A stretch of 64,000 nt of DNA from Pseudaquidulcibacter saccharophilus (GTDB lineage Bacteria > Pseudomonadota > Alphaproteobacteria > Caulobacterales > Aquidulcibacteraceae), in assembly GCF_019455445.1 (NCBI RefSeq), contig NZ_JAHWUS010000004.1, positions 1 to 64,000 on the forward strand, in the 5' to 3' direction. The notes under the pieces are model-generated. The model was not told the DNA's origin, made no database searches, and saw nothing but the letters and a program-made list of their open reading frames with translations. The position numbers and the translations under genes were made by a program. This document shows, piece after piece, positions 1-64,000 of the stretch. Numbering within the stretch: position 1 is the stretch's first letter; each line of letters opens with the position of its first letter.

Positions 1-18
1 CCCACCAATGGTTCCTTC

Positions 19-36
19 GCTGACAATTTCGTCAGC
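19..36. terminator. Short hairpin before the tRNA
   Basis: A 6-bp perfect inverted repeat (GCTGAC/GTCAGC, loop of 6) is followed by ACCAATTTTA. It may end a transcript from beyond the left window edge. The T-run is short, so it could also be a processing hairpin ahead of the tRNA. Confidence 0.4.
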
Positions 37-47
37 ACCAATTTTAT

Positions 48-124
<77 letters not shown>

Positions 125-156
125 AAATCCTCAAATAAAACAATAAGTTAAAAAAT

Positions 157-184
157 AGCCCCATCATCAAATTGGGGCTTTTTT
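157..184 (+). terminator. Rho-independent terminator after tRNA-fMet
   Basis: A 7-bp stem AGCCCCA/TGGGGCT with a 9-nt loop runs directly into six T. It ends the tRNA transcript and separates it from the integrase promoter. Confidence 0.85.
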
Positions 185-218
185 GCGTTAAAATCGCTAG
201 CACATAATTAGCACACTT

Positions 219-246
219 TTGACAATCCACAAAAACCTGATAGACT
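219..246 (+). promoter_or_regulatory. Probable sigma70 promoter of the integrase
   Basis: A perfect -35 TTGACA (219-224) lies 16 bp before TAGACT (241-246), about 46 bp upstream of the integrase ATG. Two copies of TAGCACA lie just before it and could be integrase arm sites (inference). Confidence 0.6.
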
Positions 247-292
247 CTGTGCAATTTCAACTCCTTTAAGGGTTATGTGAAGGATTTTTGGC

Positions 293-1567
293 ATGTCAAA
301 TCATGAAATTTTGGGTGGAAGGGTGCAGCTATTTCAGCGCCCAAATAGCAAATATTGGCAGTGCTCTTGTTCGGTAGGTGGGCAACAATATCGAATAAGC
401 ACTAAGGAAGAGCGTCTGGCGTCTGCCAAATCCTTTGCTGAGGATTGGTTTTTAGGACTACTTGGTGCTGAGCGCACTGGCGAACTTGTTAAGAAAGATG
501 CACCGCGTGAAATTACATTCGCCGATGTCGCGGAGCAATTCATGCTTGAATATGAGACTATCACAGAAGGCGAAAGAAGTAGGAAATGGGTTGAAGGCTA
601 TGAGATTAGATTGCGGCTTCATTTATTGCCATATTTTGGTGATATGCCAATTTCGCAGATTACAGAAGGTCGTGTGCAAGATTATAGGGTATATCGTGCC
701 ACTCAAGCTGGGCGGCAGCCAAAGAATGCCCCCAAAGGCTATATTAAGCCACCGTCACGTTCAACAATACATGATGAGATAGTTGCCTTGCGCCAAGTGC
801 TTAAAACGGCTGCAAGACATGGTTGGGTTAAACATGTTCCGAATTTAACGCCACCTTATAAATCACAAGGCAAGATAGTTCATCGGGCATGGTTTAGTCC
901 TAATGAGTATAAAGAATTATATCGGGCAACCCGTGAGCATGCCAAAACCATTTCGCCACGTTATAAATGGAATGCCGAACAATTACATGATTTCGTACTA
1001 TTTATGGGTAATACTGGTCTTCGTCCAGATGAAGTAAAATTATTGCAACACCGCGATGTTGCAATTGTTAAAGATGGTGCAACTGGGGAGCGCATCCTTG
1101 AAATAGAGGTACGTGGTAAACGTGGTGTTGGTTATTGCAAATCCATGCCTGGGGCGGTTCGCGTGTATGAGCGAATGTTGGCACGGCCAATGCCGCAGCC
1201 ACAAGCTCGCTTACGAAAAGGAGAAGAGCCATCACCAGCAATTCTACCAAAGCGTACAGATTTATTATTCCCTGGTAGCAATCTCAAAATGTTCAATCAG
1301 GTCCTAGATAAGGCAGGGCTTAAATATGACCGTGATGGTCAACCACGCACATCATATAGTTTACGTCATACCTATATCTGCCTTCGTCTTATGGAAGGTG
1401 CAGATATTTATCAAATCGCCAAGAACTGTCGCACATCAGTTGAGATGATAGAGAAGTTTTACGCAGCCCACATCAAGAATACCCTTGATGCCAGAGCAAT
1501 CAATGTCCGCAGGTCAGCCCAATCGCGTGATAAATATGAAAATCACGATGAAGATGATGAATACTAG
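293..1567 (+). CDS. int: Tyrosine-family site-specific integrase
   Basis: This recombinase should cut and rejoin the element and chromosome at the tRNA gene. The 424-aa protein has an N-terminal arm-binding part, a SAM-like core-binding part at about 70-190, and a C-terminal catalytic domain. Visible catalytic signatures are the arginine in TGLRPDEV, the second arginine in SYSLRHTY, and the nucleophile tyrosine in EKFYAAH near residue 391. The usual His of the HxxR box is replaced by Tyr, and the later His/Trp position lies in NCRTS, as in a phage-integrase subfamily with degenerate boxes. AAGGA lies 8 nt before the ATG. It faces away from the tRNA. No excisionase gene was recognised nearby. 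Confidence 0.95.
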   Translation: MSNHEILGGRVQLFQRPNSKYWQCSCSVGGQQYRISTKEERLASAKSFAEDWFLGLLGAERTGELVKKDAPREITFADVAEQFMLEYETITEGERSRKWVEGYEIRLRLHLLPYFGDMPISQITEGRVQDYRVYRATQAGRQPKNAPKGYIKPPSRSTIHDEIVALRQVLKTAARHGWVKHVPNLTPPYKSQGKIVHRAWFSPNEYKELYRATREHAKTISPRYKWNAEQLHDFVLFMGNTGLRPDEVKLLQHRDVAIVKDGATGERILEIEVRGKRGVGYCKSMPGAVRVYERMLARPMPQPQARLRKGEEPSPAILPKRTDLLFPGSNLKMFNQVLDKAGLKYDRDGQPRTSYSLRHTYICLRLMEGADIYQIAKNCRTSVEMIEKFYAAHIKNTLDARAINVRRSAQSRDKYENHDEDDEY

Positions 1568-1599
1568 GTTACAGAACTGAAACCATTCGGAAATCCCTA

Positions 1600-1637
1600 T
1601 TTTGCAAGTCTAAAAGTTGAACCACTTTTATGCAAAA
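1600..1637 (+). terminator. Inverted repeat after the integrase
   Basis: TTTTGCA (1600-1606) pairs with TGCAAAA (1631-1637) and TAAAAGT (1611-1617) with ACTTTTA (1624-1630), with a 4-nt bulge on one side. It lies 33 bp after the integrase stop and may be its terminator or a recombination-protein site. Confidence 0.4.
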
Positions 1638-2212
1638 TCCCAAGCAAATTGCCCGCCAATTTAGCGACCGCCTTTACGGCATAAATCTACCAATCAGCTA
1701 AGCCTAGCGGCACTTCGTTATTCGGCGGCTCTCTCTCTCTTAAGCATATACAAGCAATAATACCTGCCAGTAATCTCTCCAAGCCATTGTGGCTCTTCAA
1801 TCAGAACGGATAGTTATTCATGGGAACTTGTTGCCTTGCAGCTCATTCAAGCATCTCGCGCGCTCAGCCTATAATGAATACCAGCCGCAAATTAATCTTA
1901 TTGCCACTTTGAAATGTAGCGAGTGTATCGCTCGGGCGGGTTAAGGTGCCAAAGTTATTAGTGAATATTCGTCGTATCAATAAGCAATGAATGGGGGTAG
2001 CTTTTGCGTTCAAGCAAATAATCTTCCCAAACTTCTCCAATCTCAGCCATCGAATAAGCTAGCTGAATATGGCGACCTTCGCATCAGCCACTCACTAATG
2101 CCTTCAAGCATAAACTCTGCTCGCAAGCTCGTGCGTTGAAGGCGTGAGTTGCCGCTGCCCTTTGTCTTCATCAGTCGCGCAATCATGCGGGCTGAAGATA
2201 AGGAGACTTAAA
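1638..2212. other. Non-coding gap after the integrase
   Basis: No convincing gene was seen in this stretch. It holds a CT dinucleotide run at about 1729-1740 and an imperfect inverted repeat at 2100-2143 (GCCTTCAA against TTGAAGGC, with a GCA/TGC inner pairing). The repeat may belong to the leader of the next gene. Base composition is richer in G+C than the flanking genes. Confidence 0.5.
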
Positions 2213-2587
2213 ATGGGACTAGATATGTATGCCGTTTCAATCGCAAAAGACGATAATCGTCCAGCAACTGATTTCAAATTAGACGAAGATAAATACAGTG
2301 ACCTTCACTATTGGCGCAAACACCCAAATCTTCACGGCTGGATGCAAGACCTCTATTTCCAAAATGGCGGAGAAAACGAAGATTTCAATGTCGCGACGGT
2401 TTTACTTACCGAGCAAGACATTAATCGGCTTGAAGAAGATATTAAGGCAAAAGACCTTCCCGAAACTTCTGGTTTCTTCTTTGGTGAAACCACTGGCGAA
2501 GAGCTTGAAGACGACCTCGAATTTATCGCCAAAGCACGGGAAGCGCTCGCCCAAGGTCGGCAAGTCGCTTATTACGCTTGGTGGTGA
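2213..2587 (+). CDS. Small acidic protein of unknown function (MGLDMYA start)
   Basis: The function is not recognised. The 124-aa product begins MGLDMYAV, a start I associate with a family of small proteins in phages and integrative elements. It is rich in Asp and Glu and contains LHYWRKHPNLHGWM and a GxxTGEELEDDLEF stretch near the C-terminus. The ATG at 2213 is preferred over an in-frame upstream codon at 2144, because AAGGAG sits at a good distance and the extra N-terminal residues look unlike a protein. A strong hairpin (2601-2624) follows the stop and separates it from the next small gene. Confidence 0.75.
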   Translation: MGLDMYAVSIAKDDNRPATDFKLDEDKYSDLHYWRKHPNLHGWMQDLYFQNGGENEDFNVATVLLTEQDINRLEEDIKAKDLPETSGFFFGETTGEELEDDLEFIAKAREALAQGRQVAYYAWW

Positions 2588-2600
2588 CACTTAACGATAC

Positions 2601-2624
2601 GCGGCTTGGTTCAAATCAAGCCGC
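2601..2624 (+). terminator. Hairpin between two small genes
   Basis: An 8-bp perfect stem GCGGCTTG/CAAGCCGC with an 8-nt loop starts 14 bp after the preceding stop. No T-run follows, so it may protect an mRNA end rather than terminate. Confidence 0.5.
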
Positions 2625-2657
2625 ATTCTGTAAATCCTCATTATTTCGGAGAGCGTT

Positions 2658-2972
2658 ATGAATAAGCCTTTTGAAAAATACGAAACTTATCCAATTATAT
2701 GGCAAAATATCCAAATTGAAATTCGTTACTGCGATTATGTTGCCAAAGTCGATGAGCAAACTACAATTGTTCATTTAGAAATTATGAGCAAAACTCGCGA
2801 GCCATTGCCAATTACCGAAACTGGCTATAAATCTTATTTCACAGCAAAATGCCTTATTGAAGAATTCGGCGGACCGGTTGAATATGCCAAAATGTGGCTT
2901 GATGGTGAAGCCAAGGATAATATCGCTTGGCAAAATCATATTTCCAGATCGTGTCAATTGTCACTATTTTGA
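2658..2972 (+). CDS. Small hypothetical protein, paralogue of the 7892 gene
   Basis: The function is unknown. The 104-aa protein shares a frame with the 100-aa product at 7892-8194: an N-terminal W-x-N/G-I-x-IEIR segment, a central pattern of E-I/S..R..LP followed by GYK, and a C-terminal EY/EFA..WL. The two are clearly diverged copies. GGAGAG lies 8 nt before the ATG. The two copies bracket the ietAS/XRE segment, so the region may have grown by duplication or exchange in small modules. Confidence 0.7.
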   Translation: MNKPFEKYETYPIIWQNIQIEIRYCDYVAKVDEQTTIVHLEIMSKTREPLPITETGYKSYFTAKCLIEEFGGPVEYAKMWLDGEAKDNIAWQNHISRSCQLSLF

Positions 2973-2999
2973 GGGGCAATTGGCCTAACAGAAATAACT

Positions 3000-5483
3000 T
3001 TATACTGGAATAGGAACAGGTAAGCTGATTTTTGCCTTAACGGGTGTATAAATATCAACATCATTTTCTGGCGTAGAAATTGAAACAATAAGCGAATATC
3101 TAGTTGAATTATTGTATTTTTTTAGATTGTGCCGCTCTCTCCACCAACCCACGACTGGGTAAACAGAAATTAGATTTGAACTCGCCAGCTCCGCTGCTGT
3201 TCCTCTCCATATATCGGAGTGAACCGAGCCCTTGTTTCTTTGTTGAGCACCAATAGTCCAATGACTACTTGCTGACGAACTTGTAACTTTTTCATCGTCG
3301 TCTTCGCGAGATTGCTTATTAATTCTTTTTAGAAATGTAGATTTATCCTCGCCAGGCGCACATACGTCAAATCGCAATGCATGTGATTGATAACGATACC
3401 TATCCTTCCAACCAATTTCACCTGGTGCAGGTTCAATAAAATAGCTGAGAGTTATTCGCATTTCAACATTTGCTTCACCAAGAGTTTCTAAAATTTCGGT
3501 TGGCCAAGGAAGATCGTAGAAATGCATTTCATTTGTTTTGTAAGTGCTACCATCCTTTTTGAAAGGAGTTATCTCGGCTTCGTTTACCAAAGTGAGACTG
3601 TTCGTTGCGCAATACGCCGCCATTTCAAAGTTTGGTACACCGTAACCGCAAACCCGAAGCAATTTACCAAATTCAGATTTATTATTGTTGGTGCCAATAA
3701 TTTGGCTTTTAAGTGCATTGGGCCATTCCGCAGAATGTATTACTAATGCTCTAACAGTCTCTGGCCAGTATAATGGATAAGCACACATGATTTTTGCGGC
3801 AAAATTAGCAGCTAATGCAACTGATGCGCTCGTCATGCTGAAGTCGCTAAATTGTCGTGAATTGAAGTCAAAGTGTGTCGAAATTAATGATAAATCATCC
3901 ATTGTCGTACAAAAATTTGTACTTTTTTCTATACCTGCATTCCCACCCTCAAACACGACTTCCGGTTTTATTGGCCATTTAGTCTCCCAAGTTAAAGACG
4001 TAGTAGTAAAAGGCGATATTTGTCCTTTGCCAGCTATCGGTGTGTATCCAGAATATGTTGAATCGGAAATATGGTCATATTCAGTATAAGAACCAACTGT
4101 GACAGCGTTCCACGATTGTGCTGGGTCATGTACAGAATCTGTAAGTAGTGAATCTGGGTAAGGAATGTAATTTTCCGATGAATCAAAATTGCCGGACGCA
4201 ATAAAAACCAAGCGCTGGGAATTTTCGACTTCGCCAAAAGACATTTGGTCTATTGCAGCGCTCCAGGATGTCGGACGCCCTCTGTCTCTAGTATCAGAAG
4301 AAGTTGCAGGCAGACAAGTGATACGGTTTCTTTCAGGCGCGCTAATTTCGGCGATGTTTACCGCTTGTTGGGTTATGTATCCCCACAGTTCAGCAGGGTT
4401 GCTTCCCTTGGGCGGAAATATTTTGATAGATTCCAAAGCATGATTAACTGATAAATGGTCCAGCGTTTCAAGTTTTTCTTTTAAATCACCATAGGCTAAA
4501 AGCCCTGCCATAGAGGTCCCGTGACCATGCGGATGTCCATCCGAGGTTCCCCAACTAGTGGAAATTGTGTTGCAGTCGTTTATAGAAAGAACTTTTTGAA
4601 GTAATGGGTGTCCATTATTAACGCCATGATCCAACAAGCAGATGGAGACATTATTAGTGTTACTAAATGTTGTGCGAGTGAGTAAATCTTTCGCCCAGTC
4701 CGATTGATCAGATGGCTTCATAGACAGTATAAAGTCCGCTGTAGTCTTCGCTTTTCTATATTCCGCTATAAATGCAAAGTTTCTTGTTAATTCGCTAAGT
4801 TGCTCCCTATTAGCTTTTATTACTTTCACCGCTCGCTCAGGGAAATTTAAAATTCCTGCTTTTGCTTCAATTTTTTTTGATTGAATATAATGCTCAAATT
4901 CCCCAATTACTTCGACATTTTCTTTGCGCAGCCAAATTTCGCACCATTCTGCATCAGCTGCTGGGATAAGGCTTCTATCGTCTGTCCAAAATGAGTCTAC
5001 GCTTAGAGCGTTTCGAAGTTCTTCTATACTTTCAATAAGAGGCTTATTTTTTGGCTTCTCGGCTTTAGTATTTTTGGTCAAATAATCGTTGATTTTTGAC
5101 TCAAATACTTTTTCCATTCCGTTTGGAACGAAAACAGTGGCAAATTGTGTGCTATGGCGGGTTCCATCGTCTTTGACGATCCCTGCCTCCCTTACATTGC
5201 AAAGCCTTACACTATACCTGGCATCTTCCAGGCTTTTGACGACTAGGTTGAAATCAGTGCTACTTTCGAACTCGAGATATGTACCAGCGCGGGTTGAATG
5301 CACTGCAACCTTTTCTGTATTTGCAGTCGCCCATGCGTCTCGCAAATAATTTTGAATTCGTTCACCATGAGAAATTCGATTTCTTGACGGAATTTCAAAC
5401 CCGCTTCCACCTGAGCTTACAGATGTGAAACCAAGTACTTCGGGATTAAATTCATTTTTAATATGCGGCAATTCTCGTTTCAT
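3000..5483 (-). CDS. ietS: S8 subtilisin-like protease, IetS-type
   Basis: This is a large serine protease paired with an AAA ATPase. Together they match the IetAS arrangement, first described as a plasmid stability/exclusion locus and later reported as an anti-phage system. The 827-aa protein has an N-terminal region of about 270 residues and then a subtilase domain. The triad is visible as Asp285 (ICLLDHG), His321 (HGHGTSMAG) and Ser552 (SMTSASVA), with the oxyanion Asn near 433 (ASGN). No signal peptide is seen, so it should act in the cytoplasm. It lies 11 bp after ietA on the same strand. Role in this host is inferred from the pair, not shown. Confidence 0.85.
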   Translation of the reverse strand: MKRELPHIKNEFNPEVLGFTSVSSGGSGFEIPSRNRISHGERIQNYLRDAWATANTEKVAVHSTRAGTYLEFESSTDFNLVVKSLEDARYSVRLCNVREAGIVKDDGTRHSTQFATVFVPNGMEKVFESKINDYLTKNTKAEKPKNKPLIESIEELRNALSVDSFWTDDRSLIPAADAEWCEIWLRKENVEVIGEFEHYIQSKKIEAKAGILNFPERAVKVIKANREQLSELTRNFAFIAEYRKAKTTADFILSMKPSDQSDWAKDLLTRTTFSNTNNVSICLLDHGVNNGHPLLQKVLSINDCNTISTSWGTSDGHPHGHGTSMAGLLAYGDLKEKLETLDHLSVNHALESIKIFPPKGSNPAELWGYITQQAVNIAEISAPERNRITCLPATSSDTRDRGRPTSWSAAIDQMSFGEVENSQRLVFIASGNFDSSENYIPYPDSLLTDSVHDPAQSWNAVTVGSYTEYDHISDSTYSGYTPIAGKGQISPFTTTSLTWETKWPIKPEVVFEGGNAGIEKSTNFCTTMDDLSLISTHFDFNSRQFSDFSMTSASVALAANFAAKIMCAYPLYWPETVRALVIHSAEWPNALKSQIIGTNNNKSEFGKLLRVCGYGVPNFEMAAYCATNSLTLVNEAEITPFKKDGSTYKTNEMHFYDLPWPTEILETLGEANVEMRITLSYFIEPAPGEIGWKDRYRYQSHALRFDVCAPGEDKSTFLKRINKQSREDDDEKVTSSSASSHWTIGAQQRNKGSVHSDIWRGTAAELASSNLISVYPVVGWWRERHNLKKYNNSTRYSLIVSISTPENDVDIYTPVKAKISLPVPIPV

Positions 5484-5494
5484 AAGACGCTTTA

Positions 5495-6454
5495 TTACCC
5501 TACGTGCTGATAATTACGATTTTCCACTTTAGAAATAAAATCAGCTGCAGTAATTTTTGACTTGTCTGTTAAGATTGCAGATTTAATTGCATCATTACAC
5601 GACATAACTATTTCAGCTTGACTTAGCGATTTGCAGCAAGTTATCACTTTATTCCAATTGAACCTCGAGGGAATAAATAATTCTAACCTATTTCGAATTA
5701 TTAGTTCAATCTCTTTTTCAGTTGGGTTCTTGTAATATAAAACGTCATCAAATCGTCTAAATAACGCAGAATCCAGAAGTTGAGGGTTGTTGGTTGCCGC
5801 AATAAGTAAACTATCTGAAGTGTCTTGTTCAATGAATTGTAAAAAAGTATTTAAGACACGCCGCATTTCGCCGACGTCATTTTCCATTGACCTATTTCCT
5901 CCAATAGCATCAAATTCATCAAAGAAATAAACACCCACATTTTCGTACATAAAATCGAAAATTTGCCTTAATTTAGCGCTTGTCTCTCCCATGAATTTTG
6001 TAACTAAGCGGTCCACTTGTATAGTGTTAAGTGGAACTCTAAGCTCGTGCGCGAGCACTTTAGCTGTCATGGTTTTTCCAGTGCCCGGTGGACCAATTAA
6101 TAATATTTTACGTCTGTGCTGGAGTCCGTGAGATTTTAATTTTGCCCTTTGCCGGAATTCATGGATAATCTGGTCAATGCGAGCTTTTAATTCATCGCTC
6201 ATAACAAGCACTTGCTTTGAAGTGTTGGGGTCTTCAGTTAGCACAAGTCCTTTCAGGTCTCGTGGAAACGAAATAATTCTTGGGCCAGCCTTTTTTCGTT
6301 CCATGTCCACTAAATTTCGAATGTCATGGGCGATTGCCGCATGGCCTTGTTTAGCTTCATGCGCAGCAATTTGAAGTGCAATAGTATGAAATCTTTCTGG
6401 TTCTTCAGAAAAATGAGAACGTATTAAAGATTTAATTTGTTCTGCCGTCGCCAT
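5495..6454 (-). CDS. ietA: AAA ATPase, IetA-type partner of the protease
   Basis: A 319-aa AAA+ ATPase with an N-terminal helical part, Walker A GPPGTGKT at 121-128, Walker B FFDE at 177-180 and a sensor stretch IAATNNPQLL followed by an ALFRRFD arginine-finger segment. The fold resembles the single AAA module of FtsH/spastin-type enzymes without a protease or membrane anchor. It is the first gene of a two-gene operon with the S8 protease. In IetAS the ATPase is thought to control or feed the protease. Start ATG has GAG about 7 nt upstream. Confidence 0.88.
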   Translation of the reverse strand: MATAEQIKSLIRSHFSEEPERFHTIALQIAAHEAKQGHAAIAHDIRNLVDMERKKAGPRIISFPRDLKGLVLTEDPNTSKQVLVMSDELKARIDQIIHEFRQRAKLKSHGLQHRRKILLIGPPGTGKTMTAKVLAHELRVPLNTIQVDRLVTKFMGETSAKLRQIFDFMYENVGVYFFDEFDAIGGNRSMENDVGEMRRVLNTFLQFIEQDTSDSLLIAATNNPQLLDSALFRRFDDVLYYKNPTEKEIELIIRNRLELFIPSRFNWNKVITCCKSLSQAEIVMSCNDAIKSAILTDKSKITAADFISKVENRNYQHVG

Positions 6455-6548
6455 TATGCACTCACAATTAATTTAGCTCGCTAAAAAGCAAAGCTCTGAC
6501 TGATTCGAAAATTCATTAATATGATTTAAAAAAAAATGTATTAACGGC

Positions 6549-6554
6549 ATTATA
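6549..6554 (-). promoter_or_regulatory. Candidate -10 element of the ietAS operon
   Basis: A perfect TATAAT reads leftward about 95 bp upstream of the ietA ATG. The -35 region is weak. The rest of 6455-6728 holds no gene. Confidence 0.35.
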
Positions 6555-6728
6555 CACCTAAATCGGACATATAGAAGCTGTATTGAGGAATTTTTGAAGC
6601 GGTTTTAATGTTAATACTTTGTGTCGTGTCCATGGTCTTTTGTTTGTTATGATTAGTTCTTAAATCTAATTTCGGCTTTTAAATAATGTAGAACCTCAAG
6701 CGAAAATTGCTCAATTGGAGCTGTAAAT

Positions 6729-6980
6729 CTATTCTCTTTCCGAAATTTTTGCCGAATTAAACGCGGTTATGAATTTTGCGGCATCGCCGCCAATTGCGTC
6801 AATAATGTCCAGCAATTCAATAACATCTAGCCTGCGTTCACCAGTTTCGTATTTGGCAATATAGGATTGTGGCTTTCCAAGTTTCTCCGCAAGTTTGGCT
6901 TGTGTTAAGCCAGCATTTAGCCTTGCTTCCCTAATCATATCTTGAAAAATTAATTGTTTGGGATTGTTAAGGCTTTTCAT
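6729..6980 (-). CDS. XRE-family helix-turn-helix repressor
   Basis: A small Cro/CI-type DNA-binding protein with the HTH at about residues 15-70: REARLNAGLTQAKLAEKLG, then KPQSYIAKYETGERRLDVIEL. The ATG at 6980 has GCGGA before it. An upstream TTG at 7001 is in frame but lacks a ribosome site. The gene diverges from the 7062 gene over a short region with a perfect inverted repeat, so it very likely represses that promoter and perhaps its own. It sits upstream of ietAS on the same strand, 274 bp away, and may also control that pair (inference). Confidence 0.85.
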   Translation of the reverse strand: MKSLNNPKQLIFQDMIREARLNAGLTQAKLAEKLGKPQSYIAKYETGERRLDVIELLDIIDAIGGDAAKFITAFNSAKISERE

Positions 6981-6989
6981 ATTTTCCGC

Positions 6990-7045
6990 TTGATATTTCA
7001 AGGGAAGGGGTATAATCCCAATTTAGAATAAACCCATTTTGGGAT
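6990..7045 (+). promoter_or_regulatory. Divergent promoter with XRE operator
   Basis: TTGATA (6990-6995) and TATAAT (7011-7016), 15 bp apart, drive the rightward gene. An inverted repeat ATCCCAA (7015-7021)/TTGGGAT (7039-7045) overlaps the -10 and start region, as expected for an operator of the adjacent repressor. Confidence 0.55.
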
Positions 7046-7061
7046 ATTGTTTGAGGTTTAG

Positions 7062-7433
7062 ATGGAAAATCGCGATATTTTTGCAAGTTTTGAATGTTCA
7101 CTAAATCTCAATGGCGTGGAAATTTCTTTTCAATTACAACAGTTTGTAATTGATGCGCTTATAAAGCAAATGGTTTTACCAGATGGTAAATCGCAAATGT
7201 GCGAAACTGCCGATAAAATGGCCGATACATTGCCTTTGTGCCTTAGCCCAGAAAATCGACCAAGTTCCAAAGCCCAAATTGAATTGGCGCAGGCGATTGC
7301 CGAAGAATTGAAAATTGATGTTCCAATAGCCGATTTAGTGGTTAAAACTAAATGCGTAAAATTTATAGAGAAGCATTATTATGATTATTGCGACAAGGCT
7401 CGAACGGTAAAATTAGTTAGCCGCGCAATATAG
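7062..7433 (+). CDS. Hypothetical protein next to the XRE repressor
   Basis: A 123-aa protein that I do not recognise. It has no membrane segment or signal peptide. The middle is polar (CLSPENRPSSKAQIELAQ) and the C-terminal part looks helical. Its promoter overlaps the operator of the divergent XRE gene, so it is probably the main repressed target. It could be a toxin, a modulator or an element regulator. Nothing in the sequence decides between these. Confidence 0.6.
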   Translation: MENRDIFASFECSLNLNGVEISFQLQQFVIDALIKQMVLPDGKSQMCETADKMADTLPLCLSPENRPSSKAQIELAQAIAEELKIDVPIADLVVKTKCVKFIEKHYYDYCDKARTVKLVSRAI

Positions 7434-7891
7434 CAAATTCCAACCATAATTATCAAACGTATCGAAAATTGACCGCCCGAGAAAAAGGCGTGTTTTGGTG
7501 TTTTTTTGGTTATAAGCATTTGGGGAGAATGTTTTGCCATTGAAATTCACAGACTATCAAATCAGCTTCATTTTGGTTTTATAATTTCTGTCGAGTTTGC
7601 AAAAGCCTGGGCGATTGGCTCCGATTATTGCTTGCCTCTAATTGCCTTGCTTCATCAATTTGAATAGCGATTGGGGATTGGCGATATATGTCATTTTATC
7701 ACGATTTGTTGTTTCGAAGTTTTCATAATCATTGCTCGAAAGTTTGCTTGAATGTCCATTACAATTGACGTGTTTGGCAGGTTGGATTTGCTTGTCAACG
7801 GGCAAGCCGTTCCCCGATGGTGACAATCAAATTCTAAAAACCTGCCGCAAGTGCCCCGTCAAATGTACAATCAATCCTATCGGAGGCAGTT
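7434..7891. other. Non-coding gap before the second small paralogue
   Basis: Only short overlapping frames with no supporting start signals were seen. The stretch contains a T-rich run near 7500 and, close to its end, a GC-richer leader with GGAGGCAG before the next ATG. No other feature could be supported. Confidence 0.5.
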
Positions 7892-8194
7892 ATGAAAAAA
7901 GACTTCTCAATCACACGCAAAATTTGGAATGGCATTAATATCGAAATCCGCTTTGATCGCTATTTTATCCAATTTGATGATGGAAATTGGCAAGCCCGTG
8001 TGGAAATCGAAAGCCTAAATCGCGCATCACTTCCAGATTGCAAATGCGGCTATAAAGAAATTATAACCATTGCCAATGAAGTTGATAATTTTGATAGTGT
8101 CGAAGAATTTGCCTTCGAATGGCTAAATAATCATTCCCGCCAAAGCCAATTCAAAGTTCAAAACCCATTTCCAAACCATCCCGTCCTTTTTTAA
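7892..8194 (+). CDS. Small hypothetical protein, paralogue of the 2658 gene
   Basis: A 100-aa protein of unknown role. It shares with the 2658 product the order W-N-G-I-x-IEIR, VEIESLNRASLP, GYKE, and a C-terminal VEEFAFEWL block. A GGAGG ribosome site lies just before the ATG. Both copies are preceded by GC-richer non-coding leaders and lie in the variable part of the element. Confidence 0.75.
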   Translation: MKKDFSITRKIWNGINIEIRFDRYFIQFDDGNWQARVEIESLNRASLPDCKCGYKEIITIANEVDNFDSVEEFAFEWLNNHSRQSQFKVQNPFPNHPVLF

Positions 8195-8549
8195 GGGGCG
8201 GCATAACATGATTTCATTTCGCTAAAATCTAAATGAAACATTGTAAGGACGCAGAATTTGATACAACACGTGGTGTTCGCAGCGCTCTTAAAGTCCCCCA
8301 CTAAAAAAATACTTGAAGTGCCTTTTTATAGGAAATGGTGCGTTTTTGAATGCCTGAAATCTAAACTCGCCAAAAAAAGCCATCGCTCGACTATTCATAT
8401 AATTAAGAAAATGGTCAAAATTTTAGAAGTAAACTTGCTTATTAAATAGTCGAAAATTTAAATTGACATTAAATATCAATAGCATTGTTTAAGCTTGACT
8501 TAGTAAAAAAGCTCACCAATCTTGAGTAATATTGTGTGGAGAAATTATT
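8195..8549. other. Gap with a short inverted repeat
   Basis: TTTCATTT (8212-8219) pairs with AAATGAAA (8231-8238). A 63-codon frame at 8258 has no ribosome site and unusual composition, so it is not called as a gene. The last 60 bp hold the leader of the 8550 gene. Confidence 0.45.
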
Positions 8550-8885
8550 ATGAGAATAGAAAAAGCGATCGCAAGCTTAGAACTTATTTCGAATGAAGCA
8601 AGAAATTCGGAAGTTATTGAAAGATTAAAATTGCTCGGAACCGTTCAATACATTTGTTCAAAATTGAGAGTCAAGGGAACAAGTTCTGATGGATCTGGGA
8701 ATTCAGTTGAAAACGAGATAATTTTCAAAAATTTGAGACATTATGAATCTTCATTCGAAGCTATTTGTGAATTGTCGGATAGAAATGGCACAGATTTGGA
8801 AAAACACTTTTATTGGCTGAGCGTAGCAGTTTGCAATTTGCAGACGCAGTTAACTTTTGGAAATAGATTAGACGAAAGTGAATAG
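8550..8885 (+). CDS. Small helical protein upstream of the WYL-like gene
   Basis: A 111-aa protein, predicted mostly helical and soluble, not recognised. The ATG at 8550 is chosen because GGAGA lies 8 nt before it; an in-frame TTG at 8532 would place that site inside the gene. The stop is 25 bp before the zinc-ribbon/WYL-like gene on the same strand, so the two should be co-transcribed and may act together. Confidence 0.65.
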   Translation: MRIEKAIASLELISNEARNSEVIERLKLLGTVQYICSKLRVKGTSSDGSGNSVENEIIFKNLRHYESSFEAICELSDRNGTDLEKHFYWLSVAVCNLQTQLTFGNRLDESE

Positions 8886-8910
8886 AAATTAATACTTTCG
8901 GAATTGAACA

Positions 8911-10512
8911 ATGCTTATTCATTTTATTGGTAAAATCGAAGAAATTAGCGAAGGGAAGTTGGCTCGCAGAACCGCTTGCGAATGCGGTGACGAACGGACG
9001 CATTGGGTCATTTCAGAAGTTGAAAAGGTAAATTGCCCAAAATGCAAATCAACTAAAATTTATAAGCATGGTTTGTCACGATCTTTGGGTGAAATCCCAA
9101 AGACTTCTTCGGGTTTTGTAGAAGAATACGATAAAATAATTTTCCCAAATGACGAAGAAATATTAAGGCTGATTCATTATTCTAATTGGCAAAAAATCAA
9201 GTTCCTTTCAATGATTGAATTGTTTTTGGAAAGTGACACATTCTGGCTAGAGCAAAACTATGAGGCTTGGGTAAAAGCGGCTGAAAGTTTGCTTTCTGGC
9301 CATGTTGCAATAGCCAAACAGATATTAATTGAAATATGTAAAGATAAGCCAGAACCGCCAAGTTCTTTGTCAAAGGAGCGTGTGAATTCAGCCATACCAG
9401 CTGTAAATGAATTTAGAAAAAATAATTTCAGAATACCCGAATATGGCACTAACAGATTTATACCGTCAATTTCGGAATTTGATAAACTTAGAAACAAATA
9501 CCCGAAAATTTCTACACTTGACGACGCCATTTCAGTCTTAGCTGAAATTGTAAATTTCAGCGCTGATGACTTCACATTACGAATTGAAACTGCAAAGTTT
9601 CTCGAATTAGCCACCGTGGTCGCCAAAGAATTAATTTTTGCAAAATACTATTGGCATCAAAAATGGCACATTGAAAATGCAATTGCACGTTGCGAATTAC
9701 CATTTTCAGTTTCAGAAACATCGGTTTTGGTCGAAGCAATTGAATTAGCAAAAAAGCATCTGAAAGAAAACGATTCGCTTAAATTGGAACTGGATATTGA
9801 TTATACAAAAAATGTCCTAAATGTATTGTTTCAGAGTTTTCCTTGGGCGGAACTTACCTTAATACCCTTATCAATAGAATTAGCGACTCTATCAAAAAGA
9901 CTAGATGATATTACTTTGAAAATGCACAGAAATGGGCATTCTGTTTCATATCGAAGAAATCTTGGCAATCTGGCTTCCCGCTATCGCGATAAAAATGGGA
10001 TGATAGTAAATTATTCTAATCAATTGCGAATATGTAAATTTAGAACAATTTATCTATTGTTGAATTCTGGCATCGATTTCCCTAGTTTAGTATTCGGTGC
10101 TAGCAATTCTTGTTTGGAATTCCAAGAGAGCCTCAATAGCAATACCGATACAATTGAACTAATGCAAAGCATTCAAAATCATATAATCCCCTCAATTTCC
10201 GATAATGTGGTAACTGAACTTCTCGGTGATGAATTTCGAGAAGATGTTTTACTTGGCTGTTTGATCAATTCTATACATGACGCAATAGAAGAAAGTTCCT
10301 TTTTACAAATCACTTACAAGGATTCACTGGAAGACAGAAGGATCCGCCCCTTAGCTCTACAACCAACAGGTGATGACTATTTTTTATTCGCGTGGTGTGA
10401 GCTTCGACAGAGCTTTAGGAAGTTTAGGATATCGGAGATTGGTAATTTAACTCCTTTGCATGAAAAGTTCGAAAGTGAAAATGGGAGAACATTGGACGAT
10501 TTCCAGTTATAA
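8911..10512 (+). CDS. Zinc-ribbon protein with C-terminal WYL-like domain
   Basis: A 533-aa cytoplasmic protein without a clear family match. Near the N-terminus four cysteines (C23, C25, C42, C45; CEC and CPKC) look like a zinc ribbon. The middle 400 residues are helical and unrecognised. The last 70 residues fit the WYL pattern: a strand ITYKD, then RPLAL, then DYFLFAWCEL and FRKFRISEI, close to the usual WYLVAYC...FRLDRI order. WYL domains sense ligands and often control DNA-repair, CRISPR or defence loci. No DNA-binding HTH is obvious here, so it may instead be an effector. It sits among defence genes of the element. Confidence 0.6.
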   Translation: MLIHFIGKIEEISEGKLARRTACECGDERTHWVISEVEKVNCPKCKSTKIYKHGLSRSLGEIPKTSSGFVEEYDKIIFPNDEEILRLIHYSNWQKIKFLSMIELFLESDTFWLEQNYEAWVKAAESLLSGHVAIAKQILIEICKDKPEPPSSLSKERVNSAIPAVNEFRKNNFRIPEYGTNRFIPSISEFDKLRNKYPKISTLDDAISVLAEIVNFSADDFTLRIETAKFLELATVVAKELIFAKYYWHQKWHIENAIARCELPFSVSETSVLVEAIELAKKHLKENDSLKLELDIDYTKNVLNVLFQSFPWAELTLIPLSIELATLSKRLDDITLKMHRNGHSVSYRRNLGNLASRYRDKNGMIVNYSNQLRICKFRTIYLLLNSGIDFPSLVFGASNSCLEFQESLNSNTDTIELMQSIQNHIIPSISDNVVTELLGDEFREDVLLGCLINSIHDAIEESSFLQITYKDSLEDRRIRPLALQPTGDDYFLFAWCELRQSFRKFRISEIGNLTPLHEKFESENGRTLDDFQL

Positions 10513-10840
10513 AATTGGCTGAATGCGTCCCGTTTCTATTCATTAGGTTTGCATTTTGGATTAATCTTGGTGCGATTTTGATGTCCATTGGGGTCTGGTT
10601 GATGGCCGATTGGATCACTCCAAATCTTGGGGCAGGGGCGATTAAAATCGTTCCTTGCAGATTGATTTTTCACCTGAAACTATTGGTCAGTTTATTATTC
10701 GGTTTGCATTTCGTTTCCCCCGCATACATCACCCTTTAGCCGAATAGGGGACTAATTCCTCGTGCTTGCATTCATGGGTTTATAACCATCCTCGCGGGAT
10801 TGGTTCAAGGCTGCACGTTTCCGCGCACATTTTCAATGAC

Positions 10841-10935
10841 GCGCATTTTATCCGAAAACCACAAATGAGCGCGAAAAAGTTGAATACTTTTTCGATTACG
10901 CGAATGAATTCGCTACGCCACTTTTCGGAATGCGC
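10841..10935. other. Branched stem-loop element (structured RNA or DNA site)
   Basis: An outer stem of 14 bp (GCGCAT plus TCCGAAAA against TTTTCGGA plus ATGCGC, with a 4-nt bulge) encloses two further hairpins. The first is CGAAAAAGT/ACTTTTTCG at 10872-10894, 9 bp perfect. The second is GCGAAT/ATTCGC at 10900-10913. Together they form a three-way junction of 95 nt in a 550-bp stretch without a gene. It could be a small RNA, a single-strand replication origin or a recombination site. The flanking 10513-10840 shows nothing else I can support. Confidence 0.5.
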
Positions 10936-10980
10936 TTGCTTGTGCAACTAAGCACGCCTGTTCGCTTCGCTCTGCCTTGA

Positions 10981-11008
10981 ACCACCCGACTTAGCGGCTG
11001 GTCTTTTT
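10981..11008 (+). terminator. Probable rho-independent terminator
   Basis: ACCACCCG pairs with CGGCTGGT (one mismatch, 6-nt loop) and is followed by CTTTTT. It lies between the branched element and the next small gene, so it could end an RNA containing that element. Confidence 0.6.
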
Positions 11009-11062
11009 ATTCCCATGAAGCCCGATGGAATGGTCCCGACGGCTTCTTAAATGGAGATGAAA

Positions 11063-11254
11063 ATGACTAAAGAAACTAAAACTACCAAACCTTCTCATCG
11101 TCTTTACACCGTTACCGGTGAAGGTGAAGCCGCAAGATGGAACGACATTGGCGTCGCTTGGCCTACCAAAGATGGCAAAGGCTACACACTAAGCCTCAAC
11201 TCAATGCCGCTTAACGGACGCATCATCATGCGCACCGCAGAAGCCAAATCTTAA
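11063..11254 (+). CDS. Small conserved-looking hypothetical protein
   Basis: A 63-aa soluble protein with the pattern RLYTVTGEGEAARWNDIG, AWPTKDGKGYTL and LPLNGRIIMR-like ending. The role is unknown; similar small proteins occur in mobile elements as far as I recall. Three in-frame ATGs occur at 11051, 11057 and 11063; the last is chosen because GGAGA lies 6 nt upstream. A GGGGGC-GAAA-GCCCCC hairpin follows, then ardA in the same direction, so the two may share a transcript. Confidence 0.7.
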   Translation: MTKETKTTKPSHRLYTVTGEGEAARWNDIGVAWPTKDGKGYTLSLNSMPLNGRIIMRTAEAKS

Positions 11255-11262
11255 GCAAATTA

Positions 11263-11278
11263 GGGGGCGAAAGCCCCC
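11263..11278 (+). terminator. GAAA-tetraloop hairpin ahead of ardA
   Basis: A 6-bp G/C stem capped by a GAAA tetraloop sits 27 bp before the ardA start. The following T-run is short, so read-through into ardA is likely and this may act as an attenuator or mRNA-stability element. Confidence 0.5.
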
Positions 11279-11305
11279 GCCATTTTCCCAAAAAGGATAG
11301 TCGAC

Positions 11306-11803
11306 ATGACAACTTTATTTGCACAACCTTATGATTTCACAGCCAACGGCTTCTATTTCCACAACCTTGATGAATATGTCACCAAATCATTCAATCTCAA
11401 TGGCCCACTTATTGAAGAATATGAAATCCAATTTATCGAGGGAGAAGGCATTGATTATAAGCTATTTGAAGCCCTCAATATCACTCAATGCAATATCGAA
11501 GCATATTTCAACGCAGCCCTAAATTGGGATGAAGGTCAAAAGCTCAAAGCCATTATCGCAGTCGGTGAATGCGCTTACAAATTCGACCTATCAAGTGACA
11601 ATCCCGACGATTTTGACGTTGATATTTATCAATTCGATACAATGCGCGAACTTGCTGAACAATTCGTCGAAGACGGCCTATATGGAACAATTCCACAATC
11701 GCTTAAATACTATATCGATTACGACGCAATCGCACGCGACTTATCAATGGACTATTCTGAAATCACAATCGATGGAACCCGCTATATTTACCGATGCGCC
11801 TAG
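11306..11803 (+). CDS. ardA: Antirestriction protein ArdA
   Basis: A 165-aa very acidic protein matching ArdA, a DNA mimic that blocks type I restriction-modification enzymes while an element enters a new host. Signatures seen are the start TTLFAQPYDFTANGFYF, the EIQFIEGEGID segment, IIAVGECAY, and the C-terminal LAEQFVEDGLYGTIP with YIDYDAIARDLSMDY. Length equals the family norm. AAGGATAG precedes the ATG. It protects incoming DNA of the element rather than the cell. Confidence 0.9.
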   Translation: MTTLFAQPYDFTANGFYFHNLDEYVTKSFNLNGPLIEEYEIQFIEGEGIDYKLFEALNITQCNIEAYFNAALNWDEGQKLKAIIAVGECAYKFDLSSDNPDDFDVDIYQFDTMRELAEQFVEDGLYGTIPQSLKYYIDYDAIARDLSMDYSEITIDGTRYIYRCA

Positions 11804-11815
11804 GCGCGTCGGTAA
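11788..11815. terminator. Palindromic terminator centred on the ardA stop
   Basis: TTACCGATGCGCC and GGCGCGTCGGTAA pair over 13 positions with one G-U type mismatch. The two unpaired central bases (TA) are the first two of the ardA TAG stop codon. Being symmetrical, it can stop ardA and the convergent abiH operon alike. Confidence 0.6.
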
Positions 11816-11896
11816 TCTACCGTCATTTTGCCTTTTTTGCCTTTCGTTGCATACCTTGTTTGTTTGCAACTGCAATTATAAGATGATCTAAATCTG

Positions 11897-12889
11897 CTAA
11901 GTTGAAGTTAGAATTGCGCCAAGTGGTGCCTGCACAATAAATTCTTCATGTACGCCTAATTCATTCAGTGTAAGTCTATGCTTTTCTCTATCGTTTTCGC
12001 TAAAATATGACACCCGCCAAATTGCATCTTTAGAGGCACGTTTTCTTATTTCTTCAAGATAAGGCAGGTCAACACCTGACAGAGAATGCCCCAAAATTGA
12101 AACGTTGGCAATTTCGCGAGCTTTATCGAAAAAATTGATATTATTTTTGATATTGGTTTTCGCGTTTTTAAATGACAAGGCCCAGTACATGTCTATTTCG
12201 TCGTAAACCCATTCAGTGGACTGACTGAACTTATCATTCATATATTCATCCCACAGTTCACGTTTTCCATCCGTAAGATTTTCTGGTGCTGTTTCTAATA
12301 TTGGTCTGGCTGATGTTGCAGAATGCGGCTTAACAGAGTGTCCGATTTGCAAAGCGGAATTTTCTCCAGCTTTTCCATGTATATAACATATTTGTGAAGC
12401 TAGAATTTGATAATAGCGCTCAAGAGTATTGGTATAATTGAAGCTCAAATATAAATCATCTTCATTTTGGGGGAGCGGCAATTTTATATTGTCTTTTAGG
12501 ATTGGAAATTTAACTTCGTCTTTAATGAATTCATTAAGCGCTTCTGCCAACCCCTTCGAGATTTTTTCAATGTGTCTTTGCGCCTCCCAGCTTGCTTCAC
12601 CCATTCTGTGAGGGTCTGAATCATCTAAGTATCCATTACATTCTTCGAACACATATTCATGATCAAAATTTGCTAAAGCTGACTCGAATTCACCCCATAT
12701 TCTGTCAGTAGTATCACATGATAGAGGAAATGATTGACATATAAGCTCAAAAAGTTCTTTCTTATTTGCTTTAATATGTGCTGCAAATGAGTTGTAACTA
12801 GTATCAGGTTTGGAACCGTTCAGATGATATAAATCAAATCCGTTGCCAATTATAAAGAGTCTTCTTTTTGGTTTAATATTTGTGGTCAT
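11897..12889 (-). CDS. abiH: AbiH-family abortive infection protein
   Basis: A roughly 330-aa protein with the AbiH pattern: LFIIGNGFDLYH near the start, IWGEFESAL, the YLSFNYTNTLERYY motif, CYIHGKAG, IGHS and near the end ILGHSLSGVDLPYL. AbiH proteins confer phage resistance by an unknown mechanism. The ATG at 12889 lies 5 bp after the hipA stop. An ATG at 12907 would overlap hipA. Neither has a clear ribosome site, so translation is probably coupled to hipA. It is the third gene of a hipB-hipA-abiH operon, an unusual grouping of a toxin-antitoxin pair with an abortive-infection gene. Confidence 0.85.
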   Translation of the reverse strand: MTTNIKPKRRLFIIGNGFDLYHLNGSKPDTSYNSFAAHIKANKKELFELICQSFPLSCDTTDRIWGEFESALANFDHEYVFEECNGYLDDSDPHRMGEASWEAQRHIEKISKGLAEALNEFIKDEVKFPILKDNIKLPLPQNEDDLYLSFNYTNTLERYYQILASQICYIHGKAGENSALQIGHSVKPHSATSARPILETAPENLTDGKRELWDEYMNDKFSQSTEWVYDEIDMYWALSFKNAKTNIKNNINFFDKAREIANVSILGHSLSGVDLPYLEEIRKRASKDAIWRVSYFSENDREKHRLTLNELGVHEEFIVQAPLGAILTST

Positions 12890-12893
12890 TTTT

Positions 12894-14129
12894 TTAGTTT
12901 GTGACATTGGTATCAAACGCCGAGGTCATACGTTCAATTTCTTTATTTGAAATTCCAAACTTTAATGCGTAGCTTTTCCAGTTCGAAACAATATTTTTCA
13001 CTTCGCTTATTATATTTTTGGCTTCATCAAGTTTAAGCCCAAAATGCTTCGAAACTTCTAAAGCTATTTCTAAATTACCTTCGGTTTCAACCTCATTTAT
13101 TGCGGTGCTTAGAACTCTTGGTTTGATATCAAGCGGCACAGGATTCAAGTCATAGGCAGGAGATAATCGCCAGCCATTTTTCTCATATAAAAAGCCATGA
13201 TTGCGTAAATGGTCATCTGTATTGGCAATCATGATATTGAATACAATGCGCCGCCATAATTGCGCACAATCATCATCGGCCTTTGCGCCATATTGCCTCA
13301 ATGCATCTGCAATTTCCATGTATGATCGGGTTTGATTGTCTTCCGCACCCAACATACTCATGGCCGATAAGAAAGGAATCCGTTTGCCGTTTTGACGGTC
13401 AAATCTTTGCAGGATCAAAACTGATTTTCCGTCTATATTCTCTATACGAAAATCAGGCGTTGGAATTTTTGCGTCACGCGCCATAGTCAGAGCTACAGCC
13501 TCCCATGCTGATATATTTATTTCATCATCAGGCTTTGGGAATTTGGCAATCGCAAGACTTCCATCTTTATCAATGATTGAAGCCTTTGGCCTAGCACCGC
13601 CCAATGAAGAGCCAGGGGCTAGTAATAACCGCAAATCTTCAGGTGTCTCTTCATCATTGGCAAAGCGGTTAGCTGCATTCAAAAGTTTTGGTATTTCAAT
13701 TAATGGCGGAATAGGGTTTATACCATCAATCGCAAGATAGGGGCTTCCATTTTCTAGGCTAAATCGTAATGCACCTTGCCTTGCTCTGTCACCAACGCCA
13801 AGTAAATAATCAATCTCAAATATAGTTTTAGGCGGTCTATTTTCTTCGCGAGCAGTTCGCCGCTCCATTCTTTGAATAAGAACACGACCCCATCTATCGG
13901 GCGCTGAATCCCCAAATGCGCCAAATATGCTTTGATTATTTTGTGTGTGAAATGAACCGCGCCCAATTTGCAACGCTGGTTCAAGTGAAAACCGCTTAGG
14001 ATTTTCTAACCACTCTTTTGAATATTCAAAAGAAGATGACTCGCGTCCGCGATTTTGCCGTGCCCATAATGTGCCAACAATATGGGTTTGGTCATCAAGA
14101 TCAATTGAAACGCAAATTTTATGTTCCAT
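12894..14129 (-). CDS. hipA: HipA-family kinase toxin (copy 1)
   Basis: A 411-aa HipA-type Ser/Thr kinase. An N-terminal HipA-N1 part (about 1-110) is followed by the kinase body with the phosphate-binding GSSLGGARPKA stretch near 175, KFPKPDDE, the catalytic NTDDHLRNHG and the metal-binding SPAYDLNP. E. coli HipA phosphorylates glutamyl-tRNA synthetase; the target here is unknown. Its stop and the abiH start are only a few bases apart, and its ATG directly abuts the hipB stop. Confidence 0.92.
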   Translation of the reverse strand: MEHKICVSIDLDDQTHIVGTLWARQNRGRESSSFEYSKEWLENPKRFSLEPALQIGRGSFHTQNNQSIFGAFGDSAPDRWGRVLIQRMERRTAREENRPPKTIFEIDYLLGVGDRARQGALRFSLENGSPYLAIDGINPIPPLIEIPKLLNAANRFANDEETPEDLRLLLAPGSSLGGARPKASIIDKDGSLAIAKFPKPDDEINISAWEAVALTMARDAKIPTPDFRIENIDGKSVLILQRFDRQNGKRIPFLSAMSMLGAEDNQTRSYMEIADALRQYGAKADDDCAQLWRRIVFNIMIANTDDHLRNHGFLYEKNGWRLSPAYDLNPVPLDIKPRVLSTAINEVETEGNLEIALEVSKHFGLKLDEAKNIISEVKNIVSNWKSYALKFGISNKEIERMTSAFDTNVTN

Positions 14130-14441
14130 TTATTGGTTTTCTCTTATTCGCTTGGGAAGTCGTGCCGAATCCAATTGTAAGCCAACTTCATCATTTTTTA
14201 TATCGGCAAGTTCTGTCAGCCTGTCTGCGATGCCAAGTATGTATAAAAGTGTGGCATACGTTCCCATTGAGACTGTAGGGTCGCCATTCTCAGCTTTGCC
14301 TAAAGTCGTGCGCGTGATAAAGGCTCGTTCTGCCATAGTCGTGGTCGATATACGGCGACGAAGACGCGCATCTTTAATATCGCCCCCTAGCTTTAGAAGG
14401 GCACGCTTTACGGGTAACGGTAATGGTGGCGTGGTTCTCAT
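14130..14441 (-). CDS. hipB: HipB-like XRE antitoxin (copy 1)
   Basis: A 103-aa helix-turn-helix protein, HTH at about 18-75 (IKDARLRRRISTTTMAERA, TRTTLGKAENGDPTVSMGTY). It should bind and neutralise the adjacent HipA and repress the operon. The ATG at 14441 has AGAGG 6 nt before it. Upstream in-frame codons lack such a site. The operon is hipB-hipA-abiH, read leftward. Confidence 0.88.
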   Translation of the reverse strand: MRTTPPLPLPVKRALLKLGGDIKDARLRRRISTTTMAERAFITRTTLGKAENGDPTVSMGTYATLLYILGIADRLTELADIKNDEVGLQLDSARLPKRIRENQ

Positions 14442-14452
14442 ATATACCTCTT

Positions 14453-14491
14453 TGTCTATTATAATATACACAAAATACTTTAATGTCTATT
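14453..14491 (-). promoter_or_regulatory. HipB operator repeats and promoter
   Basis: Two direct copies of TGTCTATT (14453-14460 and 14484-14491) start 31 bp apart, about three helical turns. Between them, read leftward, lies TATAAT. They are likely binding sites for the HTH antitoxin covering the operon promoter. Confidence 0.5.
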
Positions 14492-14765
14492 AAAAAGGGC
14501 AAAATATCCGCACTTGTGGGTTTTTAGTCCGCTTTTGCGGATAAATAGTTCATTGTCATGAATTGAAAACTATTATTGGAAATTCGTGCCTTAGTATCAG
14601 CAAAATTGATATTGACTAAAATCAGAACCTTGGTAGGTTTGTTATGGTTCGATTTTACCAAACCTGCTGCCTAGTTAAAAAAATCTATAATTTGTATTCG
14701 GCAAACAACCTAATTGTTCGTCGGTGAGTAATGGGCAGACCTGACGATTAAATAGGAGGTTTGCT
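14492..14765. other. Gap with a possible alternative-pairing leader
   Basis: AGGTTTG (14635-14641) can pair with CAAACCT (14659-14665), while the same segment can also form AACCT/AGGTT just upstream. This resembles an attenuator leader for the 14766 gene but is weak. Nothing else supported. Confidence 0.3.
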
Positions 14766-15389
14766 ATGAGCAAATTTGTTCTAATTGAAAAGAATATTGA
14801 AGATTTAAAATCAATTTTAAAGAAAGATTATCCGCAAGTTAAGTCATCTCATTTGACCGAAGCAATCGCGCGCGGATTAAAATTTGGTTCAAACGCAGCG
14901 TTACGAGATTTCCTATCAAATAAGACTACAATCTATAACCGCTTATTCGATTTTAATAAGGACTCATTCAAAAATTGGCTATTTGATAAATCTTACAAAG
15001 GAGATTTTGATGTTTCCGAGAGTGTTTTTGAACGCATATTTCTTCCACCCTGGGTTATTAGCAACAAATTAGAAGACCAAAACGCGCACTACTCTTTATG
15101 TAAAGATTTACAAATCCCATATATAGTTATTAAGCCCAAACGAAATAAATCTGATATTCATTGGGATTGTATCGGTTTTGACCATAAGCATGATGCGACC
15201 ATACTTGATAGTAATTTATCTAAAAAAATACTTGAGCTGGGGAACTTATACGGAACAAAGAAAGCTCTTTCCCCGCCGAACTTATTTGTCGGAACGATTA
15301 AGTCAGTAGAAAATGATAATATAACATATCTTGCAGGTGAAATTTTCGCAAATATTTGTCTTGCTCTTGAGCAAAATATAGCAAATTAA
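14766..15389 (+). CDS. Hypothetical protein convergent with traL
   Basis: A 207-aa soluble protein that I do not recognise. The N-terminal 50 residues (KNIEDLKSILKKDYP, SSHLTEAIARGLKFGSNAAL) look like a helical adaptor also seen at the start of other plasmid proteins, though I cannot name it. The middle is rich in Asp, Lys and aromatic residues. A strong AGGAGG precedes the ATG. Its end overlaps the traL stop by four bases. Its role is unknown, but its place suggests a recently acquired gene at the boundary of the transfer block. Confidence 0.7.
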   Translation: MSKFVLIEKNIEDLKSILKKDYPQVKSSHLTEAIARGLKFGSNAALRDFLSNKTTIYNRLFDFNKDSFKNWLFDKSYKGDFDVSESVFERIFLPPWVISNKLEDQNAHYSLCKDLQIPYIVIKPKRNKSDIHWDCIGFDHKHDATILDSNLSKKILELGNLYGTKKALSPPNLFVGTIKSVENDNITYLAGEIFANICLALEQNIAN

Positions 15390-16555
15390 TTCATAAATTG
15401 CCGCAATGAAAAGCCTGAAATAAAAAATAAGGAAATAATTGCGGCAATTAATGCCAAATTTCTCGCGTTCTTGGCTTCATTTGCCGCCTTGTTTGCCTCA
15501 ATAATTTGCGCGGCTAGCAGCCTTGAAGTGCTAGCAATGATTTCCTCTGCGGCTTTGTTTAAGTGCTTGGTCAAATATTCTGCGGCTTGGGTAATAACAA
15601 TTTCAGCGCATCGGTTAGCTTCGCTTAAATGCAGCGCATTTGCTGAAGCTAGCTGGTCTAAGTGCTTTTCGAAAGCCTTATTAATTGCATTAGAATATTT
15701 CGCCAGAGCTTCTTCATTGAGGGTTTGGCCTAAAATTAGTGCATCGGTTTCGAATGCCTTTGGAGCAGTTTTTTTGTCTACATTCTCGACAATTTTCTGC
15801 ATTTCAGTTTTCCTTTTCAATGCAATTTGTGACGCGAAAACAATGTCCAATTGCTCAAATAACTCCCGTTGAAATTCTTCAAATCTGCGACTTGAAACTT
15901 CAGAAAATTCCTCCGATTTAATCGCTTCAGAGAGGGTCATTTTCAGTGTATTTTTCTTAAGTAAATCTGCCTTGAAAAGGTCAGAATTTTGCTCTCGAAT
16001 TCTGATAATCCCATGAATTTTATCCTTGTTATTTTCATATATTTTGAACCCCTCAAATGGCTTGCCAGCGACTTCAATCGGGCCAAAATTTTCATTCAAC
16101 CACACCACTATTTTTACCTTAAAAGGTAATTTATTGCACAGCGTGACTAGGCCATTTATGGTGTCATCGAGCCTGTCGCCACCAGCGATGACGGTATGCA
16201 CGATTATCTCAGTTGTGCTTTCAGCAATTAAATTATCGAACCCATTTTTAACAAAATGTTGCACTAACGGTTCGAAAATATCGCCTCCAGTATCTATGAC
16301 TAAGTTATTATTATGTGAAATCGCTTCTGCCCAAAACTTGTCAAATGTTGTCGGGTTGAGGTGTCGGTTTGCGTCCAGTATTTCGATAGGCGCAACTTTC
16401 AATCCGTCAAATTTAAAAAATGAATTTTTGGATTTGTCCGCGTCAAAGGCGCGAAATTCGTGACCCATTGCCTGAAAATATTCAGCCAAGATTGATGCGA
16501 TATAGGTTTTCCCTACGTCATTTTTAGCCTGCAAAATGAGGTTTATTGAGTTCAT
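15386..16555 (-). CDS. traL: TraL-like P-loop ATPase with C-terminal membrane anchor
   Basis: A 389-aa ParA/MinD-type protein with a deviant Walker A QAKNDVGKTY near residue 9-18 and a switch segment LVIDTGGDIFEP near 90. RP4 TraL, the nearest parallel by position beside traK and oriT, is only about 240 aa. This one adds a long helical, alanine- and glutamate-rich stalk (about 230-365) and a hydrophobic segment LALIAAIISLFFISGFSL at the end, so it should be membrane-attached. The ATG at 16555 has GGAGCG 6 nt before it. It is downstream of traK in one leftward operon. Confidence 0.75.
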   Translation of the reverse strand: MNSINLILQAKNDVGKTYIASILAEYFQAMGHEFRAFDADKSKNSFFKFDGLKVAPIEILDANRHLNPTTFDKFWAEAISHNNNLVIDTGGDIFEPLVQHFVKNGFDNLIAESTTEIIVHTVIAGGDRLDDTINGLVTLCNKLPFKVKIVVWLNENFGPIEVAGKPFEGFKIYENNKDKIHGIIRIREQNSDLFKADLLKKNTLKMTLSEAIKSEEFSEVSSRRFEEFQRELFEQLDIVFASQIALKRKTEMQKIVENVDKKTAPKAFETDALILGQTLNEEALAKYSNAINKAFEKHLDQLASANALHLSEANRCAEIVITQAAEYLTKHLNKAAEEIIASTSRLLAAQIIEANKAANEAKNARNLALIAAIISLFFISGFSLRQFMN

Positions 16556-16569
16556 TTTCAACGCTCCTA

Positions 16570-16869
16570 TCAATAGACTTCGTCACGATTTTGCAAAGTT
16601 GGGCTATGGAATAAACTTACTTCTTGTCGATTGGGAGTGGGTTCAGAAGTCGCTTCGACGGGCCTTGTTTCCGCAAATTTTTTCTGTGAATGAAGCGGGT
16701 TTATCAACTCCAATTCCTTCACATAATAGCAAAATTGGCGATACGAAATTTCGCCATTTGGGAAATATTTTTCGTGAATGTCTTTAAGAAATTCGCAGCC
16801 TTCAATCATCGATTTGATGTCAATAAGCCTTGAATAAAACGCTACTCGAGGGCGGATTTTCTGTGCCAT
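16570..16869 (-). CDS. traK: TraK-like oriT-binding protein
   Basis: A 99-aa basic protein resembling RP4 TraK, which wraps the oriT region and assists relaxosome formation. The visible match is RVAFYSRLIDIKSMIEGCEF, then GEISYRQFCYYVKEL, an HTH-like turn. RP4 TraK is about 134 aa, so this is short. It is the first gene leftward from the candidate oriT; inverted and direct repeats containing ATTACGC just upstream are likely its sites. Confidence 0.7.
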   Translation of the reverse strand: MAQKIRPRVAFYSRLIDIKSMIEGCEFLKDIHEKYFPNGEISYRQFCYYVKELELINPLHSQKKFAETRPVEATSEPTPNRQEVSLFHSPTLQNRDEVY

Positions 16870-16906
16870 TAAATACTCCCGAACTATCTGAATTTGAGTG
16901 ATTTTC

Positions 16907-16936
16907 GCGTAATTTTAAATTCATTCAAAATTACGC
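16907..16936. promoter_or_regulatory. Inverted repeat upstream of traK (likely TraK sites)
   Basis: A perfect 10-bp repeat GCGTAATTTT/AAAATTACGC surrounds 10 bp. AATTACGCAA recurs as a direct copy near 16987. These repeats sit between the traK start and the nic-like site. Confidence 0.5.
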
Positions 16937-17039
16937 AATAAACCACCAAATAACGCTGATTTCCGCAATTAACTGCCATAATCAGCAATTACGCAAATAG
17001 TTTCAATTATTTGGGGAATCTTGTCGAATTCTTGGGAAT

Positions 17040-17171
17040 TTGTGGCAAATTGTAGGGCAAGATGTGTAATGTAAGCCTACAAATGAATTTGTAGCCTCAT
17101 TACCGAAAAAGCCTCTTATTCGCATTCTGCTCAACGATTATCGTGCTTCGGAATGAAAGAATAGAAGAGGC
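17040..17171 (-). other. oriT: Candidate origin of transfer (oriT)
   Basis: The non-coding stretch between divergent traK and traJ matches the position of RP4 oriT. Read on the minus strand it contains ACATCTTG|CCCTAC at 17054-17065, fitting the MOBP-type nic pattern ATC(C/T)TG followed by C, with the cut between 17058 and 17057. Next to it is a strong inverted repeat at 17066-17103: GTAATG/CATTAC outer and CTACAAAT/ATTTGTAG inner. A further repeat GCCTCTTATTC against GAATAGAAGAGGC spans 17111-17171. Repeats beside nic are the usual TraJ-binding sites. Confidence 0.6.
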
Positions 17172-17212
17172 AGTCACTCGACAAGAATTATTTAAATTCC
17201 TTGTGGAGGTTT

Positions 17213-17230
17213 ATGATAGGCGGTGGTTGA
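17213..17230 (+). CDS. Five-codon leader reading frame before traJ
   Basis: A strong ribosome site GGAGG (17205-17209 region) precedes ATG ATA GGC GGT GGT TGA, whose stop touches the traJ ATG. traJ itself has only a weak GGTGG inside this frame. The layout suggests translational coupling. It could also be chance. Confidence 0.35.
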   Translation: MIGGG

Positions 17231-17563
17231 ATGAAATCAGGAACGGTTAATCGCGAGAAAAGTTTACGAGTTTATCTAAGTGATGAAGATAGGAAAATAA
17301 TTGAAAGACGGGCAGATGAATGCAATTTATCTGTTAGTGCTTATTTGCGTAAATCTGGGCTTGGACAAAGAACTAGAAGTGCGCTTGATGGCGCGGTTGC
17401 AATGGATCTCCTCAAGATAAATGGTGAACTAGGACGATTAGGTGGATTTTTGAAATTATTGATTAGCGAGAAGAACAATGTGGAAGTTTCAGACATTCAC
17501 TCTTTACTTGAAAAAATAGATAACACCATGGATGAAATCAGGCGGAAGGCAGGTTCGGTTTGA
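17231..17563 (+). CDS. traJ: TraJ-like relaxosome protein
   Basis: A 110-aa accessory protein of the relaxosome, expected to bind the repeat beside nic and recruit the relaxase. The N-terminal half carries a ribbon-helix-helix-like pattern (SLRVYLSDEDRKIIERRA, NLSVSAYLRKSGL). The middle DLLKINGELGRLGGFLKLL is typical of RP4 TraJ/MobC relatives. The stop overlaps the relaxase start in a TTGA arrangement, showing a tightly coupled pair. Confidence 0.85.
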   Translation: MKSGTVNREKSLRVYLSDEDRKIIERRADECNLSVSAYLRKSGLGQRTRSALDGAVAMDLLKINGELGRLGGFLKLLISEKNNVEVSDIHSLLEKIDNTMDEIRRKAGSV

Positions 17564-19287
17564 TTGCTAAACGTGTCACAAAGAAAGTTAGCACTTCCAG
17601 CATTTCAGTCTTAGCTGGTTATATAGTTGGCTTGCCGGAAACCAGGCAGCCACAAGATTGGCCGCCATTGATAAATTACATCACTGATGCGGTAAGTGAT
17701 GGTGCAAGGGTAGATTTTGTACGGGTTAGCAATTTACCAAGTGATGAATTGCGTGATGCGGTTCTGGCAATGATGATAACTCAAGATATGAATACCAGGT
17801 CAAAGACCGATAAAACTTACCATATGATATTTTCATTTCCCCCTGGTGAGAAGCCAAGTCGTGAAATATTGAATGATATTGAAGATAATTTAGTAGCATC
17901 TATTGGCCTAGGAGAACATCAAAGAATATCTGCGGCGCACGATGATAAGGATCACTATCATGTCCATATTGCCATCAATAAAGTTCACCCGAAAACTTAT
18001 CGTAACGTTGAGCCATTTTATGATAAAAATGCGTTGATGCGAACTTGTGCGGAGTTAGAAAGAAAACATGGCTTGATGATTACTCATCATGGGGAATTGG
18101 CAGGGGCACAATCCAAAAGCCGGAGAACAAATTATGAAGTTCGTGATAATGGATTGAATTTTGAGAATGGCGAGAGTTTGCAATCATGGATAAAAAATAA
18201 TGCTAAGGCGCAATTGTTAGAAGCATTTAAAGCATCAAATTCGTGGGATGAATTTCATGTTAAGTCAGCTGAAACAGGGCTTGAATTTAAGCTTCGTGGA
18301 GCGGGTATAGTTATTAAAACAATAGGGCAGGATGTGGCGGTTAAAGCCAGCTCGATTGACCGAGGGCTTACTTATAAAACATTGATTAGTAAATTAGGCG
18401 AGTTTAAGCCCGCACAAACTTCACCAAAACTTATACCGACAAAATCATATTCCAAGACACCGAAGATTAATAAAGAAATATCGGCGCCACTTTTTGCAAA
18501 ATTCCAAAGTAACCGTTTGCAATCAATTGCCAACAGGCGCGAGGCTAAGGCAATATTGAATGAAAGAGGCGAACTTGCGGCGAGAGTTATAAAAGAAGCC
18601 TTTTTAAACAAAAAATCTTTAATTAAAAATAATCACTTACTTGGGCGTTTGAGTAAGAAATCCGAATATCAAAAACTAAAGCTTGAACAAGCAAAGATTT
18701 GGCAAGTTCATAAAAATTCTCTTGCTAATGAAAAAACGAAAATCGAAAAGGATATCCCTTTATATACTTGGCCGGAGTTTCTTCAAAATCAGGTTGCACA
18801 GGGTAATGAAAATGCGCTTGAAGTATTGCGCGCCCATGAAAAAAGCAAAGAGAAATTTATAGGCAATATTCTTAAATGCGATGATATTCATGAGGCTAGA
18901 AACATAATATTGAAGGATATGTCGCCAATTGTGCGGCGTAATGGTGATATTATTTATTTCATCAAAGATGGTGGAAAAGTGCTTGATACCGGTAAGGCGC
19001 TTAATGTTGAAACGGTAACAACAGGTTCAGCATTTCTTGCATTGTCATTGGCGCAAGAGAAGTTTGCGGGGAAGGGCTTGCGAGTTAATGGTAGTGATGC
19101 CTTCAAGCGTGAATTAATAATGGTTGCAGCATCAAAAGATTTTGTGGTTCGATTTGCTGATAAAGCATTGAATGATGCGGTTGCGATTTTGAAAGCAGAA
19201 AAATCCCAAAATAAGTTAATCCAACCCAAAATAGATACACACCAAACAATCAAGCCTAATATTAAACCTAGAAATAGGGGGCGATAA
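17560..19287 (+). CDS. traI: MOBP relaxase, TraI-type
   Basis: The relaxase nicks oriT and pilots the strand into the recipient. The start MIAKRV closely resembles RP4 TraI (MIAKHV), supporting the TTG start within the traJ stop. Of 575 aa, the first 300 form the relaxase domain. Motif III is visible as HDDKDHYHVHIAINKVHP near 127-144, with the metal histidines, and NYEVRDNGL follows. The C-terminal half is helical, basic, ends with a KPNIKPRNRGR tail and probably carries the transport signal. RP4 TraI is longer (732 aa) because of a primase-linked region. Confidence 0.9.
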   Translation: MIAKRVTKKVSTSSISVLAGYIVGLPETRQPQDWPPLINYITDAVSDGARVDFVRVSNLPSDELRDAVLAMMITQDMNTRSKTDKTYHMIFSFPPGEKPSREILNDIEDNLVASIGLGEHQRISAAHDDKDHYHVHIAINKVHPKTYRNVEPFYDKNALMRTCAELERKHGLMITHHGELAGAQSKSRRTNYEVRDNGLNFENGESLQSWIKNNAKAQLLEAFKASNSWDEFHVKSAETGLEFKLRGAGIVIKTIGQDVAVKASSIDRGLTYKTLISKLGEFKPAQTSPKLIPTKSYSKTPKINKEISAPLFAKFQSNRLQSIANRREAKAILNERGELAARVIKEAFLNKKSLIKNNHLLGRLSKKSEYQKLKLEQAKIWQVHKNSLANEKTKIEKDIPLYTWPEFLQNQVAQGNENALEVLRAHEKSKEKFIGNILKCDDIHEARNIILKDMSPIVRRNGDIIYFIKDGGKVLDTGKALNVETVTTGSAFLALSLAQEKFAGKGLRVNGSDAFKRELIMVAASKDFVVRFADKALNDAVAILKAEKSQNKLIQPKIDTHQTIKPNIKPRNRGR

Positions 19288-19374
19288 GAATATGGCACAA
19301 TCATTGCGTGTCTTGCTATAATTTTCTTTCGTGAATTGGAATGAGACAATTATGTAAGTTGGAGTGCGCAAAGG

Positions 19375-21342
19375 ATGGCAAATCATAATGAAAAGCCAAA
19401 GAGTTCATTTGGAGCTTTAATAGGTGTTCCTTTGCTAATTGCATATGTTTTGATTTGTAATTCTTTAGCTACCCAATATTTAGCAAAAATATTTTATCAT
19501 CATAATGCTTTAGGTAAGCCTATATGGGAACAGCCTTATATGCCATTTAATTGGCTGGTTTGGGCTTTTAAGTTTGGAAACCAATTCCCAAAATTATTTA
19601 CTATTGTTGAATTGTATCTGGCGCTGGCATTAGTTTCTGGCTTCGTGGTTTATGCACTTACAGTTGGGTTAGCTAGCCGCAAACCAAAGCAACATGATGG
19701 TATTCATGGAACCGCACACTGGGCAGATGAGCAAGAAGTTATGGCAACTGGCCTTTTGAGCTCGGATACTGGTTCTAATGCCGGTGTTTATGTTGGTGGT
19801 TGGACGGATAAAAAAGGCAATATACATTACCTTCGCCATAATGGCCCTGAACATGTTTTATTACTTGCCCCAACTCGTTCAGGTAAAGGTGTTAGCCTAA
19901 TTGTCCCAACATTACTTAGTTGGGGTGAGAGCTGCGTAATTCTTGATAGTAAAGGTGAGCTTTATAATATGAGCGCTGGTTGGAGAGCGCAGCATGCAAA
20001 TAATGTGGTAATAAAATTCGACCCAACTTCCGCAGAAGGTGGAGCGGGATATAACCCACTTGATTGCATTCGCTTTGAGACCAGCCATGAAATCGGTGAT
20101 GTTCAAAACACCATGAACATTCTAGTTGATCCAGACGGTAAAGGTTTAAACGACCATTGGTCAAAGACTGCTCATGCATTTTTGGTTGGGGTAGTGATTC
20201 ATGAATATTACAAATCAAAACTAAGTGGTCGAAATGTCAATTTATCCGATATCGCATTAGCGCTTTCAGATCCGACACGTTCAATAGATGACTATTATTC
20301 TGAAATGTTATTTAATCAACATTTGATTGGAAAAATAGCAAGGCCGCTAAAGGATATTGATAATAAAGTTGAATTACAATTATGGCAGGATGCTTATGGT
20401 GAAAATCTACATATAGGCGTAGCTGCAGCGGCACGTGATATGCTCAATCGCCATGAAGAAGAACGCGGTTCAGTATTATCAACCGCAATGTCCTACCTTG
20501 CTTTATACCGCGACCCATTAATAGCCGCGAATATAGGCCGAAGTGATTTTCAAATCGAAGACTTGATGGATGCAGATAAACCCCACAGTCTATATTTGGT
20601 AATACGTCAAGAAGATAAGGACCGCTTAAAGCCACTAATCCGTATGATATTGAACCAAATTGTACGTGTTTTATTGCGTCCTGAATTAACGTTCAAAAAT
20701 GGCAAACCATTGCCGCCACATAAACATCGTCTTTTGTTAATGCTCGATGAGTTTCCTTCATATGGGCGCTTAGAAGTATTCCAAGAAGCTTTGGCTTTTA
20801 TAGCTGGTTATGGAATAAAAGCCTATATTGTTTGCCAAGATATGGCGCAACTTAGAAGCCGAGAAACTGGTTATGGCAATGACGAGACCATAACCGCCAA
20901 TTGCCATGTAAGGATTGCATTCGCACCCAACCGACTTGAAACCGCAGAATGGCTCAGCGGTATGAGCGGCACTATGACAGTAATTAAAGAAGACTTTACG
21001 ACTTCAGGAGCAAGGTTTGGTGCGGTGCTTCAGAATGTTAATCGTTCCTATCATGAATTATCACGACCGCTTTTAACAATAGACGAAGCGTTAAGGCTGA
21101 AAGCCCCAAGAAAAGATTCGCGAGATCAAATTATTGAGGCGGGGGAGGTATTGGTTTTTGTGGCAGGACATGCACCAATTAAAGGAACTCAAACATTATA
21201 TTTTCAAGACCCTGTCTTTTTGCGAAGAGCTAAAATCGAACCAATTAAAAAAGAACCAGACGTTAGTGCTCATAAATTTCAAAGCTCGCAATCAACAAAG
21301 CCGCTTGAGGCATTCAGGGTTAACTTTCAGAAGGGGAACTAA
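19375..21342 (+). CDS. traG: TraG/VirD4-type coupling protein
   Basis: The coupling ATPase brings relaxosome DNA to the secretion channel at the inner membrane. Two N-terminal membrane segments (about 15-35 and 80-105) precede the cytoplasmic ATPase. Walker A is LLAPTRSGKGVSLIVP near 162-177 and Walker B LLLMLDEFPSYG near 455. GHAPIKGTQTLYF near the end is family-typical. The 655-aa length is normal. It lies 87 bp after traI in the same direction. Confidence 0.95.
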   Translation: MANHNEKPKSSFGALIGVPLLIAYVLICNSLATQYLAKIFYHHNALGKPIWEQPYMPFNWLVWAFKFGNQFPKLFTIVELYLALALVSGFVVYALTVGLASRKPKQHDGIHGTAHWADEQEVMATGLLSSDTGSNAGVYVGGWTDKKGNIHYLRHNGPEHVLLLAPTRSGKGVSLIVPTLLSWGESCVILDSKGELYNMSAGWRAQHANNVVIKFDPTSAEGGAGYNPLDCIRFETSHEIGDVQNTMNILVDPDGKGLNDHWSKTAHAFLVGVVIHEYYKSKLSGRNVNLSDIALALSDPTRSIDDYYSEMLFNQHLIGKIARPLKDIDNKVELQLWQDAYGENLHIGVAAAARDMLNRHEEERGSVLSTAMSYLALYRDPLIAANIGRSDFQIEDLMDADKPHSLYLVIRQEDKDRLKPLIRMILNQIVRVLLRPELTFKNGKPLPPHKHRLLLMLDEFPSYGRLEVFQEALAFIAGYGIKAYIVCQDMAQLRSRETGYGNDETITANCHVRIAFAPNRLETAEWLSGMSGTMTVIKEDFTTSGARFGAVLQNVNRSYHELSRPLLTIDEALRLKAPRKDSRDQIIEAGEVLVFVAGHAPIKGTQTLYFQDPVFLRRAKIEPIKKEPDVSAHKFQSSQSTKPLEAFRVNFQKGN

Positions 21343-21345
21343 AAT

Positions 21346-21936
21346 ATGTTGGACGCTTTAATTGCGCAATGCGCATATAATACCCACCCCGACACGGTCA
21401 AAGCCATTATTCAGGTTGAAAGTGCAGGTAATCCATATGCTATCGGGGTGAATTATGGTGGTAGCAATAAACGTAAGCCCAATAATATTTCTGAAGCCTC
21501 ACGTATAGCGCGCAGTCTTCTCGCTGAGGGTAAGAATATAGATATGGGCTTAATGCAAATAAATAGCGCAAATATGGCTAGATTTGGTCTTAGCCCAGAG
21601 ACGATATTTGATCCATGTACCAATATTCGTGTCGGTACAAAAATTCTTTCTGCCAATTATGCCCAAGCTGTTGACATTTATGGTCCTGGCGAGACTGCTC
21701 TACGCGCAGCCCTGTCCGCATATAATACTGGAAGCATGGTGAAGGGGCTTCGTAATGGCTATGTTGCTAAATATTATAAAGGCAAGCCTACATTTGGTTT
21801 TTCAAATGTTTATGAGGCGGCAATCGCTTCAGCAAATGTTTCATTAAAAGGGCCTCCTCCTGATAATTTTAAAGAGATTTTAGTGGAAGAGCTTGATCCA
21901 TATGGTTCTACAACGTCGGTTTATTCGAGGGAGTAG
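21346..21936 (+). CDS. Lytic transglycosylase of the transfer system (VirB1/TrbN-like)
   Basis: A 196-aa lysozyme-like (SLT) domain protein that opens peptidoglycan for the transfer channel. The catalytic Glu is in IIQVESAGNPYAIGVN and the second hallmark is DMGLMQINSAN, followed by ALSAYNTGS. No cleavable signal peptide is visible, so export must be unusual or depend on a partner. The ATG is three bases after the traG stop, so it is co-expressed with traG. Confidence 0.88.
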   Translation: MLDALIAQCAYNTHPDTVKAIIQVESAGNPYAIGVNYGGSNKRKPNNISEASRIARSLLAEGKNIDMGLMQINSANMARFGLSPETIFDPCTNIRVGTKILSANYAQAVDIYGPGETALRAALSAYNTGSMVKGLRNGYVAKYYKGKPTFGFSNVYEAAIASANVSLKGPPPDNFKEILVEELDPYGSTTSVYSRE

Positions 21937-22164
21937 TAATATCTTGAGAACGAATTATTTAATATAAATATTTCCCAGCGTTAAAGGTCGCCCTTCTAAC
22001 GTTTCGTCCCTCTAATAATTACGCTCTTTGCCCAATTTTCATTCGATTTGAGCTATGATTTTTATTTTAAGGCAATTGTTACCTGTGCTCAACAATACAA
22101 TATATTGCCTCTTATGGTAAAATCATGTCATTAGGAGCGATATATTGCACTTAATATAATTTTA

Positions 22165-22197
22165 TTGAATGTTGTGATAAAGTGTATTATATTACAC
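22165..22197 (+). promoter_or_regulatory. Promoter and palindromic operator of hipBA copy 2
   Basis: TTGAAT (22165-22170), 17 bp, then TATATT (22188-22193). A GTGTA-N6-TACAC palindrome (22182-22197) covers the -10, as expected for autorepression by the HTH antitoxin. The rest of 21937-22253 shows no gene. Confidence 0.55.
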
Positions 22198-22253
22198 ATT
22201 AATTATAAAAATTAGCCTATAGGGTAATATATGACTTTTAGTGAGGATATGTT

Positions 22254-22592
22254 TTGTCTGGCAATGTTGAAATGCAAATAAAAGATATTGGGAAAAGAGT
22301 GTCAAAACTTAGGCTCGGTCATAATATGGCACAAGAAGACTTGGCAAAACTATCAGGTATATCTTTACGAACTTTGAAGCGATTGGAAGCTGGCGAAAAT
22401 TCATCGCTTGAGACATTGCTTAAAGTTTTTAATTCTTTGAATCTAACAGAGCGATTATTTGCCATTTTTCCTGACACAGATGTTCGCCCCATCGAACGAG
22501 TAAAACTTAAAGGGCGTGAAAGGCAACGTGCTTCGGCAAAAGAAAAAATAGTCAAGGCATCTCAATGGGCTTGGGGAGATGACGAAGTATGA
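22254..22592 (+). CDS. hipB: HipB-like XRE antitoxin (copy 2)
   Basis: A 112-aa protein with an HTH at about 12-65 (VSKLRLGHNMAQEDLAKLSG, LRTLKRLEAGENSSLETLLKVF) and a basic C-terminus. The TTG start has GAGG 7 nt upstream; an internal ATG at 22272 is an alternative. Its stop overlaps the hipA ATG as ATGA, so the two are coupled. It is not closely similar to copy 1 and belongs to a different HipB branch. Confidence 0.85.
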   Translation: MSGNVEMQIKDIGKRVSKLRLGHNMAQEDLAKLSGISLRTLKRLEAGENSSLETLLKVFNSLNLTERLFAIFPDTDVRPIERVKLKGRERQRASAKEKIVKASQWAWGDDEV

Positions 22593-23890
22593 CCGATGCA
22601 ATAGTTAAGCTATGGGGTACGAATATTGGTGCAATCAGTTGGGTTGCAGAACGTAATATTGGCATTTTTCAATATGAGCCTGACTTTATAAAAAGCGGAA
22701 TTGAACTTTCTCCAATTAAAATGCCGCTTCGTGATATGCCATATGAATTTCCTGAATTACCAAGAGAAGCATTCAAGGGCTTGCCAGGATTGTTGGCAGA
22801 TTCATTGCCGGATAAATTTGGCAATGCAATAATAGATGCATGGCTTGCCAGACAGGGGCGTGAGGCAAGTTCGTTTAATCCAGTTGAACGACTTTGCTAT
22901 ATTGGCGAAAGAGGGATGGGTGCGCTTGAATTCCAACCAAACATCATCAACGTTTCAGATAAAGCACAAAAATTGGAAATTGAAGAATTGGTAAATCTTG
23001 CCAATGAAGTTTTGCAGAGCAGAGAAAGCCTATACGGAAAGCTAACAGGTAAAGATGATAGAAAAGAATTAGAGAATATAATCCGCGTTGGAACTTCAGC
23101 TGGTGGCGCACGTGCAAAAGCAATTTTAGCATGGAACCCACAAACAGGAGAGTTCCGATCCGGTCAGATTAAAGCTGATGACGGATTTACATATTGGCTT
23201 TTGAAGTTTGATGGCGTTTCCAATAACTTTGATAAAGAAACCGCCGATCCACAAGGTTTTGGCAAGATTGAGTATGCGTTCTATTTAATGGCGCTTGATG
23301 CACAAATTGATATGTCGGAATCAAGGTTATTTAAAGAGGGCGGACGCGCCCACTTCATGACTAAGCGCTTCGATAGAGATAAGAATGGCAAAAAGCTACA
23401 TATGCAATCTCTTGCAGCTTTGCAGCATTATGATTTGAATATGGCAGGCGCATATTCATATGAGCAAGCTATAAACACAATCAGGGCTTTGAAGCTACCA
23501 AGGTACGATATAGAGCAACAATTTCGTCGTGCTGTACTTAATATTTTAATTCGCAATCAAGATGACCATGTAAAAAATATTGCATTTTTGATGAATAGGA
23601 CTGGGGAATGGAGATTATCACCAGCTTTTGATGTTGCTTATGCTTATAATCCGAACGGGCAATGGACCAGCCAGCATCAAATGAGTTTGAATGGCAAGCG
23701 GGATAATTTCACACTTAATGACCTCATCGAATTTGCAAGATTTTGTGAGATTAAATCAGCAAAAGCCAAGTCTATTATCGGCGAAATCGAACAAGCCGTA
23801 GGCAAATGGTTTGAGTACGCAGAAGCCGCAGGGATATCAAGCACTGAGGCCAAAGCAATAGATAAATATCTTCGTAAAAGACTAGGCTAG
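22589..23890 (+). CDS. hipA: HipA-family kinase toxin (copy 2)
   Basis: A 433-aa HipA-type kinase from a branch distinct from copy 1. The N-terminal part begins VKLWGTNIGAISW. The kinase body shows VGTSAGGARAKAI near 172, YWLLKFDG, catalytic NQDDHVKNIAF near 325 and SPAFDVAYAYNP. It lies between the transfer block and the iron cargo and may act as an addiction module for the element. Confidence 0.92.
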   Translation: MTDAIVKLWGTNIGAISWVAERNIGIFQYEPDFIKSGIELSPIKMPLRDMPYEFPELPREAFKGLPGLLADSLPDKFGNAIIDAWLARQGREASSFNPVERLCYIGERGMGALEFQPNIINVSDKAQKLEIEELVNLANEVLQSRESLYGKLTGKDDRKELENIIRVGTSAGGARAKAILAWNPQTGEFRSGQIKADDGFTYWLLKFDGVSNNFDKETADPQGFGKIEYAFYLMALDAQIDMSESRLFKEGGRAHFMTKRFDRDKNGKKLHMQSLAALQHYDLNMAGAYSYEQAINTIRALKLPRYDIEQQFRRAVLNILIRNQDDHVKNIAFLMNRTGEWRLSPAFDVAYAYNPNGQWTSQHQMSLNGKRDNFTLNDLIEFARFCEIKSAKAKSIIGEIEQAVGKWFEYAEAAGISSTEAKAIDKYLRKRLG

Positions 23891-23934
23891 GCTATTGTGA
23901 ATGAATATTAGCGTATGGTGAAAATTGTTCTTGA

Positions 23935-23955
23935 TAATGCGAGTTGTTTGCATTA
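23935..23955 (+). promoter_or_regulatory. Palindrome TAATGC-N9-GCATTA before the iron genes
   Basis: This 21-bp palindrome ends at the start codon of the first iron-cargo gene. The same AATGC-N9-GCATT spacing occurs at 26114-26132 before the TonB receptor. The two copies suggest one regulator, possibly of the Fur family (inference). Confidence 0.5.
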
Positions 23956-24570
23956 ATGGGGCGTATGCCTCATATTTGGATATACATTCTTATATTGCTC
24001 ATTTCTGCGTGCTTCGTTTATGTGCTTGAGACGCGTTCAGTGCAGGGCGCGCGCTTCAACGCGATTGTAAACTACCCAAGTATCAATGTTTTTTGGTTTG
24101 GGCTTGTAACAATTGTAATTGGTATGTGCTTCTTGATAAGTGCCGATTTTTTTATTGCTGCTTTTTATGCGATTTTTGTTTCGGTGAGTATTTTGATTGT
24201 ATTTAGGAAATATAATACATCAATTATTGCACCGCAGAATCTATATAAGCCAATTGTTATTATCAAAATTAAAAAGAAGTTATCGTTCAAGTATATTAGT
24301 ATTTTTAATGTTCTACTCCGTGTCATAAATGTAGTTATTCTTTCAGCGGTGCTTGGGGCATTGGTAGGGATAATGTTCCATTCTGTGGTAAATATCGCAG
24401 AGGTAGATTTAGTTATTTATACAGCTTTTATCGCATCTCTTAGTTTTGCTGGCTTTATAACATACTTCGCTAGTACAAAACACAATATCCGCGCATTTTT
24501 ATTTGGTTTAGTGATTGCCGTGATTTGCATGGGTATTATCGCATTAAGTGGGAAAGTGATGTTGAAATGA
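23956..24570 (+). CDS. Membrane protein upstream of the PepSY gene
   Basis: A roughly 204-aa inner-membrane protein with about six hydrophobic segments (for example WIYILILLISACFVYVL, VFWFGLVTIVIGMCFLI, and LFGLVIAVICMGIIAL at the end) and a basic middle loop IIKIKKKLSFKY. No family is recognised. Its stop overlaps the PepSY gene start (ATGA), so it probably assists that protein in siderophore-iron handling. ATG codons at 23956 and 23965 are both possible. Confidence 0.75.
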   Translation: MGRMPHIWIYILILLISACFVYVLETRSVQGARFNAIVNYPSINVFWFGLVTIVIGMCFLISADFFIAAFYAIFVSVSILIVFRKYNTSIIAPQNLYKPIVIIKIKKKLSFKYISIFNVLLRVINVVILSAVLGALVGIMFHSVVNIAEVDLVIYTAFIASLSFAGFITYFASTKHNIRAFLFGLVIAVICMGIIALSGKVMLK

Positions 24571-26087
24571 ATTTGAAAATTTCAAAAAACACTATTTCAA
24601 AGTTAACTGATGGACATAAAATTCTTGGCCTAGCATTTAGCGCCGTTTTGTATTTAATATGTATGACAGGCACAATTGTTGTGTTTTTTGTAGAAATGGA
24701 ACGCTGGGAACAACCAACTCTTCCAGAATATACGGCATACGATAATTCGGCTATAGCTAGGGCTGCGCTGGATACGCAAAAGGTTATGGTTGCCGACAAA
24801 AACCGTTCTCCTGTAGAAGAAGATATTTATATCGGCTTTCCAAGTGATAATTTACCAAGAATTGTGGCCGGCTATAGTGATGATGCGCGTGCATATGATA
24901 GTAAAGGTAATTATGTTGGCAGTGCTAATCATCCTAACGTCCATTTCGTAAGCGAGCTACACTATTATCTTCACCTGCCAGAGAGCTACGGAATGATTGT
25001 AGTGAGTGTTTTGGGTATTTTTATGCTGGCGCTTTTGATTGGTGGAGCGCTTTCGCACAAAAAAATATTTGCCGATGCATTTAAATTGCGTCCGCGAGCC
25101 GAGGGGCACTTGGGGCGCGCCGATACACACAATAGAATTGGTACTTGGACTTTGCCTTTTGCGCTTGTAGTGACTGCAACGGGATCATTTGTTGGCTTTT
25201 CGCAATTGATTGTTTTTCTTATTGCTACGGTATTTTATCAGGGCGATTTTAGCAAGGTTATGGATCCAATGTTGGGTTCACAACATGAAATAACCAAAAT
25301 TACACAAAATGTCCCGCTTAAGGGTGAGGCTGCAATTGTTAGAGCAATTTCCGAACTAAAGAAAAATGAACCTGATGCAATACCTACTTATCTGGTTTTA
25401 AAGAATGCTGCGACATATACGCCATCGCTAGAAATTATAGCAAAAAAGGCAGATCGTTTGGCGTTTGGCGAGACTTATAGATTTGATGCAGACGGTAATT
25501 TAAAGACGCAAAATGGTTATCTTAATGGCGCTATTGGTAAGCAAATTTACGCAAGTCTCTTTCCTCTGCATTTTGGGAATTATGGCGGCTTACCAATTCA
25601 AATCGCGTATTTCGTTGTTGGCTTTGCGCTTTGCTTTATGATTAATGCGGGTATGGAAATTTGGTTTACCAAAAGCGCTGCCAAAGCAAAACCAAAACCA
25701 TATTTGCATGCCATTTGGGTTAGTTTTGTATATTCTTCAATTAGTGCAATCGCGATTGCAATGACGTCAAATTTTTTTGATTTAAAGTCTGATGTAATTA
25801 TTTATTGGGGCTCACTTATTTCGCTGATTATTATTGGCTTGGTGGCGTTTAACACGTTTGAGCAAAACGTTTTGTATTTAGGACGTTTGATGCGTGCTAT
25901 ATTTGCTCTTTCAATTTTGCTTTTGGTGATTGCGCATTTTATTAAGTTTAAAGTCGTTAATTTTGCCACCATGTCGGTGAGCGTTCCATTGATATTAATC
26001 GCCGTTTTTATATTGGTGCCAATTTTTAGGTCGCTAATTAATCTAAAACAAAAACAAATATTGGTCGAGCAAGATATTCAAGTTTGA
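24567..26087 (+). CDS. PepSY-domain membrane protein, probable siderophore iron reductase
   Basis: A 506-aa protein of the PepSY-associated membrane family. The opening KLTDGHKILGLAFSAVLYL with a first membrane helix is typical. Three or four further helices follow, with histidines in the core helices (HFVSELHYYLHLPESYG, THNRIGTWTLP, SLFPLHFGNYGG), which are possible heme ligands. Relatives next to TonB receptors reduce iron released from siderophores at the inner membrane. The function here is inferred from these features and from the adjacent receptor gene. Confidence 0.85.
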   Translation: MNLKISKNTISKLTDGHKILGLAFSAVLYLICMTGTIVVFFVEMERWEQPTLPEYTAYDNSAIARAALDTQKVMVADKNRSPVEEDIYIGFPSDNLPRIVAGYSDDARAYDSKGNYVGSANHPNVHFVSELHYYLHLPESYGMIVVSVLGIFMLALLIGGALSHKKIFADAFKLRPRAEGHLGRADTHNRIGTWTLPFALVVTATGSFVGFSQLIVFLIATVFYQGDFSKVMDPMLGSQHEITKITQNVPLKGEAAIVRAISELKKNEPDAIPTYLVLKNAATYTPSLEIIAKKADRLAFGETYRFDADGNLKTQNGYLNGAIGKQIYASLFPLHFGNYGGLPIQIAYFVVGFALCFMINAGMEIWFTKSAAKAKPKPYLHAIWVSFVYSSISAIAIAMTSNFFDLKSDVIIYWGSLISLIIIGLVAFNTFEQNVLYLGRLMRAIFALSILLLVIAHFIKFKVVNFATMSVSVPLILIAVFILVPIFRSLINLKQKQILVEQDIQV

Positions 26088-26113
26088 AGTATTGGTTTTA
26101 ACTATCATATGCA

Positions 26114-26132
26114 AATGCGTTGCAATTGCATT
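26114..26132 (+). promoter_or_regulatory. Palindrome AATGC-N9-GCATT before the TonB receptor
   Basis: It lies about 16 bp upstream of the receptor ATG and matches the arm sequence and 9-bp spacing of the 23935 site. Confidence 0.5.
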
Positions 26133-26147
26133 AAAGTGGAGTGGGAA

Positions 26148-28223
26148 ATGAGAAGTAAAATATTAATAAGTGTCTGTGCCTTGGCGTTGGCAATACCGTT
26201 TGCATCGGCATATGCACAAGATGCAAATACAAAAGAAGTAATTATCGTAAAGGGCAAACGATTAAATCGTATTTCTAATGGTGCGACTGGACTTCCGATG
26301 GCAATAAAGGACACGCCGCAAACTATTAGCGTAATTAGCAAAGAGCAGATATCAGATTATGCGACAAGTGGTTCAAATGAAGCCTTGGCAATGGGAACTG
26401 GTCTTAATGTTGCCCAATATGAAACTAATCGTGCCGCATATAATGCGCGTGGCTTTGATGTACAGCTTACGCAAATAGATGGCATTGGCATGACCAATGA
26501 TTGGGGTAGTGTCACTGGACAACAGGACACTTTCTTGTTCGAGAAAATTGAATTAATTCGTGGGGCAAACGGATTGTTAACTGGGGTTGGTAATGCGTCA
26601 GGCACCATAAATTATGTTCGTAAGCGTCCCAAAAACATTGCTGGTGGTGAATTCAACATTACAGCAGGCGATAATTCCTTAATTCGTGCAAATGTTGATT
26701 ATAACAAAGTGCTAACCGCAGATGGTCGTTGGTCGGGGCGTATTGTTGCAGCAATTGAAGATAAAGATTCTTATTTGCGGGCGCTACATGATAAACGCCA
26801 AGTTGTTTATGGCGTAATAGATGGTCAGATTGGCGACAGTGGTGTTTTGACTATTGGTACAACTTATCAAAAAAACAACCAAGATTCACCTATGTGGGGC
26901 GCATTAGGTCTCATTAGGACTGATGGTACACAAGCAGATTTTGATGTTTCATCATCAACGTCCCAAGATTGGACGTTTTGGAACACAGATTCAATAACTG
27001 CCTTTGCGGAATATGCCTATAGATTAAGTGATAATTGGGAAGCAAAAGTATCATATAATTATCGTAAAGGTAATGAAGATGCAAAAATTCTCTATGCTTT
27101 TGGTGCATTGAATGCTGATAATACAGGTCTATTGGGTTGGCCTTATTATGGGATTACTGAAACTAAAAATCATTTGTTTGATGCGTCTGTAAACGGGAAA
27201 TTTAGCCTGTTTAATCGGGAACATAGTTTGATCGCAGGTATAAGCCATTCTAGCCAAGAGTTCGAAACTGATCTGCTGCCATTTGATAGTTCGTATTTGT
27301 ATTTGCCATTCCCTGCTTTTCCGTATGCTGGCAATGTTTATCCTGAACCAGTTTGGGGTGCCCGCACCCCAAGTTCAGGTGGTGAACAAAAACTTACTAG
27401 GGCATATTTTGCCACCCGCTTAGAACTGTCTGATAAAGTTAAGGTAATTATTGGTGCAAATGCTGTTAATTTAGAGCGTGAAGGCAGCTCAAGATATGGT
27501 AGTGCTGTTGATGTTATTAAATATCCTGCAACTAAGAAATTTAGCCCATATTTTGGTTTAACATATGACATCACAAATAATGTTTTGGCATATATTTCTT
27601 ATTCAGATATTTTCCAAAACCAAGATCAATCTGACCAAAACAAACATTATTTAGACCCAACAAAAGGTGTAAACTATGAAGCTGGCTTGAAGGCGGAATG
27701 GCTTGATAAAAAACTGCTAACTACACTTGCGATATTTGAAGCGGAACAAGAAGGCCTTGCTACATACGGCGGCATCTCTGGTGATGGTACATATTGGTAT
27801 TATGGCGCAGATGTAACTTCTAAAGGTTTTGAATTAGAGGCAACAGGTAGAGTTACTGATAATACAAGTATTACTGTTGGTTACACCAATCTTGACCTAA
27901 TTGGGCCCGATGGCGGTAATATTTACACATGGATTCCACGCCAAACATTTAATTTAATGGTGAATACGCGACCAACATTCAATCCAAAGCTTAAACTTGG
28001 ATTGAACGGAAAATGGTCATCAAAAGCGACTAACCCCGGTGTTGCATCACAAGATTCATATTTTGTCCTAAATGGTTTTGCATCTTATGATGTAAATGAA
28101 CATGTTGTTTTAAAGTTGAATGTTAATAATATGTTTGATGAAAAATATCTGAAGACTGTTCAATATTCCGCTTACTATGCTGCCCCAAGGAATGTGAGTG
28201 TAACGTTTGGTTATAAATTTTAG
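26148..28223 (+). CDS. TonB-dependent siderophore receptor
   Basis: A 691-aa outer-membrane receptor. A signal peptide of about 24 residues ends at AYAQ. The plug domain shows KDTPQTISVISKEQI and the typical IELIRGANGLLTGVGNAS followed by GTINYVRKRP, as in ferric hydroxamate and pyoverdine receptors. The beta-barrel ends VSVTFGYKF with a terminal Phe needed for barrel assembly. The ATG at 26148 has GGAG before it; an upstream ATG lacks signal-peptide sense. Substrate cannot be told. A strong terminator follows. Confidence 0.93.
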   Translation: MRSKILISVCALALAIPFASAYAQDANTKEVIIVKGKRLNRISNGATGLPMAIKDTPQTISVISKEQISDYATSGSNEALAMGTGLNVAQYETNRAAYNARGFDVQLTQIDGIGMTNDWGSVTGQQDTFLFEKIELIRGANGLLTGVGNASGTINYVRKRPKNIAGGEFNITAGDNSLIRANVDYNKVLTADGRWSGRIVAAIEDKDSYLRALHDKRQVVYGVIDGQIGDSGVLTIGTTYQKNNQDSPMWGALGLIRTDGTQADFDVSSSTSQDWTFWNTDSITAFAEYAYRLSDNWEAKVSYNYRKGNEDAKILYAFGALNADNTGLLGWPYYGITETKNHLFDASVNGKFSLFNREHSLIAGISHSSQEFETDLLPFDSSYLYLPFPAFPYAGNVYPEPVWGARTPSSGGEQKLTRAYFATRLELSDKVKVIIGANAVNLEREGSSRYGSAVDVIKYPATKKFSPYFGLTYDITNNVLAYISYSDIFQNQDQSDQNKHYLDPTKGVNYEAGLKAEWLDKKLLTTLAIFEAEQEGLATYGGISGDGTYWYYGADVTSKGFELEATGRVTDNTSITVGYTNLDLIGPDGGNIYTWIPRQTFNLMVNTRPTFNPKLKLGLNGKWSSKATNPGVASQDSYFVLNGFASYDVNEHVVLKLNVNNMFDEKYLKTVQYSAYYAAPRNVSVTFGYKF

Positions 28224-28228
28224 CTATT

Positions 28229-28259
28229 TTTGGGCTGCTTTCGGGCAGCCCAAATTTTT
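28229..28259 (+). terminator. Rho-independent terminator of the iron operon
   Basis: A 10-bp stem TTTGGGCTGC/GCAGCCCAAA with a 6-nt loop and five T, 6 bp after the receptor stop. Confidence 0.88.
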
Positions 28260-28375
28260 ATATTAAGGCAGAAATATATTGGTAAGCGCAAAACTTATCT
28301 TCCCGCAAAAAATGTATTTTATTATGACCATTTTAATTTTTTCAAATTACCAAATATCAAATAAGTAAATATTCC

Positions 28376-29014
28376 ATGACAGTAAAATTATCAAACTCTG
28401 AAATAATAAATAAGTTATATACAAACAAAAGCAAAACAACTGTGTTGCCTAATTACGATATGCATATAAAAATTCTATTTACATTCTTATCAGCATATGT
28501 AGTTTTACTTTTTGTCGAAAATTTTGTCCCAAAGCTGCATAGCTTTTTGCTTTTAGTCCAAGTCGCATGTTTATTAATTATTATTCTAACAATGGCTGTA
28601 ATAAATATTTATATTTATACTGATCTAATTAAGACGTATATTAATAACCCTGAAAAATTTGCAAATGAGATTGATGGGCCAGGCTTCATTGAAAAAGATT
28701 TTATTGATGATTTTTCAAACTGGGATGAATATGAATTAAATAAACGACTTGGCGATATTGCGTATGCAAAAAATATTATAAATAGTAAGACTAATATTGA
28801 AGCATTTTTGGGGCTGGCTATGAGTGGATTTGTTGCCTTGATTGGTCTTTTTTCTGCTGTGTCAATTATCAAGATAATGAATTATATAACAATTAGCTTG
28901 GGGCTTGGTTTCAGCATTGGTGTGTTAATATTGAGCCATTATAATATTAAAATTCTTAAGCTTGAGTATATATTTAAATCAGCACTATTGCTCAAGCAGG
29001 CGAAACCCATGTAA
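28376..29014 (+). CDS. Four-helix membrane protein of unknown function
   Basis: A 212-aa protein with two pairs of hydrophobic helices (about 30-85 and 140-190) and an acidic cytoplasmic loop between (FIEKDFIDDFSNWDEYELNKRL). This 2+2 helix layout recalls small membrane effectors of defence systems, but no family match is claimed. It stands alone between the iron operon terminator and the convergent trb operon, and its composition is more AT-rich than the trb genes. Confidence 0.65.
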   Translation: MTVKLSNSEIINKLYTNKSKTTVLPNYDMHIKILFTFLSAYVVLLFVENFVPKLHSFLLLVQVACLLIIILTMAVINIYIYTDLIKTYINNPEKFANEIDGPGFIEKDFIDDFSNWDEYELNKRLGDIAYAKNIINSKTNIEAFLGLAMSGFVALIGLFSAVSIIKIMNYITISLGLGFSIGVLILSHYNIKILKLEYIFKSALLLKQAKPM

Positions 29015-29157
29015 AAAATCTACTAAATCGACATGTGATTATATTAATTTAGGGTAAAAGGAACCAAGTAGTTTATTCAATTAACTACTGCTTAGATTTA
29101 TTTAAAATAAACTAATAAATAACAAAATATATTTCCGTAGACGATTCAGTTACACTA

Positions 29158-30459
29158 TTACCTAATAATAAAATCCTTAGTCACGCTAACATTAAACCTG
29201 TATCCAGGCCTGATTTGTAGCGTTGGTTGAATGCGAATATTGCGCCCTATAACTTGGCTTCCGGTTTGTCCTAATTGTTGCCCAATTGCACTGGCTATGG
29301 TTTGACCATTTGTGATGTTCTCGCCATTGGATGCTTGGGGTTGTGATACTTGAACACCGGCAGAGAATATTGACATTAATAATGCTGCCCCAAATGTCTT
29401 CCCATAATGATTATTAGTCTTATCATTGAAGCCAGCATAGCCACTTTGATCTGCTGCTGGCATCATATTTAAATCAAGTGAAGAAGCATCTGGAAATATA
29501 ATTCTATTCCACGCAACTAATACTCGGTTTTGCCCAGTAGTTACTCCATTGTCATAGGTTCCAACTAAGCGAGAACCCTGTGGAATAAGCAGATGTTTGC
29601 CAGTTTTGGTGTCATAAACATTTTCAGAAACTTGGGCGATAATCTGCCCTGGTAAATCTGAATTGAGACCACCAATCATAATTGCCGGAATGATTGAACC
29701 TGCTTTAAGTTCATATGGTGATAATGCAGGCATTTTGCTTGAGCTAGAATAATTGCTTGCGTAATTCTTTTGTTGCAAGAAACCACGCTTAGCATCTTGT
29801 CCATTAAATTCAGCATCATTGTCGCCAGAACCAGAATGAGCGATGTTTGTAAATGAAGTGCTGTTAGTTGCGGTTGGTATATCACTACTACCTATTGAAT
29901 AACTGCTGTTGCTGATACTGGCGTTATTGCCATTACTTTGATTTGAATTAATAGAGGTTGGGGCATTTAATGCCGCCATAAAAGCCGTTTCACGGCTTTG
30001 GTTAGCTGTGGTTTGTTTTTGTTTATAAATTGCCCATTGTTCTGCATATGGTGAAGGAGGTGGGCTATTATTAGAATAGTTGGAGTAATTATTCTGTGCA
30101 GCTTGGTTTTGGGTTTCACTAATCGATGGAACTTGGTTTTTCTCAACTTCGTTATTGGCGTCAATTTGATTTAATTGTGCATTGCCTTCCACACTGTTTG
30201 TTTCATCATTTTGCAAAACTTCTCTGGGTGGTGAAGCTGATTGGGTCGCTTTTAAAGAAGTATCGGCCTTTTTGTATTTTACATTGCCTCTAGCGACTGT
30301 TGCATACATCATTAAAGCAACGACAGAAGCACCGAGCCCAATGGCAATATATTTTGGAACATTATTTAATCTTCTAACACCAGCACCACGGGTGGGAATG
30401 CGACCTAAAAGAGATGGTGATGCCTCAGGGGCATCAATGTTTATGTTATCATTTTTCAT
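29158..30459 (-). CDS. trbI: TrbI (VirB10-type) channel protein
   Basis: The 433-aa protein links inner and outer membrane parts of the transfer channel. An N-terminal cytoplasmic tail and one membrane helix (about 35-55) precede a long low-complexity periplasmic linker rich in Asn, Gln and Ser (60-240). Then comes the conserved barrel domain with LSPYELKAGSIIPAIMIGG, LLIPQGSRLVGTYD and RPGYRFNVSVTKD. It is the last gene of the leftward trb operon and overlaps trbH by four bases. Confidence 0.93.
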   Translation of the reverse strand: MKNDNINIDAPEASPSLLGRIPTRGAGVRRLNNVPKYIAIGLGASVVALMMYATVARGNVKYKKADTSLKATQSASPPREVLQNDETNSVEGNAQLNQIDANNEVEKNQVPSISETQNQAAQNNYSNYSNNSPPPSPYAEQWAIYKQKQTTANQSRETAFMAALNAPTSINSNQSNGNNASISNSSYSIGSSDIPTATNSTSFTNIAHSGSGDNDAEFNGQDAKRGFLQQKNYASNYSSSSKMPALSPYELKAGSIIPAIMIGGLNSDLPGQIIAQVSENVYDTKTGKHLLIPQGSRLVGTYDNGVTTGQNRVLVAWNRIIFPDASSLDLNMMPAADQSGYAGFNDKTNNHYGKTFGAALLMSIFSAGVQVSQPQASNGENITNGQTIASAIGQQLGQTGSQVIGRNIRIQPTLQIRPGYRFNVSVTKDFIIR

Positions 30460-30887
30460 GGGTCTGCCCTAATGGTTAATGGTGATGCCGGAATTATTGA
30501 ATTACCTTCAGATTTGCTAAAAAACCGCGTTGCTTCAAAATCATCAGTTTTAATCCTAATTAGAATTTTATCATCTATTTCATATACGGAATAAGAAACT
30601 TTCAGACTTGGCAGGCTTTCATCATTGGTGACTATGATAGAATTTAGCTTTAGCCTTTTCTCAATTTCACTTCTTGCAACGTATGGTTCGCTAGTAAGTA
30701 ATTTCACGTAGTTAAATTGCTTATCTTGTGTTTCTTCAATAACCCAATCGGTTATTGCTGCTGCGATATAGGTTGAGTAATCTTGCAAATCTGAAGCGTG
30801 AGGTTTGTTGGTTGATGGTGTATCTATTGTGGCGCAAGCGGAAGTCGCAATACACAATGCTATAATGGAAATAAGACGTTTTTTCAT
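30456..30887 (-). CDS. trbH: TrbH-like lipoprotein
   Basis: A 143-aa lipoprotein with signal ISIIALCIATSAC and lipidation Cys near residue 18. TrbH lies between TrbG and TrbI in Ti and RP4 systems, exactly as here, and is presumed to act like VirB7 at the outer membrane. Sequence similarity within this group is low, so the call relies on position and lipobox. Confidence 0.75.
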   Translation of the reverse strand: MKKRLISIIALCIATSACATIDTPSTNKPHASDLQDYSTYIAAAITDWVIEETQDKQFNYVKLLTSEPYVARSEIEKRLKLNSIIVTNDESLPSLKVSYSVYEIDDKILIRIKTDDFEATRFFSKSEGNSIIPASPLTIRADP

Positions 30888-30890
30888 GTC

Positions 30891-31940
30891 CTAATCCTTC
30901 CTAGTAATAGTAACTTTGGTTTGTTTATTGCCCGTGCCGCCAATTAGCTCGGCCTTGTCAAATATTTTATCAACAACGTATCTCGTGCCAATTACGCGGT
31001 AATTGACTAATTGCTCTTGGTTGTCGCCTAACACTAATAAAGCTGGTGCTTCGGTGGTTTTAATAGCGTCAGGAAATTCAATATAAGTTTTGACATTATC
31101 ATTATAAACGCGGATAGGCTTCCAACGAGGTTTCGCACCACTTATATTGTAATTGAAGTTCAAATTACCTTGCTCAGTTTGCGCGGTTTCTTGTGTTCCC
31201 ATGCGAATTTTATAATTACGCCATTGGTCTTCCATATCTTCCGCATAGGTGAAGGAAATGCGTGCCATATAGTCAGTACGACGACTTACCAATTTTAAAA
31301 CATAAGTTCGTCGGTTAGTGGTGATAATTGCATTGGTTTGTAATGCAGCATCAGTTGGTTTCACGATTATATGCGTGGTTACATTCATGCCAGAGCCACT
31401 TGTTGCTGGGCTTAGCTTCCAGCGTACCGCGTCACCAACATTAATATCATTTACGATTTCACCCTCTTGCAAAGTTATGTCGCATACTATCAATGGCGCA
31501 CAGACTATTGATGGCATAGTTTCACCAAATGGGAAAACCACAACTCCTTCGGCACCTTTGACAGGCATTACTTGGTTATTTGAATAACTCTTTGCGATCG
31601 CCATTCCTGCTGTCTCGCGTTTAGTAAGGCTAGAGTTTTTGCCAGACATCAGGTTTGCAGGGGGCGGAGGAACTTTTCTGGTTTCAATAGCTACCGGTTC
31701 AGTAATTAAACTATCTGGAGACGGCATTATCGGTGTGTTAGATAAAACAGTGTCAGTATTTTGCCCATTTGAGCCAATAGCAGGAACTTTTGGGTTCTGT
31801 GTAGTCACAGGCTTTTTGTGTTTTATTTTAGAGTAACTATGATGTGACTTTGCCTGAGGTCTATGTGTGGTTTTAGCATGTGAATTGCCACTTATTAATA
31901 AGGCCAAAACGGAAAGTGATATTATAAATTTATTACGCAT
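30891..31940 (-). CDS. trbG: TrbG (VirB9-type) channel protein
   Basis: A 349-aa periplasmic/outer-membrane channel subunit. A signal peptide ends near residue 22 (NSHA). A Pro/Lys-rich linker of about 100 residues is followed by the VirB9 domain: YGVVVFPFGE-like start, CDITLQEGEIVNDINVGDAVRW, the TTNRRTYVLKLVS block and MARISFTYAED. The C-terminal domain contains NYNISGAKPRWKPIRVYND. It sits 3 bases before trbH. Confidence 0.92.
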   Translation of the reverse strand: MRNKFIISLSVLALLISGNSHAKTTHRPQAKSHHSYSKIKHKKPVTTQNPKVPAIGSNGQNTDTVLSNTPIMPSPDSLITEPVAIETRKVPPPPANLMSGKNSSLTKRETAGMAIAKSYSNNQVMPVKGAEGVVVFPFGETMPSIVCAPLIVCDITLQEGEIVNDINVGDAVRWKLSPATSGSGMNVTTHIIVKPTDAALQTNAIITTNRRTYVLKLVSRRTDYMARISFTYAEDMEDQWRNYKIRMGTQETAQTEQGNLNFNYNISGAKPRWKPIRVYNDNVKTYIEFPDAIKTTEAPALLVLGDNQEQLVNYRVIGTRYVVDKIFDKAELIGGTGNKQTKVTITRKD

Positions 31941-31949
31941 TTTAGCCTC

Positions 31950-32654
31950 CTAAATTCTTTGCGACCAACTAAGGGAATTAATGACAATGCCCATCGGATT
32001 AATTAAAGCTTTGCTTTCTTCTGTCGGCGGAACAATTGAAATCCCGACTTGCGCTTGCCAGTTGGTGTTGCTTATTAACTGGCCATCGCGTTGGAGAACC
32101 TCTTCACGCCACTCAATTCGATAAGAATCTTTCGTAATGGGGAGAACTGATTGAACGGAAATTGAAACGCTTTCGGTTTTAGCGCGTTCAAATGGCTGAA
32201 AATTAGTGTGGAAATCGGCCAAGGTGCTAAATGCAGGCGTGCTGTTTCCAACTAGAGCATAGGCTTCATTTACCGCTTTATTTTGCGCATCTTTATCAAA
32301 ATATACGCTCCTTGCATTAGTAACCCATCTTGCCAATTGTGCCCGAATTATACGGCTATCAGGTATTGAGGCTTTGTCCGCAACACCGATCGCGACGGCT
32401 TCACCTAATTTATCAACTTCAACCACATAAGGTGTGATTTTGCTTTGTGCGCCAACCCATGCGAGACCACCACATGCAAGACCTGCTAAACAAAGCGAAG
32501 TAATTGCAATTATTTGCCAATTCCTAGTTTGCGAAATATAACTTCCATATCTTTCATTCCACTCTCTGCGTGCGGATAAATACACATTGGTTTGCTCTTT
32601 GGTGTTTGGTATTGCCGATTTAAAATCTTGGCGATGCGCTTTATTCAGAAACAT
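31950..32654 (-). CDS. trbF: TrbF (VirB8-type) assembly protein
   Basis: A 234-aa bitopic inner-membrane protein with one helix near 45-65 and a periplasmic VirB8-like domain (ITPYVVEVDKLGEA, SYRIEWREEVLQRDGQ). The start MFLNKAHRQDF matches the usual TrbF start; AAAGG lies 8 nt before this ATG. An ATG two codons upstream is too close to it. Confidence 0.92.
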   Translation of the reverse strand: MFLNKAHRQDFKSAIPNTKEQTNVYLSARREWNERYGSYISQTRNWQIIAITSLCLAGLACGGLAWVGAQSKITPYVVEVDKLGEAVAIGVADKASIPDSRIIRAQLARWVTNARSVYFDKDAQNKAVNEAYALVGNSTPAFSTLADFHTNFQPFERAKTESVSISVQSVLPITKDSYRIEWREEVLQRDGQLISNTNWQAQVGISIVPPTEESKALINPMGIVINSLSWSQRI

Positions 32655-32716
32655 GGTCATTACCTTTCGCTTTAGGTCGTTTTAATTAGTCAAAGTGGTT
32701 ACTTTCATATGTTGGT

Positions 32717-34042
32717 CTATTCAGCCTCAATAGAATTTACTTCTTGAGGTTTTTCTTGGTCTTGGTTTTGTAATTGGTTCTGGATTGGGCCAGTTGCCCC
32801 ACCATTTGCTGCTTGGTTGGCAATATTGCTTTGTTGCAATTGGTTGGTTTGGTTATCCATATCGGCAGACATTCGCCCACCCATCGTGCCATAACCCATA
32901 TGTTGGCCACTTAGCCGCGCTCCAATGTCTGATATTGCGGCTTTAGCTAAGTTTCCTGTCGCCATTGCTGCCGTAGTCATAAATTGCGAGCCCATACCTT
33001 GTGGAGCAGTTTCAGAACTAGCAGAGGATTTTAATTGTTCGCTTGCTAATTTTCCGGCGCTATATGCTGCCATGCCGGTACCGGCAATTGCTTCGCCAGC
33101 TGAGCTAGCGGCTGCTGCTGCACTAGCTCCTGCTGCAGCAATTCCACCCATTGCACCAACTAATGCCCCGCCACCTGTGAAGGTAGCACCACTAATTACC
33201 GCTTGAACCATATCGGGAATTATTTTAACTAATGCCAGCATAACAACGGCAAAGCCAAGCATGATGAGTGCATCATTAATATCATCAATGCCGGCATTAG
33301 CTAAATCGGAGAATAAGGTTTGTCCTACCCCGACAATGATTTGCATGACAAAGAGTTTTGCACCCACTCCCATCACGCCCATAATAGCTTTATAAGCGAC
33401 ATCTTTTGTCCAGCGAGAGCCAGCAAACCCTAAGAATAATACCGACATTGTAGAAATGCCCCAAGCGGCAACCAATGTCATAATCATCATTGCAACAATT
33501 AGTGCAAACACTACCATTGTCACTATCGCCGTTATACCGATAATTATGCTGTCTGCTATTTCTGTGAGCGTCATTTTATCAAGCATTGCTTGACCAATAC
33601 TCATGCCAGAGTTGAAAATATCTGCGGGACTTAAACCAGCACTTCCACCGACAGAGCTCGCTGCTCCGCCGCCTGCCTGAGAAAAGCTTTGTACAATTAT
33701 GTTTCCGAGATTAGCGCCATTTTGAATGATAAATAGCCCAATGCCTATAAATAGAATTTGTTGAATAAGTGCTGCTGCTACGTCACCTAAATCACCACGT
33801 TTGAAGGCAATTGAAATCATTGCATAGCTAAATTCAATACCCGCCAAAATCATAAAGAGACTTCTTGCGTAACCAAGCAATACGCCTTGCATTCCTTGAA
33901 ATCTTGCCTGAAATAAATCAGGCACTGCATTTAGAACTTCAGGTGATACGGTTGCTGAATGTGCAAAGTTTGGAATAAAGGCAAATGCAATGATATTGCC
34001 AATTATCAAATATGCGCTAATTGCCTTTATACCATGTTTCAT
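32717..34042 (-). CDS. trbL: TrbL (VirB6-type) polytopic channel protein
   Basis: A 441-aa inner-membrane protein with a signal-like first helix and about five to six further helices in the first 300 residues. A cytoplasmic tail rich in Ala, Gly and Gln follows (LSGQHMGYGTMGGRM, NQTNQLQQSN). The conserved LFVMQIIVGVGQTLF segment is seen. It starts at the base where trbJ stops, leaving no room for trbK. Confidence 0.92.
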   Translation of the reverse strand: MKHGIKAISAYLIIGNIIAFAFIPNFAHSATVSPEVLNAVPDLFQARFQGMQGVLLGYARSLFMILAGIEFSYAMISIAFKRGDLGDVAAALIQQILFIGIGLFIIQNGANLGNIIVQSFSQAGGGAASSVGGSAGLSPADIFNSGMSIGQAMLDKMTLTEIADSIIIGITAIVTMVVFALIVAMMIMTLVAAWGISTMSVLFLGFAGSRWTKDVAYKAIMGVMGVGAKLFVMQIIVGVGQTLFSDLANAGIDDINDALIMLGFAVVMLALVKIIPDMVQAVISGATFTGGGALVGAMGGIAAAGASAAAAASSAGEAIAGTGMAAYSAGKLASEQLKSSASSETAPQGMGSQFMTTAAMATGNLAKAAISDIGARLSGQHMGYGTMGGRMSADMDNQTNQLQQSNIANQAANGGATGPIQNQLQNQDQEKPQEVNSIEAE

Positions 34043-34773
34043 TAATATCTCTTTCCACCAGTTATTTTGAAGTTACGAGATTTATGAAGACGACCGCTTG
34101 CTGCGGCTTTCACATCGGCTTGATCTTGCTGGCTTGCATACCAATTTGCTTGCATTTGAGTTTGTAGCATCATTAATTGGCGAAGTTTTTGGGTTTGCCT
34201 AACGCCTTGCGCCGCCATTTGATTGCCGACTTGTGCCGCTTGCATTCTGCCTTGCGCACTGTTACCCATGGCTTCCAATTGGCGCATCAAAGCATCTTCA
34301 TCATTCATTTGACTATTTTGCATGCCAAGTGCCGCCAAAGTTGCTTGGATTGAGCTATTGGTTTCATCGCTCCATTGATTATATTTGCCGGTAATGGAAT
34401 TAATGCCACTACCTGAATATGTACTATAACCTTGGTATCTTTGGCGGATTTGTTGTTCGATATTATTGCCTTGATAGGACAATGATTTAACATCATTCAT
34501 CAATTGATTTACACGATTGATGTTTTGCATTGTCTGTCCCCAATATTGGGCAGGCAAAGTGGCAGAATTAACAACCATATCATTCAATTGTTGTTGAGCG
34601 ATTTTTAATTGTTGAAGCTGACGGTTTAATTGTTCTATTAGTTTAGCAACTGCTGTCGGGTCATAAACCACAAGTGCATTTGCTGATTTTGGGATTATTG
34701 TGGACGTAAATGCAAACAAACTTATTACTGAGAGTGTGAGAAATGATCTCTTTGATAAATTTGTACTTTTCAT
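34042..34773 (-). CDS. trbJ: TrbJ (VirB5-type) pilus-associated protein
   Basis: A 243-aa exported protein. The signal peptide (KRSFLTLSVISLFAFTSTI, cut near SANA) is followed by a Gln-rich coiled-coil region IEQLNRQLQQLKIAQQQLNDM, typical of TrbJ minor pilins. The ATG at 34773 overlaps the trbE stop (ATGA). The rest is helical with MQNINRVNQLMNDVKSLSY. Confidence 0.9.
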   Translation of the reverse strand: MKSTNLSKRSFLTLSVISLFAFTSTIIPKSANALVVYDPTAVAKLIEQLNRQLQQLKIAQQQLNDMVVNSATLPAQYWGQTMQNINRVNQLMNDVKSLSYQGNNIEQQIRQRYQGYSTYSGSGINSITGKYNQWSDETNSSIQATLAALGMQNSQMNDEDALMRQLEAMGNSAQGRMQAAQVGNQMAAQGVRQTQKLRQLMMLQTQMQANWYASQQDQADVKAAASGRLHKSRNFKITGGKRY

Positions 34774-37259
34774 AATTTCACATTCCTTTCCTTTAACCAT
34801 TGATAGGGCCAATTATCGCCATATCTTGCAGCTAACTCACGTATGCGGGATAATTGTTCTTTGTCTGAAACCCCAACAAATGAGAGGGCTATCGGACCTA
34901 AATTCAGATCAAAAAGTCTGCGTCCTTCGGGGGAAACGAAATAATAATGTTTCTTCTTGGTGGCATTGCGAATAATCTCTATTTGGGCATCATTCATGCC
35001 GAAGATTTTATATAAATCGCGTGGCCCAACTATATTTTCTGTGCCGGATTTATCGGCCTCTTCATTGGGAAGTAGGATTTTAGTCGGGCAGGCTTCAAGT
35101 AATATATCTAATATGCCTGACTTGACCGCATCTGAAAGGGATTGGGTTGCAAGGACAACTACGCAATTGGCTTTGCGTAACACTTTAAGCCATTCGCGAA
35201 TTTTCTCACGAAATGTCGGATGTCCTAACATTACCCATGCTTCGTCCAAGATTAGTATGGCAGGTGAACCATCAAGCGAACGTTCAAATCTTCTAAAAAG
35301 ATATAGAAGGACAGGTATAAGGCTCTTCTCACCCATTCCCATTAATTCTTCGATTTCAAATACTGAAAATGTGCTATTAGCTAATTCATCCTTATCATTA
35401 TCAAGTAAGCGTCCCATAGCTCCTTGAAGGGTATAGAAACTTAGTGCTGCACGAATTTCTTCATCTTGAACCGTTGCCAGAAAATCAGTCATAGTGTGGC
35501 CATATTGAGATGGGTTGCCATTCTCATCATGATTGGCCTGCATTAGTTTTATTGCGCGGTAGATTGCCTCTCTTTGATTGGGACTTGGTGGTCGATTGGT
35601 TTGCAATTCAAAAAGTGTGGCTAGCCAATCATTAGCCCATGCAATATCATTGTCGGTTTCAAGATATGCCAAGGGGCACATTCCAATTTGACTTTGGCTG
35701 CTTGAGTTTACGTCTGCCGCTATATCATAATGTTTTCCACCGGTTGCTAAGGCAAGTGGCATCATTGAGCGGCCTTTGTCAAAGGCGGTAATTCTGGCTT
35801 TGGGATAACGCCTGAATTGTGCAGCAATCAAACCAAGCAATGTTGATTTACCTGCACCGGTTGGACCAAAAATCAATGTGTGCCCCACATCACCAACATG
35901 AAGGTTGAGGCGGAATGGTGTTGTGCCACTTGTCGAGGCATGAAGTAATGGTGGTGAGTTCGTTGGATAAAATGGGCACGGATTGCTTTCACGTCCTGCC
36001 CAAACTGATGACAAAGGAATTAAATCGGTTAGTGATAATGTATGAAGGAATGGTCTTCTTATATTGGGGATTGGATGACCAGGTAATGAACCTAAGAATG
36101 CCTCCATGGCATTAATGGTTTCAATTCTGGCAGAAAAACCTTCACGTCTAATTTGTTTGGCAACTAACCTTGCATTTTCTAAAGCAAGTTCGGCAGATTT
36201 AGCATAAATAACAACAACTGGGGTATAATAGCCGTAAAGTACAACGCCACTGTTGGCATCGGCAATTGCACCTTCGGTAGAGCGTTGCATCATTAGGGCA
36301 TCTTCATCGATAACCCCGCCTTCGGTACGGAACATTTGTGACCAAAACCCACGAACCTTTTGCTTCCATTGACGGCGGTATTTATTAAGCTCAATTACCG
36401 CTTCATATTGTTCAAGATAGATAAAACGTGATGACCAACGATATGTGATAGGAAGGTGATCTAATATGTCGAGAATGCCGACATAGGATTCTGCAGGGAA
36501 GCCGTCTATTGCAACACAGGCAACATAATTTTCACCAATTTTTGGCGTATCACCAACATAAGTTTCGACATTACCAACATAGGCATCCATATACATGGGA
36601 ATGGGTGGAATATTGACGGGATTTAATTCACCTGTCAGGCAGAATTGCAGATAATTTACTAATTCATCTCGTAAATGTTTGCGCCCATTTATATCTTCGA
36701 ATTCAAAGCTCTTCATCCGGCGCAATGATAGGTAATTACCTAATCTATCTTGCATTTCGTTGATAGCTTTTTTGAATTGTTCAAGAATTTTGGAGGCTGG
36801 TGATATTCCTTTTAGGTTTTTATCTTCATCATAGAGATAATCTTGAATTTTACTTTCGCGCCGAAGAGGTGGTGTGTACATCATTATTAGAACATATTCG
36901 CTCTCAAAGTGTTCACCTTCGGTCATAAAGTGTTGGCGACGTTCTTCTTCAATCAGTTTAGAAATTTTATCTGGAAAAGAAGAACGGTATTCGGCAGGAT
37001 AGTCTTCAGCCGGTAATCTTATTGCGTCGTGCCAAGTTACCCAGCCAGACCCTAATTGGCACATGGCGGCATTTATTCGCGCAGAGATATAATTTTTCTC
37101 TTCAGGTGTCGCACTCGCTAAATCCGAGCCTCTATAATAAAAGCCAGCCATAAGTGAGCCGTCTTTGCCCAACACAATCCCATCATCTATAAGAGCCGCC
37201 CAATTTAATAAATCTGGCATACCTTTGGCAGTTTCTTGGAATTGTTTGATAGCTAACAT
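34770..37259 (-). CDS. trbE: TrbE (VirB4-type) ATPase
   Basis: An 829-aa motor ATPase of the secretion channel. The N-terminal VirB4 domain begins LNWAALIDDGIVLGKDGSL. Walker A IFGPTGAGKSTLLGL lies near 452-466 and Walker B ILILDEAWVMLG near 665. The ATQSLSDAVKSGILD segment follows. Length is normal for TrbE. Confidence 0.95.
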   Translation of the reverse strand: MLAIKQFQETAKGMPDLLNWAALIDDGIVLGKDGSLMAGFYYRGSDLASATPEEKNYISARINAAMCQLGSGWVTWHDAIRLPAEDYPAEYRSSFPDKISKLIEEERRQHFMTEGEHFESEYVLIMMYTPPLRRESKIQDYLYDEDKNLKGISPASKILEQFKKAINEMQDRLGNYLSLRRMKSFEFEDINGRKHLRDELVNYLQFCLTGELNPVNIPPIPMYMDAYVGNVETYVGDTPKIGENYVACVAIDGFPAESYVGILDILDHLPITYRWSSRFIYLEQYEAVIELNKYRRQWKQKVRGFWSQMFRTEGGVIDEDALMMQRSTEGAIADANSGVVLYGYYTPVVVIYAKSAELALENARLVAKQIRREGFSARIETINAMEAFLGSLPGHPIPNIRRPFLHTLSLTDLIPLSSVWAGRESNPCPFYPTNSPPLLHASTSGTTPFRLNLHVGDVGHTLIFGPTGAGKSTLLGLIAAQFRRYPKARITAFDKGRSMMPLALATGGKHYDIAADVNSSSQSQIGMCPLAYLETDNDIAWANDWLATLFELQTNRPPSPNQREAIYRAIKLMQANHDENGNPSQYGHTMTDFLATVQDEEIRAALSFYTLQGAMGRLLDNDKDELANSTFSVFEIEELMGMGEKSLIPVLLYLFRRFERSLDGSPAILILDEAWVMLGHPTFREKIREWLKVLRKANCVVVLATQSLSDAVKSGILDILLEACPTKILLPNEEADKSGTENIVGPRDLYKIFGMNDAQIEIIRNATKKKHYYFVSPEGRRLFDLNLGPIALSFVGVSDKEQLSRIRELAARYGDNWPYQWLKERNVKL

Positions 37260-37297
37260 TGTCGCCTCACTTTTTAAAATGGCTATTTATGAATTGT

Positions 37298-37579
37298 CTA
37301 TTTTTGAAAGGGCTTGGGCCTCGCTGGGTAATATCCTTGGTATTTGATGCTTCGCAGATAGATCTCGCTCATTTGTGGATCGGCTTTTGCCATTTGTCTC
37401 AATGCCGTGATTGCGCCAAACCAAATTATGATGGCTGCAATTGCCGTGAACCAATTAAGGGCAGAGAAGATAAGTGCGAAACAAATAAGGGCAGCTAGTA
37501 GGACTAGCTTGCGCTCCCCGCCCGCAATTAAATTCGGACGGTTTAAGGCGCGCGATAATGGTGTTCTGCGTAGGCTCAT
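37298..37579 (-). CDS. trbD: TrbD (VirB3-type) membrane protein
   Basis: A 93-aa small membrane protein: SLRRTPLSRALNRPNLIAGG matches the TrbD start, followed by two close helices (about 25-60) and the tail SEIYLRSIKYQGYYPARP. The ATG at 37579 is two bases after the trbC stop. Confidence 0.9.
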   Translation of the reverse strand: MSLRRTPLSRALNRPNLIAGGERKLVLLAALICFALIFSALNWFTAIAAIIIWFGAITALRQMAKADPQMSEIYLRSIKYQGYYPARPKPFQK

Positions 37580-37580
37580 T

Positions 37581-37919
37581 TTAGCTAGCAAAGATACTAA
37601 TGATGCTATTTGCACCAACAATAACTGAGATTACCAACACGATGAAAACCATTGTTCTGGCAAAGCCGTTAATTTCGCCGCCCCAAATTAGAGTTGCGCC
37701 GGCCGCAACAATTGCAATGATTGAAATGCCCATTGCCACTGGACCTGAAATTGATTGGCGTACTTGTTGGAGGGGAGATTCCCAAGGAAGGGCATTTGCC
37801 GTGCTTGCGATGAATAGTGAAGCAATAAAAGCGATTAGAAAATTGAAGGCAAAATTCAATATTCGGTGTTGGTTAAGATATTTGGAAACTTGATTTACAT
37901 AACTACTCACTCTTTTCAT
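37581..37919 (-). CDS. trbC: TrbC (VirB2-type) pilin precursor
   Basis: A 112-aa pro-pilin. A long leader with hydrophobic LNFAFNFLIAFIASLFIAS ends at ANALPWE. Two helices follow (AMGISIIAIVAAGATLIWG and TMVFIVLVISVIVGANSII) separated by a short basic loop GGEINGFAR. RP4 TrbC is cyclised after cleavage; whether this one is cannot be seen. Confidence 0.9.
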   Translation of the reverse strand: MKRVSSYVNQVSKYLNQHRILNFAFNFLIAFIASLFIASTANALPWESPLQQVRQSISGPVAMGISIIAIVAAGATLIWGGEINGFARTMVFIVLVISVIVGANSIISIFAS

Positions 37920-37946
37920 ATTCGAAGCTCCTTCTCAAAAGTTCGA

Positions 37947-38909
37947 TTAAATGGGTTCTATTTGGTATCCATTCGCGCCGAACCCTTTCACGCGAATAAC
38001 CTCTTTAACTCGCCTACCATCATTAGTCTTGGCGATAGAAATTATGATATTAATTGCCTCTGCGATTACGCCTGGCATTGGTGTTGAAGAAACTTCTGCA
38101 ACCAAGGCTTCAATTCTGGTTAGGCCAGATTTGGCATCATTGGCGTGTACTGTTGCAACGCCACCGGCATGGCCTGTGTTCCATGCCTTAAGAAGTGATA
38201 ATGCTTCGCCGCCTCTAACTTCACCTACCAGAATGCGGTCAGGCCTTAAGCGCATTGTTGCTTTTAGTAAGCGCAACATATCGACGTTAGAAGTTGCTCT
38301 AAGAATTACTTTATTTGGAGACCTGCATTGAATTTCAGCAGTATCTTCAATTATAACCAATCTATCACTTGGAACAACTTCCGCCATATAATCAATTATG
38401 GCATTAGTAAGCGTGGTTTTACCGGTTCCGGTACCGCCAACAACTAAGATGTTTTGTTTATCAATGACCGCTTTCTTTATGAAGTCAGCTTGCCCAGCGC
38501 TCATAATGTTGGTTGCAACATAATCTTCTAAGGTAAATATACGAGTGGCTTTGCGACGGATTGTGAAGCATGGCGCCGATACCACTGGCGGTATCATGGC
38601 TTCAAAGCGGCTTCCGTCCAGGGGAAGCTCGCACTCAATAATAGGGTTTTCACGAGTAACGGTGGTTCTGTAATGCGCAGCTATAGTTCCGATTAAACCT
38701 TCGGCACGAGTTTGAGAGAAATTGCTCTCAACAAGTTCAATACCATCGCCCAATCTTTCAACCCAAAGACTGCCGTCAGGATTGAGCATGACTTCAATAA
38801 CATGAGGCTCTTTTAAAAGGGCGCAGATTTTAGTTCCAAGTTCGCGGGCCAACTTCTCTTCAAGTCGAGACGCTTGCAAGCTCTGCAATGAAACCATCTG
38901 TTCAGCCAT
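37947..38909 (-). CDS. trbB: TrbB (VirB11-type) ATPase
   Basis: A 320-aa hexameric ATPase energising pilus assembly. Walker A VVGGTGTGKTTLTNAI near 157-172, an Asp box LVIIEDTAEIQC, Walker B-like RPDRILVGEVRGGEAL and the His box TGHAGGVATVHAN are all present. The ATG at 38909 follows AGGAGG by 7 nt; the open frame continues further upstream without such a site. First gene of the trb operon. Confidence 0.95.
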   Translation of the reverse strand: MAEQMVSLQSLQASRLEEKLARELGTKICALLKEPHVIEVMLNPDGSLWVERLGDGIELVESNFSQTRAEGLIGTIAAHYRTTVTRENPIIECELPLDGSRFEAMIPPVVSAPCFTIRRKATRIFTLEDYVATNIMSAGQADFIKKAVIDKQNILVVGGTGTGKTTLTNAIIDYMAEVVPSDRLVIIEDTAEIQCRSPNKVILRATSNVDMLRLLKATMRLRPDRILVGEVRGGEALSLLKAWNTGHAGGVATVHANDAKSGLTRIEALVAEVSSTPMPGVIAEAINIIISIAKTNDGRRVKEVIRVKGFGANGYQIEPI

Positions 38910-38930
38910 TCTTAAGCCTCCTTGATTGGA

Positions 38931-38980
38931 ACCAATACTGGTAGCTTTATATGCGAAGTGAAAAGCTACTTGATATTGGT
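38931..38980 (-). promoter_or_regulatory. Long inverted repeat in the trb leader
   Basis: ACCAATA plus GTAGCTTT pairs with AAAGCTAC plus TATTGGT, with small unequal spacers (CTG against TTGA) and a 13-nt loop. It ends 22 bp before the trbB ATG on the transcript side. It may be an operator or a leader RNA hairpin controlling pilus expression. The rest up to 39290 shows no gene. Confidence 0.5.
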
Positions 38981-39297
38981 CTGGCAAGGATTGTGCCAAG
39001 AATGGCGCAAGGTGAGGCCAAATATTTAATTGAAACAACTTACTAATCGGTATGGATGCGCAGTATAAGGGTAAATAATGGTTAAGTTATTGTTTTAATG
39101 TAATAAATATATCTTATTGTTTGCGCAGTAAAAAACTCGAACGAGCTTATAGTTGAGTGTCATTTTCTCCGACTTATTCATAATTTTAACGACTCATTAA
39201 CCATGATTTACAGAAATTGTGTCGATATGGAGGAGTGGTGTGTCATGGTGGGACTGTAAACCCGAGCACATTAAAATATCATATTTAAGCAATCGAT

Positions 39298-39336
39298 TTG
39301 ATTTCAATCAATTATCATTTTTAAGCACGTTATATT
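39298..39336 (+). promoter_or_regulatory. FNR-type box and -10 of ubiTUV
   Basis: TTGATTTCAATCAA (39298-39311) is a perfect FNR-type palindrome. TATATT at 39331-39336 places the likely start near 39344, about 40 bp from the box centre, the class II activator spacing. Confidence 0.75.
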
Positions 39337-39366
39337 AGTTATATATATTAAAATTGGGGATATAAC

Positions 39367-40038
39367 TTGGAAAACCGTAATAAATTTAAACAGTTTAGAT
39401 TTGGTAATTTGAAAAATATAATAATCAGGAAGGGGTTCAACAAATTTTTAAATGCACCATATTTTTTAAAACAATATTTGTTGGACTTGTTAAGCTCAAG
39501 AATAAATCACCTTTACTCTAAATTGATTTTTAGGTTAAAGGCGTTAGAAAATAAAATTATAATATATAAGCCAACATTTTCAGAAAAGTTTCTGAAAATG
39601 ACAATTCTTAATGGAAAAATTAGAATAAAGATTGGTACCGCAAATGATGTCAAAAATGCTGACGTAAAAATATCATGTGAAATAATTGATTTATTGAAAC
39701 TTTCCGAAGGTGAAGTTGATGGCGATGCACTATTTTTTTCAAGAAACATTGTAATTGAAGGCAATGCCGAAATATTGGTGCTCCTAAGAAATGCCCTCGA
39801 AAATGAAGGGCTTGAATTTAGAAATATTATATCGCCTAAAAATGCAATATTTGCTGCCTCAATAAATAGAATAATCACAGAGATTGATACTAAACTCGGA
39901 AAAGTTGATCAGTTTTTTGATGAAAATTTTAATTTTAGAATAGATGATTTAGAAACGGAAATGAGTACTTTTTTTACTGATTTAGAACGTACAAACCTTC
40001 GGATAGAAAAACTAGAAGGGCGTATTGCCAGAGGTTGA
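39367..40038 (+). CDS. ubiT: UbiT, SCP2-domain lipid carrier for anaerobic ubiquinone synthesis
   Basis: A 223-aa SCP2-domain protein. UbiT is needed with UbiU and UbiV to make ubiquinone without O2. The domain occupies about 70-150 and includes VDGDALFFSRNIVIEG, close to the UbiT signature DALFFSR..IEGD. An N-terminal basic region precedes it and a helical tail follows. The TTG start has GGGGA 6 nt upstream. It is first in an operon driven by an FNR-type box and ends 4 bp before the ubiU ATG. Confidence 0.85.
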   Translation: MENRNKFKQFRFGNLKNIIIRKGFNKFLNAPYFLKQYLLDLLSSRINHLYSKLIFRLKALENKIIIYKPTFSEKFLKMTILNGKIRIKIGTANDVKNADVKISCEIIDLLKLSEGEVDGDALFFSRNIVIEGNAEILVLLRNALENEGLEFRNIISPKNAIFAASINRIITEIDTKLGKVDQFFDENFNFRIDDLETEMSTFFTDLERTNLRIEKLEGRIARG

Positions 40039-40042
40039 TATT

Positions 40043-41029
40043 ATGGAAAAACTTGAAATAGTATGCCCTGCTGGCACATTGTCGGCGGCAATTGTTGCAA
40101 TAGATGAGGGTGCAGATTGCATTTATTTCGGCTTTAATGATGAGACTAATGCAAGAAATTTTCCGGGGCTAAACTTTAGTCGTGAAGAAGCGGCAGAAGC
40201 CATTTTATACGCCCATTCTAAAAATTGCAAGGCTATGATTGCGATTAATACTTATATGAATGCGTCAAGTGAGAATAAATGGTTTCAAGCTGTTGATGAT
40301 GCAATAATATTAGGTGCTGATGCCGTAATACTAGCCGATATTGGCTTATTAGCCTATGCAAGAGATAGGCATCCAAAGGCTAAATTGCACCTTTCCGTTC
40401 AAGCATCGGCGTCGACGATAAGCAATATTAATTTTTTTGTCGAGGAATTTGGTGTTCGTCGAGTTGTTTTACCGCGCGTTTTAACGCTTGGACAAATAAG
40501 GGATTTAAATAATAGTATTTCTGTTGAAACTGAAATTTTTGCCTTTGGAGGAATGTGTCCAATGGCGGAGGGAAGATGTTATCTTTCGTCTTATATTACT
40601 GGCAAATCACCAAATTCGCATGGGGTTTGTTCCCCCGCATCACATGTTAAATATCTATATGAAAAAGGTGAACTTGTATCCCGATTGGGTGATTTTACAA
40701 TTAATAAATTTGATAAAAATGAACTCGCTGGTTATCCTACCCTTTGCAAAGGTAGGTTCAGAATTAACGATGATGTGGATTATTTTTTTGAAGATCCAGT
40801 AAGTTTAAATGTCTTAGAAAACTTAACTGAAGTTGTAAACTCTGGTGTCTCTGCGCTTAAAATTGAAGGGCGGCAACGTGGGAAAGCCTATGTAAAAGAA
40901 GTAGTTAGAACATTTAGAAAAGCAATTGATGATTTCTATAATAATCTACCACACCAGCATGCCAATCTTACACATTTGTGTGAGGGCGGGAAGGTTACGA
41001 CAGGTGCATATTACAGGAAGTGGCGATAA
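40043..41029 (+). CDS. ubiU: UbiU, Fe-S peptidase-U32-family hydroxylation protein
   Basis: A 328-aa U32-family protein. UbiU and UbiV form a heterodimer with two [4Fe-4S] clusters that supports O2-independent ring hydroxylation in ubiquinone synthesis. It opens EIVCPAGTLSAAIVAIDEGAD. Cysteine pattern GGMCPMAEGRC, then HGVCSP and a later TLCKGR supplies four ligands. KIEGRQRGKAYV is family-typical. The ATG at 40043 is chosen over a TTG at 40025, as GAGG lies 8 nt before. Confidence 0.93.
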   Translation: MEKLEIVCPAGTLSAAIVAIDEGADCIYFGFNDETNARNFPGLNFSREEAAEAILYAHSKNCKAMIAINTYMNASSENKWFQAVDDAIILGADAVILADIGLLAYARDRHPKAKLHLSVQASASTISNINFFVEEFGVRRVVLPRVLTLGQIRDLNNSISVETEIFAFGGMCPMAEGRCYLSSYITGKSPNSHGVCSPASHVKYLYEKGELVSRLGDFTINKFDKNELAGYPTLCKGRFRINDDVDYFFEDPVSLNVLENLTEVVNSGVSALKIEGRQRGKAYVKEVVRTFRKAIDDFYNNLPHQHANLTHLCEGGKVTTGAYYRKWR

Positions 41030-41030
41030 T

Positions 41031-41921
41031 ATGACTATTACATTAGGTCCATTATTATTTAATTGGAGTGATGAAAAATTCTTAGATTTCTATTCTATGG
41101 TGGCTAATGAATTAGAAGTTTCTGACGTATATATTGGTGAAGTTGTATGTTCAAAAAGGTTACAGCTTTATTCAAAACACTTAGACGGTGTAATAGAAAC
41201 ATTAAAACGCTGTGGGAAAAATGTAATTTTTTCAAGCCTAAGCCTAATAAATTCTGAAGCTGAGAAAAAGCAACAATTAAAAATAATTTCGAACCACGAT
41301 TTTGATGCTATCGAATTAAACGATTTATCTTTAATGCAATTTGTTAATAAAGAACATTGTCGAATTGGCCCATATATTAATATTTATAATCCATCGGCTT
41401 TGAATTTCTTTATTAATAAAGGCTTTAATGGCTTTACTTTGCCTATCGAATTAAGTGAAGCAACGATATTAGAGTTGTTGAGAGCAAAGAAAACAAATTT
41501 CGAAATTCAAGTATTTGGAAAAATGCCACTTGCAATATCTGCACGTTGCTATCATGCAAGGTCATATGGCCTTACAAAAGATAGCTGCGATTTCATTTGT
41601 ATTAAAGATCGTGGAGGCCTGCTCTCTAAAACTTTGGATGGTGAAAAATATCTAATTATTAATGGCACGCAAACTATGTCTTCAACGTGCTTAAATATGA
41701 TTCGTGAAATCGATATATTGTATAATCATGGCTTTTCAAGATTTAGGGTATCACCACAATCTGAAAATATATTGCAAGTAGTCAAAATATTTAATGAAGC
41801 TCAACAAAATAAATTTGATAAAAGTGAAGCGTATGAAAAATTAACGCGATTAATGCCAAATGAAAATTTTTCAAATGGTTTTTTTTATGGGCAGGAGGGG
41901 CATAAATATTTTTATACTTAG
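41031..41921 (+). CDS. ubiV: UbiV, partner of UbiU
   Basis: A 296-aa U32-family protein starting TITLGPLLFNW, as UbiV does. It shows YIGEVVCSKR near residue 33, then the cluster pattern ARCYHARSYGLTKDSCDFIC, giving the cysteines for its Fe-S cluster. The ATG is one base after the ubiU stop, so they are coupled. Confidence 0.92.
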   Translation: MTITLGPLLFNWSDEKFLDFYSMVANELEVSDVYIGEVVCSKRLQLYSKHLDGVIETLKRCGKNVIFSSLSLINSEAEKKQQLKIISNHDFDAIELNDLSLMQFVNKEHCRIGPYINIYNPSALNFFINKGFNGFTLPIELSEATILELLRAKKTNFEIQVFGKMPLAISARCYHARSYGLTKDSCDFICIKDRGGLLSKTLDGEKYLIINGTQTMSSTCLNMIREIDILYNHGFSRFRVSPQSENILQVVKIFNEAQQNKFDKSEAYEKLTRLMPNENFSNGFFYGQEGHKYFYT

Positions 41922-41941
41922 GTGCCATGAAATTCGCTACT

Positions 41942-42988
41942 TTATGAATGATTGAAATTACTCTCAAATAAATAGGAATTGGCATTATCACGGTTTAATA
42001 TTTTGTCTCTAATAACTTCTGCTGCGATTGGGGAAAAAAGGAAACCATGCCGATACATGCCATTAATGTGAAAAGCATTGCCATTATAGGAAATCTTTGG
42101 TGTTTTATTTTTAAAGCTTGGACGTATTCCATTATTTAATTTCAACAAATGTGAACTCTCAAATCTATTTGAAAATGCATTAGCAACTTCAATAAGCAGT
42201 TTTAAGCCTATTATTCGGGCTTTTCGTGGGTTTGCGTCTTCTTCAATTCTTGAAGTCGCGCCAATAATGAAACGTCCCTTACCACATGGGACAATGTAAT
42301 AAATATTATTTTCGTACCAAAATCTAACAGGCCTTGTTAGTTTAATATCATGATTTTCAATTAAGATTGTTTCACCTTTTATGCATAATAAGTCATTATA
42401 ATCTGCTTCCCACCCCCTTGCATCGATAACCCAATCAAATTGATCTTTTATAGTTATAGGTGTTACCATTTCTCTTTTTAGTTTAGCACCACATTTTATT
42501 AAGTGTTGTATAATTATTTTTTGTGAATTTGGTGCGCTTAAATTTATGTCTTTGGGGAAAAATATTGCATCAGTAAATTTGGACGAAATGTCTGGCTCCA
42601 AATACTTTAATTGTTTTCTATCGAAAGTTTGAAATTCAATATCAGTAGATTTTAGAATATTTTGGAATTTATTTATTTTTGATTGCTGGAAGCTTTGCGA
42701 TAATAATAAACTTCCCTTGGTTTGGAGCATACAATTATGCTTTTTAGAAAAATTATTCCAAAAAACAACGCTTTCAATCGAGCAATTAATAAAGGAATAT
42801 GGTAAATCCAACAATTCGCCCCCGGGATTAATCATTCCCGAAGCAACATGGCTTGCACCCTTTCCAGGAAAGCCGCTTTTATCGAAGATCGTAATATCAA
42901 AGCCATCATACGATAGCTTATACGCACACATTAGGCCACTTATGCCAGCACCAATAATGCCTATTTTTATATTGTTGCAAAAACTCAT
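41942..42988 (-). CDS. ThiO-like FAD-dependent oxidoreductase
   Basis: A 348-aa flavoprotein of the DAO/ThiO group. The FAD-binding motif is GIIGAGISGLMCAYKLS near 10-26, followed by an acidic IFDKSGFPGKGAS strand end. GRFIIGATSRIEE and, near the end, INGMYRHGFLFSPIAAEVI match glycine-oxidase-like proteins. No thiamine gene is nearby. Its neighbours are ubiTUV and an NnrS-like gene, so a role in anaerobic quinone or redox metabolism is possible but inferred. The ATG at 42988 has GAGAG just before it. It is convergent with ubiV. Confidence 0.8.
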   Translation of the reverse strand: MSFCNNIKIGIIGAGISGLMCAYKLSYDGFDITIFDKSGFPGKGASHVASGMINPGGELLDLPYSFINCSIESVVFWNNFSKKHNCMLQTKGSLLLSQSFQQSKINKFQNILKSTDIEFQTFDRKQLKYLEPDISSKFTDAIFFPKDINLSAPNSQKIIIQHLIKCGAKLKREMVTPITIKDQFDWVIDARGWEADYNDLLCIKGETILIENHDIKLTRPVRFWYENNIYYIVPCGKGRFIIGATSRIEEDANPRKARIIGLKLLIEVANAFSNRFESSHLLKLNNGIRPSFKNKTPKISYNGNAFHINGMYRHGFLFSPIAAEVIRDKILNRDNANSYLFESNFNHS

Positions 42989-43021
42989 TCTCTCTGATGC
43001 ACTAAAATATTTATTTGTAAC

Positions 43022-43035
43022 TTGATTTGGCTCAA
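43022..43035 (+). promoter_or_regulatory. Near-consensus FNR-type box before the NnrS-like gene
   Basis: TTGATTTGGCTCAA differs from the palindrome at one arm position. It lies between the divergent FAD-enzyme and NnrS-like genes and is placed better for the latter, though no strong -10 is seen. Confidence 0.4.
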
Positions 43036-43120
43036 GTGATGCCAATACTATTTATTCTATCCATTGTATTCAGTTTATGTAAATTTGAAAAATGCTTATA
43101 TCAAGGGATTTAATGTATAG

Positions 43121-44230
43121 GTGGATATGGCAAAGCAATTTGAATATTATAGATTGGTGCTTATCTGGTTAGTTATTAGTTTATTATTTTGGTGGTTTAA
43201 TCTAATATGTTGCAATTCGCCAATTAAAGATTTCGGCTTTTTACATAGGTTTGAGCTTATATATGCTTATTTTTCAGGCATTTTTACCATTTATGCATTT
43301 CATTGGACCTTATTGAAACGTGCAAATATCAAATTTAAACTGCCAATGATTCAAATTTGGTTTTTATTGTGGGGTGTTGCGCGATATATTTCATTTGTAT
43401 TTCCAGCAAGTAATCTCTATTTTATTGTTAATTCACTTGCCCCCTTATTTGTTTTAGTATTGTTGCTTCATATTGTTTTTGATGAAGGTGCAATGCGCAT
43501 AAAATTGATTTTGATACCTAATGTCGCGCTGATTTTTACTAACGTCATTTATTCAAATGGTGCCATTGAAACATCGTTAAGAATTCTGATTGTGCTGCCC
43601 ACAATTCTTATAATGTTTTACGGTGGAAGAATTTTGGATAGTGAAATGCATAACTCACTTAATAAAATGCAAAACCATTTTATTAACCGCAGGTTAAGTT
43701 CATTATTAGAAGTATTTTTATTTTTATCATTATTTCTTTGGATATTAATGATTGTACAGCAATATAAATCTATCTTCGGTTTGATTTATATTTTACTATT
43801 TATAACTAGAATTTTGCTATGGGTCTTAATAATTAATTTTAAAAAGCCATATAATCTTTTAGTAATTATTCCATTTCTATGGATTTTCTTTGCAAGCCTT
43901 CGAGTCTTTTTTCTTGCGCAATTGGACGTTATAACGGTACATATACTTACTTTAGGCGTCCTTATGAGCATGACCTTTGTTTTTATTAATAGGTCAATGC
44001 AAAGGACCTGTAGCAATTACCTAACTGAAACATTTTTTAAAAAATATGTTTTTACACTTTTACAGTTATCACTAATTTTTAGGATGTTGGCGGATTGTTT
44101 TAAAAGCTATTCGATTATTTTTTACTCTGTTTCAATTTGTGTTTTAATTTTTTCTATAATTCTACAAATGCGTATTATAACAACAAATATAAAATATTGG
44201 GAGAATAGTTTACATGACTCATTGAAGTAG
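43121..44230 (+). CDS. NnrS-like membrane protein
   Basis: A 369-aa polytopic protein with about 11-12 helices. It follows the NnrS pattern: HRFELIYAYFSGIFTIYAFHWTLLK near the start and VHILTLGVLMSMTFVFINRSM near 285-305, where classic NnrS has HALTVGAIG.MTL.V..R. NnrS is a heme- and copper-linked protein that helps cells tolerate nitric oxide. Many conserved residues are replaced, so this is a divergent member. The GTG at 43121 or the ATG at 43127 could start it. Confidence 0.75.
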   Translation: MDMAKQFEYYRLVLIWLVISLLFWWFNLICCNSPIKDFGFLHRFELIYAYFSGIFTIYAFHWTLLKRANIKFKLPMIQIWFLLWGVARYISFVFPASNLYFIVNSLAPLFVLVLLLHIVFDEGAMRIKLILIPNVALIFTNVIYSNGAIETSLRILIVLPTILIMFYGGRILDSEMHNSLNKMQNHFINRRLSSLLEVFLFLSLFLWILMIVQQYKSIFGLIYILLFITRILLWVLIINFKKPYNLLVIIPFLWIFFASLRVFFLAQLDVITVHILTLGVLMSMTFVFINRSMQRTCSNYLTETFFKKYVFTLLQLSLIFRMLADCFKSYSIIFYSVSICVLIFSIILQMRIITTNIKYWENSLHDSLK

Positions 44231-44566
44231 GATAGTCCCGCGTTTTTTTTAATACTAAAAAATTTATTAATATCTGGCGGGGGCTAGTGCTCAGTCAAAT
44301 AAAATAAATAAACTCTTCATCCTAAGAAATTATCATCTTTCTATTGGCAGAATAAATATATATAGTAAATACAAATTAGATTTACTTGCCTGTTTATGAA
44401 TGAAGCAATCATAACGTATGTGAAATTTTGCTTTATTTTGTCCAATTTTAAGACAAAATTATCCATTTCGCGAGATGTTATATATGTAAAAAATTTATAT
44501 ATTTAAATTGTTTTCTAATTTTATTTAGTGGATTTTTAAAACAAAGTAAAGAATTGAAAATTGAAC
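44231..44566. other. AT-rich gap before the PAS gene
   Basis: No gene seen. An inverted repeat TTTTGTC/GACAAAA (44436-44458, 9-nt spacer) could be an operator. No FNR-type box was found here. Confidence 0.4.
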
Positions 44567-45100
44567 ATGACAAATAGTGTTGAAAGATTTTTTGGAGAAA
44601 ACGAACTGATAGTTAGTAAGACTGATTTAAGAGGCCGCATTACTTATTGTAATGACGTTTTTATCAGAATATCTGGCTATTCTGAATCTGAATGCCTCGG
44701 GCAACAGCATAGTTTAATTCGGCACGCAGATATGCCAAGATGCGTATTCAAACTTCTTTGGGACACAATTCATGACGGACGTGAAATTTTCGCCTATGTT
44801 ATTAATCGGTGCAAGAATGGCGATTATTACTGGGTCAATGCCCATGTCACCCCAAGTCGTGATGCGTCAGGTAATATTATTGGGTTTCATTCTAATCGTC
44901 GGGTTCCTGATCGTGAAATTTTAAACAACATTATCTCACCACTTTATAGGAATTTACTCGCAGAAGAAAATCGCCATGCAAATCGTAAGGATGGACTTAT
45001 TGCGTCAAGTGAAATGCTTACAAATTTACTTGCGAGCAATAAGGTTGAATATGACGAATTTATAGCGACCTTGCGCCCCACTAAACAAGCTGCAGCCTAA
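44567..45100 (+). CDS. Aer-like PAS sensor protein
   Basis: A 177-aa soluble protein with one PAS domain at about 10-125: IVSKTDLRGRITYCNDVFIRISGYSESE, the LIRHADMPRCVFKLLWDTI segment and the NGDYYWVNAHVTP block are typical of the Aer redox sensor. A helical tail follows and no membrane helix or signalling module is present. The chemoreceptor gene starts 28 bp later, so the pair looks like a split aerotaxis receptor. Confidence 0.85.
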   Translation: MTNSVERFFGENELIVSKTDLRGRITYCNDVFIRISGYSESECLGQQHSLIRHADMPRCVFKLLWDTIHDGREIFAYVINRCKNGDYYWVNAHVTPSRDASGNIIGFHSNRRVPDREILNNIISPLYRNLLAEENRHANRKDGLIASSEMLTNLLASNKVEYDEFIATLRPTKQAAA

Positions 45101-45128
45101 ACTAATGCACAATAGATAGAGTAAATAC

Positions 45129-46280
45129 ATGTTTTCAAATGACTATAAATCAGCCGTATTAAAAGCTATCGAAGTTTGCGAAGCAGTTTCAAACGGTGAT
45201 TTCGAAGCGAGAATAAAAAATATCAATGAAAAAGGAGATGCCGGCAATCTTCTACATCTTATTAATCGCTTAATAGACAAATCAGACGCATATATTCGCG
45301 AATCTCGTGCTTCATTGGAATATATGGCCGCAAATAAATATTATAGACGTATATCAGAACGCGGCATGCCGGGGGCATTTGGCGAGGCAAGCCGAGCCGC
45401 CAATGCGGCCATGGATTCTATTGAAAAAAAAGTAGGCACTTTTTCAACTGTCGTCAAATCTTTTGAAAATAAAATGGAAGAAGTTGTTGATTCTGTTGCA
45501 ACCTCGGCCTCTGAATTAGAAGCTTTGGCGGCGAATTTAAGGAATTCATCGTCCTCGGCCCAAGAACAAGCAACCAATGTTGCCGCGGCAGCAGAACAGT
45601 CTTCTGCAAATGTTAATTCAGTTGCCGCCGCTACCGAAGAAATGGCGAATTCAGTTGCAGAAATTAACCACCAAGTTACTCAATCTTCGATTATAACTAA
45701 TAATGCAGTTATGGATGTGGAGCAGGCAACTTTAGATATTAATAAATTGTCGGAAAGCTCATCAAAAATTGGAAATATTCTTTCCATAATCGTTGATATT
45801 GCAAGTCAAACTAATCTTTTGGCTTTAAATGCGACCATCGAAGCTGCAAGAGCTGGTGAAGCAGGCAAGGGTTTTGCAGTTGTAGCATCAGAGGTAAAAG
45901 CACTTGCAAGCCAAACTGCAAAAGCAACTGATGAAATCACATTGCAAATTTCTGAAATCCAAAATTCTAGTAATCAAGCAGTTCAGTCAATTAAAACAAT
46001 TGCCAATACAATTAATAATGTAAGTTCGATAGCAACCGCAATCGCTGCTGCTGTGGAGGAACAAAGTGCTGCGACAAGTGAAGTGGCGCGAAATATTGAC
46101 CAAGCCTCAACTGGAACAATGGAAGTAAGCGCAAGCATTGGGTCAATTAGTCAAGTCATTTCAGAATATAGTGTTGCAACCTCACAAATCCTTGAAACCT
46201 CAACCGAATTGTCCCAGAAAAGTAATGCAATGCGAAATTCGGTATCAGAATTTTTAGTGAAAGTTAGAAAAGCGATTTAA
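45129..46280 (+). CDS. Soluble methyl-accepting chemotaxis protein
   Basis: A 383-aa chemoreceptor without membrane helices. An N-terminal helical part ([20 protein letters not shown] resembles a HAMP-like or PAS-linked helix) leads to the signalling domain with the tip [23 protein letters not shown] and [15 protein letters not shown]. There is no C-terminal pentapeptide for CheR binding. It probably takes its input from the PAS protein encoded just upstream and steers cells by redox or electron acceptors (inference). Confidence 0.9.
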
Positions 46281-46298
46281 TTAATCAATATGATAAAC

Positions 46299-47057
46299 CT
46301 AAATAAGTTTAATTTGCTTTAGAAATAACTGAACGGCGGCAATAATTACTAAAGCAGCAGTTGTCAGTGCCAAATTTTTTGATGTAAAGAATTTTATGGC
46401 AAATCTATTGCCAATTTGGCCCCCGATTAATACGAGTATCGGCAATAGATAAATCAATTTATTTTGCGTCTCAAAACCATGCTTTTGTAATTGACCAATT
46501 AATCCTGATATGGAATTTACCAAAATAAAAAGCGATGCTGTGGCGGCAATTTGTTTTGAATTTGCCGCCCGTATTTGATAAAGTATTGGCGATAAGAGTA
46601 TTCCGCCACCTATCCCAGTGACACCCGCGATTAGCCCTAATATGCCACCAATAAGCATTAATAATGACGGATTTGTAGGTCTTGATTGAGGCTCATCATA
46701 ATTTTTCTTAAATGCAGACCTTAAAAGTGAAACGCCTGATAGCAAAAGGGCGCAGATAAGAAGCCAAATAAATGTATTCTTACTGATTGGGACAAGTCCA
46801 CCAATAAACGCCATAGGAACAGAAGCGATAGCAAGATACGTAAAGAGGGGAAAATCTATTGCTTTCGACCTTGCATAATTTATAGAATTCCCAGAAACTA
46901 CAATTATATTGGATATTAATGAGATTGGCGCAATTGAATTATAAGCAACACCCATCAAAACCAACAAAGCGGTATATGATGAGCCGCCACCGAACCCCAC
47001 GCTAGAATAGATTAGTGCGACACAAAAAAAGGCAATTGCTAGAATAAATATTTGCAT
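46299..47057 (-). CDS. TauE/SafE-family membrane transporter
   Basis: A 252-aa protein with about eight helices of the TauE/SafE/YfcA family of anion permeases (sulfite, sulfonates or related). The repeats SSVGFGGGSSYTALLVLMG and AGVTGIGGGILLSP are the two family motifs. It is the last gene of the molybdenum-cofactor operon. Substrate unknown; export of a sulfur compound or oxyanion linked to cofactor synthesis is conceivable. Confidence 0.88.
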   Translation of the reverse strand: MQIFILAIAFFCVALIYSSVGFGGGSSYTALLVLMGVAYNSIAPISLISNIIVVSGNSINYARSKAIDFPLFTYLAIASVPMAFIGGLVPISKNTFIWLLICALLLSGVSLLRSAFKKNYDEPQSRPTNPSLLMLIGGILGLIAGVTGIGGGILLSPILYQIRAANSKQIAATASLFILVNSISGLIGQLQKHGFETQNKLIYLLPILVLIGGQIGNRFAIKFFTSKNLALTTAALVIIAAVQLFLKQIKLI

Positions 47058-47063
47058 TTTATA

Positions 47064-47714
47064 TCAATCAGCAAACAATATATTATTCTCTAAATGAATA
47101 TGCTCACAAAGTGCTAATTTAAAGTCCTTCACAAATTGATATAATAGCCGCCAAGTGCTACAGGCATCGCTTGGTGGCATGAAATTATTTGTTAAATCTG
47201 CAAGCCTTTTTATTTCTTCAATATGTAAAATGTGTTCTTGCTGCATTACAAATATGGGGCCGCCCGCCATGTTTTTTGAACCTTGTGCAATCATTGGGAA
47301 CAAAATCATTTCTTCTTTATTCATGTGGCTTTCTAGTTCAAAAAGCATTTTTTCAAGCTGTGCTGCTAAGCCATGTGGGCATTCTTTGTGTTCAGAATGA
47401 ACGGCTTCAACCTTGCTTGCCAGTTTGATAATTTCTGGCAATTGATTTCTATGACTTTCATGGAAATTCGCTATTAAGTGAGAAATCAATTTATTCGGTG
47501 CTTCTTCACGCCAGTCTTTTTGCGGCTTTTTGCCATGAATGTCGATATCATATTTGTGCACAATTTGATCTAAATCAGTGTTCAGAGTTGCAAATTCGCT
47601 TTTTATATCCTTAGCCCCATTTAGCAACAAATCGGCCCCGAGCGCGATTAGAATTGAAACACCATTCTCAATTCTGCAGGCAAAATCTACAAGAGAATTA
47701 TTTTCATTTATCAT
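47064..47714 (-). CDS. RIC/YtfE-like hemerythrin protein lacking the Cys-Cys motif
   Basis: A 216-aa di-iron protein of the RIC (YtfE/ScdA) type, which repairs Fe-S clusters damaged by nitric oxide. The hemerythrin domain (about 75-216) shows the His/Glu ligand set in HLIANFHESHR, ESHMNKEEMILFPMI, QQEHILHIEEI and CEHIHLENNILF. The N-terminal ScdA-like part aligns but its usual DFCCGG stretch reads DLLLNG, so the conserved cysteines are missing. It lies in the cofactor operon of a nitrate-reducing cell, where NO protection makes sense. Confidence 0.85.
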   Translation of the reverse strand: MINENNSLVDFACRIENGVSILIALGADLLLNGAKDIKSEFATLNTDLDQIVHKYDIDIHGKKPQKDWREEAPNKLISHLIANFHESHRNQLPEIIKLASKVEAVHSEHKECPHGLAAQLEKMLFELESHMNKEEMILFPMIAQGSKNMAGGPIFVMQQEHILHIEEIKRLADLTNNFMPPSDACSTWRLLYQFVKDFKLALCEHIHLENNILFAD

Positions 47715-47715
47715 A

Positions 47716-48033
47716 TCAATTTTCCTTATTTATGACGGCTGCACCAACCATAATATTTTTCTCATTAATTTTTAGGGTTTTATGGATTGCTATTTTGCCA
47801 CGTGAAACATCAAAGAACTTGGATAACGCACTATTTGCAATTTTCAGAACGTAACCATCGCTATCAACCCCAATGTCAATTTCTTCTTCGTTATTTTCGA
47901 TTATTATCGCAAATCGCAAATAGATGCTTCCAATATCGATTTTTGTAGTCAAGATTTTCTTATTGAATAGCTTGTCAATTTCGTCATTGGTAACAAAATA
48001 AATTATTCTATCTTGGGCAATATGAATTTCCAT
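47716..48033 (-). CDS. Small hypothetical protein in the Moco operon
   Basis: A 105-aa soluble protein, beta-rich, not recognised. It begins EIHIAQDRIIYFVTNDEIDKL and ends KNIMVGAAVINKEN. The ATG at 48033 is one base after the mobA stop; further upstream in-frame codons lie inside mobA. Steady position between mobA and ric suggests a role in cofactor handling or nitrate respiration. Confidence 0.7.
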   Translation of the reverse strand: MEIHIAQDRIIYFVTNDEIDKLFNKKILTTKIDIGSIYLRFAIIIENNEEEIDIGVDSDGYVLKIANSALSKFFDVSRGKIAIHKTLKINEKNIMVGAAVINKEN

Positions 48034-48034
48034 C

Positions 48035-48598
48035 CTAATTCGTCTGGCGAATTGCCAGCTCCCATTCATTTGGAGTGTTGGTATTTGTTAGTGCGTTAAT
48101 GTTTCTGTCAGAAAGCTCCAAAATTTGTGTATTAAATTTGGATAGAAAACTTTTGACGCTTTGCTTTGAGGAATTATCAATGAAATTTGATGAATTGAGT
48201 TTGGCCAAAAGCGCGGAAGATTTGTTGATTTTGAAGGGAAGTGGGTTAGATTTAAAACAAATCACATCACAATTATTATTATTGTTGATTAATTGATTTA
48301 TCACATCAGAATTTAAAAGCGGTAAGTCGACAGGCAAAATCAAGAATGAATCATAATCGCCGTATATTTTTGAAATTACTGTGGCAATACCGACCAATGG
48401 CCCACCATTTTTAATAATATCGGGAATACATTCATATCCTTCGACACTGCCACTAATTATGATATTCTTGATACCAGACAAAATTAATTGGTTTGCAATG
48501 TGGTCAACAAGTCTTTTGCCATTATAGGGCAGCAATGCCTTATTTTTGCCCATTCTGCTTGAGTTTCCACCCGCCAATATGATTGCGACAATTTTCAT
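48035..48598 (-). CDS. mobA: MobA, molybdenum cofactor guanylyltransferase
   Basis: A 187-aa nucleotidyltransferase that joins GMP to Moco for the DMSO-reductase family, to which NarG belongs. The GTP loop is IILAGGNSSRMGKNKALL at the start. The metal site LPVDLPLL lies near 90. Its ATG overlaps the moaE stop (ATGA). Confidence 0.9.
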   Translation of the reverse strand: MKIVAIILAGGNSSRMGKNKALLPYNGKRLVDHIANQLILSGIKNIIISGSVEGYECIPDIIKNGGPLVGIATVISKIYGDYDSFLILPVDLPLLNSDVINQLINNNNNCDVICFKSNPLPFKINKSSALLAKLNSSNFIDNSSKQSVKSFLSKFNTQILELSDRNINALTNTNTPNEWELAIRQTN

Positions 48599-49032
48599 TG
48601 TTTTTCAAGCTCATGCCCGAGCAACCACTCATCATCGCCGTCTATATAATGTTCTTTTTTCCATATTGGTGCGCGCTTTTTTAACTCTTCAATAATATAG
48701 CGGCAGGCAAGGAAAGATGCATCGCGATGTGGGCTTCCAACCGCAATTACAACACTTATTCCACCTATCTCCAATTTACCTTTGAAGTGTGAAACATAAA
48801 TTCTTAAGCGGTGTTCAAATTCCTTTATCGCCTCAATGGCAATTTCATTAAGTATATTGATACATAAGGGATCAAATGCGTCATAGGAAACGCCTAATAC
48901 TTCGCGGCCTAAATTATTGTTTCTAACTTTTCCAACGAATAAATTTGCGCAACCATTTGAACTTGCTTGTGCAAATTCAAGCGCTTCTTCAATGTTAAGT
49001 GCGGTTTGGCTTATCTTGGTTAGAAATTGCAT
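48595..49032 (-). CDS. moaE: MoaE, molybdopterin synthase large subunit
   Basis: A 145-aa subunit of molybdopterin synthase. Visible signatures are ANLFVGKVRNNNLGREVLG, the YDAFDP segment, VVIAVGSPHRDASFLACRY and RAPIWKKEHY, with active-site Lys and Arg. It is one base from moaD and overlaps mobA. Confidence 0.95.
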   Translation of the reverse strand: MQFLTKISQTALNIEEALEFAQASSNGCANLFVGKVRNNNLGREVLGVSYDAFDPLCINILNEIAIEAIKEFEHRLRIYVSHFKGKLEIGGISVVIAVGSPHRDASFLACRYIIEELKKRAPIWKKEHYIDGDDEWLLGHELEKQ

Positions 49033-49033
49033 T

Positions 49034-49306
49034 TTAGCCCCCGTTAACAGGAGGTAAAATCGCTAATTTGCCCGATTTACTTATAGTTTCATCCTTATTG
49101 TAAATTCGATAATCATCTGCGATTGCACTTGATATTATAAGGCCTTCAAGTTTGCCATCATCAAACTCCGAAAGTGCTTTAAAAAGTGTAGTTTTCAGAT
49201 CTTGAATAGTTGAATTAACTGGCATTTTAAGGATTAATGGGGTTTCATCTTTAAACTTTGAAAAAGCGCCAAAATACTCAATTTCTATATTAATATTGTT
49301 GGTCAT
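49034..49306 (-). CDS. moaD: MoaD, molybdopterin synthase sulfur carrier
   Basis: A 90-aa ubiquitin-like protein ending PPVNGG, whose terminal Gly is made a thiocarboxylate to donate sulfur. The start IEIEYFGAFSKF is typical. It lies between moeA and moaE. Confidence 0.93.
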   Translation of the reverse strand: MTNNINIEIEYFGAFSKFKDETPLILKMPVNSTIQDLKTTLFKALSEFDDGKLEGLIISSAIADDYRIYNKDETISKSGKLAILPPVNGG

Positions 49307-49315
49307 GAGCGTTCC

Positions 49316-50518
49316 TTAATTGAAAAATTTGAATTGAAGCATTTGGCTCAAAGCTATTTCGGTAACATCTTCATCTAAAATTACCCATGAATTTGCCTCA
49401 CCAAATGGTTTAATTTTGAACGATTCCTGTCCATTCAAAATTTCCGTTTCGAAATATTTGCCTTGAAAAAGTGTTTTAGCTTTTAGGAATTGAGTGCCTT
49501 TAAATTTTTTTGCGAATTTTGAATTAGAAATTGACACGAAATCTTGTGTTGGTTCAATTGCCATCAAATTGCTTAGGGCCTGTTTCACGAAAAATTCAAA
49601 GCCGATTGCGCTAGAAATTGGGTTTCCAGGGAGGCCGAAAAATAAACTCCCATTTTTTAAAGTCGCAAATAATATTGGTTTTCCTGGGCGAATATTGACT
49701 TTGTGAAAATGCACTTTTGCGCCCACAAGTTTTAAGGCTTCTGGTACAAAATCCCAAAGCCCCGCCGATACTGCGCCACTTGAAATAATTATGGAATTAT
49801 GGGTATTCCTATCTAAAAAGTCGGCGAATTTGGAAATGTCATCTTGGAAAATTCCTACAAATTCTGCATCCAAGCCAAGATGCTTTGCTTTAGATAATAA
49901 ATATGGTGCGTTGGAATTATAAATTTTTCCATTTTCTAATTCGCCTGAATTATAAGGCTGTAACTCATTACCAGTTGCGATAATTTTTATTTTTGGCTTT
50001 TCAAATACCGCAATTTCATTGATGCCTTGTGATGCTAAAACCATAATATGCTCTGGCTTAATCATCGTTCCTTTATTTATAAGGATTTCGCCTATTTTAG
50101 AATCTTCACCAATTCTCCTTAGGTTTTCACTATGCTTTACAGGTTCGAAAAAGGAAACAAAGGTGTCATCAATTTTAGTTTTTTCAATTGGAACTACTGC
50201 TTCAACCCATGTTGGGCATTTTGCACCAGTCATTATGTGGCATGTTGCGTTTTCATCTTGAATTGGTTCAAAATCACCTGCTGCAATAATTTTCTTTTTT
50301 TCGATTTTAATGGGGGTTGAATGTGTAGCATTCGCAAGCCACGCAGTTTTCACACCATAGCCATCCATGGCAGAATTATCAAAAGAAGGAACATTGATTT
50401 TTGCTTTGATATTTTCGCTGCATATCATGCCCAAACTTTCCAAAATATCGCATTTTATTGTTTTAAGACTTTTGGATGCCCCATCAATTATTGATATAGC
50501 TTCTTTAAAGGAAATCAT
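49316..50518 (-). CDS. moeA: MoeA, molybdopterin molybdenumtransferase
   Basis: A 400-aa protein inserting molybdate into adenylated molybdopterin. Seen are the SFDNSAMDGYGV motif near 45, the ATCHIMTGAKCP stretch, KIKIIATGNEL and the core RPGKPILFATL followed by FFGLPGNPIS. Its start overlaps the moaC-mogA stop by four bases. Confidence 0.95.
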   Translation of the reverse strand: MISFKEAISIIDGASKSLKTIKCDILESLGMICSENIKAKINVPSFDNSAMDGYGVKTAWLANATHSTPIKIEKKKIIAAGDFEPIQDENATCHIMTGAKCPTWVEAVVPIEKTKIDDTFVSFFEPVKHSENLRRIGEDSKIGEILINKGTMIKPEHIMVLASQGINEIAVFEKPKIKIIATGNELQPYNSGELENGKIYNSNAPYLLSKAKHLGLDAEFVGIFQDDISKFADFLDRNTHNSIIISSGAVSAGLWDFVPEALKLVGAKVHFHKVNIRPGKPILFATLKNGSLFFGLPGNPISSAIGFEFFVKQALSNLMAIEPTQDFVSISNSKFAKKFKGTQFLKAKTLFQGKYFETEILNGQESFKIKPFGEANSWVILDEDVTEIALSQMLQFKFFN

Positions 50519-51498
50519 TTCTCTGCCCTCATAATTCTAATTAAGTGTGGCAATAAGTTTGGCAAAAGGGCGCTTAAGCCTTCGAGCACCGCTTTTGGGT
50601 TTCCAGGCAAAGTGATAACTAAACTATTGCCAATTATTCCACCAATAGCGCGGCTTGACCATGACAGTGGTGTATATTTTGAACCATCGAGGCGTAAGAT
50701 TTCGCCAATGCCAGGGATTAATTTGTCAAACATTGGCAATAGTGCCTCGGGTGTAAAATCCCGTGGCGAAACTCCTGTGCCGCCTGTACAAATAATTAGG
50801 TGGGGCTCAAAATCATTAATTGTTTTAATGATGGCGCTTTTAATGTCTTCAATTTCGTCTGGAATAATTGCTTTTTGAACAATGTTTGCACCATTTTCGA
50901 GCATTATGTTCTTAATATTATCCCCTGAAATATCCTCATAAATTCCCGCAGATGCCCTATCGCTCATGGTTATTATTGCAACATTTCTGTCTTTGAGTGT
51001 TAGGGGCTTTTTCGGAATATATTCTTCCGCCCAAGCGGGAATTCCCTTAGGGTTTTTCCAAATTCCAGATTTTCCACCAAATTTCAAAAGCAATTGAACA
51101 TCGCCTATTTTGAGGTCAGGATTTATCATTTTCGTCAAATCCCAAATTGTCAAAAGCGCGTTATTAACCCCAGCCAATACTTCCATTTCAATTCCAGTTT
51201 TGGCATGGGTTGATGCGATACAAAAACATTCAATTGAATGCTCTATTTCATTTAATTCAGTAATGATTTTCACCATGTCCAATCCCAGCGGATGGCATAA
51301 TGTAAGCATTTGGTAAGCTAATTTTGCGCCATTAATTCCCGCAATCTCGGCTAATATTAATGCGTCACCTTTTGGCAAAGTTTTGGTCTTGATTAATTCA
51401 AAGGCATCTTTTCCAACGAAAATTTTACCATTGGCGATTGCAAGGCGATGGGTGATTTGTTTATTGCCAACATCAATCATTTTAAAATTATTATTCAT
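50515..51498 (-). CDS. MoaC-MogA fusion protein
   Basis: A 327-aa two-domain enzyme. The first 145 residues are MoaC (final cyclase step to cPMP): FKMIDVGNKQITHRLA, LCHPLGLD and the GIEMEVLAGVNNALLTIWDL with Lys at LTKM. Residues about 165-327 are a MogA/MoaB adenylyltransferase: VAIITMSDRASAGIYEDISG, HLIICTGGTGVSPRDFTPEAL and LPGNPKAVLEGL. The ATG at 51498 has a GGGGG site and starts one base after the moaA stop. Such MoaC/MoaB fusions are known in other bacteria. Confidence 0.93.
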   Translation of the reverse strand: MNNNFKMIDVGNKQITHRLAIANGKIFVGKDAFELIKTKTLPKGDALILAEIAGINGAKLAYQMLTLCHPLGLDMVKIITELNEIEHSIECFCIASTHAKTGIEMEVLAGVNNALLTIWDLTKMINPDLKIGDVQLLLKFGGKSGIWKNPKGIPAWAEEYIPKKPLTLKDRNVAIITMSDRASAGIYEDISGDNIKNIMLENGANIVQKAIIPDEIEDIKSAIIKTINDFEPHLIICTGGTGVSPRDFTPEALLPMFDKLIPGIGEILRLDGSKYTPLSWSSRAIGGIIGNSLVITLPGNPKAVLEGLSALLPNLLPHLIRIMRAEK

Positions 51499-51499
51499 C

Positions 51500-52582
51500 T
51501 TAGCCCCCAATTTGTGCAAGATGTTTAGTGGAGCCAGTGTAGCCACCCGCCAAATTATGCGTTGGCAATTTGAATTTCAGAGCTTTTAAAATTTGGAATT
51601 TTAATTCCTCTATTTGATTTTCACTTTGCAAATAAGGTCTTAGATCAAGGCCGCCATCACCAAAAAGGCAAAGTTTTAATTCTCCACGTGCGCTAATTCG
51701 TAACCGATTGCAGCTTGAACAAAAATCTTTTGAATAGGGGGCTATAATTCCTATTTTACCCTTGTAATCTTCATGTGCATATTCAGAGGCTGGCCCCGCG
51801 ACTTTATCGCGTGAAATTCTCTCAAAGCCCATTTCTTCAATGTGCTTCAACATCAAATTGGTTGATACATGATGCTTTTCGAAATAATCTTGATTATCAC
51901 CTGTTCGCATAAGCTCAATAAAACGCATGGTGATATTATTGTTTTGAATCACGCGAAGAATGTTGGGCAATTCGTCGTCATTTATTCCCTTTAGCAAAAC
52001 ACTATTAGTCTTAATTTTAATGTGCTTTGCCTTCGCAACTTCAAAAATGCCGTTTAAAATTGATTGCAATTTATCATGGCCAGTTATTATTTTGAATTTA
52101 TCTGCATTCAAAGAATCAATTGATACATTGATTGCATTAAGCCCCGCATCAATTAGGTTTTTTGCCTGATGCTCTAATTTGTAGCCATTGGTTGTTAATG
52201 CAATGGTTTCAATAGTTTTTATTTCTCTTATCGCGCCAATTATTTCAACAAGATCATTTCTTATTGTCGGCTCCCCACCTGTTAGTCTGATTTTTTTTGT
52301 GCCAAGTTGGGCGAAGGCTTTTATCAAATTAATGATTTCATTCCGCCGCAGAAAATTCATGTCGCAGGGTTTTTGAAACCCATTCGGCAGGCAATATTGA
52401 CATCGGAAATTACATGCCTCGGTTATTGAAAGGCGAAGATATGGGAAGACCCTACCAAATTGGTCCTTTAACTCTAACGGCTTTCCCATTTCATTTGCAT
52501 CGAAATGGGGTGTTAGATTCTTTTGTATGTCGCGTTCCTTTTTCAAAAACCGCTTCACACTTTTGGGGAAACTCTCTGTCAC
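51500..52582 (-). CDS. moaA: MoaA, GTP 3',8-cyclase (radical SAM)
   Basis: The first Moco enzyme, 360 aa. The radical-SAM cluster motif is ACNFRCQYCLP near 56-66. The second cluster is in DFCSSCNRLRISARGELKLC near the end. It ends with AGGYTGSTKHLAQIGG, where MoaA usually ends in GG. The GTG at 52582 has a strong AAAGGA site; an internal ATG at 52489 would give the usual short N-terminus. It heads a nine-gene leftward operon. Confidence 0.93.
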   Translation of the reverse strand: MTESFPKSVKRFLKKERDIQKNLTPHFDANEMGKPLELKDQFGRVFPYLRLSITEACNFRCQYCLPNGFQKPCDMNFLRRNEIINLIKAFAQLGTKKIRLTGGEPTIRNDLVEIIGAIREIKTIETIALTTNGYKLEHQAKNLIDAGLNAINVSIDSLNADKFKIITGHDKLQSILNGIFEVAKAKHIKIKTNSVLLKGINDDELPNILRVIQNNNITMRFIELMRTGDNQDYFEKHHVSTNLMLKHIEEMGFERISRDKVAGPASEYAHEDYKGKIGIIAPYSKDFCSSCNRLRISARGELKLCLFGDGGLDLRPYLQSENQIEELKFQILKALKFKLPTHNLAGGYTGSTKHLAQIGG

Positions 52583-52693
52583 AAATAATCCTTTCCAAAC
52601 ACGGGAGGCTAAAAAGTTTCCTTTCAGGCCCTTGCGATAATTCGCTGGCTTTAAGCCATGACCAAAATTGGTTTTAGGCTTTCAAGCTCGGAT
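52583..52693 (-). ncRNA. moaA leader, candidate molybdenum-cofactor riboswitch
   Basis: About 110 nt lie between the predicted start site and moaA. On the transcript they contain an ACCAAUUUUGGU hairpin, GGCUUAAAGCC, then GGAAAC followed by GCCUCCCG and GGAAAGG. As I recall, GGAAA...GCCUCCC is the core of the Moco RNA motif found before moaA in proteobacteria. The fit is by eye only. Confidence 0.4.
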
Positions 52694-52699
52694 AATTTT

Positions 52700-52741
52700 A
52701 TGTTAGGTGGGATTTTAAAAATTGTGCTTGACTTAAATCAA
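52700..52741 (-). promoter_or_regulatory. FNR-type box and -10 of the moaA operon
   Basis: TTGACTTAAATCAA (52728-52741) is followed leftward by TAACAT (52705-52700). The predicted start, about 52693, is 41 bp from the box centre. Confidence 0.7.
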
Positions 52742-52743
52742 GT

Positions 52744-54297
52744 CTAGAATTGGCAATCAGAATTTTTGCACAAATTTGTGCCTTTTCGCATACATCTTGC
52801 AGAAAGTTCTACATCGCAAAAATCACATAATTTCAATGCATTGCGAAGATTTATAACATTTTGCTCAGAGTAAATACCTTGCTCCCTAAGCGCTTGAAGG
52901 GTGCGCGAAAATGTCTCAGGTTTCATGCCCAAATATCCTGCGATAAGAGACTTGTCATAAGGTAATTTCAAAGAAGAAGATTTTTCCCCTTCATCAAGAT
53001 AAAGTTTCAGAAGGAACCAACCAACACGTTGAGTAACACTTTTTAAAGTTAATTGTTCAAATTGGCTAATCAATTCTTGGGAACGGCTTGCGATAGTTGC
53101 TAACATATTAATCGCTAGGAATTTGTTAGTTTGCATTTCTTCACGAATAAAAGCCGATGGAATTGACAATAAAGTGACATTCTCAACCGCTTGGGCACTT
53201 ACTGGGAAAATGGCATCTTTAAGAAGGACACTTTCCAAAAGTGCTTCACCACGATGAACAACTTGCAAAATTGATTCATGACCTTCTATGTCGCCTTTAA
53301 ATAATTTTACCCAGCCATCTATGACCATGTAAAATCTTGTTGCCTGTTCACCTTGCATAAAAATCAAATTTCCTTTTGAGTAATTTGAAATACGTGCGTG
53401 TTTTAACAAGGATTTTAATTCGGTATCGCTTATTCCAGAAAATAGTGGAAGTTTTGATATAAACTCGAAATTTTCAATAATTGATTTTTCTAATTTTATA
53501 GAAGCTTCGCCATTTGAAGTGTTTTTAGTCTTTTCAATATTGTTAAACAAAAGTTCATCCGCGACGCCAAGATGGAAAGCAATTGATTTACCGACTTCGT
53601 GAAGTAAGTCCATTTTGGCACTAAAAAGTGTAAACCATTCTTGTGCAGCAATTTCGCGGGCAATTTGGGAATGATTCCCCTTTGAAAGGCTTTCATTTAT
53701 TAATTCAATCTTTTGAAAAATCTCGTTGTTTTTTTCAAGTTTTTCAATTGCTTTTCGGCAATGATCATCTGCTAGCGCCATAAACATTCGCTCATAGGCG
53801 TGTTGTTCTTCAATTATATAGCCTAAGCGATCTCTAAGTTCCGCGCCACTATTTGTGTCAAGGCTAACAAATTGCGTCCCTAGTGCGCGTTCAAGACCAA
53901 CCCTCTCTTTCCATTGTAAGAAGTTAATTAAAGAAGAAATTCGAGCGGGCGAATTATTTTTGTCAAAAATTGCCAAATCTTGGATAATTTCTACGGCTGG
54001 TGCAATGATCTCACGTGTGTAAAATAAAAGCGTGTCTGATGGCGAAATCTGTCGTGAGACTATAAATTTTCGCTTGGTCGACAAATAGAGTAGAGCGTTT
54101 TTAAATGGCTCATAATGGTTGCTTTTAGACAATGGAATGCTTTTCATTCGATTAAGCATAATATCGACTTTTGTGAATTGTTGCTCCATTGATTCTGCAA
54201 ATTCATTGCTGCTTGTACGCAAATACAATGATGCCAGCCCTCTTTCGAGCTGAACTTCATGGATTAAATCGCAAAGTATATTTATTGCCACAAGCAT
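52744..54297 (-). CDS. NIT-domain Crp/FNR-type regulator
   Basis: A 517-aa regulator with an unusual layout. Residues about 5-235 are a nitrate/nitrite-sensing NIT domain: LIHEVQLERGLASLYL and NFLQWKERVGLERALG are its two hallmark helices. Residues 280-395 form a cyclic-nucleotide-type sensor fold (PLFSGISDTELKSLL, FMQGEQATRFYMVIDGWVKL). Residues 420-480 are a Crp-type HTH with LGMKPETFSRTLQAL; the E-xx-SR helix is that of FNR, which reads TTGAT. The N-terminal FNR cysteines are absent, but the tail has five cysteines (491, 494, 502, 510, 515). It faces the nar operon divergently, next to its own FNR-type box. Confidence 0.85.
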   Translation of the reverse strand: MLVAINILCDLIHEVQLERGLASLYLRTSSNEFAESMEQQFTKVDIMLNRMKSIPLSKSNHYEPFKNALLYLSTKRKFIVSRQISPSDTLLFYTREIIAPAVEIIQDLAIFDKNNSPARISSLINFLQWKERVGLERALGTQFVSLDTNSGAELRDRLGYIIEEQHAYERMFMALADDHCRKAIEKLEKNNEIFQKIELINESLSKGNHSQIAREIAAQEWFTLFSAKMDLLHEVGKSIAFHLGVADELLFNNIEKTKNTSNGEASIKLEKSIIENFEFISKLPLFSGISDTELKSLLKHARISNYSKGNLIFMQGEQATRFYMVIDGWVKLFKGDIEGHESILQVVHRGEALLESVLLKDAIFPVSAQAVENVTLLSIPSAFIREEMQTNKFLAINMLATIASRSQELISQFEQLTLKSVTQRVGWFLLKLYLDEGEKSSSLKLPYDKSLIAGYLGMKPETFSRTLQALREQGIYSEQNVINLRNALKLCDFCDVELSARCMRKGTNLCKNSDCQF

Positions 54298-54354
54298 TGT
54301 TTTCGCTTCATTTTAAAATAATTATGTATTTAAAATACTACATAACCTCTTCGC

Positions 54355-54368
54355 TTGATGTAAATCAA
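54355..54368 (-). promoter_or_regulatory. FNR-type box of the NIT-Crp gene
   Basis: TTGATGTAAATCAA is a perfect palindrome 58 bp from the regulator ATG. The regulator may therefore control itself. The rest of the 54298-54644 gap shows no gene and no clear terminator. Confidence 0.7.
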
Positions 54369-54644
54369 GATAAGCTATCACAAGGCAGCGTTTAATTGTC
54401 GCAGAGGGAGCTTGAGATTTTGAAGGCTCTTCTTCGAAAAACAGCCTTTTTGAGGGGTGGCTAGGCTTCAAAACCTCAAGTTTAGTTTTTATCAGTTTTG
54501 TCGAGTAGTTTTGCCCACGGGAGAGTTTTAAACAACAATTCGACTTGCTTTTGATAGTTTAAGTATGATTGCAAAGAATTGATCGGCATCAATCCATTTA
54601 AACTTTTCAATCCTTTTTTCACGACACAATGTCACAGGTAGCGA

Positions 54645-54685
54645 TTGACTTAGGTCAATTAGTATCTTGCAACCCTCATTATAAG
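54645..54685 (+). promoter_or_regulatory. FNR-type box and -10 of narK1K2GHJI
   Basis: TTGACTTAGGTCAA (54645-54658) with TATAAG (54680-54685). The predicted start near 54692 is 41 bp from the box centre and 19 bp before the narK1 ATG. Confidence 0.78.
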
Positions 54686-54710
54686 TGCTCCATATTTGGA
54701 GGGCTAAATA

Positions 54711-56012
54711 ATGGTGGACTTATCTAAAGTCAGTAAAATAAAGCAAACATTTGCTTTGTCTGCCACAACTATCGCATTCACCGTTTGCTTTGCGGTTTGG
54801 ACAATTTTCGCAATTATTGGCGTGAAAATTAAAAAAGATTTGGGGCTTTCGGAAACTGAATTCAGCTTTTTAATTGGTTTGCCAGTTCTTACTGGTTCAT
54901 TTGTGCGCCTTAATTTTGGGATTTGGGCGGATCAATATGGCGGAAGACCGGTTTTGGTTTTGGTTATGATTTCGTCAGCCATAGCAACTTGGTTACTATC
55001 CTATGCTGAAACCTATAATATGATGCTATTGGCAGCGCTTGGTCTTGGGATTTCAGGCGGCAGCTTTGTAGTTGGTATTTCATATTTATCAAAATGGTTC
55101 CCAAAAGAACAAGCAGGGACTGCGTTAGGCATTTTTGGTATGGGTAATATTGGTGCGGCGGTTACAAAATTTGGCGCACCTTTTGTTATGGTTGCTTATG
55201 GCTGGGAAATGGTTGCCAAGGTTTGGGCTGTTGCGCTTGTAGTTATGGCTATTATTTTCTGGTTTACCACTTCAGATGAGCCAGAATTAATAGAGCGAAG
55301 AATTACAGGTGAAAAGCCAAAAACTACTGCGATGGCAATGGAGCCATTAAAAGAGCTTAGGGTTTGGCGCTTTTCATTATATTATTTCTTTGTATTTGGC
55401 GCTTTTGTTGGCTTGGCTTTATGGCTGCCTCGTTACTATGTCGCTGTGTATAATTTGGATATTAAGCATGCCGGCATGTTGGCTGCTAGTTTCTCGGTCG
55501 CGGCGTCTGCATTTCGCGCAATTGGTGGCTATTTATCTGATAAATTCGGCGCCCGCGCAGTTATGTATTTAACCTTTATTGTGTGCATAATTTGTCTGTT
55601 TATACTTTCTTATCCATCAACTGACTTCATTGTGCATGGCATAAAGAGCGACATTAAAGTTCATCTTGGTTTGAATTTTACTTGGTTCACGATTGTAGTA
55701 TTCGTTCTTGGTCTATTTATGTCATTTGGCAAAGCAGCGGTCTATAAGCATATACCTGTTTACTACCCGACAAATGTTGGATCTGTCGCAGGTATTGTTG
55801 GGCTTATAGGTGGTTTAGGCGGTTTCATTTTGCCTTTAGCGTTTGGCTATCTCAACACCATTACTAATATTTGGACAAGCTGCTTCATGCTTTTGTTCGT
55901 CCTTGTGAGCATAGCCCTAATTTGGATGCATATAACTGTTCGCATGATGGAACATCAATCTCACCCAGAACTCACCAAAGGCAAATTCTTACCTGAACTT
56001 GGTGACGCGTGA
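54711..56012 (+). CDS. narK: NarK1-type nitrate transporter
   Basis: A 433-aa major-facilitator protein with 12 helices. Nitrate-family signatures are GLGISGGSFVVGISYLSKWF with FGMGNIGAAVTK near 105-145, and GIVGLIGGLGGFILPLAFG near 360-380. NarK1-type proteins bring nitrate in with protons to start respiration. GGAGG lies before the ATG. It is first in the nar operon and 30 bp from narK2. Confidence 0.93.
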   Translation: MVDLSKVSKIKQTFALSATTIAFTVCFAVWTIFAIIGVKIKKDLGLSETEFSFLIGLPVLTGSFVRLNFGIWADQYGGRPVLVLVMISSAIATWLLSYAETYNMMLLAALGLGISGGSFVVGISYLSKWFPKEQAGTALGIFGMGNIGAAVTKFGAPFVMVAYGWEMVAKVWAVALVVMAIIFWFTTSDEPELIERRITGEKPKTTAMAMEPLKELRVWRFSLYYFFVFGAFVGLALWLPRYYVAVYNLDIKHAGMLAASFSVAASAFRAIGGYLSDKFGARAVMYLTFIVCIICLFILSYPSTDFIVHGIKSDIKVHLGLNFTWFTIVVFVLGLFMSFGKAAVYKHIPVYYPTNVGSVAGIVGLIGGLGGFILPLAFGYLNTITNIWTSCFMLLFVLVSIALIWMHITVRMMEHQSHPELTKGKFLPELGDA

Positions 56013-56042
56013 AATTAATTAAAATAACAAAGGAGGCCAAAA

Positions 56043-57650
56043 ATGGCTAAAGATCTTGATATATGGGATCCAGAAGACGGTGGTTTCTGGGCGACAGAAG
56101 GTAAAAATATTGCAAATCGCAATTTGTGGATTTCAATTCCTGCTTTATTGTGTGGCTTTGCAGTATGGATGTATTGGTCCATCGTAACTGTGCAAATGCT
56201 TAATTTGGGTTTTCCATTCACAAAGCCTGAATTATTCACATTAGCAGCAATGGGTGGGCTTGCAGGTGCCACGCTTCGTATTCCGTCTTCATTCTTGATA
56301 AGGATTGCCGGCGGTCGCAATACTTTGTTCCTTACAACTATGCTATTGATGATTCCCGCGATAGGTACTGGCATCGCGCTGCAAGATAAAAACACCCCAT
56401 TGATTGTTTATCAGGCACTTGCATTATTGTCTGGCTTGGGTGGCGGAAATTTTGCATCTTCTATGTCTAATATTTCCTTTTTCTTTCCGAAGAAAGAACA
56501 AGGTTTGGCATTAGGTTTAAATGCAGGCTTGGGCAATTTTGGCGTAACCACCATGCAGATTTTAATTCCATTGGTAATGACCATGTCATTGTTTGGCGGT
56601 CATTCTATGGTGCTTAAAAAAGCTTCTGGTTGGATTTTTGGTAAAATTCCTGCTGGTGCTGAAACTTATATTCATAATGCCGGCTTTGTTTGGTTGTTGT
56701 TATTATTGCCACTAACCAATTTGGCTTGGGTTGGCATGAATAATATCAAGGTCGAACACGTAACCCCAAATCTTGGTAATCCTTTTTCTGCTTTTGCAAA
56801 AATTCTTGTGATGCTTGGAATTGGTCTTGGCACTTCTGCTATTGGTTTCTGGTTGATGCAGCCATTAAAAGCAGGCGGAATGAATATCTCTAAATGGATT
56901 GTAGTTCCAGGGGTTACTATTGCAACACTTGCACTTTTGATGATTGTGCCAATGGGTGCGCAATATAAAGCAGCGTTAAAACGCCAATATGCAATTTTTA
57001 ACAATAAGCATACTTGGGCGATGACTGTGATTTATACCATGACTTTTGGTTCATTCATTGGTTTCTCGGCGGCTCTCGCATTGTCAATCGAAGTTATTTT
57101 CGGTTTTAAACATGTGATGGTTAATGGGGTAATGACCCACACAATTGTAAACCCAAATAGTCCAAGTGCTTTATCATATGCATGGATGGCGCCATTTATT
57201 GGGGCATTAATTCGACCTGTTGGCGGTTATATTTCCGATAAAATTGGCGGTGCTTTGGTTACACAAATCATTAGCTTTGTGATGGTTGGCGCGGCATTTG
57301 GCTTGGCATATTATATGAAAGCTGCATATGCATCTGAAGCCCCTGAACAATATTTCGGCCCGTTCCTTGGTCTATTCCTTTTATTATTTGTGGCCGCTGG
57401 TCTTGGCAATGGTTCAACATTTAGAACAATTGCAATCGTATTTAATAAAGAACAAGCGGGCCCAGTTCTGGGTTGGACTTCGGCAATCGCGGCCTATGGC
57501 GCATTCCTCATTCCACAAATTTTTGGTGAGCAAATTAAAGCCGCAACACCTGAGAATGCGCTTTATGGTTTTGCAATTTTCTATGCGCTTTGCATCATTA
57601 TTAATTGGTGGTTCTACCTTCGTAAGAACGCCTATGTCCAAAACCCATAA
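56043..57650 (+). CDS. narK: NarK2-type nitrate/nitrite antiporter
   Basis: A 535-aa major-facilitator protein longer than NarK1. Signatures are GLGGGNFASSMSNISFFFP with GLNAGLGNFGVTTMQ near 140-175 and GPVLGWTSAIAAYGAFLIP near 475-495. NarK2-type proteins exchange nitrate in and nitrite out. In Paracoccus the two types are fused into one protein; here they are separate. AAAGGAGG precedes the ATG. Confidence 0.93.
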   Translation: MAKDLDIWDPEDGGFWATEGKNIANRNLWISIPALLCGFAVWMYWSIVTVQMLNLGFPFTKPELFTLAAMGGLAGATLRIPSSFLIRIAGGRNTLFLTTMLLMIPAIGTGIALQDKNTPLIVYQALALLSGLGGGNFASSMSNISFFFPKKEQGLALGLNAGLGNFGVTTMQILIPLVMTMSLFGGHSMVLKKASGWIFGKIPAGAETYIHNAGFVWLLLLLPLTNLAWVGMNNIKVEHVTPNLGNPFSAFAKILVMLGIGLGTSAIGFWLMQPLKAGGMNISKWIVVPGVTIATLALLMIVPMGAQYKAALKRQYAIFNNKHTWAMTVIYTMTFGSFIGFSAALALSIEVIFGFKHVMVNGVMTHTIVNPNSPSALSYAWMAPFIGALIRPVGGYISDKIGGALVTQIISFVMVGAAFGLAYYMKAAYASEAPEQYFGPFLGLFLLLFVAAGLGNGSTFRTIAIVFNKEQAGPVLGWTSAIAAYGAFLIPQIFGEQIKAATPENALYGFAIFYALCIIINWWFYLRKNAYVQNP

Positions 57651-57680
57651 CAATAATTTGATAATTAAAGGAAACTTGCT

Positions 57681-60600
57681 ATGAGTTATTTTCTTGATAA
57701 ACTGACTTTTTTCAAAAGAGAAAAAGAAGAATTCTCTAATGGCCACGGTGTTAAAACCGATGAAACTCGTGGTTGGGAAAAAGGTTATAGAAGCCGTTGG
57801 CAACATGATAAAGTTGTTCGCTCAACCCATGGTGTGAATTGCACTGGTTCGTGCTCTTGGAAAATTTATGTAAAAAATGGTTTAGTGACATGGGAGACCC
57901 AACAAACTGATTATCCGCGCACGCGAACCGATATGCCAAACCATGAACCGCGTGGTTGTGCGCGTGGTGCATCATATTCTTGGTATCTATATTCCGCTCA
58001 AAGGCTAAAATTTCCTTTAATTCGTTCAAGGCTTTTGAAAGCTTGGCGTGCCGCAAAAATTATCGCCAAAGACCCTGTAAATGCTTGGGCGGCAGTAGCT
58101 TCTAACCCTGAGACTGTCAAAGATTATCAGTCCTATCGCGGGCGCGGCGGTTTTGTTCGCGCGAATTGGGATGAAGTTAATGAAATCATTGCTGCGGCAA
58201 ATATTTATACCGCAAAGAAATTCGGCCCCGATAGAATAATTGGCTTCTCGCCAATTCCTGCGATGTCTATGGTTTCATACGCGGCTGGCTCGCGCTATTT
58301 ATCGCTAATTGGTGGAGTATGTCTGTCGTTTTATGATTGGTATTGCGACTTGCCACCGTCATCACCACAAACTTGGGGTGAGCAGACCGATGTTCCTGAA
58401 TCTGCTGATTGGTATAATTCAAACTTCATTATTGCATGGGGCTCGAACGTTCCTCAAACAAGAACACCCGATGCGCATTTCTTTACAGAAGTTCGTTATA
58501 AAGGCGCAAAGACGGTTGCTGTTACGCCGGATTATTCCGAAGTGGCAAAATTATGTGATTTGTGGCTGCATCCAAAACAAGGGACTGACGCAGCACTTGC
58601 AATGGCAATGGGGCATGTAATTCTTAGTGAATGGCATGTGAAAAACAAATCCGACTATTTTGATGATTATTGTCGAACGTATACTGATATGCCGTTCTTA
58701 GTTCGCCTTGTAAAAAAAGGTGATCGATTGGTGCCCGAACGTATGATACGTGCGTCGGACTTTGCCGATGACTTAGGTGCAACCAATAACACCGATTGGA
58801 AGCCCGTTGTAATTGGTGCAAAAGATGAGGAAATCCACGCGCCAAATGGCACTATTGGCTCGCGTTGGGGTCAAAAAGGCAAGTGGAACCTTGAACTTAA
58901 AGATGAAGTAACTGGCGAAGAAATTTGGCCAATGCTTTCATTAAATGAGCATAGCAAACATGAAATTGCCTCAGTATCTTTTCCATATTTTGGCAACCAA
59001 GAGCATGAGCATGGGTATTTCGCGGCAACTTCGCACGAAAGCATTCTCGATAGAAATGTTCCAATTCTAAAACTAAATTTAAAAGAAGGCGAAACGCTTG
59101 TTGCCTCAGTTTATGATTTATTTCTTGCAAATTATGGCGTGGATCGCGGGTTTGGCGGCGGGAATGTTGCAAAATCATTTGATGATGATTTCCCATATAC
59201 GCCCGCATGGCAGGAAAAAATCACAGGTGTAAAACGTGAGCATGTAATTAATGTTGCACGTCAATTTGCCGAAAATGCCCATAAAACGCATGGTAAAAGC
59301 ATGGTAATCATTGGAGCAGCGATGAACCATTGGTATCACATGGACATGAATTATCGCGCAATTATCAATATGTTGGTAATGTGTGGTTGTATCGGTAAAT
59401 CGGGTGGTGGTTGGAGCCATTATGTTGGTCAAGAAAAATTACGTCCGCAAACTGGCTGGGTTCCTTTAGCTTTTGCAACAGATTGGAATAGACCGCCGCG
59501 CCAACAAAACTCGACCTCATTCTTTTATGCCCATACTGATCAGTGGCGTTATGAAAAACTTAAAATGGAAGAAATTCTGTCTCCATTAGAAGATGATAAG
59601 GAATGGAAACAGCTTTCATTTATTGATTGTAACGCAAAATCCGAACGCCTCGGCTGGTTACCTTCTGCACCACAATTAGAAACTAATCCGCTTGAATTAG
59701 GCGCTAAAATCCATACTTCTGGCGCTAATGTTGGCGAAGCAATTGTTGGAGGTTTGAAATCTGGTGATCTTAAACTTTCATGCCACGACCCAGACAATCC
59801 TGTAAATTGGCCGCGAAATATGTTTGTCTGGCGCTCAAACATTCTTGGTTCATCAGGTAAGGGCCATGAGTATTTCCTTAAGCACCTTCTTGGAACTTCA
59901 CATGGTGTGCAGGGTAAAGATTTAGGCCAAACAGGTGAGCAAAAACCACGCGATGTAGTTTGGCATGACGATGCGCCAGAAGGCAAATTAGATTTGTTGG
60001 TTACATTGGATTTTAGAATGTCCACTACTTGCATGTATTCAGATATCGTTTTGCCAACCGCAACTTGGTACGAAAAACATGATTTAAATACCTCTGATAT
60101 GCACCCATTCATTCACCCTTTATCTGCGGCGGTTGACCCTGCGTGGGAAAGTAAATCGGATTGGGAAATTTATAAAGGCTTTGCTAAAAAATTCTCAGAA
60201 CTTTGTGTGGGGCATTTAGGCGTCGAACATGATGTGGTTTTAAACCCCATTAAACACGATACTGCAAATGAAATTGCGCAGCCTTTTGAAGTTCAAGATT
60301 GGGTAAAAGGTGAGTGTGAGCCAGTCCCTGGCAAAACTATGCCTGCGGTTTTCTTAGTCGAAAGGGATTATCCCAACACCTATAAAAAATTCACTTCAAT
60401 CGGGCCATTGCTTGGCAAATTGGGGAATGGCGGCAAGGGTATCGGTTGGAACACTGATGCCGAATTAAAAATGCTTGAGGAATTAAATCACATAGTTACC
60501 GAAGAAGGCGTTTCAAAAGGGCTTCCCAAACTTGACAGTGCAATTGATGCCGCTGAAATGATTTTGTCATTGGCACCAGAAACAAATGGACATGTTGCTT

Positions 60601-61460
60601 TCAAGGCATGGGAAGCATTGGGGCAAAATACAGGGCGCGACCACACCCATCTTGCCATTCCGCGTGAAGATGAAAAAATCCGCTTTAGGGATATTCAAGC
60701 GCAACCGCGTAAGATTATATCTTCACCAACTTGGTCGGGTATTGAATCAGAGCATGTAAGCTACAATGCTTGTTACACAAATGTGCATGAATTAATTCCT
60801 TGGCGAACTTTAACCGGGCGGCAGGAATTATACCAAGATCACAAATGGATGCGCGCATTCGGTGAGCAATTATGCGTCTATAAGCCACCTGTAGATATGA
60901 AAACTACTGCAGAGGTAGTAGATAAATTTGCCAAATCCAAATCTGGCAAAAACCATAAACAAGTGGTTTTAAACTTCATTACACCACACCAAAAATGGGG
61001 CATTCACTCAACTTATACTGATAATTTGTTGATGCAGACATTGTCGCGCGGTGGGCCAATTGTTTGGGTTTCAGAAATAGATGCAAAAAAAATCGGCATT
61101 ATCGATAATGACTGGGTCGAAGCCTATAATGCCAATGGCGCGATTACTGCGCGTGCAGTGGTATCGCAAAGGGTAAATGAGGGCATGATTTTAATGTATC
61201 ATGCGCAAGAGAAAATCCTAAATACTCCAGGATCTGAAATAACGGGTGCGCGTGGCGGTATTCACAATTCCGTCACCCGCGCAGTTCTTAAACCGACACA
61301 TATGATTGGTGGTTACGCCCAGCTTGCCTATGATTTCAATTATTATGGCACAGTGGGATCTAATCGTGATGAATTTATCATTCTTCGTAAAATGGAAAAA
61401 GTCGATTTTATGAATGAAGAAAATTACGACACATCAAATCAATTTGTAACTTCTAAATAG
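57681..61460 (+). CDS. narG: NarG, membrane-bound nitrate reductase catalytic subunit
   Basis: The 1259-aa molybdenum subunit that reduces nitrate to nitrite on the cytoplasmic face. The His/Cys ligands of the FS0 cluster are in STHGVNCTGSCSWK (about 49-62) with CARGASYSWY. The Mo ligand Asp is in SFYDWYCDLPPS near 218. AIINMLVMCGCIGKSGGGW and RMSTTCMYSDIVLPTATWYEKHD are typical. The RR-like N-terminus of E. coli NarG is not obvious, fitting a cytoplasmic protein. Length equals the family norm. Confidence 0.97.
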   Translation: MSYFLDKLTFFKREKEEFSNGHGVKTDETRGWEKGYRSRWQHDKVVRSTHGVNCTGSCSWKIYVKNGLVTWETQQTDYPRTRTDMPNHEPRGCARGASYSWYLYSAQRLKFPLIRSRLLKAWRAAKIIAKDPVNAWAAVASNPETVKDYQSYRGRGGFVRANWDEVNEIIAAANIYTAKKFGPDRIIGFSPIPAMSMVSYAAGSRYLSLIGGVCLSFYDWYCDLPPSSPQTWGEQTDVPESADWYNSNFIIAWGSNVPQTRTPDAHFFTEVRYKGAKTVAVTPDYSEVAKLCDLWLHPKQGTDAALAMAMGHVILSEWHVKNKSDYFDDYCRTYTDMPFLVRLVKKGDRLVPERMIRASDFADDLGATNNTDWKPVVIGAKDEEIHAPNGTIGSRWGQKGKWNLELKDEVTGEEIWPMLSLNEHSKHEIASVSFPYFGNQEHEHGYFAATSHESILDRNVPILKLNLKEGETLVASVYDLFLANYGVDRGFGGGNVAKSFDDDFPYTPAWQEKITGVKREHVINVARQFAENAHKTHGKSMVIIGAAMNHWYHMDMNYRAIINMLVMCGCIGKSGGGWSHYVGQEKLRPQTGWVPLAFATDWNRPPRQQNSTSFFYAHTDQWRYEKLKMEEILSPLEDDKEWKQLSFIDCNAKSERLGWLPSAPQLETNPLELGAKIHTSGANVGEAIVGGLKSGDLKLSCHDPDNPVNWPRNMFVWRSNILGSSGKGHEYFLKHLLGTSHGVQGKDLGQTGEQKPRDVVWHDDAPEGKLDLLVTLDFRMSTTCMYSDIVLPTATWYEKHDLNTSDMHPFIHPLSAAVDPAWESKSDWEIYKGFAKKFSELCVGHLGVEHDVVLNPIKHDTANEIAQPFEVQDWVKGECEPVPGKTMPAVFLVERDYPNTYKKFTSIGPLLGKLGNGGKGIGWNTDAELKMLEELNHIVTEEGVSKGLPKLDSAIDAAEMILSLAPETNGHVAFKAWEALGQNTGRDHTHLAIPREDEKIRFRDIQAQPRKIISSPTWSGIESEHVSYNACYTNVHELIPWRTLTGRQELYQDHKWMRAFGEQLCVYKPPVDMKTTAEVVDKFAKSKSGKNHKQVVLNFITPHQKWGIHSTYTDNLLMQTLSRGGPIVWVSEIDAKKIGIIDNDWVEAYNANGAITARAVVSQRVNEGMILMYHAQEKILNTPGSEITGARGGIHNSVTRAVLKPTHMIGGYAQLAYDFNYYGTVGSNRDEFIILRKMEKVDFMNEENYDTSNQFVTSK

Positions 61461-61470
61461 GAAAAAGAGC

Positions 61471-63000
61471 ATGAAAGTAAGAGCACAAATTGGAATGGTT
61501 CTTAATCTTGACAAGTGTATTGGATGCCATACTTGCTCCGTCACCTGTAAGAATGTTTGGACTTCACGTCGCGGTGTTGAATATGCTTGGTTCAACAATG
61601 TCGAAACAAAACCCGGTATTGGCTATCCTAAAGACTGGGAAAATCAAGATAAATGGAAAGGTGGTTGGCAGCGCGATGCAAGTGGTAAATTAACCCCAAA
61701 ACAAGGCGGTAAATGGCGCATTTTGGCAAATCTATTTGCCAATCCTAATTTACCATCAATTGACGATTATTACGAGCCATTTACATTTGATTATGGCCAT
61801 TTGCAAAAATCGCCTGAAACTAAAACTATGCCGACAGCACAACCAGTTTCAGTAATCACAGGCAAGAAAATGGATAAAATTGTCGGTGGGCCAAATTGGG
61901 AAGAAATCCTTGGTGGCGAGTTTGAGCATCGCTCAAAAGACTATAATTTTGAAAATGTTCAAAAGGATATTTACGGACAATTTGAAAATACATTTATGAT
62001 GTATTTGCCACGTCTATGTGAGCATTGCCTTAATCCAGCCTGCGTTGCATCTTGCCCAAGCGGTGCGATTTATAAACGTGAAGAAGACGGCATTGTACTT
62101 ATTGACCAAGATAAATGCCGTGGTTGGCGCATGTGCGTTTCTGGTTGCCCATACAAAAAAATCTACTTCAACTGGGAAAGCGGCAAGTCTGAAAAATGCA
62201 CATTCTGCTATCCAAGAATTGAAAATGGTGAACCAACTGTTTGTTCGGAAACCTGCGTTGGTCGTATTCGCTACCTTGGTGTTCTACTTTATGATGCAGA
62301 TAAGATTGAAGAAGCGGCAGCGACTAAAGACGACAAGGATTTGTATCAAGCGCAATTAGATATGTTCCTTAATCCAAATGACCCTGAGGTGATTAAAGCT
62401 GCATTAGCAGAGGGCATACCTCAATCATGGCTCGATGGCGCAAAAAATTCGCCAGTTTATAAAATGGCGATGGAATGGAAAGTGGCATTCCCACTTCATC
62501 CTGAATATCGCACCTTGCCAATGGTTTGGTATATTCCGCCATTGTCGCCAATTCAAAACGCAGCATCAACTGGCGATATTGGCATGAATGGAATAATACC
62601 TGATGTTAAATCGCTTCGTATTCCTGTGACATATTTAGCGAATTTGCTAACAGCTGGAAATGAAGAGCCAGTAACTCTTGGCCTTGAGCGTATGCTTGCA
62701 ATGCGTGCCTTTATGCGTGGTCGCCATGTTGAAGGAGATGCAGATACAAAAATTCTTGAATCGGTCGGCCTAAATGTGCAGATGGTTGAAGATATGTATC
62801 GCTATATGGCAATCGCTAATTATGAAGATCGCTATGTAATTCCTACCTCTCATCGCGAATATGTCGAAGATACTTTTGATCTTCGTTCATGTGGCTTTAG
62901 CTTTGGCAATGGCTGCTCTGGCGGCAATTCGGATAGCAATCTGTTCGAAAAACCTAAACGCAAAAATCTATTTGGCGGGGCGCACGTACATGGAAAATAA
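61471..63000 (+). CDS. narH: NarH, nitrate reductase Fe-S subunit
   Basis: The 509-aa electron-transfer subunit between NarI and NarG. Four cysteine groups are visible: CIGCHTCSVTCKNVW, CEHCLNPACVASCPSG, CRGWRMCVSGCP and CTFCYPRIE with CSETCVGR. The Trp in CRGWRMC marks the 3Fe-4S cluster typical of NarH. It ends within the narJ start. Confidence 0.97.
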   Translation: MKVRAQIGMVLNLDKCIGCHTCSVTCKNVWTSRRGVEYAWFNNVETKPGIGYPKDWENQDKWKGGWQRDASGKLTPKQGGKWRILANLFANPNLPSIDDYYEPFTFDYGHLQKSPETKTMPTAQPVSVITGKKMDKIVGGPNWEEILGGEFEHRSKDYNFENVQKDIYGQFENTFMMYLPRLCEHCLNPACVASCPSGAIYKREEDGIVLIDQDKCRGWRMCVSGCPYKKIYFNWESGKSEKCTFCYPRIENGEPTVCSETCVGRIRYLGVLLYDADKIEEAAATKDDKDLYQAQLDMFLNPNDPEVIKAALAEGIPQSWLDGAKNSPVYKMAMEWKVAFPLHPEYRTLPMVWYIPPLSPIQNAASTGDIGMNGIIPDVKSLRIPVTYLANLLTAGNEEPVTLGLERMLAMRAFMRGRHVEGDADTKILESVGLNVQMVEDMYRYMAIANYEDRYVIPTSHREYVEDTFDLRSCGFSFGNGCSGGNSDSNLFEKPKRKNLFGGAHVHGK

Positions 63001-63721
63001 TCTAAATCTTAAAACCCGAAACAGCTTTAAAGCACTTGGAATTTTGCTTTGGTATCCAAATAATGAATGGCTTGAATGTAGTGATGAATTGTTAGCGCTC
63101 ATGAAAAGTGAGAATTGCATTGAAGACAAAGATTTCAATGCAATCAAAGACTTTATTAATAGCATGAAATCAGGCGATTTATTTACCTTCCAAGAAAATT
63201 ATGTGGACACTTTTGATAGAGTGCGCACAATGTCGCTACATTTGTTTGAGCATGTTCATGGTGATAGCCGCGAACGTGGGCAGGCAATGATTGACTTGTC
63301 CGACAGATATCTAGAGCAAGGACTTAAACTTGATTCAAGTGAGTTGCCAGATTATTTGCCAATGTTTTTGGAATATCTCGCAACTCTGCCTGTTGAAACT
63401 GCGTTAGAGGAGCTTGATGAAGTTGCACATATTTTAAAGGCGATTGGTACCAAGCTTAAAGAACGTGGAAATCAATATTTTTGTATTTTTCAGGCTCTCT
63501 TGAAAATGGTTGGTCAGGAAATCGGCGATGTGGTTGTTAAAGCTGATGAAGAAACTTCTTTCGACGAATTAGATAAGGAATGGGAAGAAAAGCAAATTGA
63601 ATTCTTGGGTGCGCAGAATCCAGATAATGGCGTTGACACAAATTCCTGTGGCACATGCCCTTCAAGCGTAAAATCTAATTGCAGCCTTCAAACAAATATC
63701 CCGCAAGGAGTTACCCAATGA
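62990..63721 (+). CDS. narJ: NarJ, nitrate reductase chaperone
   Basis: A 243-aa chaperone needed to load Moco into NarG and for assembly. Seen are ALGILLWYPNNEW, the MSLHLFEHVHGDSRERGQAM motif and DYLPMFLEYLATLP. The tail carries three cysteines (CGTC and C at KSNC). The ATG at 62990 overlaps the narH end by 11 bases, with GGCGGGG before it. An upstream in-frame start inside narH has no support. Confidence 0.95.
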   Translation: MENNLNLKTRNSFKALGILLWYPNNEWLECSDELLALMKSENCIEDKDFNAIKDFINSMKSGDLFTFQENYVDTFDRVRTMSLHLFEHVHGDSRERGQAMIDLSDRYLEQGLKLDSSELPDYLPMFLEYLATLPVETALEELDEVAHILKAIGTKLKERGNQYFCIFQALLKMVGQEIGDVVVKADEETSFDELDKEWEEKQIEFLGAQNPDNGVDTNSCGTCPSSVKSNCSLQTNIPQGVTQ

Positions 63722-64000
63722 TTGACTTCATTCACTCATTTTTATTCGGAATATACCCATATATTGCTTTAGTATCATTATTCCTTGGAACACTAATACG
63801 CTATGATCGCGAACAATATTCGTGGCAAGCTTCATCTAGCCAAATCTTGTCTGATAAAGGCTTGGCAATTGGAAATATTTTCTTTCATCTTGGCATAATT
63901 TTTATATTCATGGGGCATTTTGTAGGTCTTTTAACCCCGCATGCGCTTTATGAACATTTCATTAAAGCCGAGCAAAAGCAAATGTTAGCAATTGTTGCGG
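63718..64000 (+). CDS. narI: NarI, nitrate reductase cytochrome b subunit (partial)
   Basis: The first 94 residues of the membrane subunit that passes quinol electrons to NarH. It begins IDFIHSFLFGIYPYIALVSLF with the first helix, then TLIRYDREQYSWQASSSQ and a second helix with IFFHLGIIFIFMGHFVG; the His residues in FFHLG and GHFVG are the expected heme ligands. The ATG overlaps the narJ stop (ATGA). The gene continues beyond the window. Confidence 0.95.
   Translation, partial: MIDFIHSFLFGIYPYIALVSLFLGTLIRYDREQYSWQASSSQILSDKGLAIGNIFFHLGIIFIFMGHFVGLLTPHALYEHFIKAEQKQMLAIVA

Follow-up and report, generated by a model that had tools for sequence, protein, structure and literature searches.

Can a single protein place nitrate respiration under the control of nitrate in a bacterium whose genome yields no PilJ/NarX-type domain? 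Escherichia coli divides such work among FNR, NarX/Q and NarL/P. The question is raised by a gene in the 64,000-nucleotide stretch of Pseudaquidulcibacter saccharophilus DNA analysed here (the window). The gene sits between the moa genes and narK1-narK2-narGHJI, and an earlier note had read its product as a one-protein nitrate switch acting on local TTGAT boxes. Our analysis makes it probable that the product is a local one-component activator of the nar, moa, mod and nrdD genes, switched by nitrate through a NIT domain and probably by oxygen or redox state through a metal centre in its tail.

The open reading frame contains no internal stop codon, and the three domains that had been claimed for its product (NIT, cNMP-type and Crp helix-turn-helix) all scored above the Pfam cut-offs in a domain search. 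NIT (PF08376) covers residues 10–240 with 99.5 bits against a cut-off of 24.9 (E = 4.9e-28), cNMP_binding covers residues 305–391 with 59.7 bits against 27.5 (E = 2.9e-16) and HTH_Crp_2 covers residues 423–491 with 44.9 bits against 27 (E = 1.2e-11). Both NIT hallmark helices (ERGLASLYL and QWKERVGLERA) are present in the translation. The FNR N-terminal cysteines are missing, as proposed: cysteines occur at positions 9, 180, 491, 494, 502, 510 and 515, and there is none between the NIT and cNMP domains. No membrane span is expected and the protein should be cytoplasmic, because the highest 19-residue Kyte–Doolittle mean is 1.2. A genome search returned this place as the sole NIT match. NCBIfam provides no name for the protein, all 14 listed matches falling below their cut-offs, and our literature search, which covered open-licence PMC papers, found no account of a NIT-Crp fusion. 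The features of the locus are collected in Table 1.

Table 1 Features of the fusion gene, its product and its surroundings, with positions in the window
Feature	Position	Strand	Basis and remarks
NIT-Crp fusion regulator gene	52744–54297	-	517 aa, ATG start, TAG stop 52744–52746; ORF, domains, orthologues
NIT domain, predicted helical bundle, residues 10–240	53578–54270	-	Pfam; AF2; Foldseek; profile match to 4akk
Putative first pocket motif Q16-L-E-R19 (Q-x-x-R)	54241–54252	-	Aligned to NasR helix 1 (4akk)
Putative second pocket motif G134-L-E-R137 (G-x-x-R)	53887–53898	-	Aligned to NasR G-Q-E-R stretch
cNMP-type domain, residues 305–391	53125–53385	-	Pfam 2.9e-16; alignment of 12 fusions
Crp-type winged helix, residues 423–491	52825–53031	-	Pfam 1.2e-11; invariant residues
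Cysteine tail C491-x2-C494-x7-C502-x7-C510-x4-C515, residues 491–517	52747–52827	-	Alignment
FNR-type box TTGATGTAAATCAA	54355–54368	.	Upstream of fusion gene, centre 64.5 bp before ATG
FNR-type box TTGACTTAGGTCAA	54645–54658	.	Upstream of narK1, centre 59.5 bp before ATG
FNR-type box TTGATCGGCATCAA	54579–54592	.	Distal box upstream of narK1
FNR-type box TTGACTTAAATCAA	52728–52741	.	152.5 bp upstream of moaA as called
narK1, nitrate/nitrite transporter family	54711–56012	+	TIGR00886 below cut-off, 207 vs 312 bits
narK2, nitrate/nitrite transporter family	56043–57650	+	TIGR00886 and NF011608, both below cut-off
narG, respiratory nitrate reductase alpha	57681–61460	+	TIGR01580, 2154 vs 1084 bits
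narH, respiratory nitrate reductase beta	61471–63000	+	TIGR01660, 960 vs 524 bits
narJ, chaperone	62861–63721	+	TIGR00684, 108.5 vs 59 bits; true start probably further in
narI	after narJ, partly past window end		TIGR00351
moaA, first gene of molybdenum cofactor operon	51500–52582	-	TIGR02666, 335 vs 284 bits
moaC-mog, moeA, moaE, MobA-like, DUF7009-like (below cut-off), hemerythrin, TauE	46299–51546	-	

The fusion is known from 13 genomes, the window's own included, when G467 and G418 are taken as the same genomes as L003 and L004. A scan of genome contigs with a single sequence gave full-length fusions at five loci (L002–L006). In the same order, 8 of 200 genomes carry the fusion, its own included. 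A draw from the phylum found 2 carriers in 398 genomes (its own and G866) and a draw from the class 2 in 385 (its own and G294, where the copy is cut by a contig end). Because carriers are few in the order, phylum and class draws, we regard the fusion as rare. All carriers belong to one group of alphaproteobacteria, labelled Hyphomonadaceae or Alphaproteobacteria, with L003 labelled Proteobacteria. The alignment used below (A2) holds 12 fusion proteins, L002 having been omitted as a copy of L003, and they are between 90% and 30% identical to the window protein. The survey of architecture and tail that the earlier note had suggested shows four tail cysteines in 12 of 12 of these proteins. NIT-Crp-tail is a real, conserved and rare domain architecture, built from known parts.

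For the N-terminal half, an AF2 model restricted to residues 1–245 and built from five sequences reached a mean pLDDT of 86.7 and a pTM of 0.86. Foldseek matched this model in the PDB to chains A and B of NasR (4akk) with query TM-scores of 0.78 and 0.79 at E values of about 3e-5; the next match had an E value of 0.27, and no other fell below 0.001. A profile made from the 12 fusion proteins retrieved NasR (4akk) at E = 8.9e-22. The earlier note had staked its reading on a structural match of residues 5–235 to NIT, and NasR is that match. Judged from the predicted fold, the NIT assignment is real. The fold is read from the NIT-only model and not from the full-length one (five sequences; mean pLDDT 58.3, pTM 0.48), in which the Crp half and tail lie mostly below 50 and for which Foldseek returned Crp proteins and NasR at low TM-scores.

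Two motifs of the bundle align with NasR. In the first, Q, E and R are kept in all 11 fusion sequences that extend to helix 1, and in the second G and R are kept in all 12. In our reading of the alignment, these would be the published NasR pocket motifs at a 27-residue offset. Excerpts of the literature name E175 and R176 as predicted pocket residues (PMC7496416) and, from a review, describe a G-x-x-R motif in which NasR has one glycine replaced by glutamine (PMC8199190). The control set comprised 25 of 39 NIT rows, with 14 left out (the window's own among these), and the four weakest of the 25 gave no match and were dropped. Both motifs were found in 20 of the 21 other alphaproteobacterial NIT domains so aligned, a count that leans to strong NIT domains because the weakest four were dropped. 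Being common to NIT domains, the pocket motif cannot separate a nitrate binder from a NIT with another ligand, and we rejected it as proof of nitrate binding.

The recognition helix of the Crp half reads E461-T-F-S464-R465, and its E, T, S and R do not vary among the 12 fusions. The FNR-like E-xx-SR helix of the earlier note is therefore present and kept, and by its sequence the helix is of the FNR/DNR type. FNR of E. coli shares both the box type and the E-xx-S-R helix; its N-terminal cysteine cluster, in contrast, is absent from the fusion. Among proteins of solved structure, those closest to the Crp half include SPOA0323 of Ruegeria pomeroyi (3fx3, 3h3z) and DNR of Pseudomonas aeruginosa (3dkw). 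These have a similar recognition helix but neither a NIT domain nor, in the aligned stretch, a four-cysteine tail. Of the five cysteines counted by the earlier note in the last 27 residues, all are present but just four are conserved: C491, C494, C502 and C510 (C-x2-C-x7-C-x7-C) are invariant in the 12 aligned fusions, and C515 occurs among them only in the window, L003 and L004.

The tail is not confined to fusions. It was found in 6 of the 28 listed NIT-less Crp relatives (L014, L015, L019, L020, L024 and L027) and at one further NIT-less place (G058). We built a Crp tree, tail columns excluded, from 53 of 57 rows (L047, L048, L054 and L055 were left out); its bootstrap had not settled. The 18 tailed rows form one clade (97/93) and the tail requires one change. 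Six members of this clade lack NIT, and the idea that the tail was a product of the fusion was therefore rejected. Since the tail is present in NIT-less Crp relatives, it is older than the fusion. Fusions require two changes on the free Crp tree; a single fusion clade was recovered there only under constraint, and was not rejected (AU p = 0.339). In the NIT tree, which also holds NasR and 21 other NITs, the 12 fusion NITs group as one clade (100/97), from which we conclude that one fusion event is likely, and the subgroups of 5 and 7 within this clade are those of the Crp tree. Going by the trees, the simplest story would be a single fusion of NIT to an already tailed Crp, perhaps with one later loss of NIT.

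The genes around the fusion form an island. Beyond those in Table 1 it includes nnrS, a ModE-like gene, modABC, and nrdD accompanied by a radical-SAM gene; the ModE-like gene and modC scored below cut-off. Genes of the nar set stand beside the fusion in 11 of 12 aligned copies, the exception (L064) being a 7.6-kb contig without nar genes. The arrangement varies: a NarK-like gene (27% identity) lies between fusion and nar genes in L058–L060, and the fusion gene comes after narI in L005 and L006. Among nine places of NIT-less tailed or near-tailed Crp proteins, narK adjoins in five (G058, G119, G192, G291 and G319) and lies 1.4 kb away with two ORFs between in G101; in G115, G213 and G219, narK is absent from the fetched stretch. 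The order nrdDG, moeA, Crp, narK1-narK2-narG is found without NIT in G058, G119 and G192 (with one extra ORF between in G192), and G058 and G192 have a second Crp by moaA. Like islands thus exist both with and without the NIT domain, and the tailed NIT-less Crp proteins in the same island elsewhere show that NIT is not needed for that place.

Several further observations concern these islands. NIT-less Crp proteins with the four-cysteine tail lie beside narK and moeA at L067 6907–7683, L069 6171–6914, L137 4656–5411 and L139 6360–7113. The last of these (G119) is split over two overlapping frames, from a sequencing error or a broken gene. In G291 (L138 6432–7202), the tailed NIT-less Crp has tyrosine for the second tail cysteine and still adjoins narK. 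The second Crp of NIT-less islands, divergent from moaA, has no four-cysteine tail (L071 7263–7970 and L140 4676–5377), and that of L140 carries a shorter C-terminal stretch with two cysteines; in the fusion loci read, the fusion is the sole Crp seen. Just after narI, a 156-aa ORF (L080 4410–4877) matches nothing in Pfam (E 1e-4) or NCBIfam (E 1e-5). It has relatives after narI in L071 and L140, and the gene at this place is annotated in Paracoccus records as a peptidylprolyl isomerase. Two NnrS genes flank the island (window 43121–44230 and L080 7107–8255) in a genome without a NirS match. Among the moa genes, the 117-aa ORF at window 47719–48069, DUF7009-like below cut-off, has a relative of 90% identity in L003.

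The four boxes that the earlier note had placed near the gene were found, at 52728–54658. The window contains 6 copies of the pattern TTGAYNNNNRTCAA, where 0.68 would be expected, and not one of 100 shuffles gave as many. The two other perfect boxes of the window (11619–11632 and 39298–39311) lie away from the island. For the fusion gene and for moaA, L002 and L003 have the same upstream box as the window, a box stands at a place like that of the proximal narK1 box in L002, L003 and L004, and one at a place like that of the distal box in L002 and L003. In L003, the fusion-gene and moaA boxes are identical to those of the window, the proximal narK1 box is one letter off and the distal box more. 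Judged by eye, TATAAG (54680–54685) follows the proximal narK1 box at a distance that fits a class II site.

Across the genome, there are 50 sites of the box pattern versus 7 for the pattern read backwards. Since about 30 sites would be expected by chance at the window's shuffled rate, many of the 42 sites outside the island may mean nothing. Eight of the 50 fall within 21.2 kb around the locus; the rate in the rest of the genome would give 0.32 there (Poisson 1.9e-9, the bounds having been taken from the cluster itself). Seven of these are upstream of genes, namely moaA, the fusion gene, narK1 (two), nnrS, modA and nrdD, and the eighth is inside the radical-SAM gene after nrdD. Of 9 divergent loci, 8 have a perfect box between regulator and narK, although that of L063 overlaps the narK1 ORF as called, and the ninth, L062, lacks one there; the contig of L064 has no perfect box at all. 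Taken together, the 10 fusion loci besides the window contain 17 boxes, whereas 200 Markov simulations gave 1.3 on average and never more than 5.

A one-protein nitrate switch on local boxes is the best fit to the domains, the nar neighbours and the box cluster, in a genome where neither a PilJ/NarX-type domain nor another Crp with the FNR cluster was found. The claim falls short in that the pocket motif is no discriminator and other Crp proteins may share the boxes. The alternative that the NIT domain reads a signal other than nitrate, or only dimerises, with the Crp half still controlling the nar island, draws on the commonness of the motif and on the position of the fusion NITs, whose clade sits on a long branch separate from NasR. 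It also draws on a precedent reported in excerpts: PA4520 has a NIT domain that, when purified, showed no binding of nitrate or nitrite (PMC6381276). Yet the fusion is repeatedly placed beside nar genes, and both pocket arginines are kept across proteins of only about 30% identity. We regard this alternative as unlikely and the nitrate part of the switch as likely. The tail calls for a closer choice. By analogy with Bacillus Fnr, for which excerpts describe a C-terminal [4Fe-4S] cluster held by C-x2-C-x4-C plus an aspartate (PMC3520743), it probably holds a metal or Fe-S centre through which activity depends on low oxygen. Both are Crp/Fnr proteins extended at the C-terminus by a stretch with cysteines; Bacillus Fnr differs in having three cysteines with an aspartate and no NIT domain. 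The difference in spacing, together with the absence of an Fe-S family among the Pfam matches of the fusion protein, would suit a tail that serves as structural zinc or disulphides and has no part in oxygen sensing. With pLDDT mostly below 50 in the Crp half and tail, the model does not confidently bring the four cysteines together. On the other side, the argument is circumstantial: no other Crp with an FNR cysteine cluster was found in the genome, and several of the targets are anaerobic (narGHJI, nrdD). We consider the purely structural tail somewhat improbable. The earlier suggestion that the tail reads redox is thus upheld as far as conservation of its four cysteines supports a redox or metal role, and must be qualified in that the tail predates the fusion.

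The remaining alternatives concern the Crp half. Three Crp proteins, the fusion included, score above cut-off in the genome, besides five weaker HTH_Crp_2 matches. The FNR cysteine cluster and the tail are both missing from the other two, whose helices read E-V-V-S-R. They share the E-xx-S-R pattern, so they might bind the local boxes as well. It could be argued, also from the 42 of 50 boxes outside the island, that another Crp mainly binds the boxes and that the fusion has other targets or is a modifier. This seems distinctly unlikely to us, given that boxes flank the fusion gene, recur beside fusions in other genomes and likewise adjoin the tailed NIT-less relatives. A haem-based nitric oxide sensor of the DNR type, with NIT secondary, would accord with the profile match between DNR and the Crp half (E = 4.6e-42) and with the two NnrS genes nearby. 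The genome argues the other way: nitric oxide is a less likely signal because there is no NirS match and no NirK above cut-off (only two weak partial matches to the NirK model). Histidine 187 matters for haem in DNR, and it aligns to Y455, which is invariant in the fusions; a literature search on this histidine found nothing. We hold a DNR-type sensor to be very unlikely. An ordinary cAMP-dependent regulator, which the Pfam cNMP_binding match might bring to mind, is scarcely credible: the phosphate cassette of CRP carries an R-S-A motif, and at the cAMP phosphate position (F-P-V-S-A in the window) the stretch is arginine-free in 12 of 12 fusions.

Among known systems, NasR of Klebsiella oxytoca (4akk) is the closest in plan, as a one-component regulator with an N-terminal NIT domain of the same predicted fold and both putative pocket motifs. 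It differs in its RNA-binding ANTAR output, for which Pfam gives no match in the fusion, and in serving nitrate assimilation, whereas the fusion has a Crp/Fnr half with a cysteine tail and stands among respiration genes. In its genomic place the fusion resembles what we take to be the place of Paracoccus NarR, also a Crp/Fnr regulator without the FNR cluster, with the Crp gene divergent from narK-narGHJI in alphaproteobacteria. Excerpts state that NarR of Paracoccus is said to sense nitrate and nitrite and is without the FNR cluster, and they hold no statement on the means of sensing (PMC8139620). As stand-ins for NarR we took four Crp proteins from plasmids of Paracoccus (two), Tistrella and Methylovirgula, which are NarR by place and not by record name. 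These differ from the fusion in having no NIT, no tail and an E-N-L-S-R helix, and they form their own clade (100/100) apart from the fusion-and-tail clade (97/93) in a tree whose backbone is unsettled.

On the reading we prefer, the fusion would be a soluble transcription factor in which a linker connects a NasR-like cytoplasmic NIT domain to a Crp/Fnr-type half. As a dimer, the Crp half would bind TTGAY-N4-RTCAA boxes and activate narK1-narK2-narGHJI, the moa operon, the mod genes, nnrS, nrdD and its own gene. Nitrate (or nitrite) at the two NIT arginine motifs would change the bundle and so release or orient the Crp half, a step modelled on the way in which NasR frees its RNA-binding half; excerpts describe this as release from autoinhibition (PMC7496416). 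The four-cysteine tail behind the winged helix would hold a metal or Fe-S centre and make the switch dependent on low oxygen, in the fashion of Bacillus Fnr, which is a plausible oxygen part for the switch. More tentatively, we put forward as a possibility an AND gate in which NIT reads nitrate, a new kind of four-cysteine centre reads oxygen or redox state and the Crp half drives the island, the whole having arisen once from NIT and a tailed Crp that already served such an island.

For alphaproteobacteria without NarXL, the fusion offers a candidate nitrate sensor that is visible in the protein itself. The NIT-less tailed Crp proteins beside narK and moeA are natural controls for it: set against the fusion, within the same island, they allow a ready comparison of the nitrate-reading and oxygen-reading parts. 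If the reading is true, this rare family would hold a compact switch for nitrate plus anoxia, which would help in understanding environmental nitrate reduction and could serve as a biosensor part.
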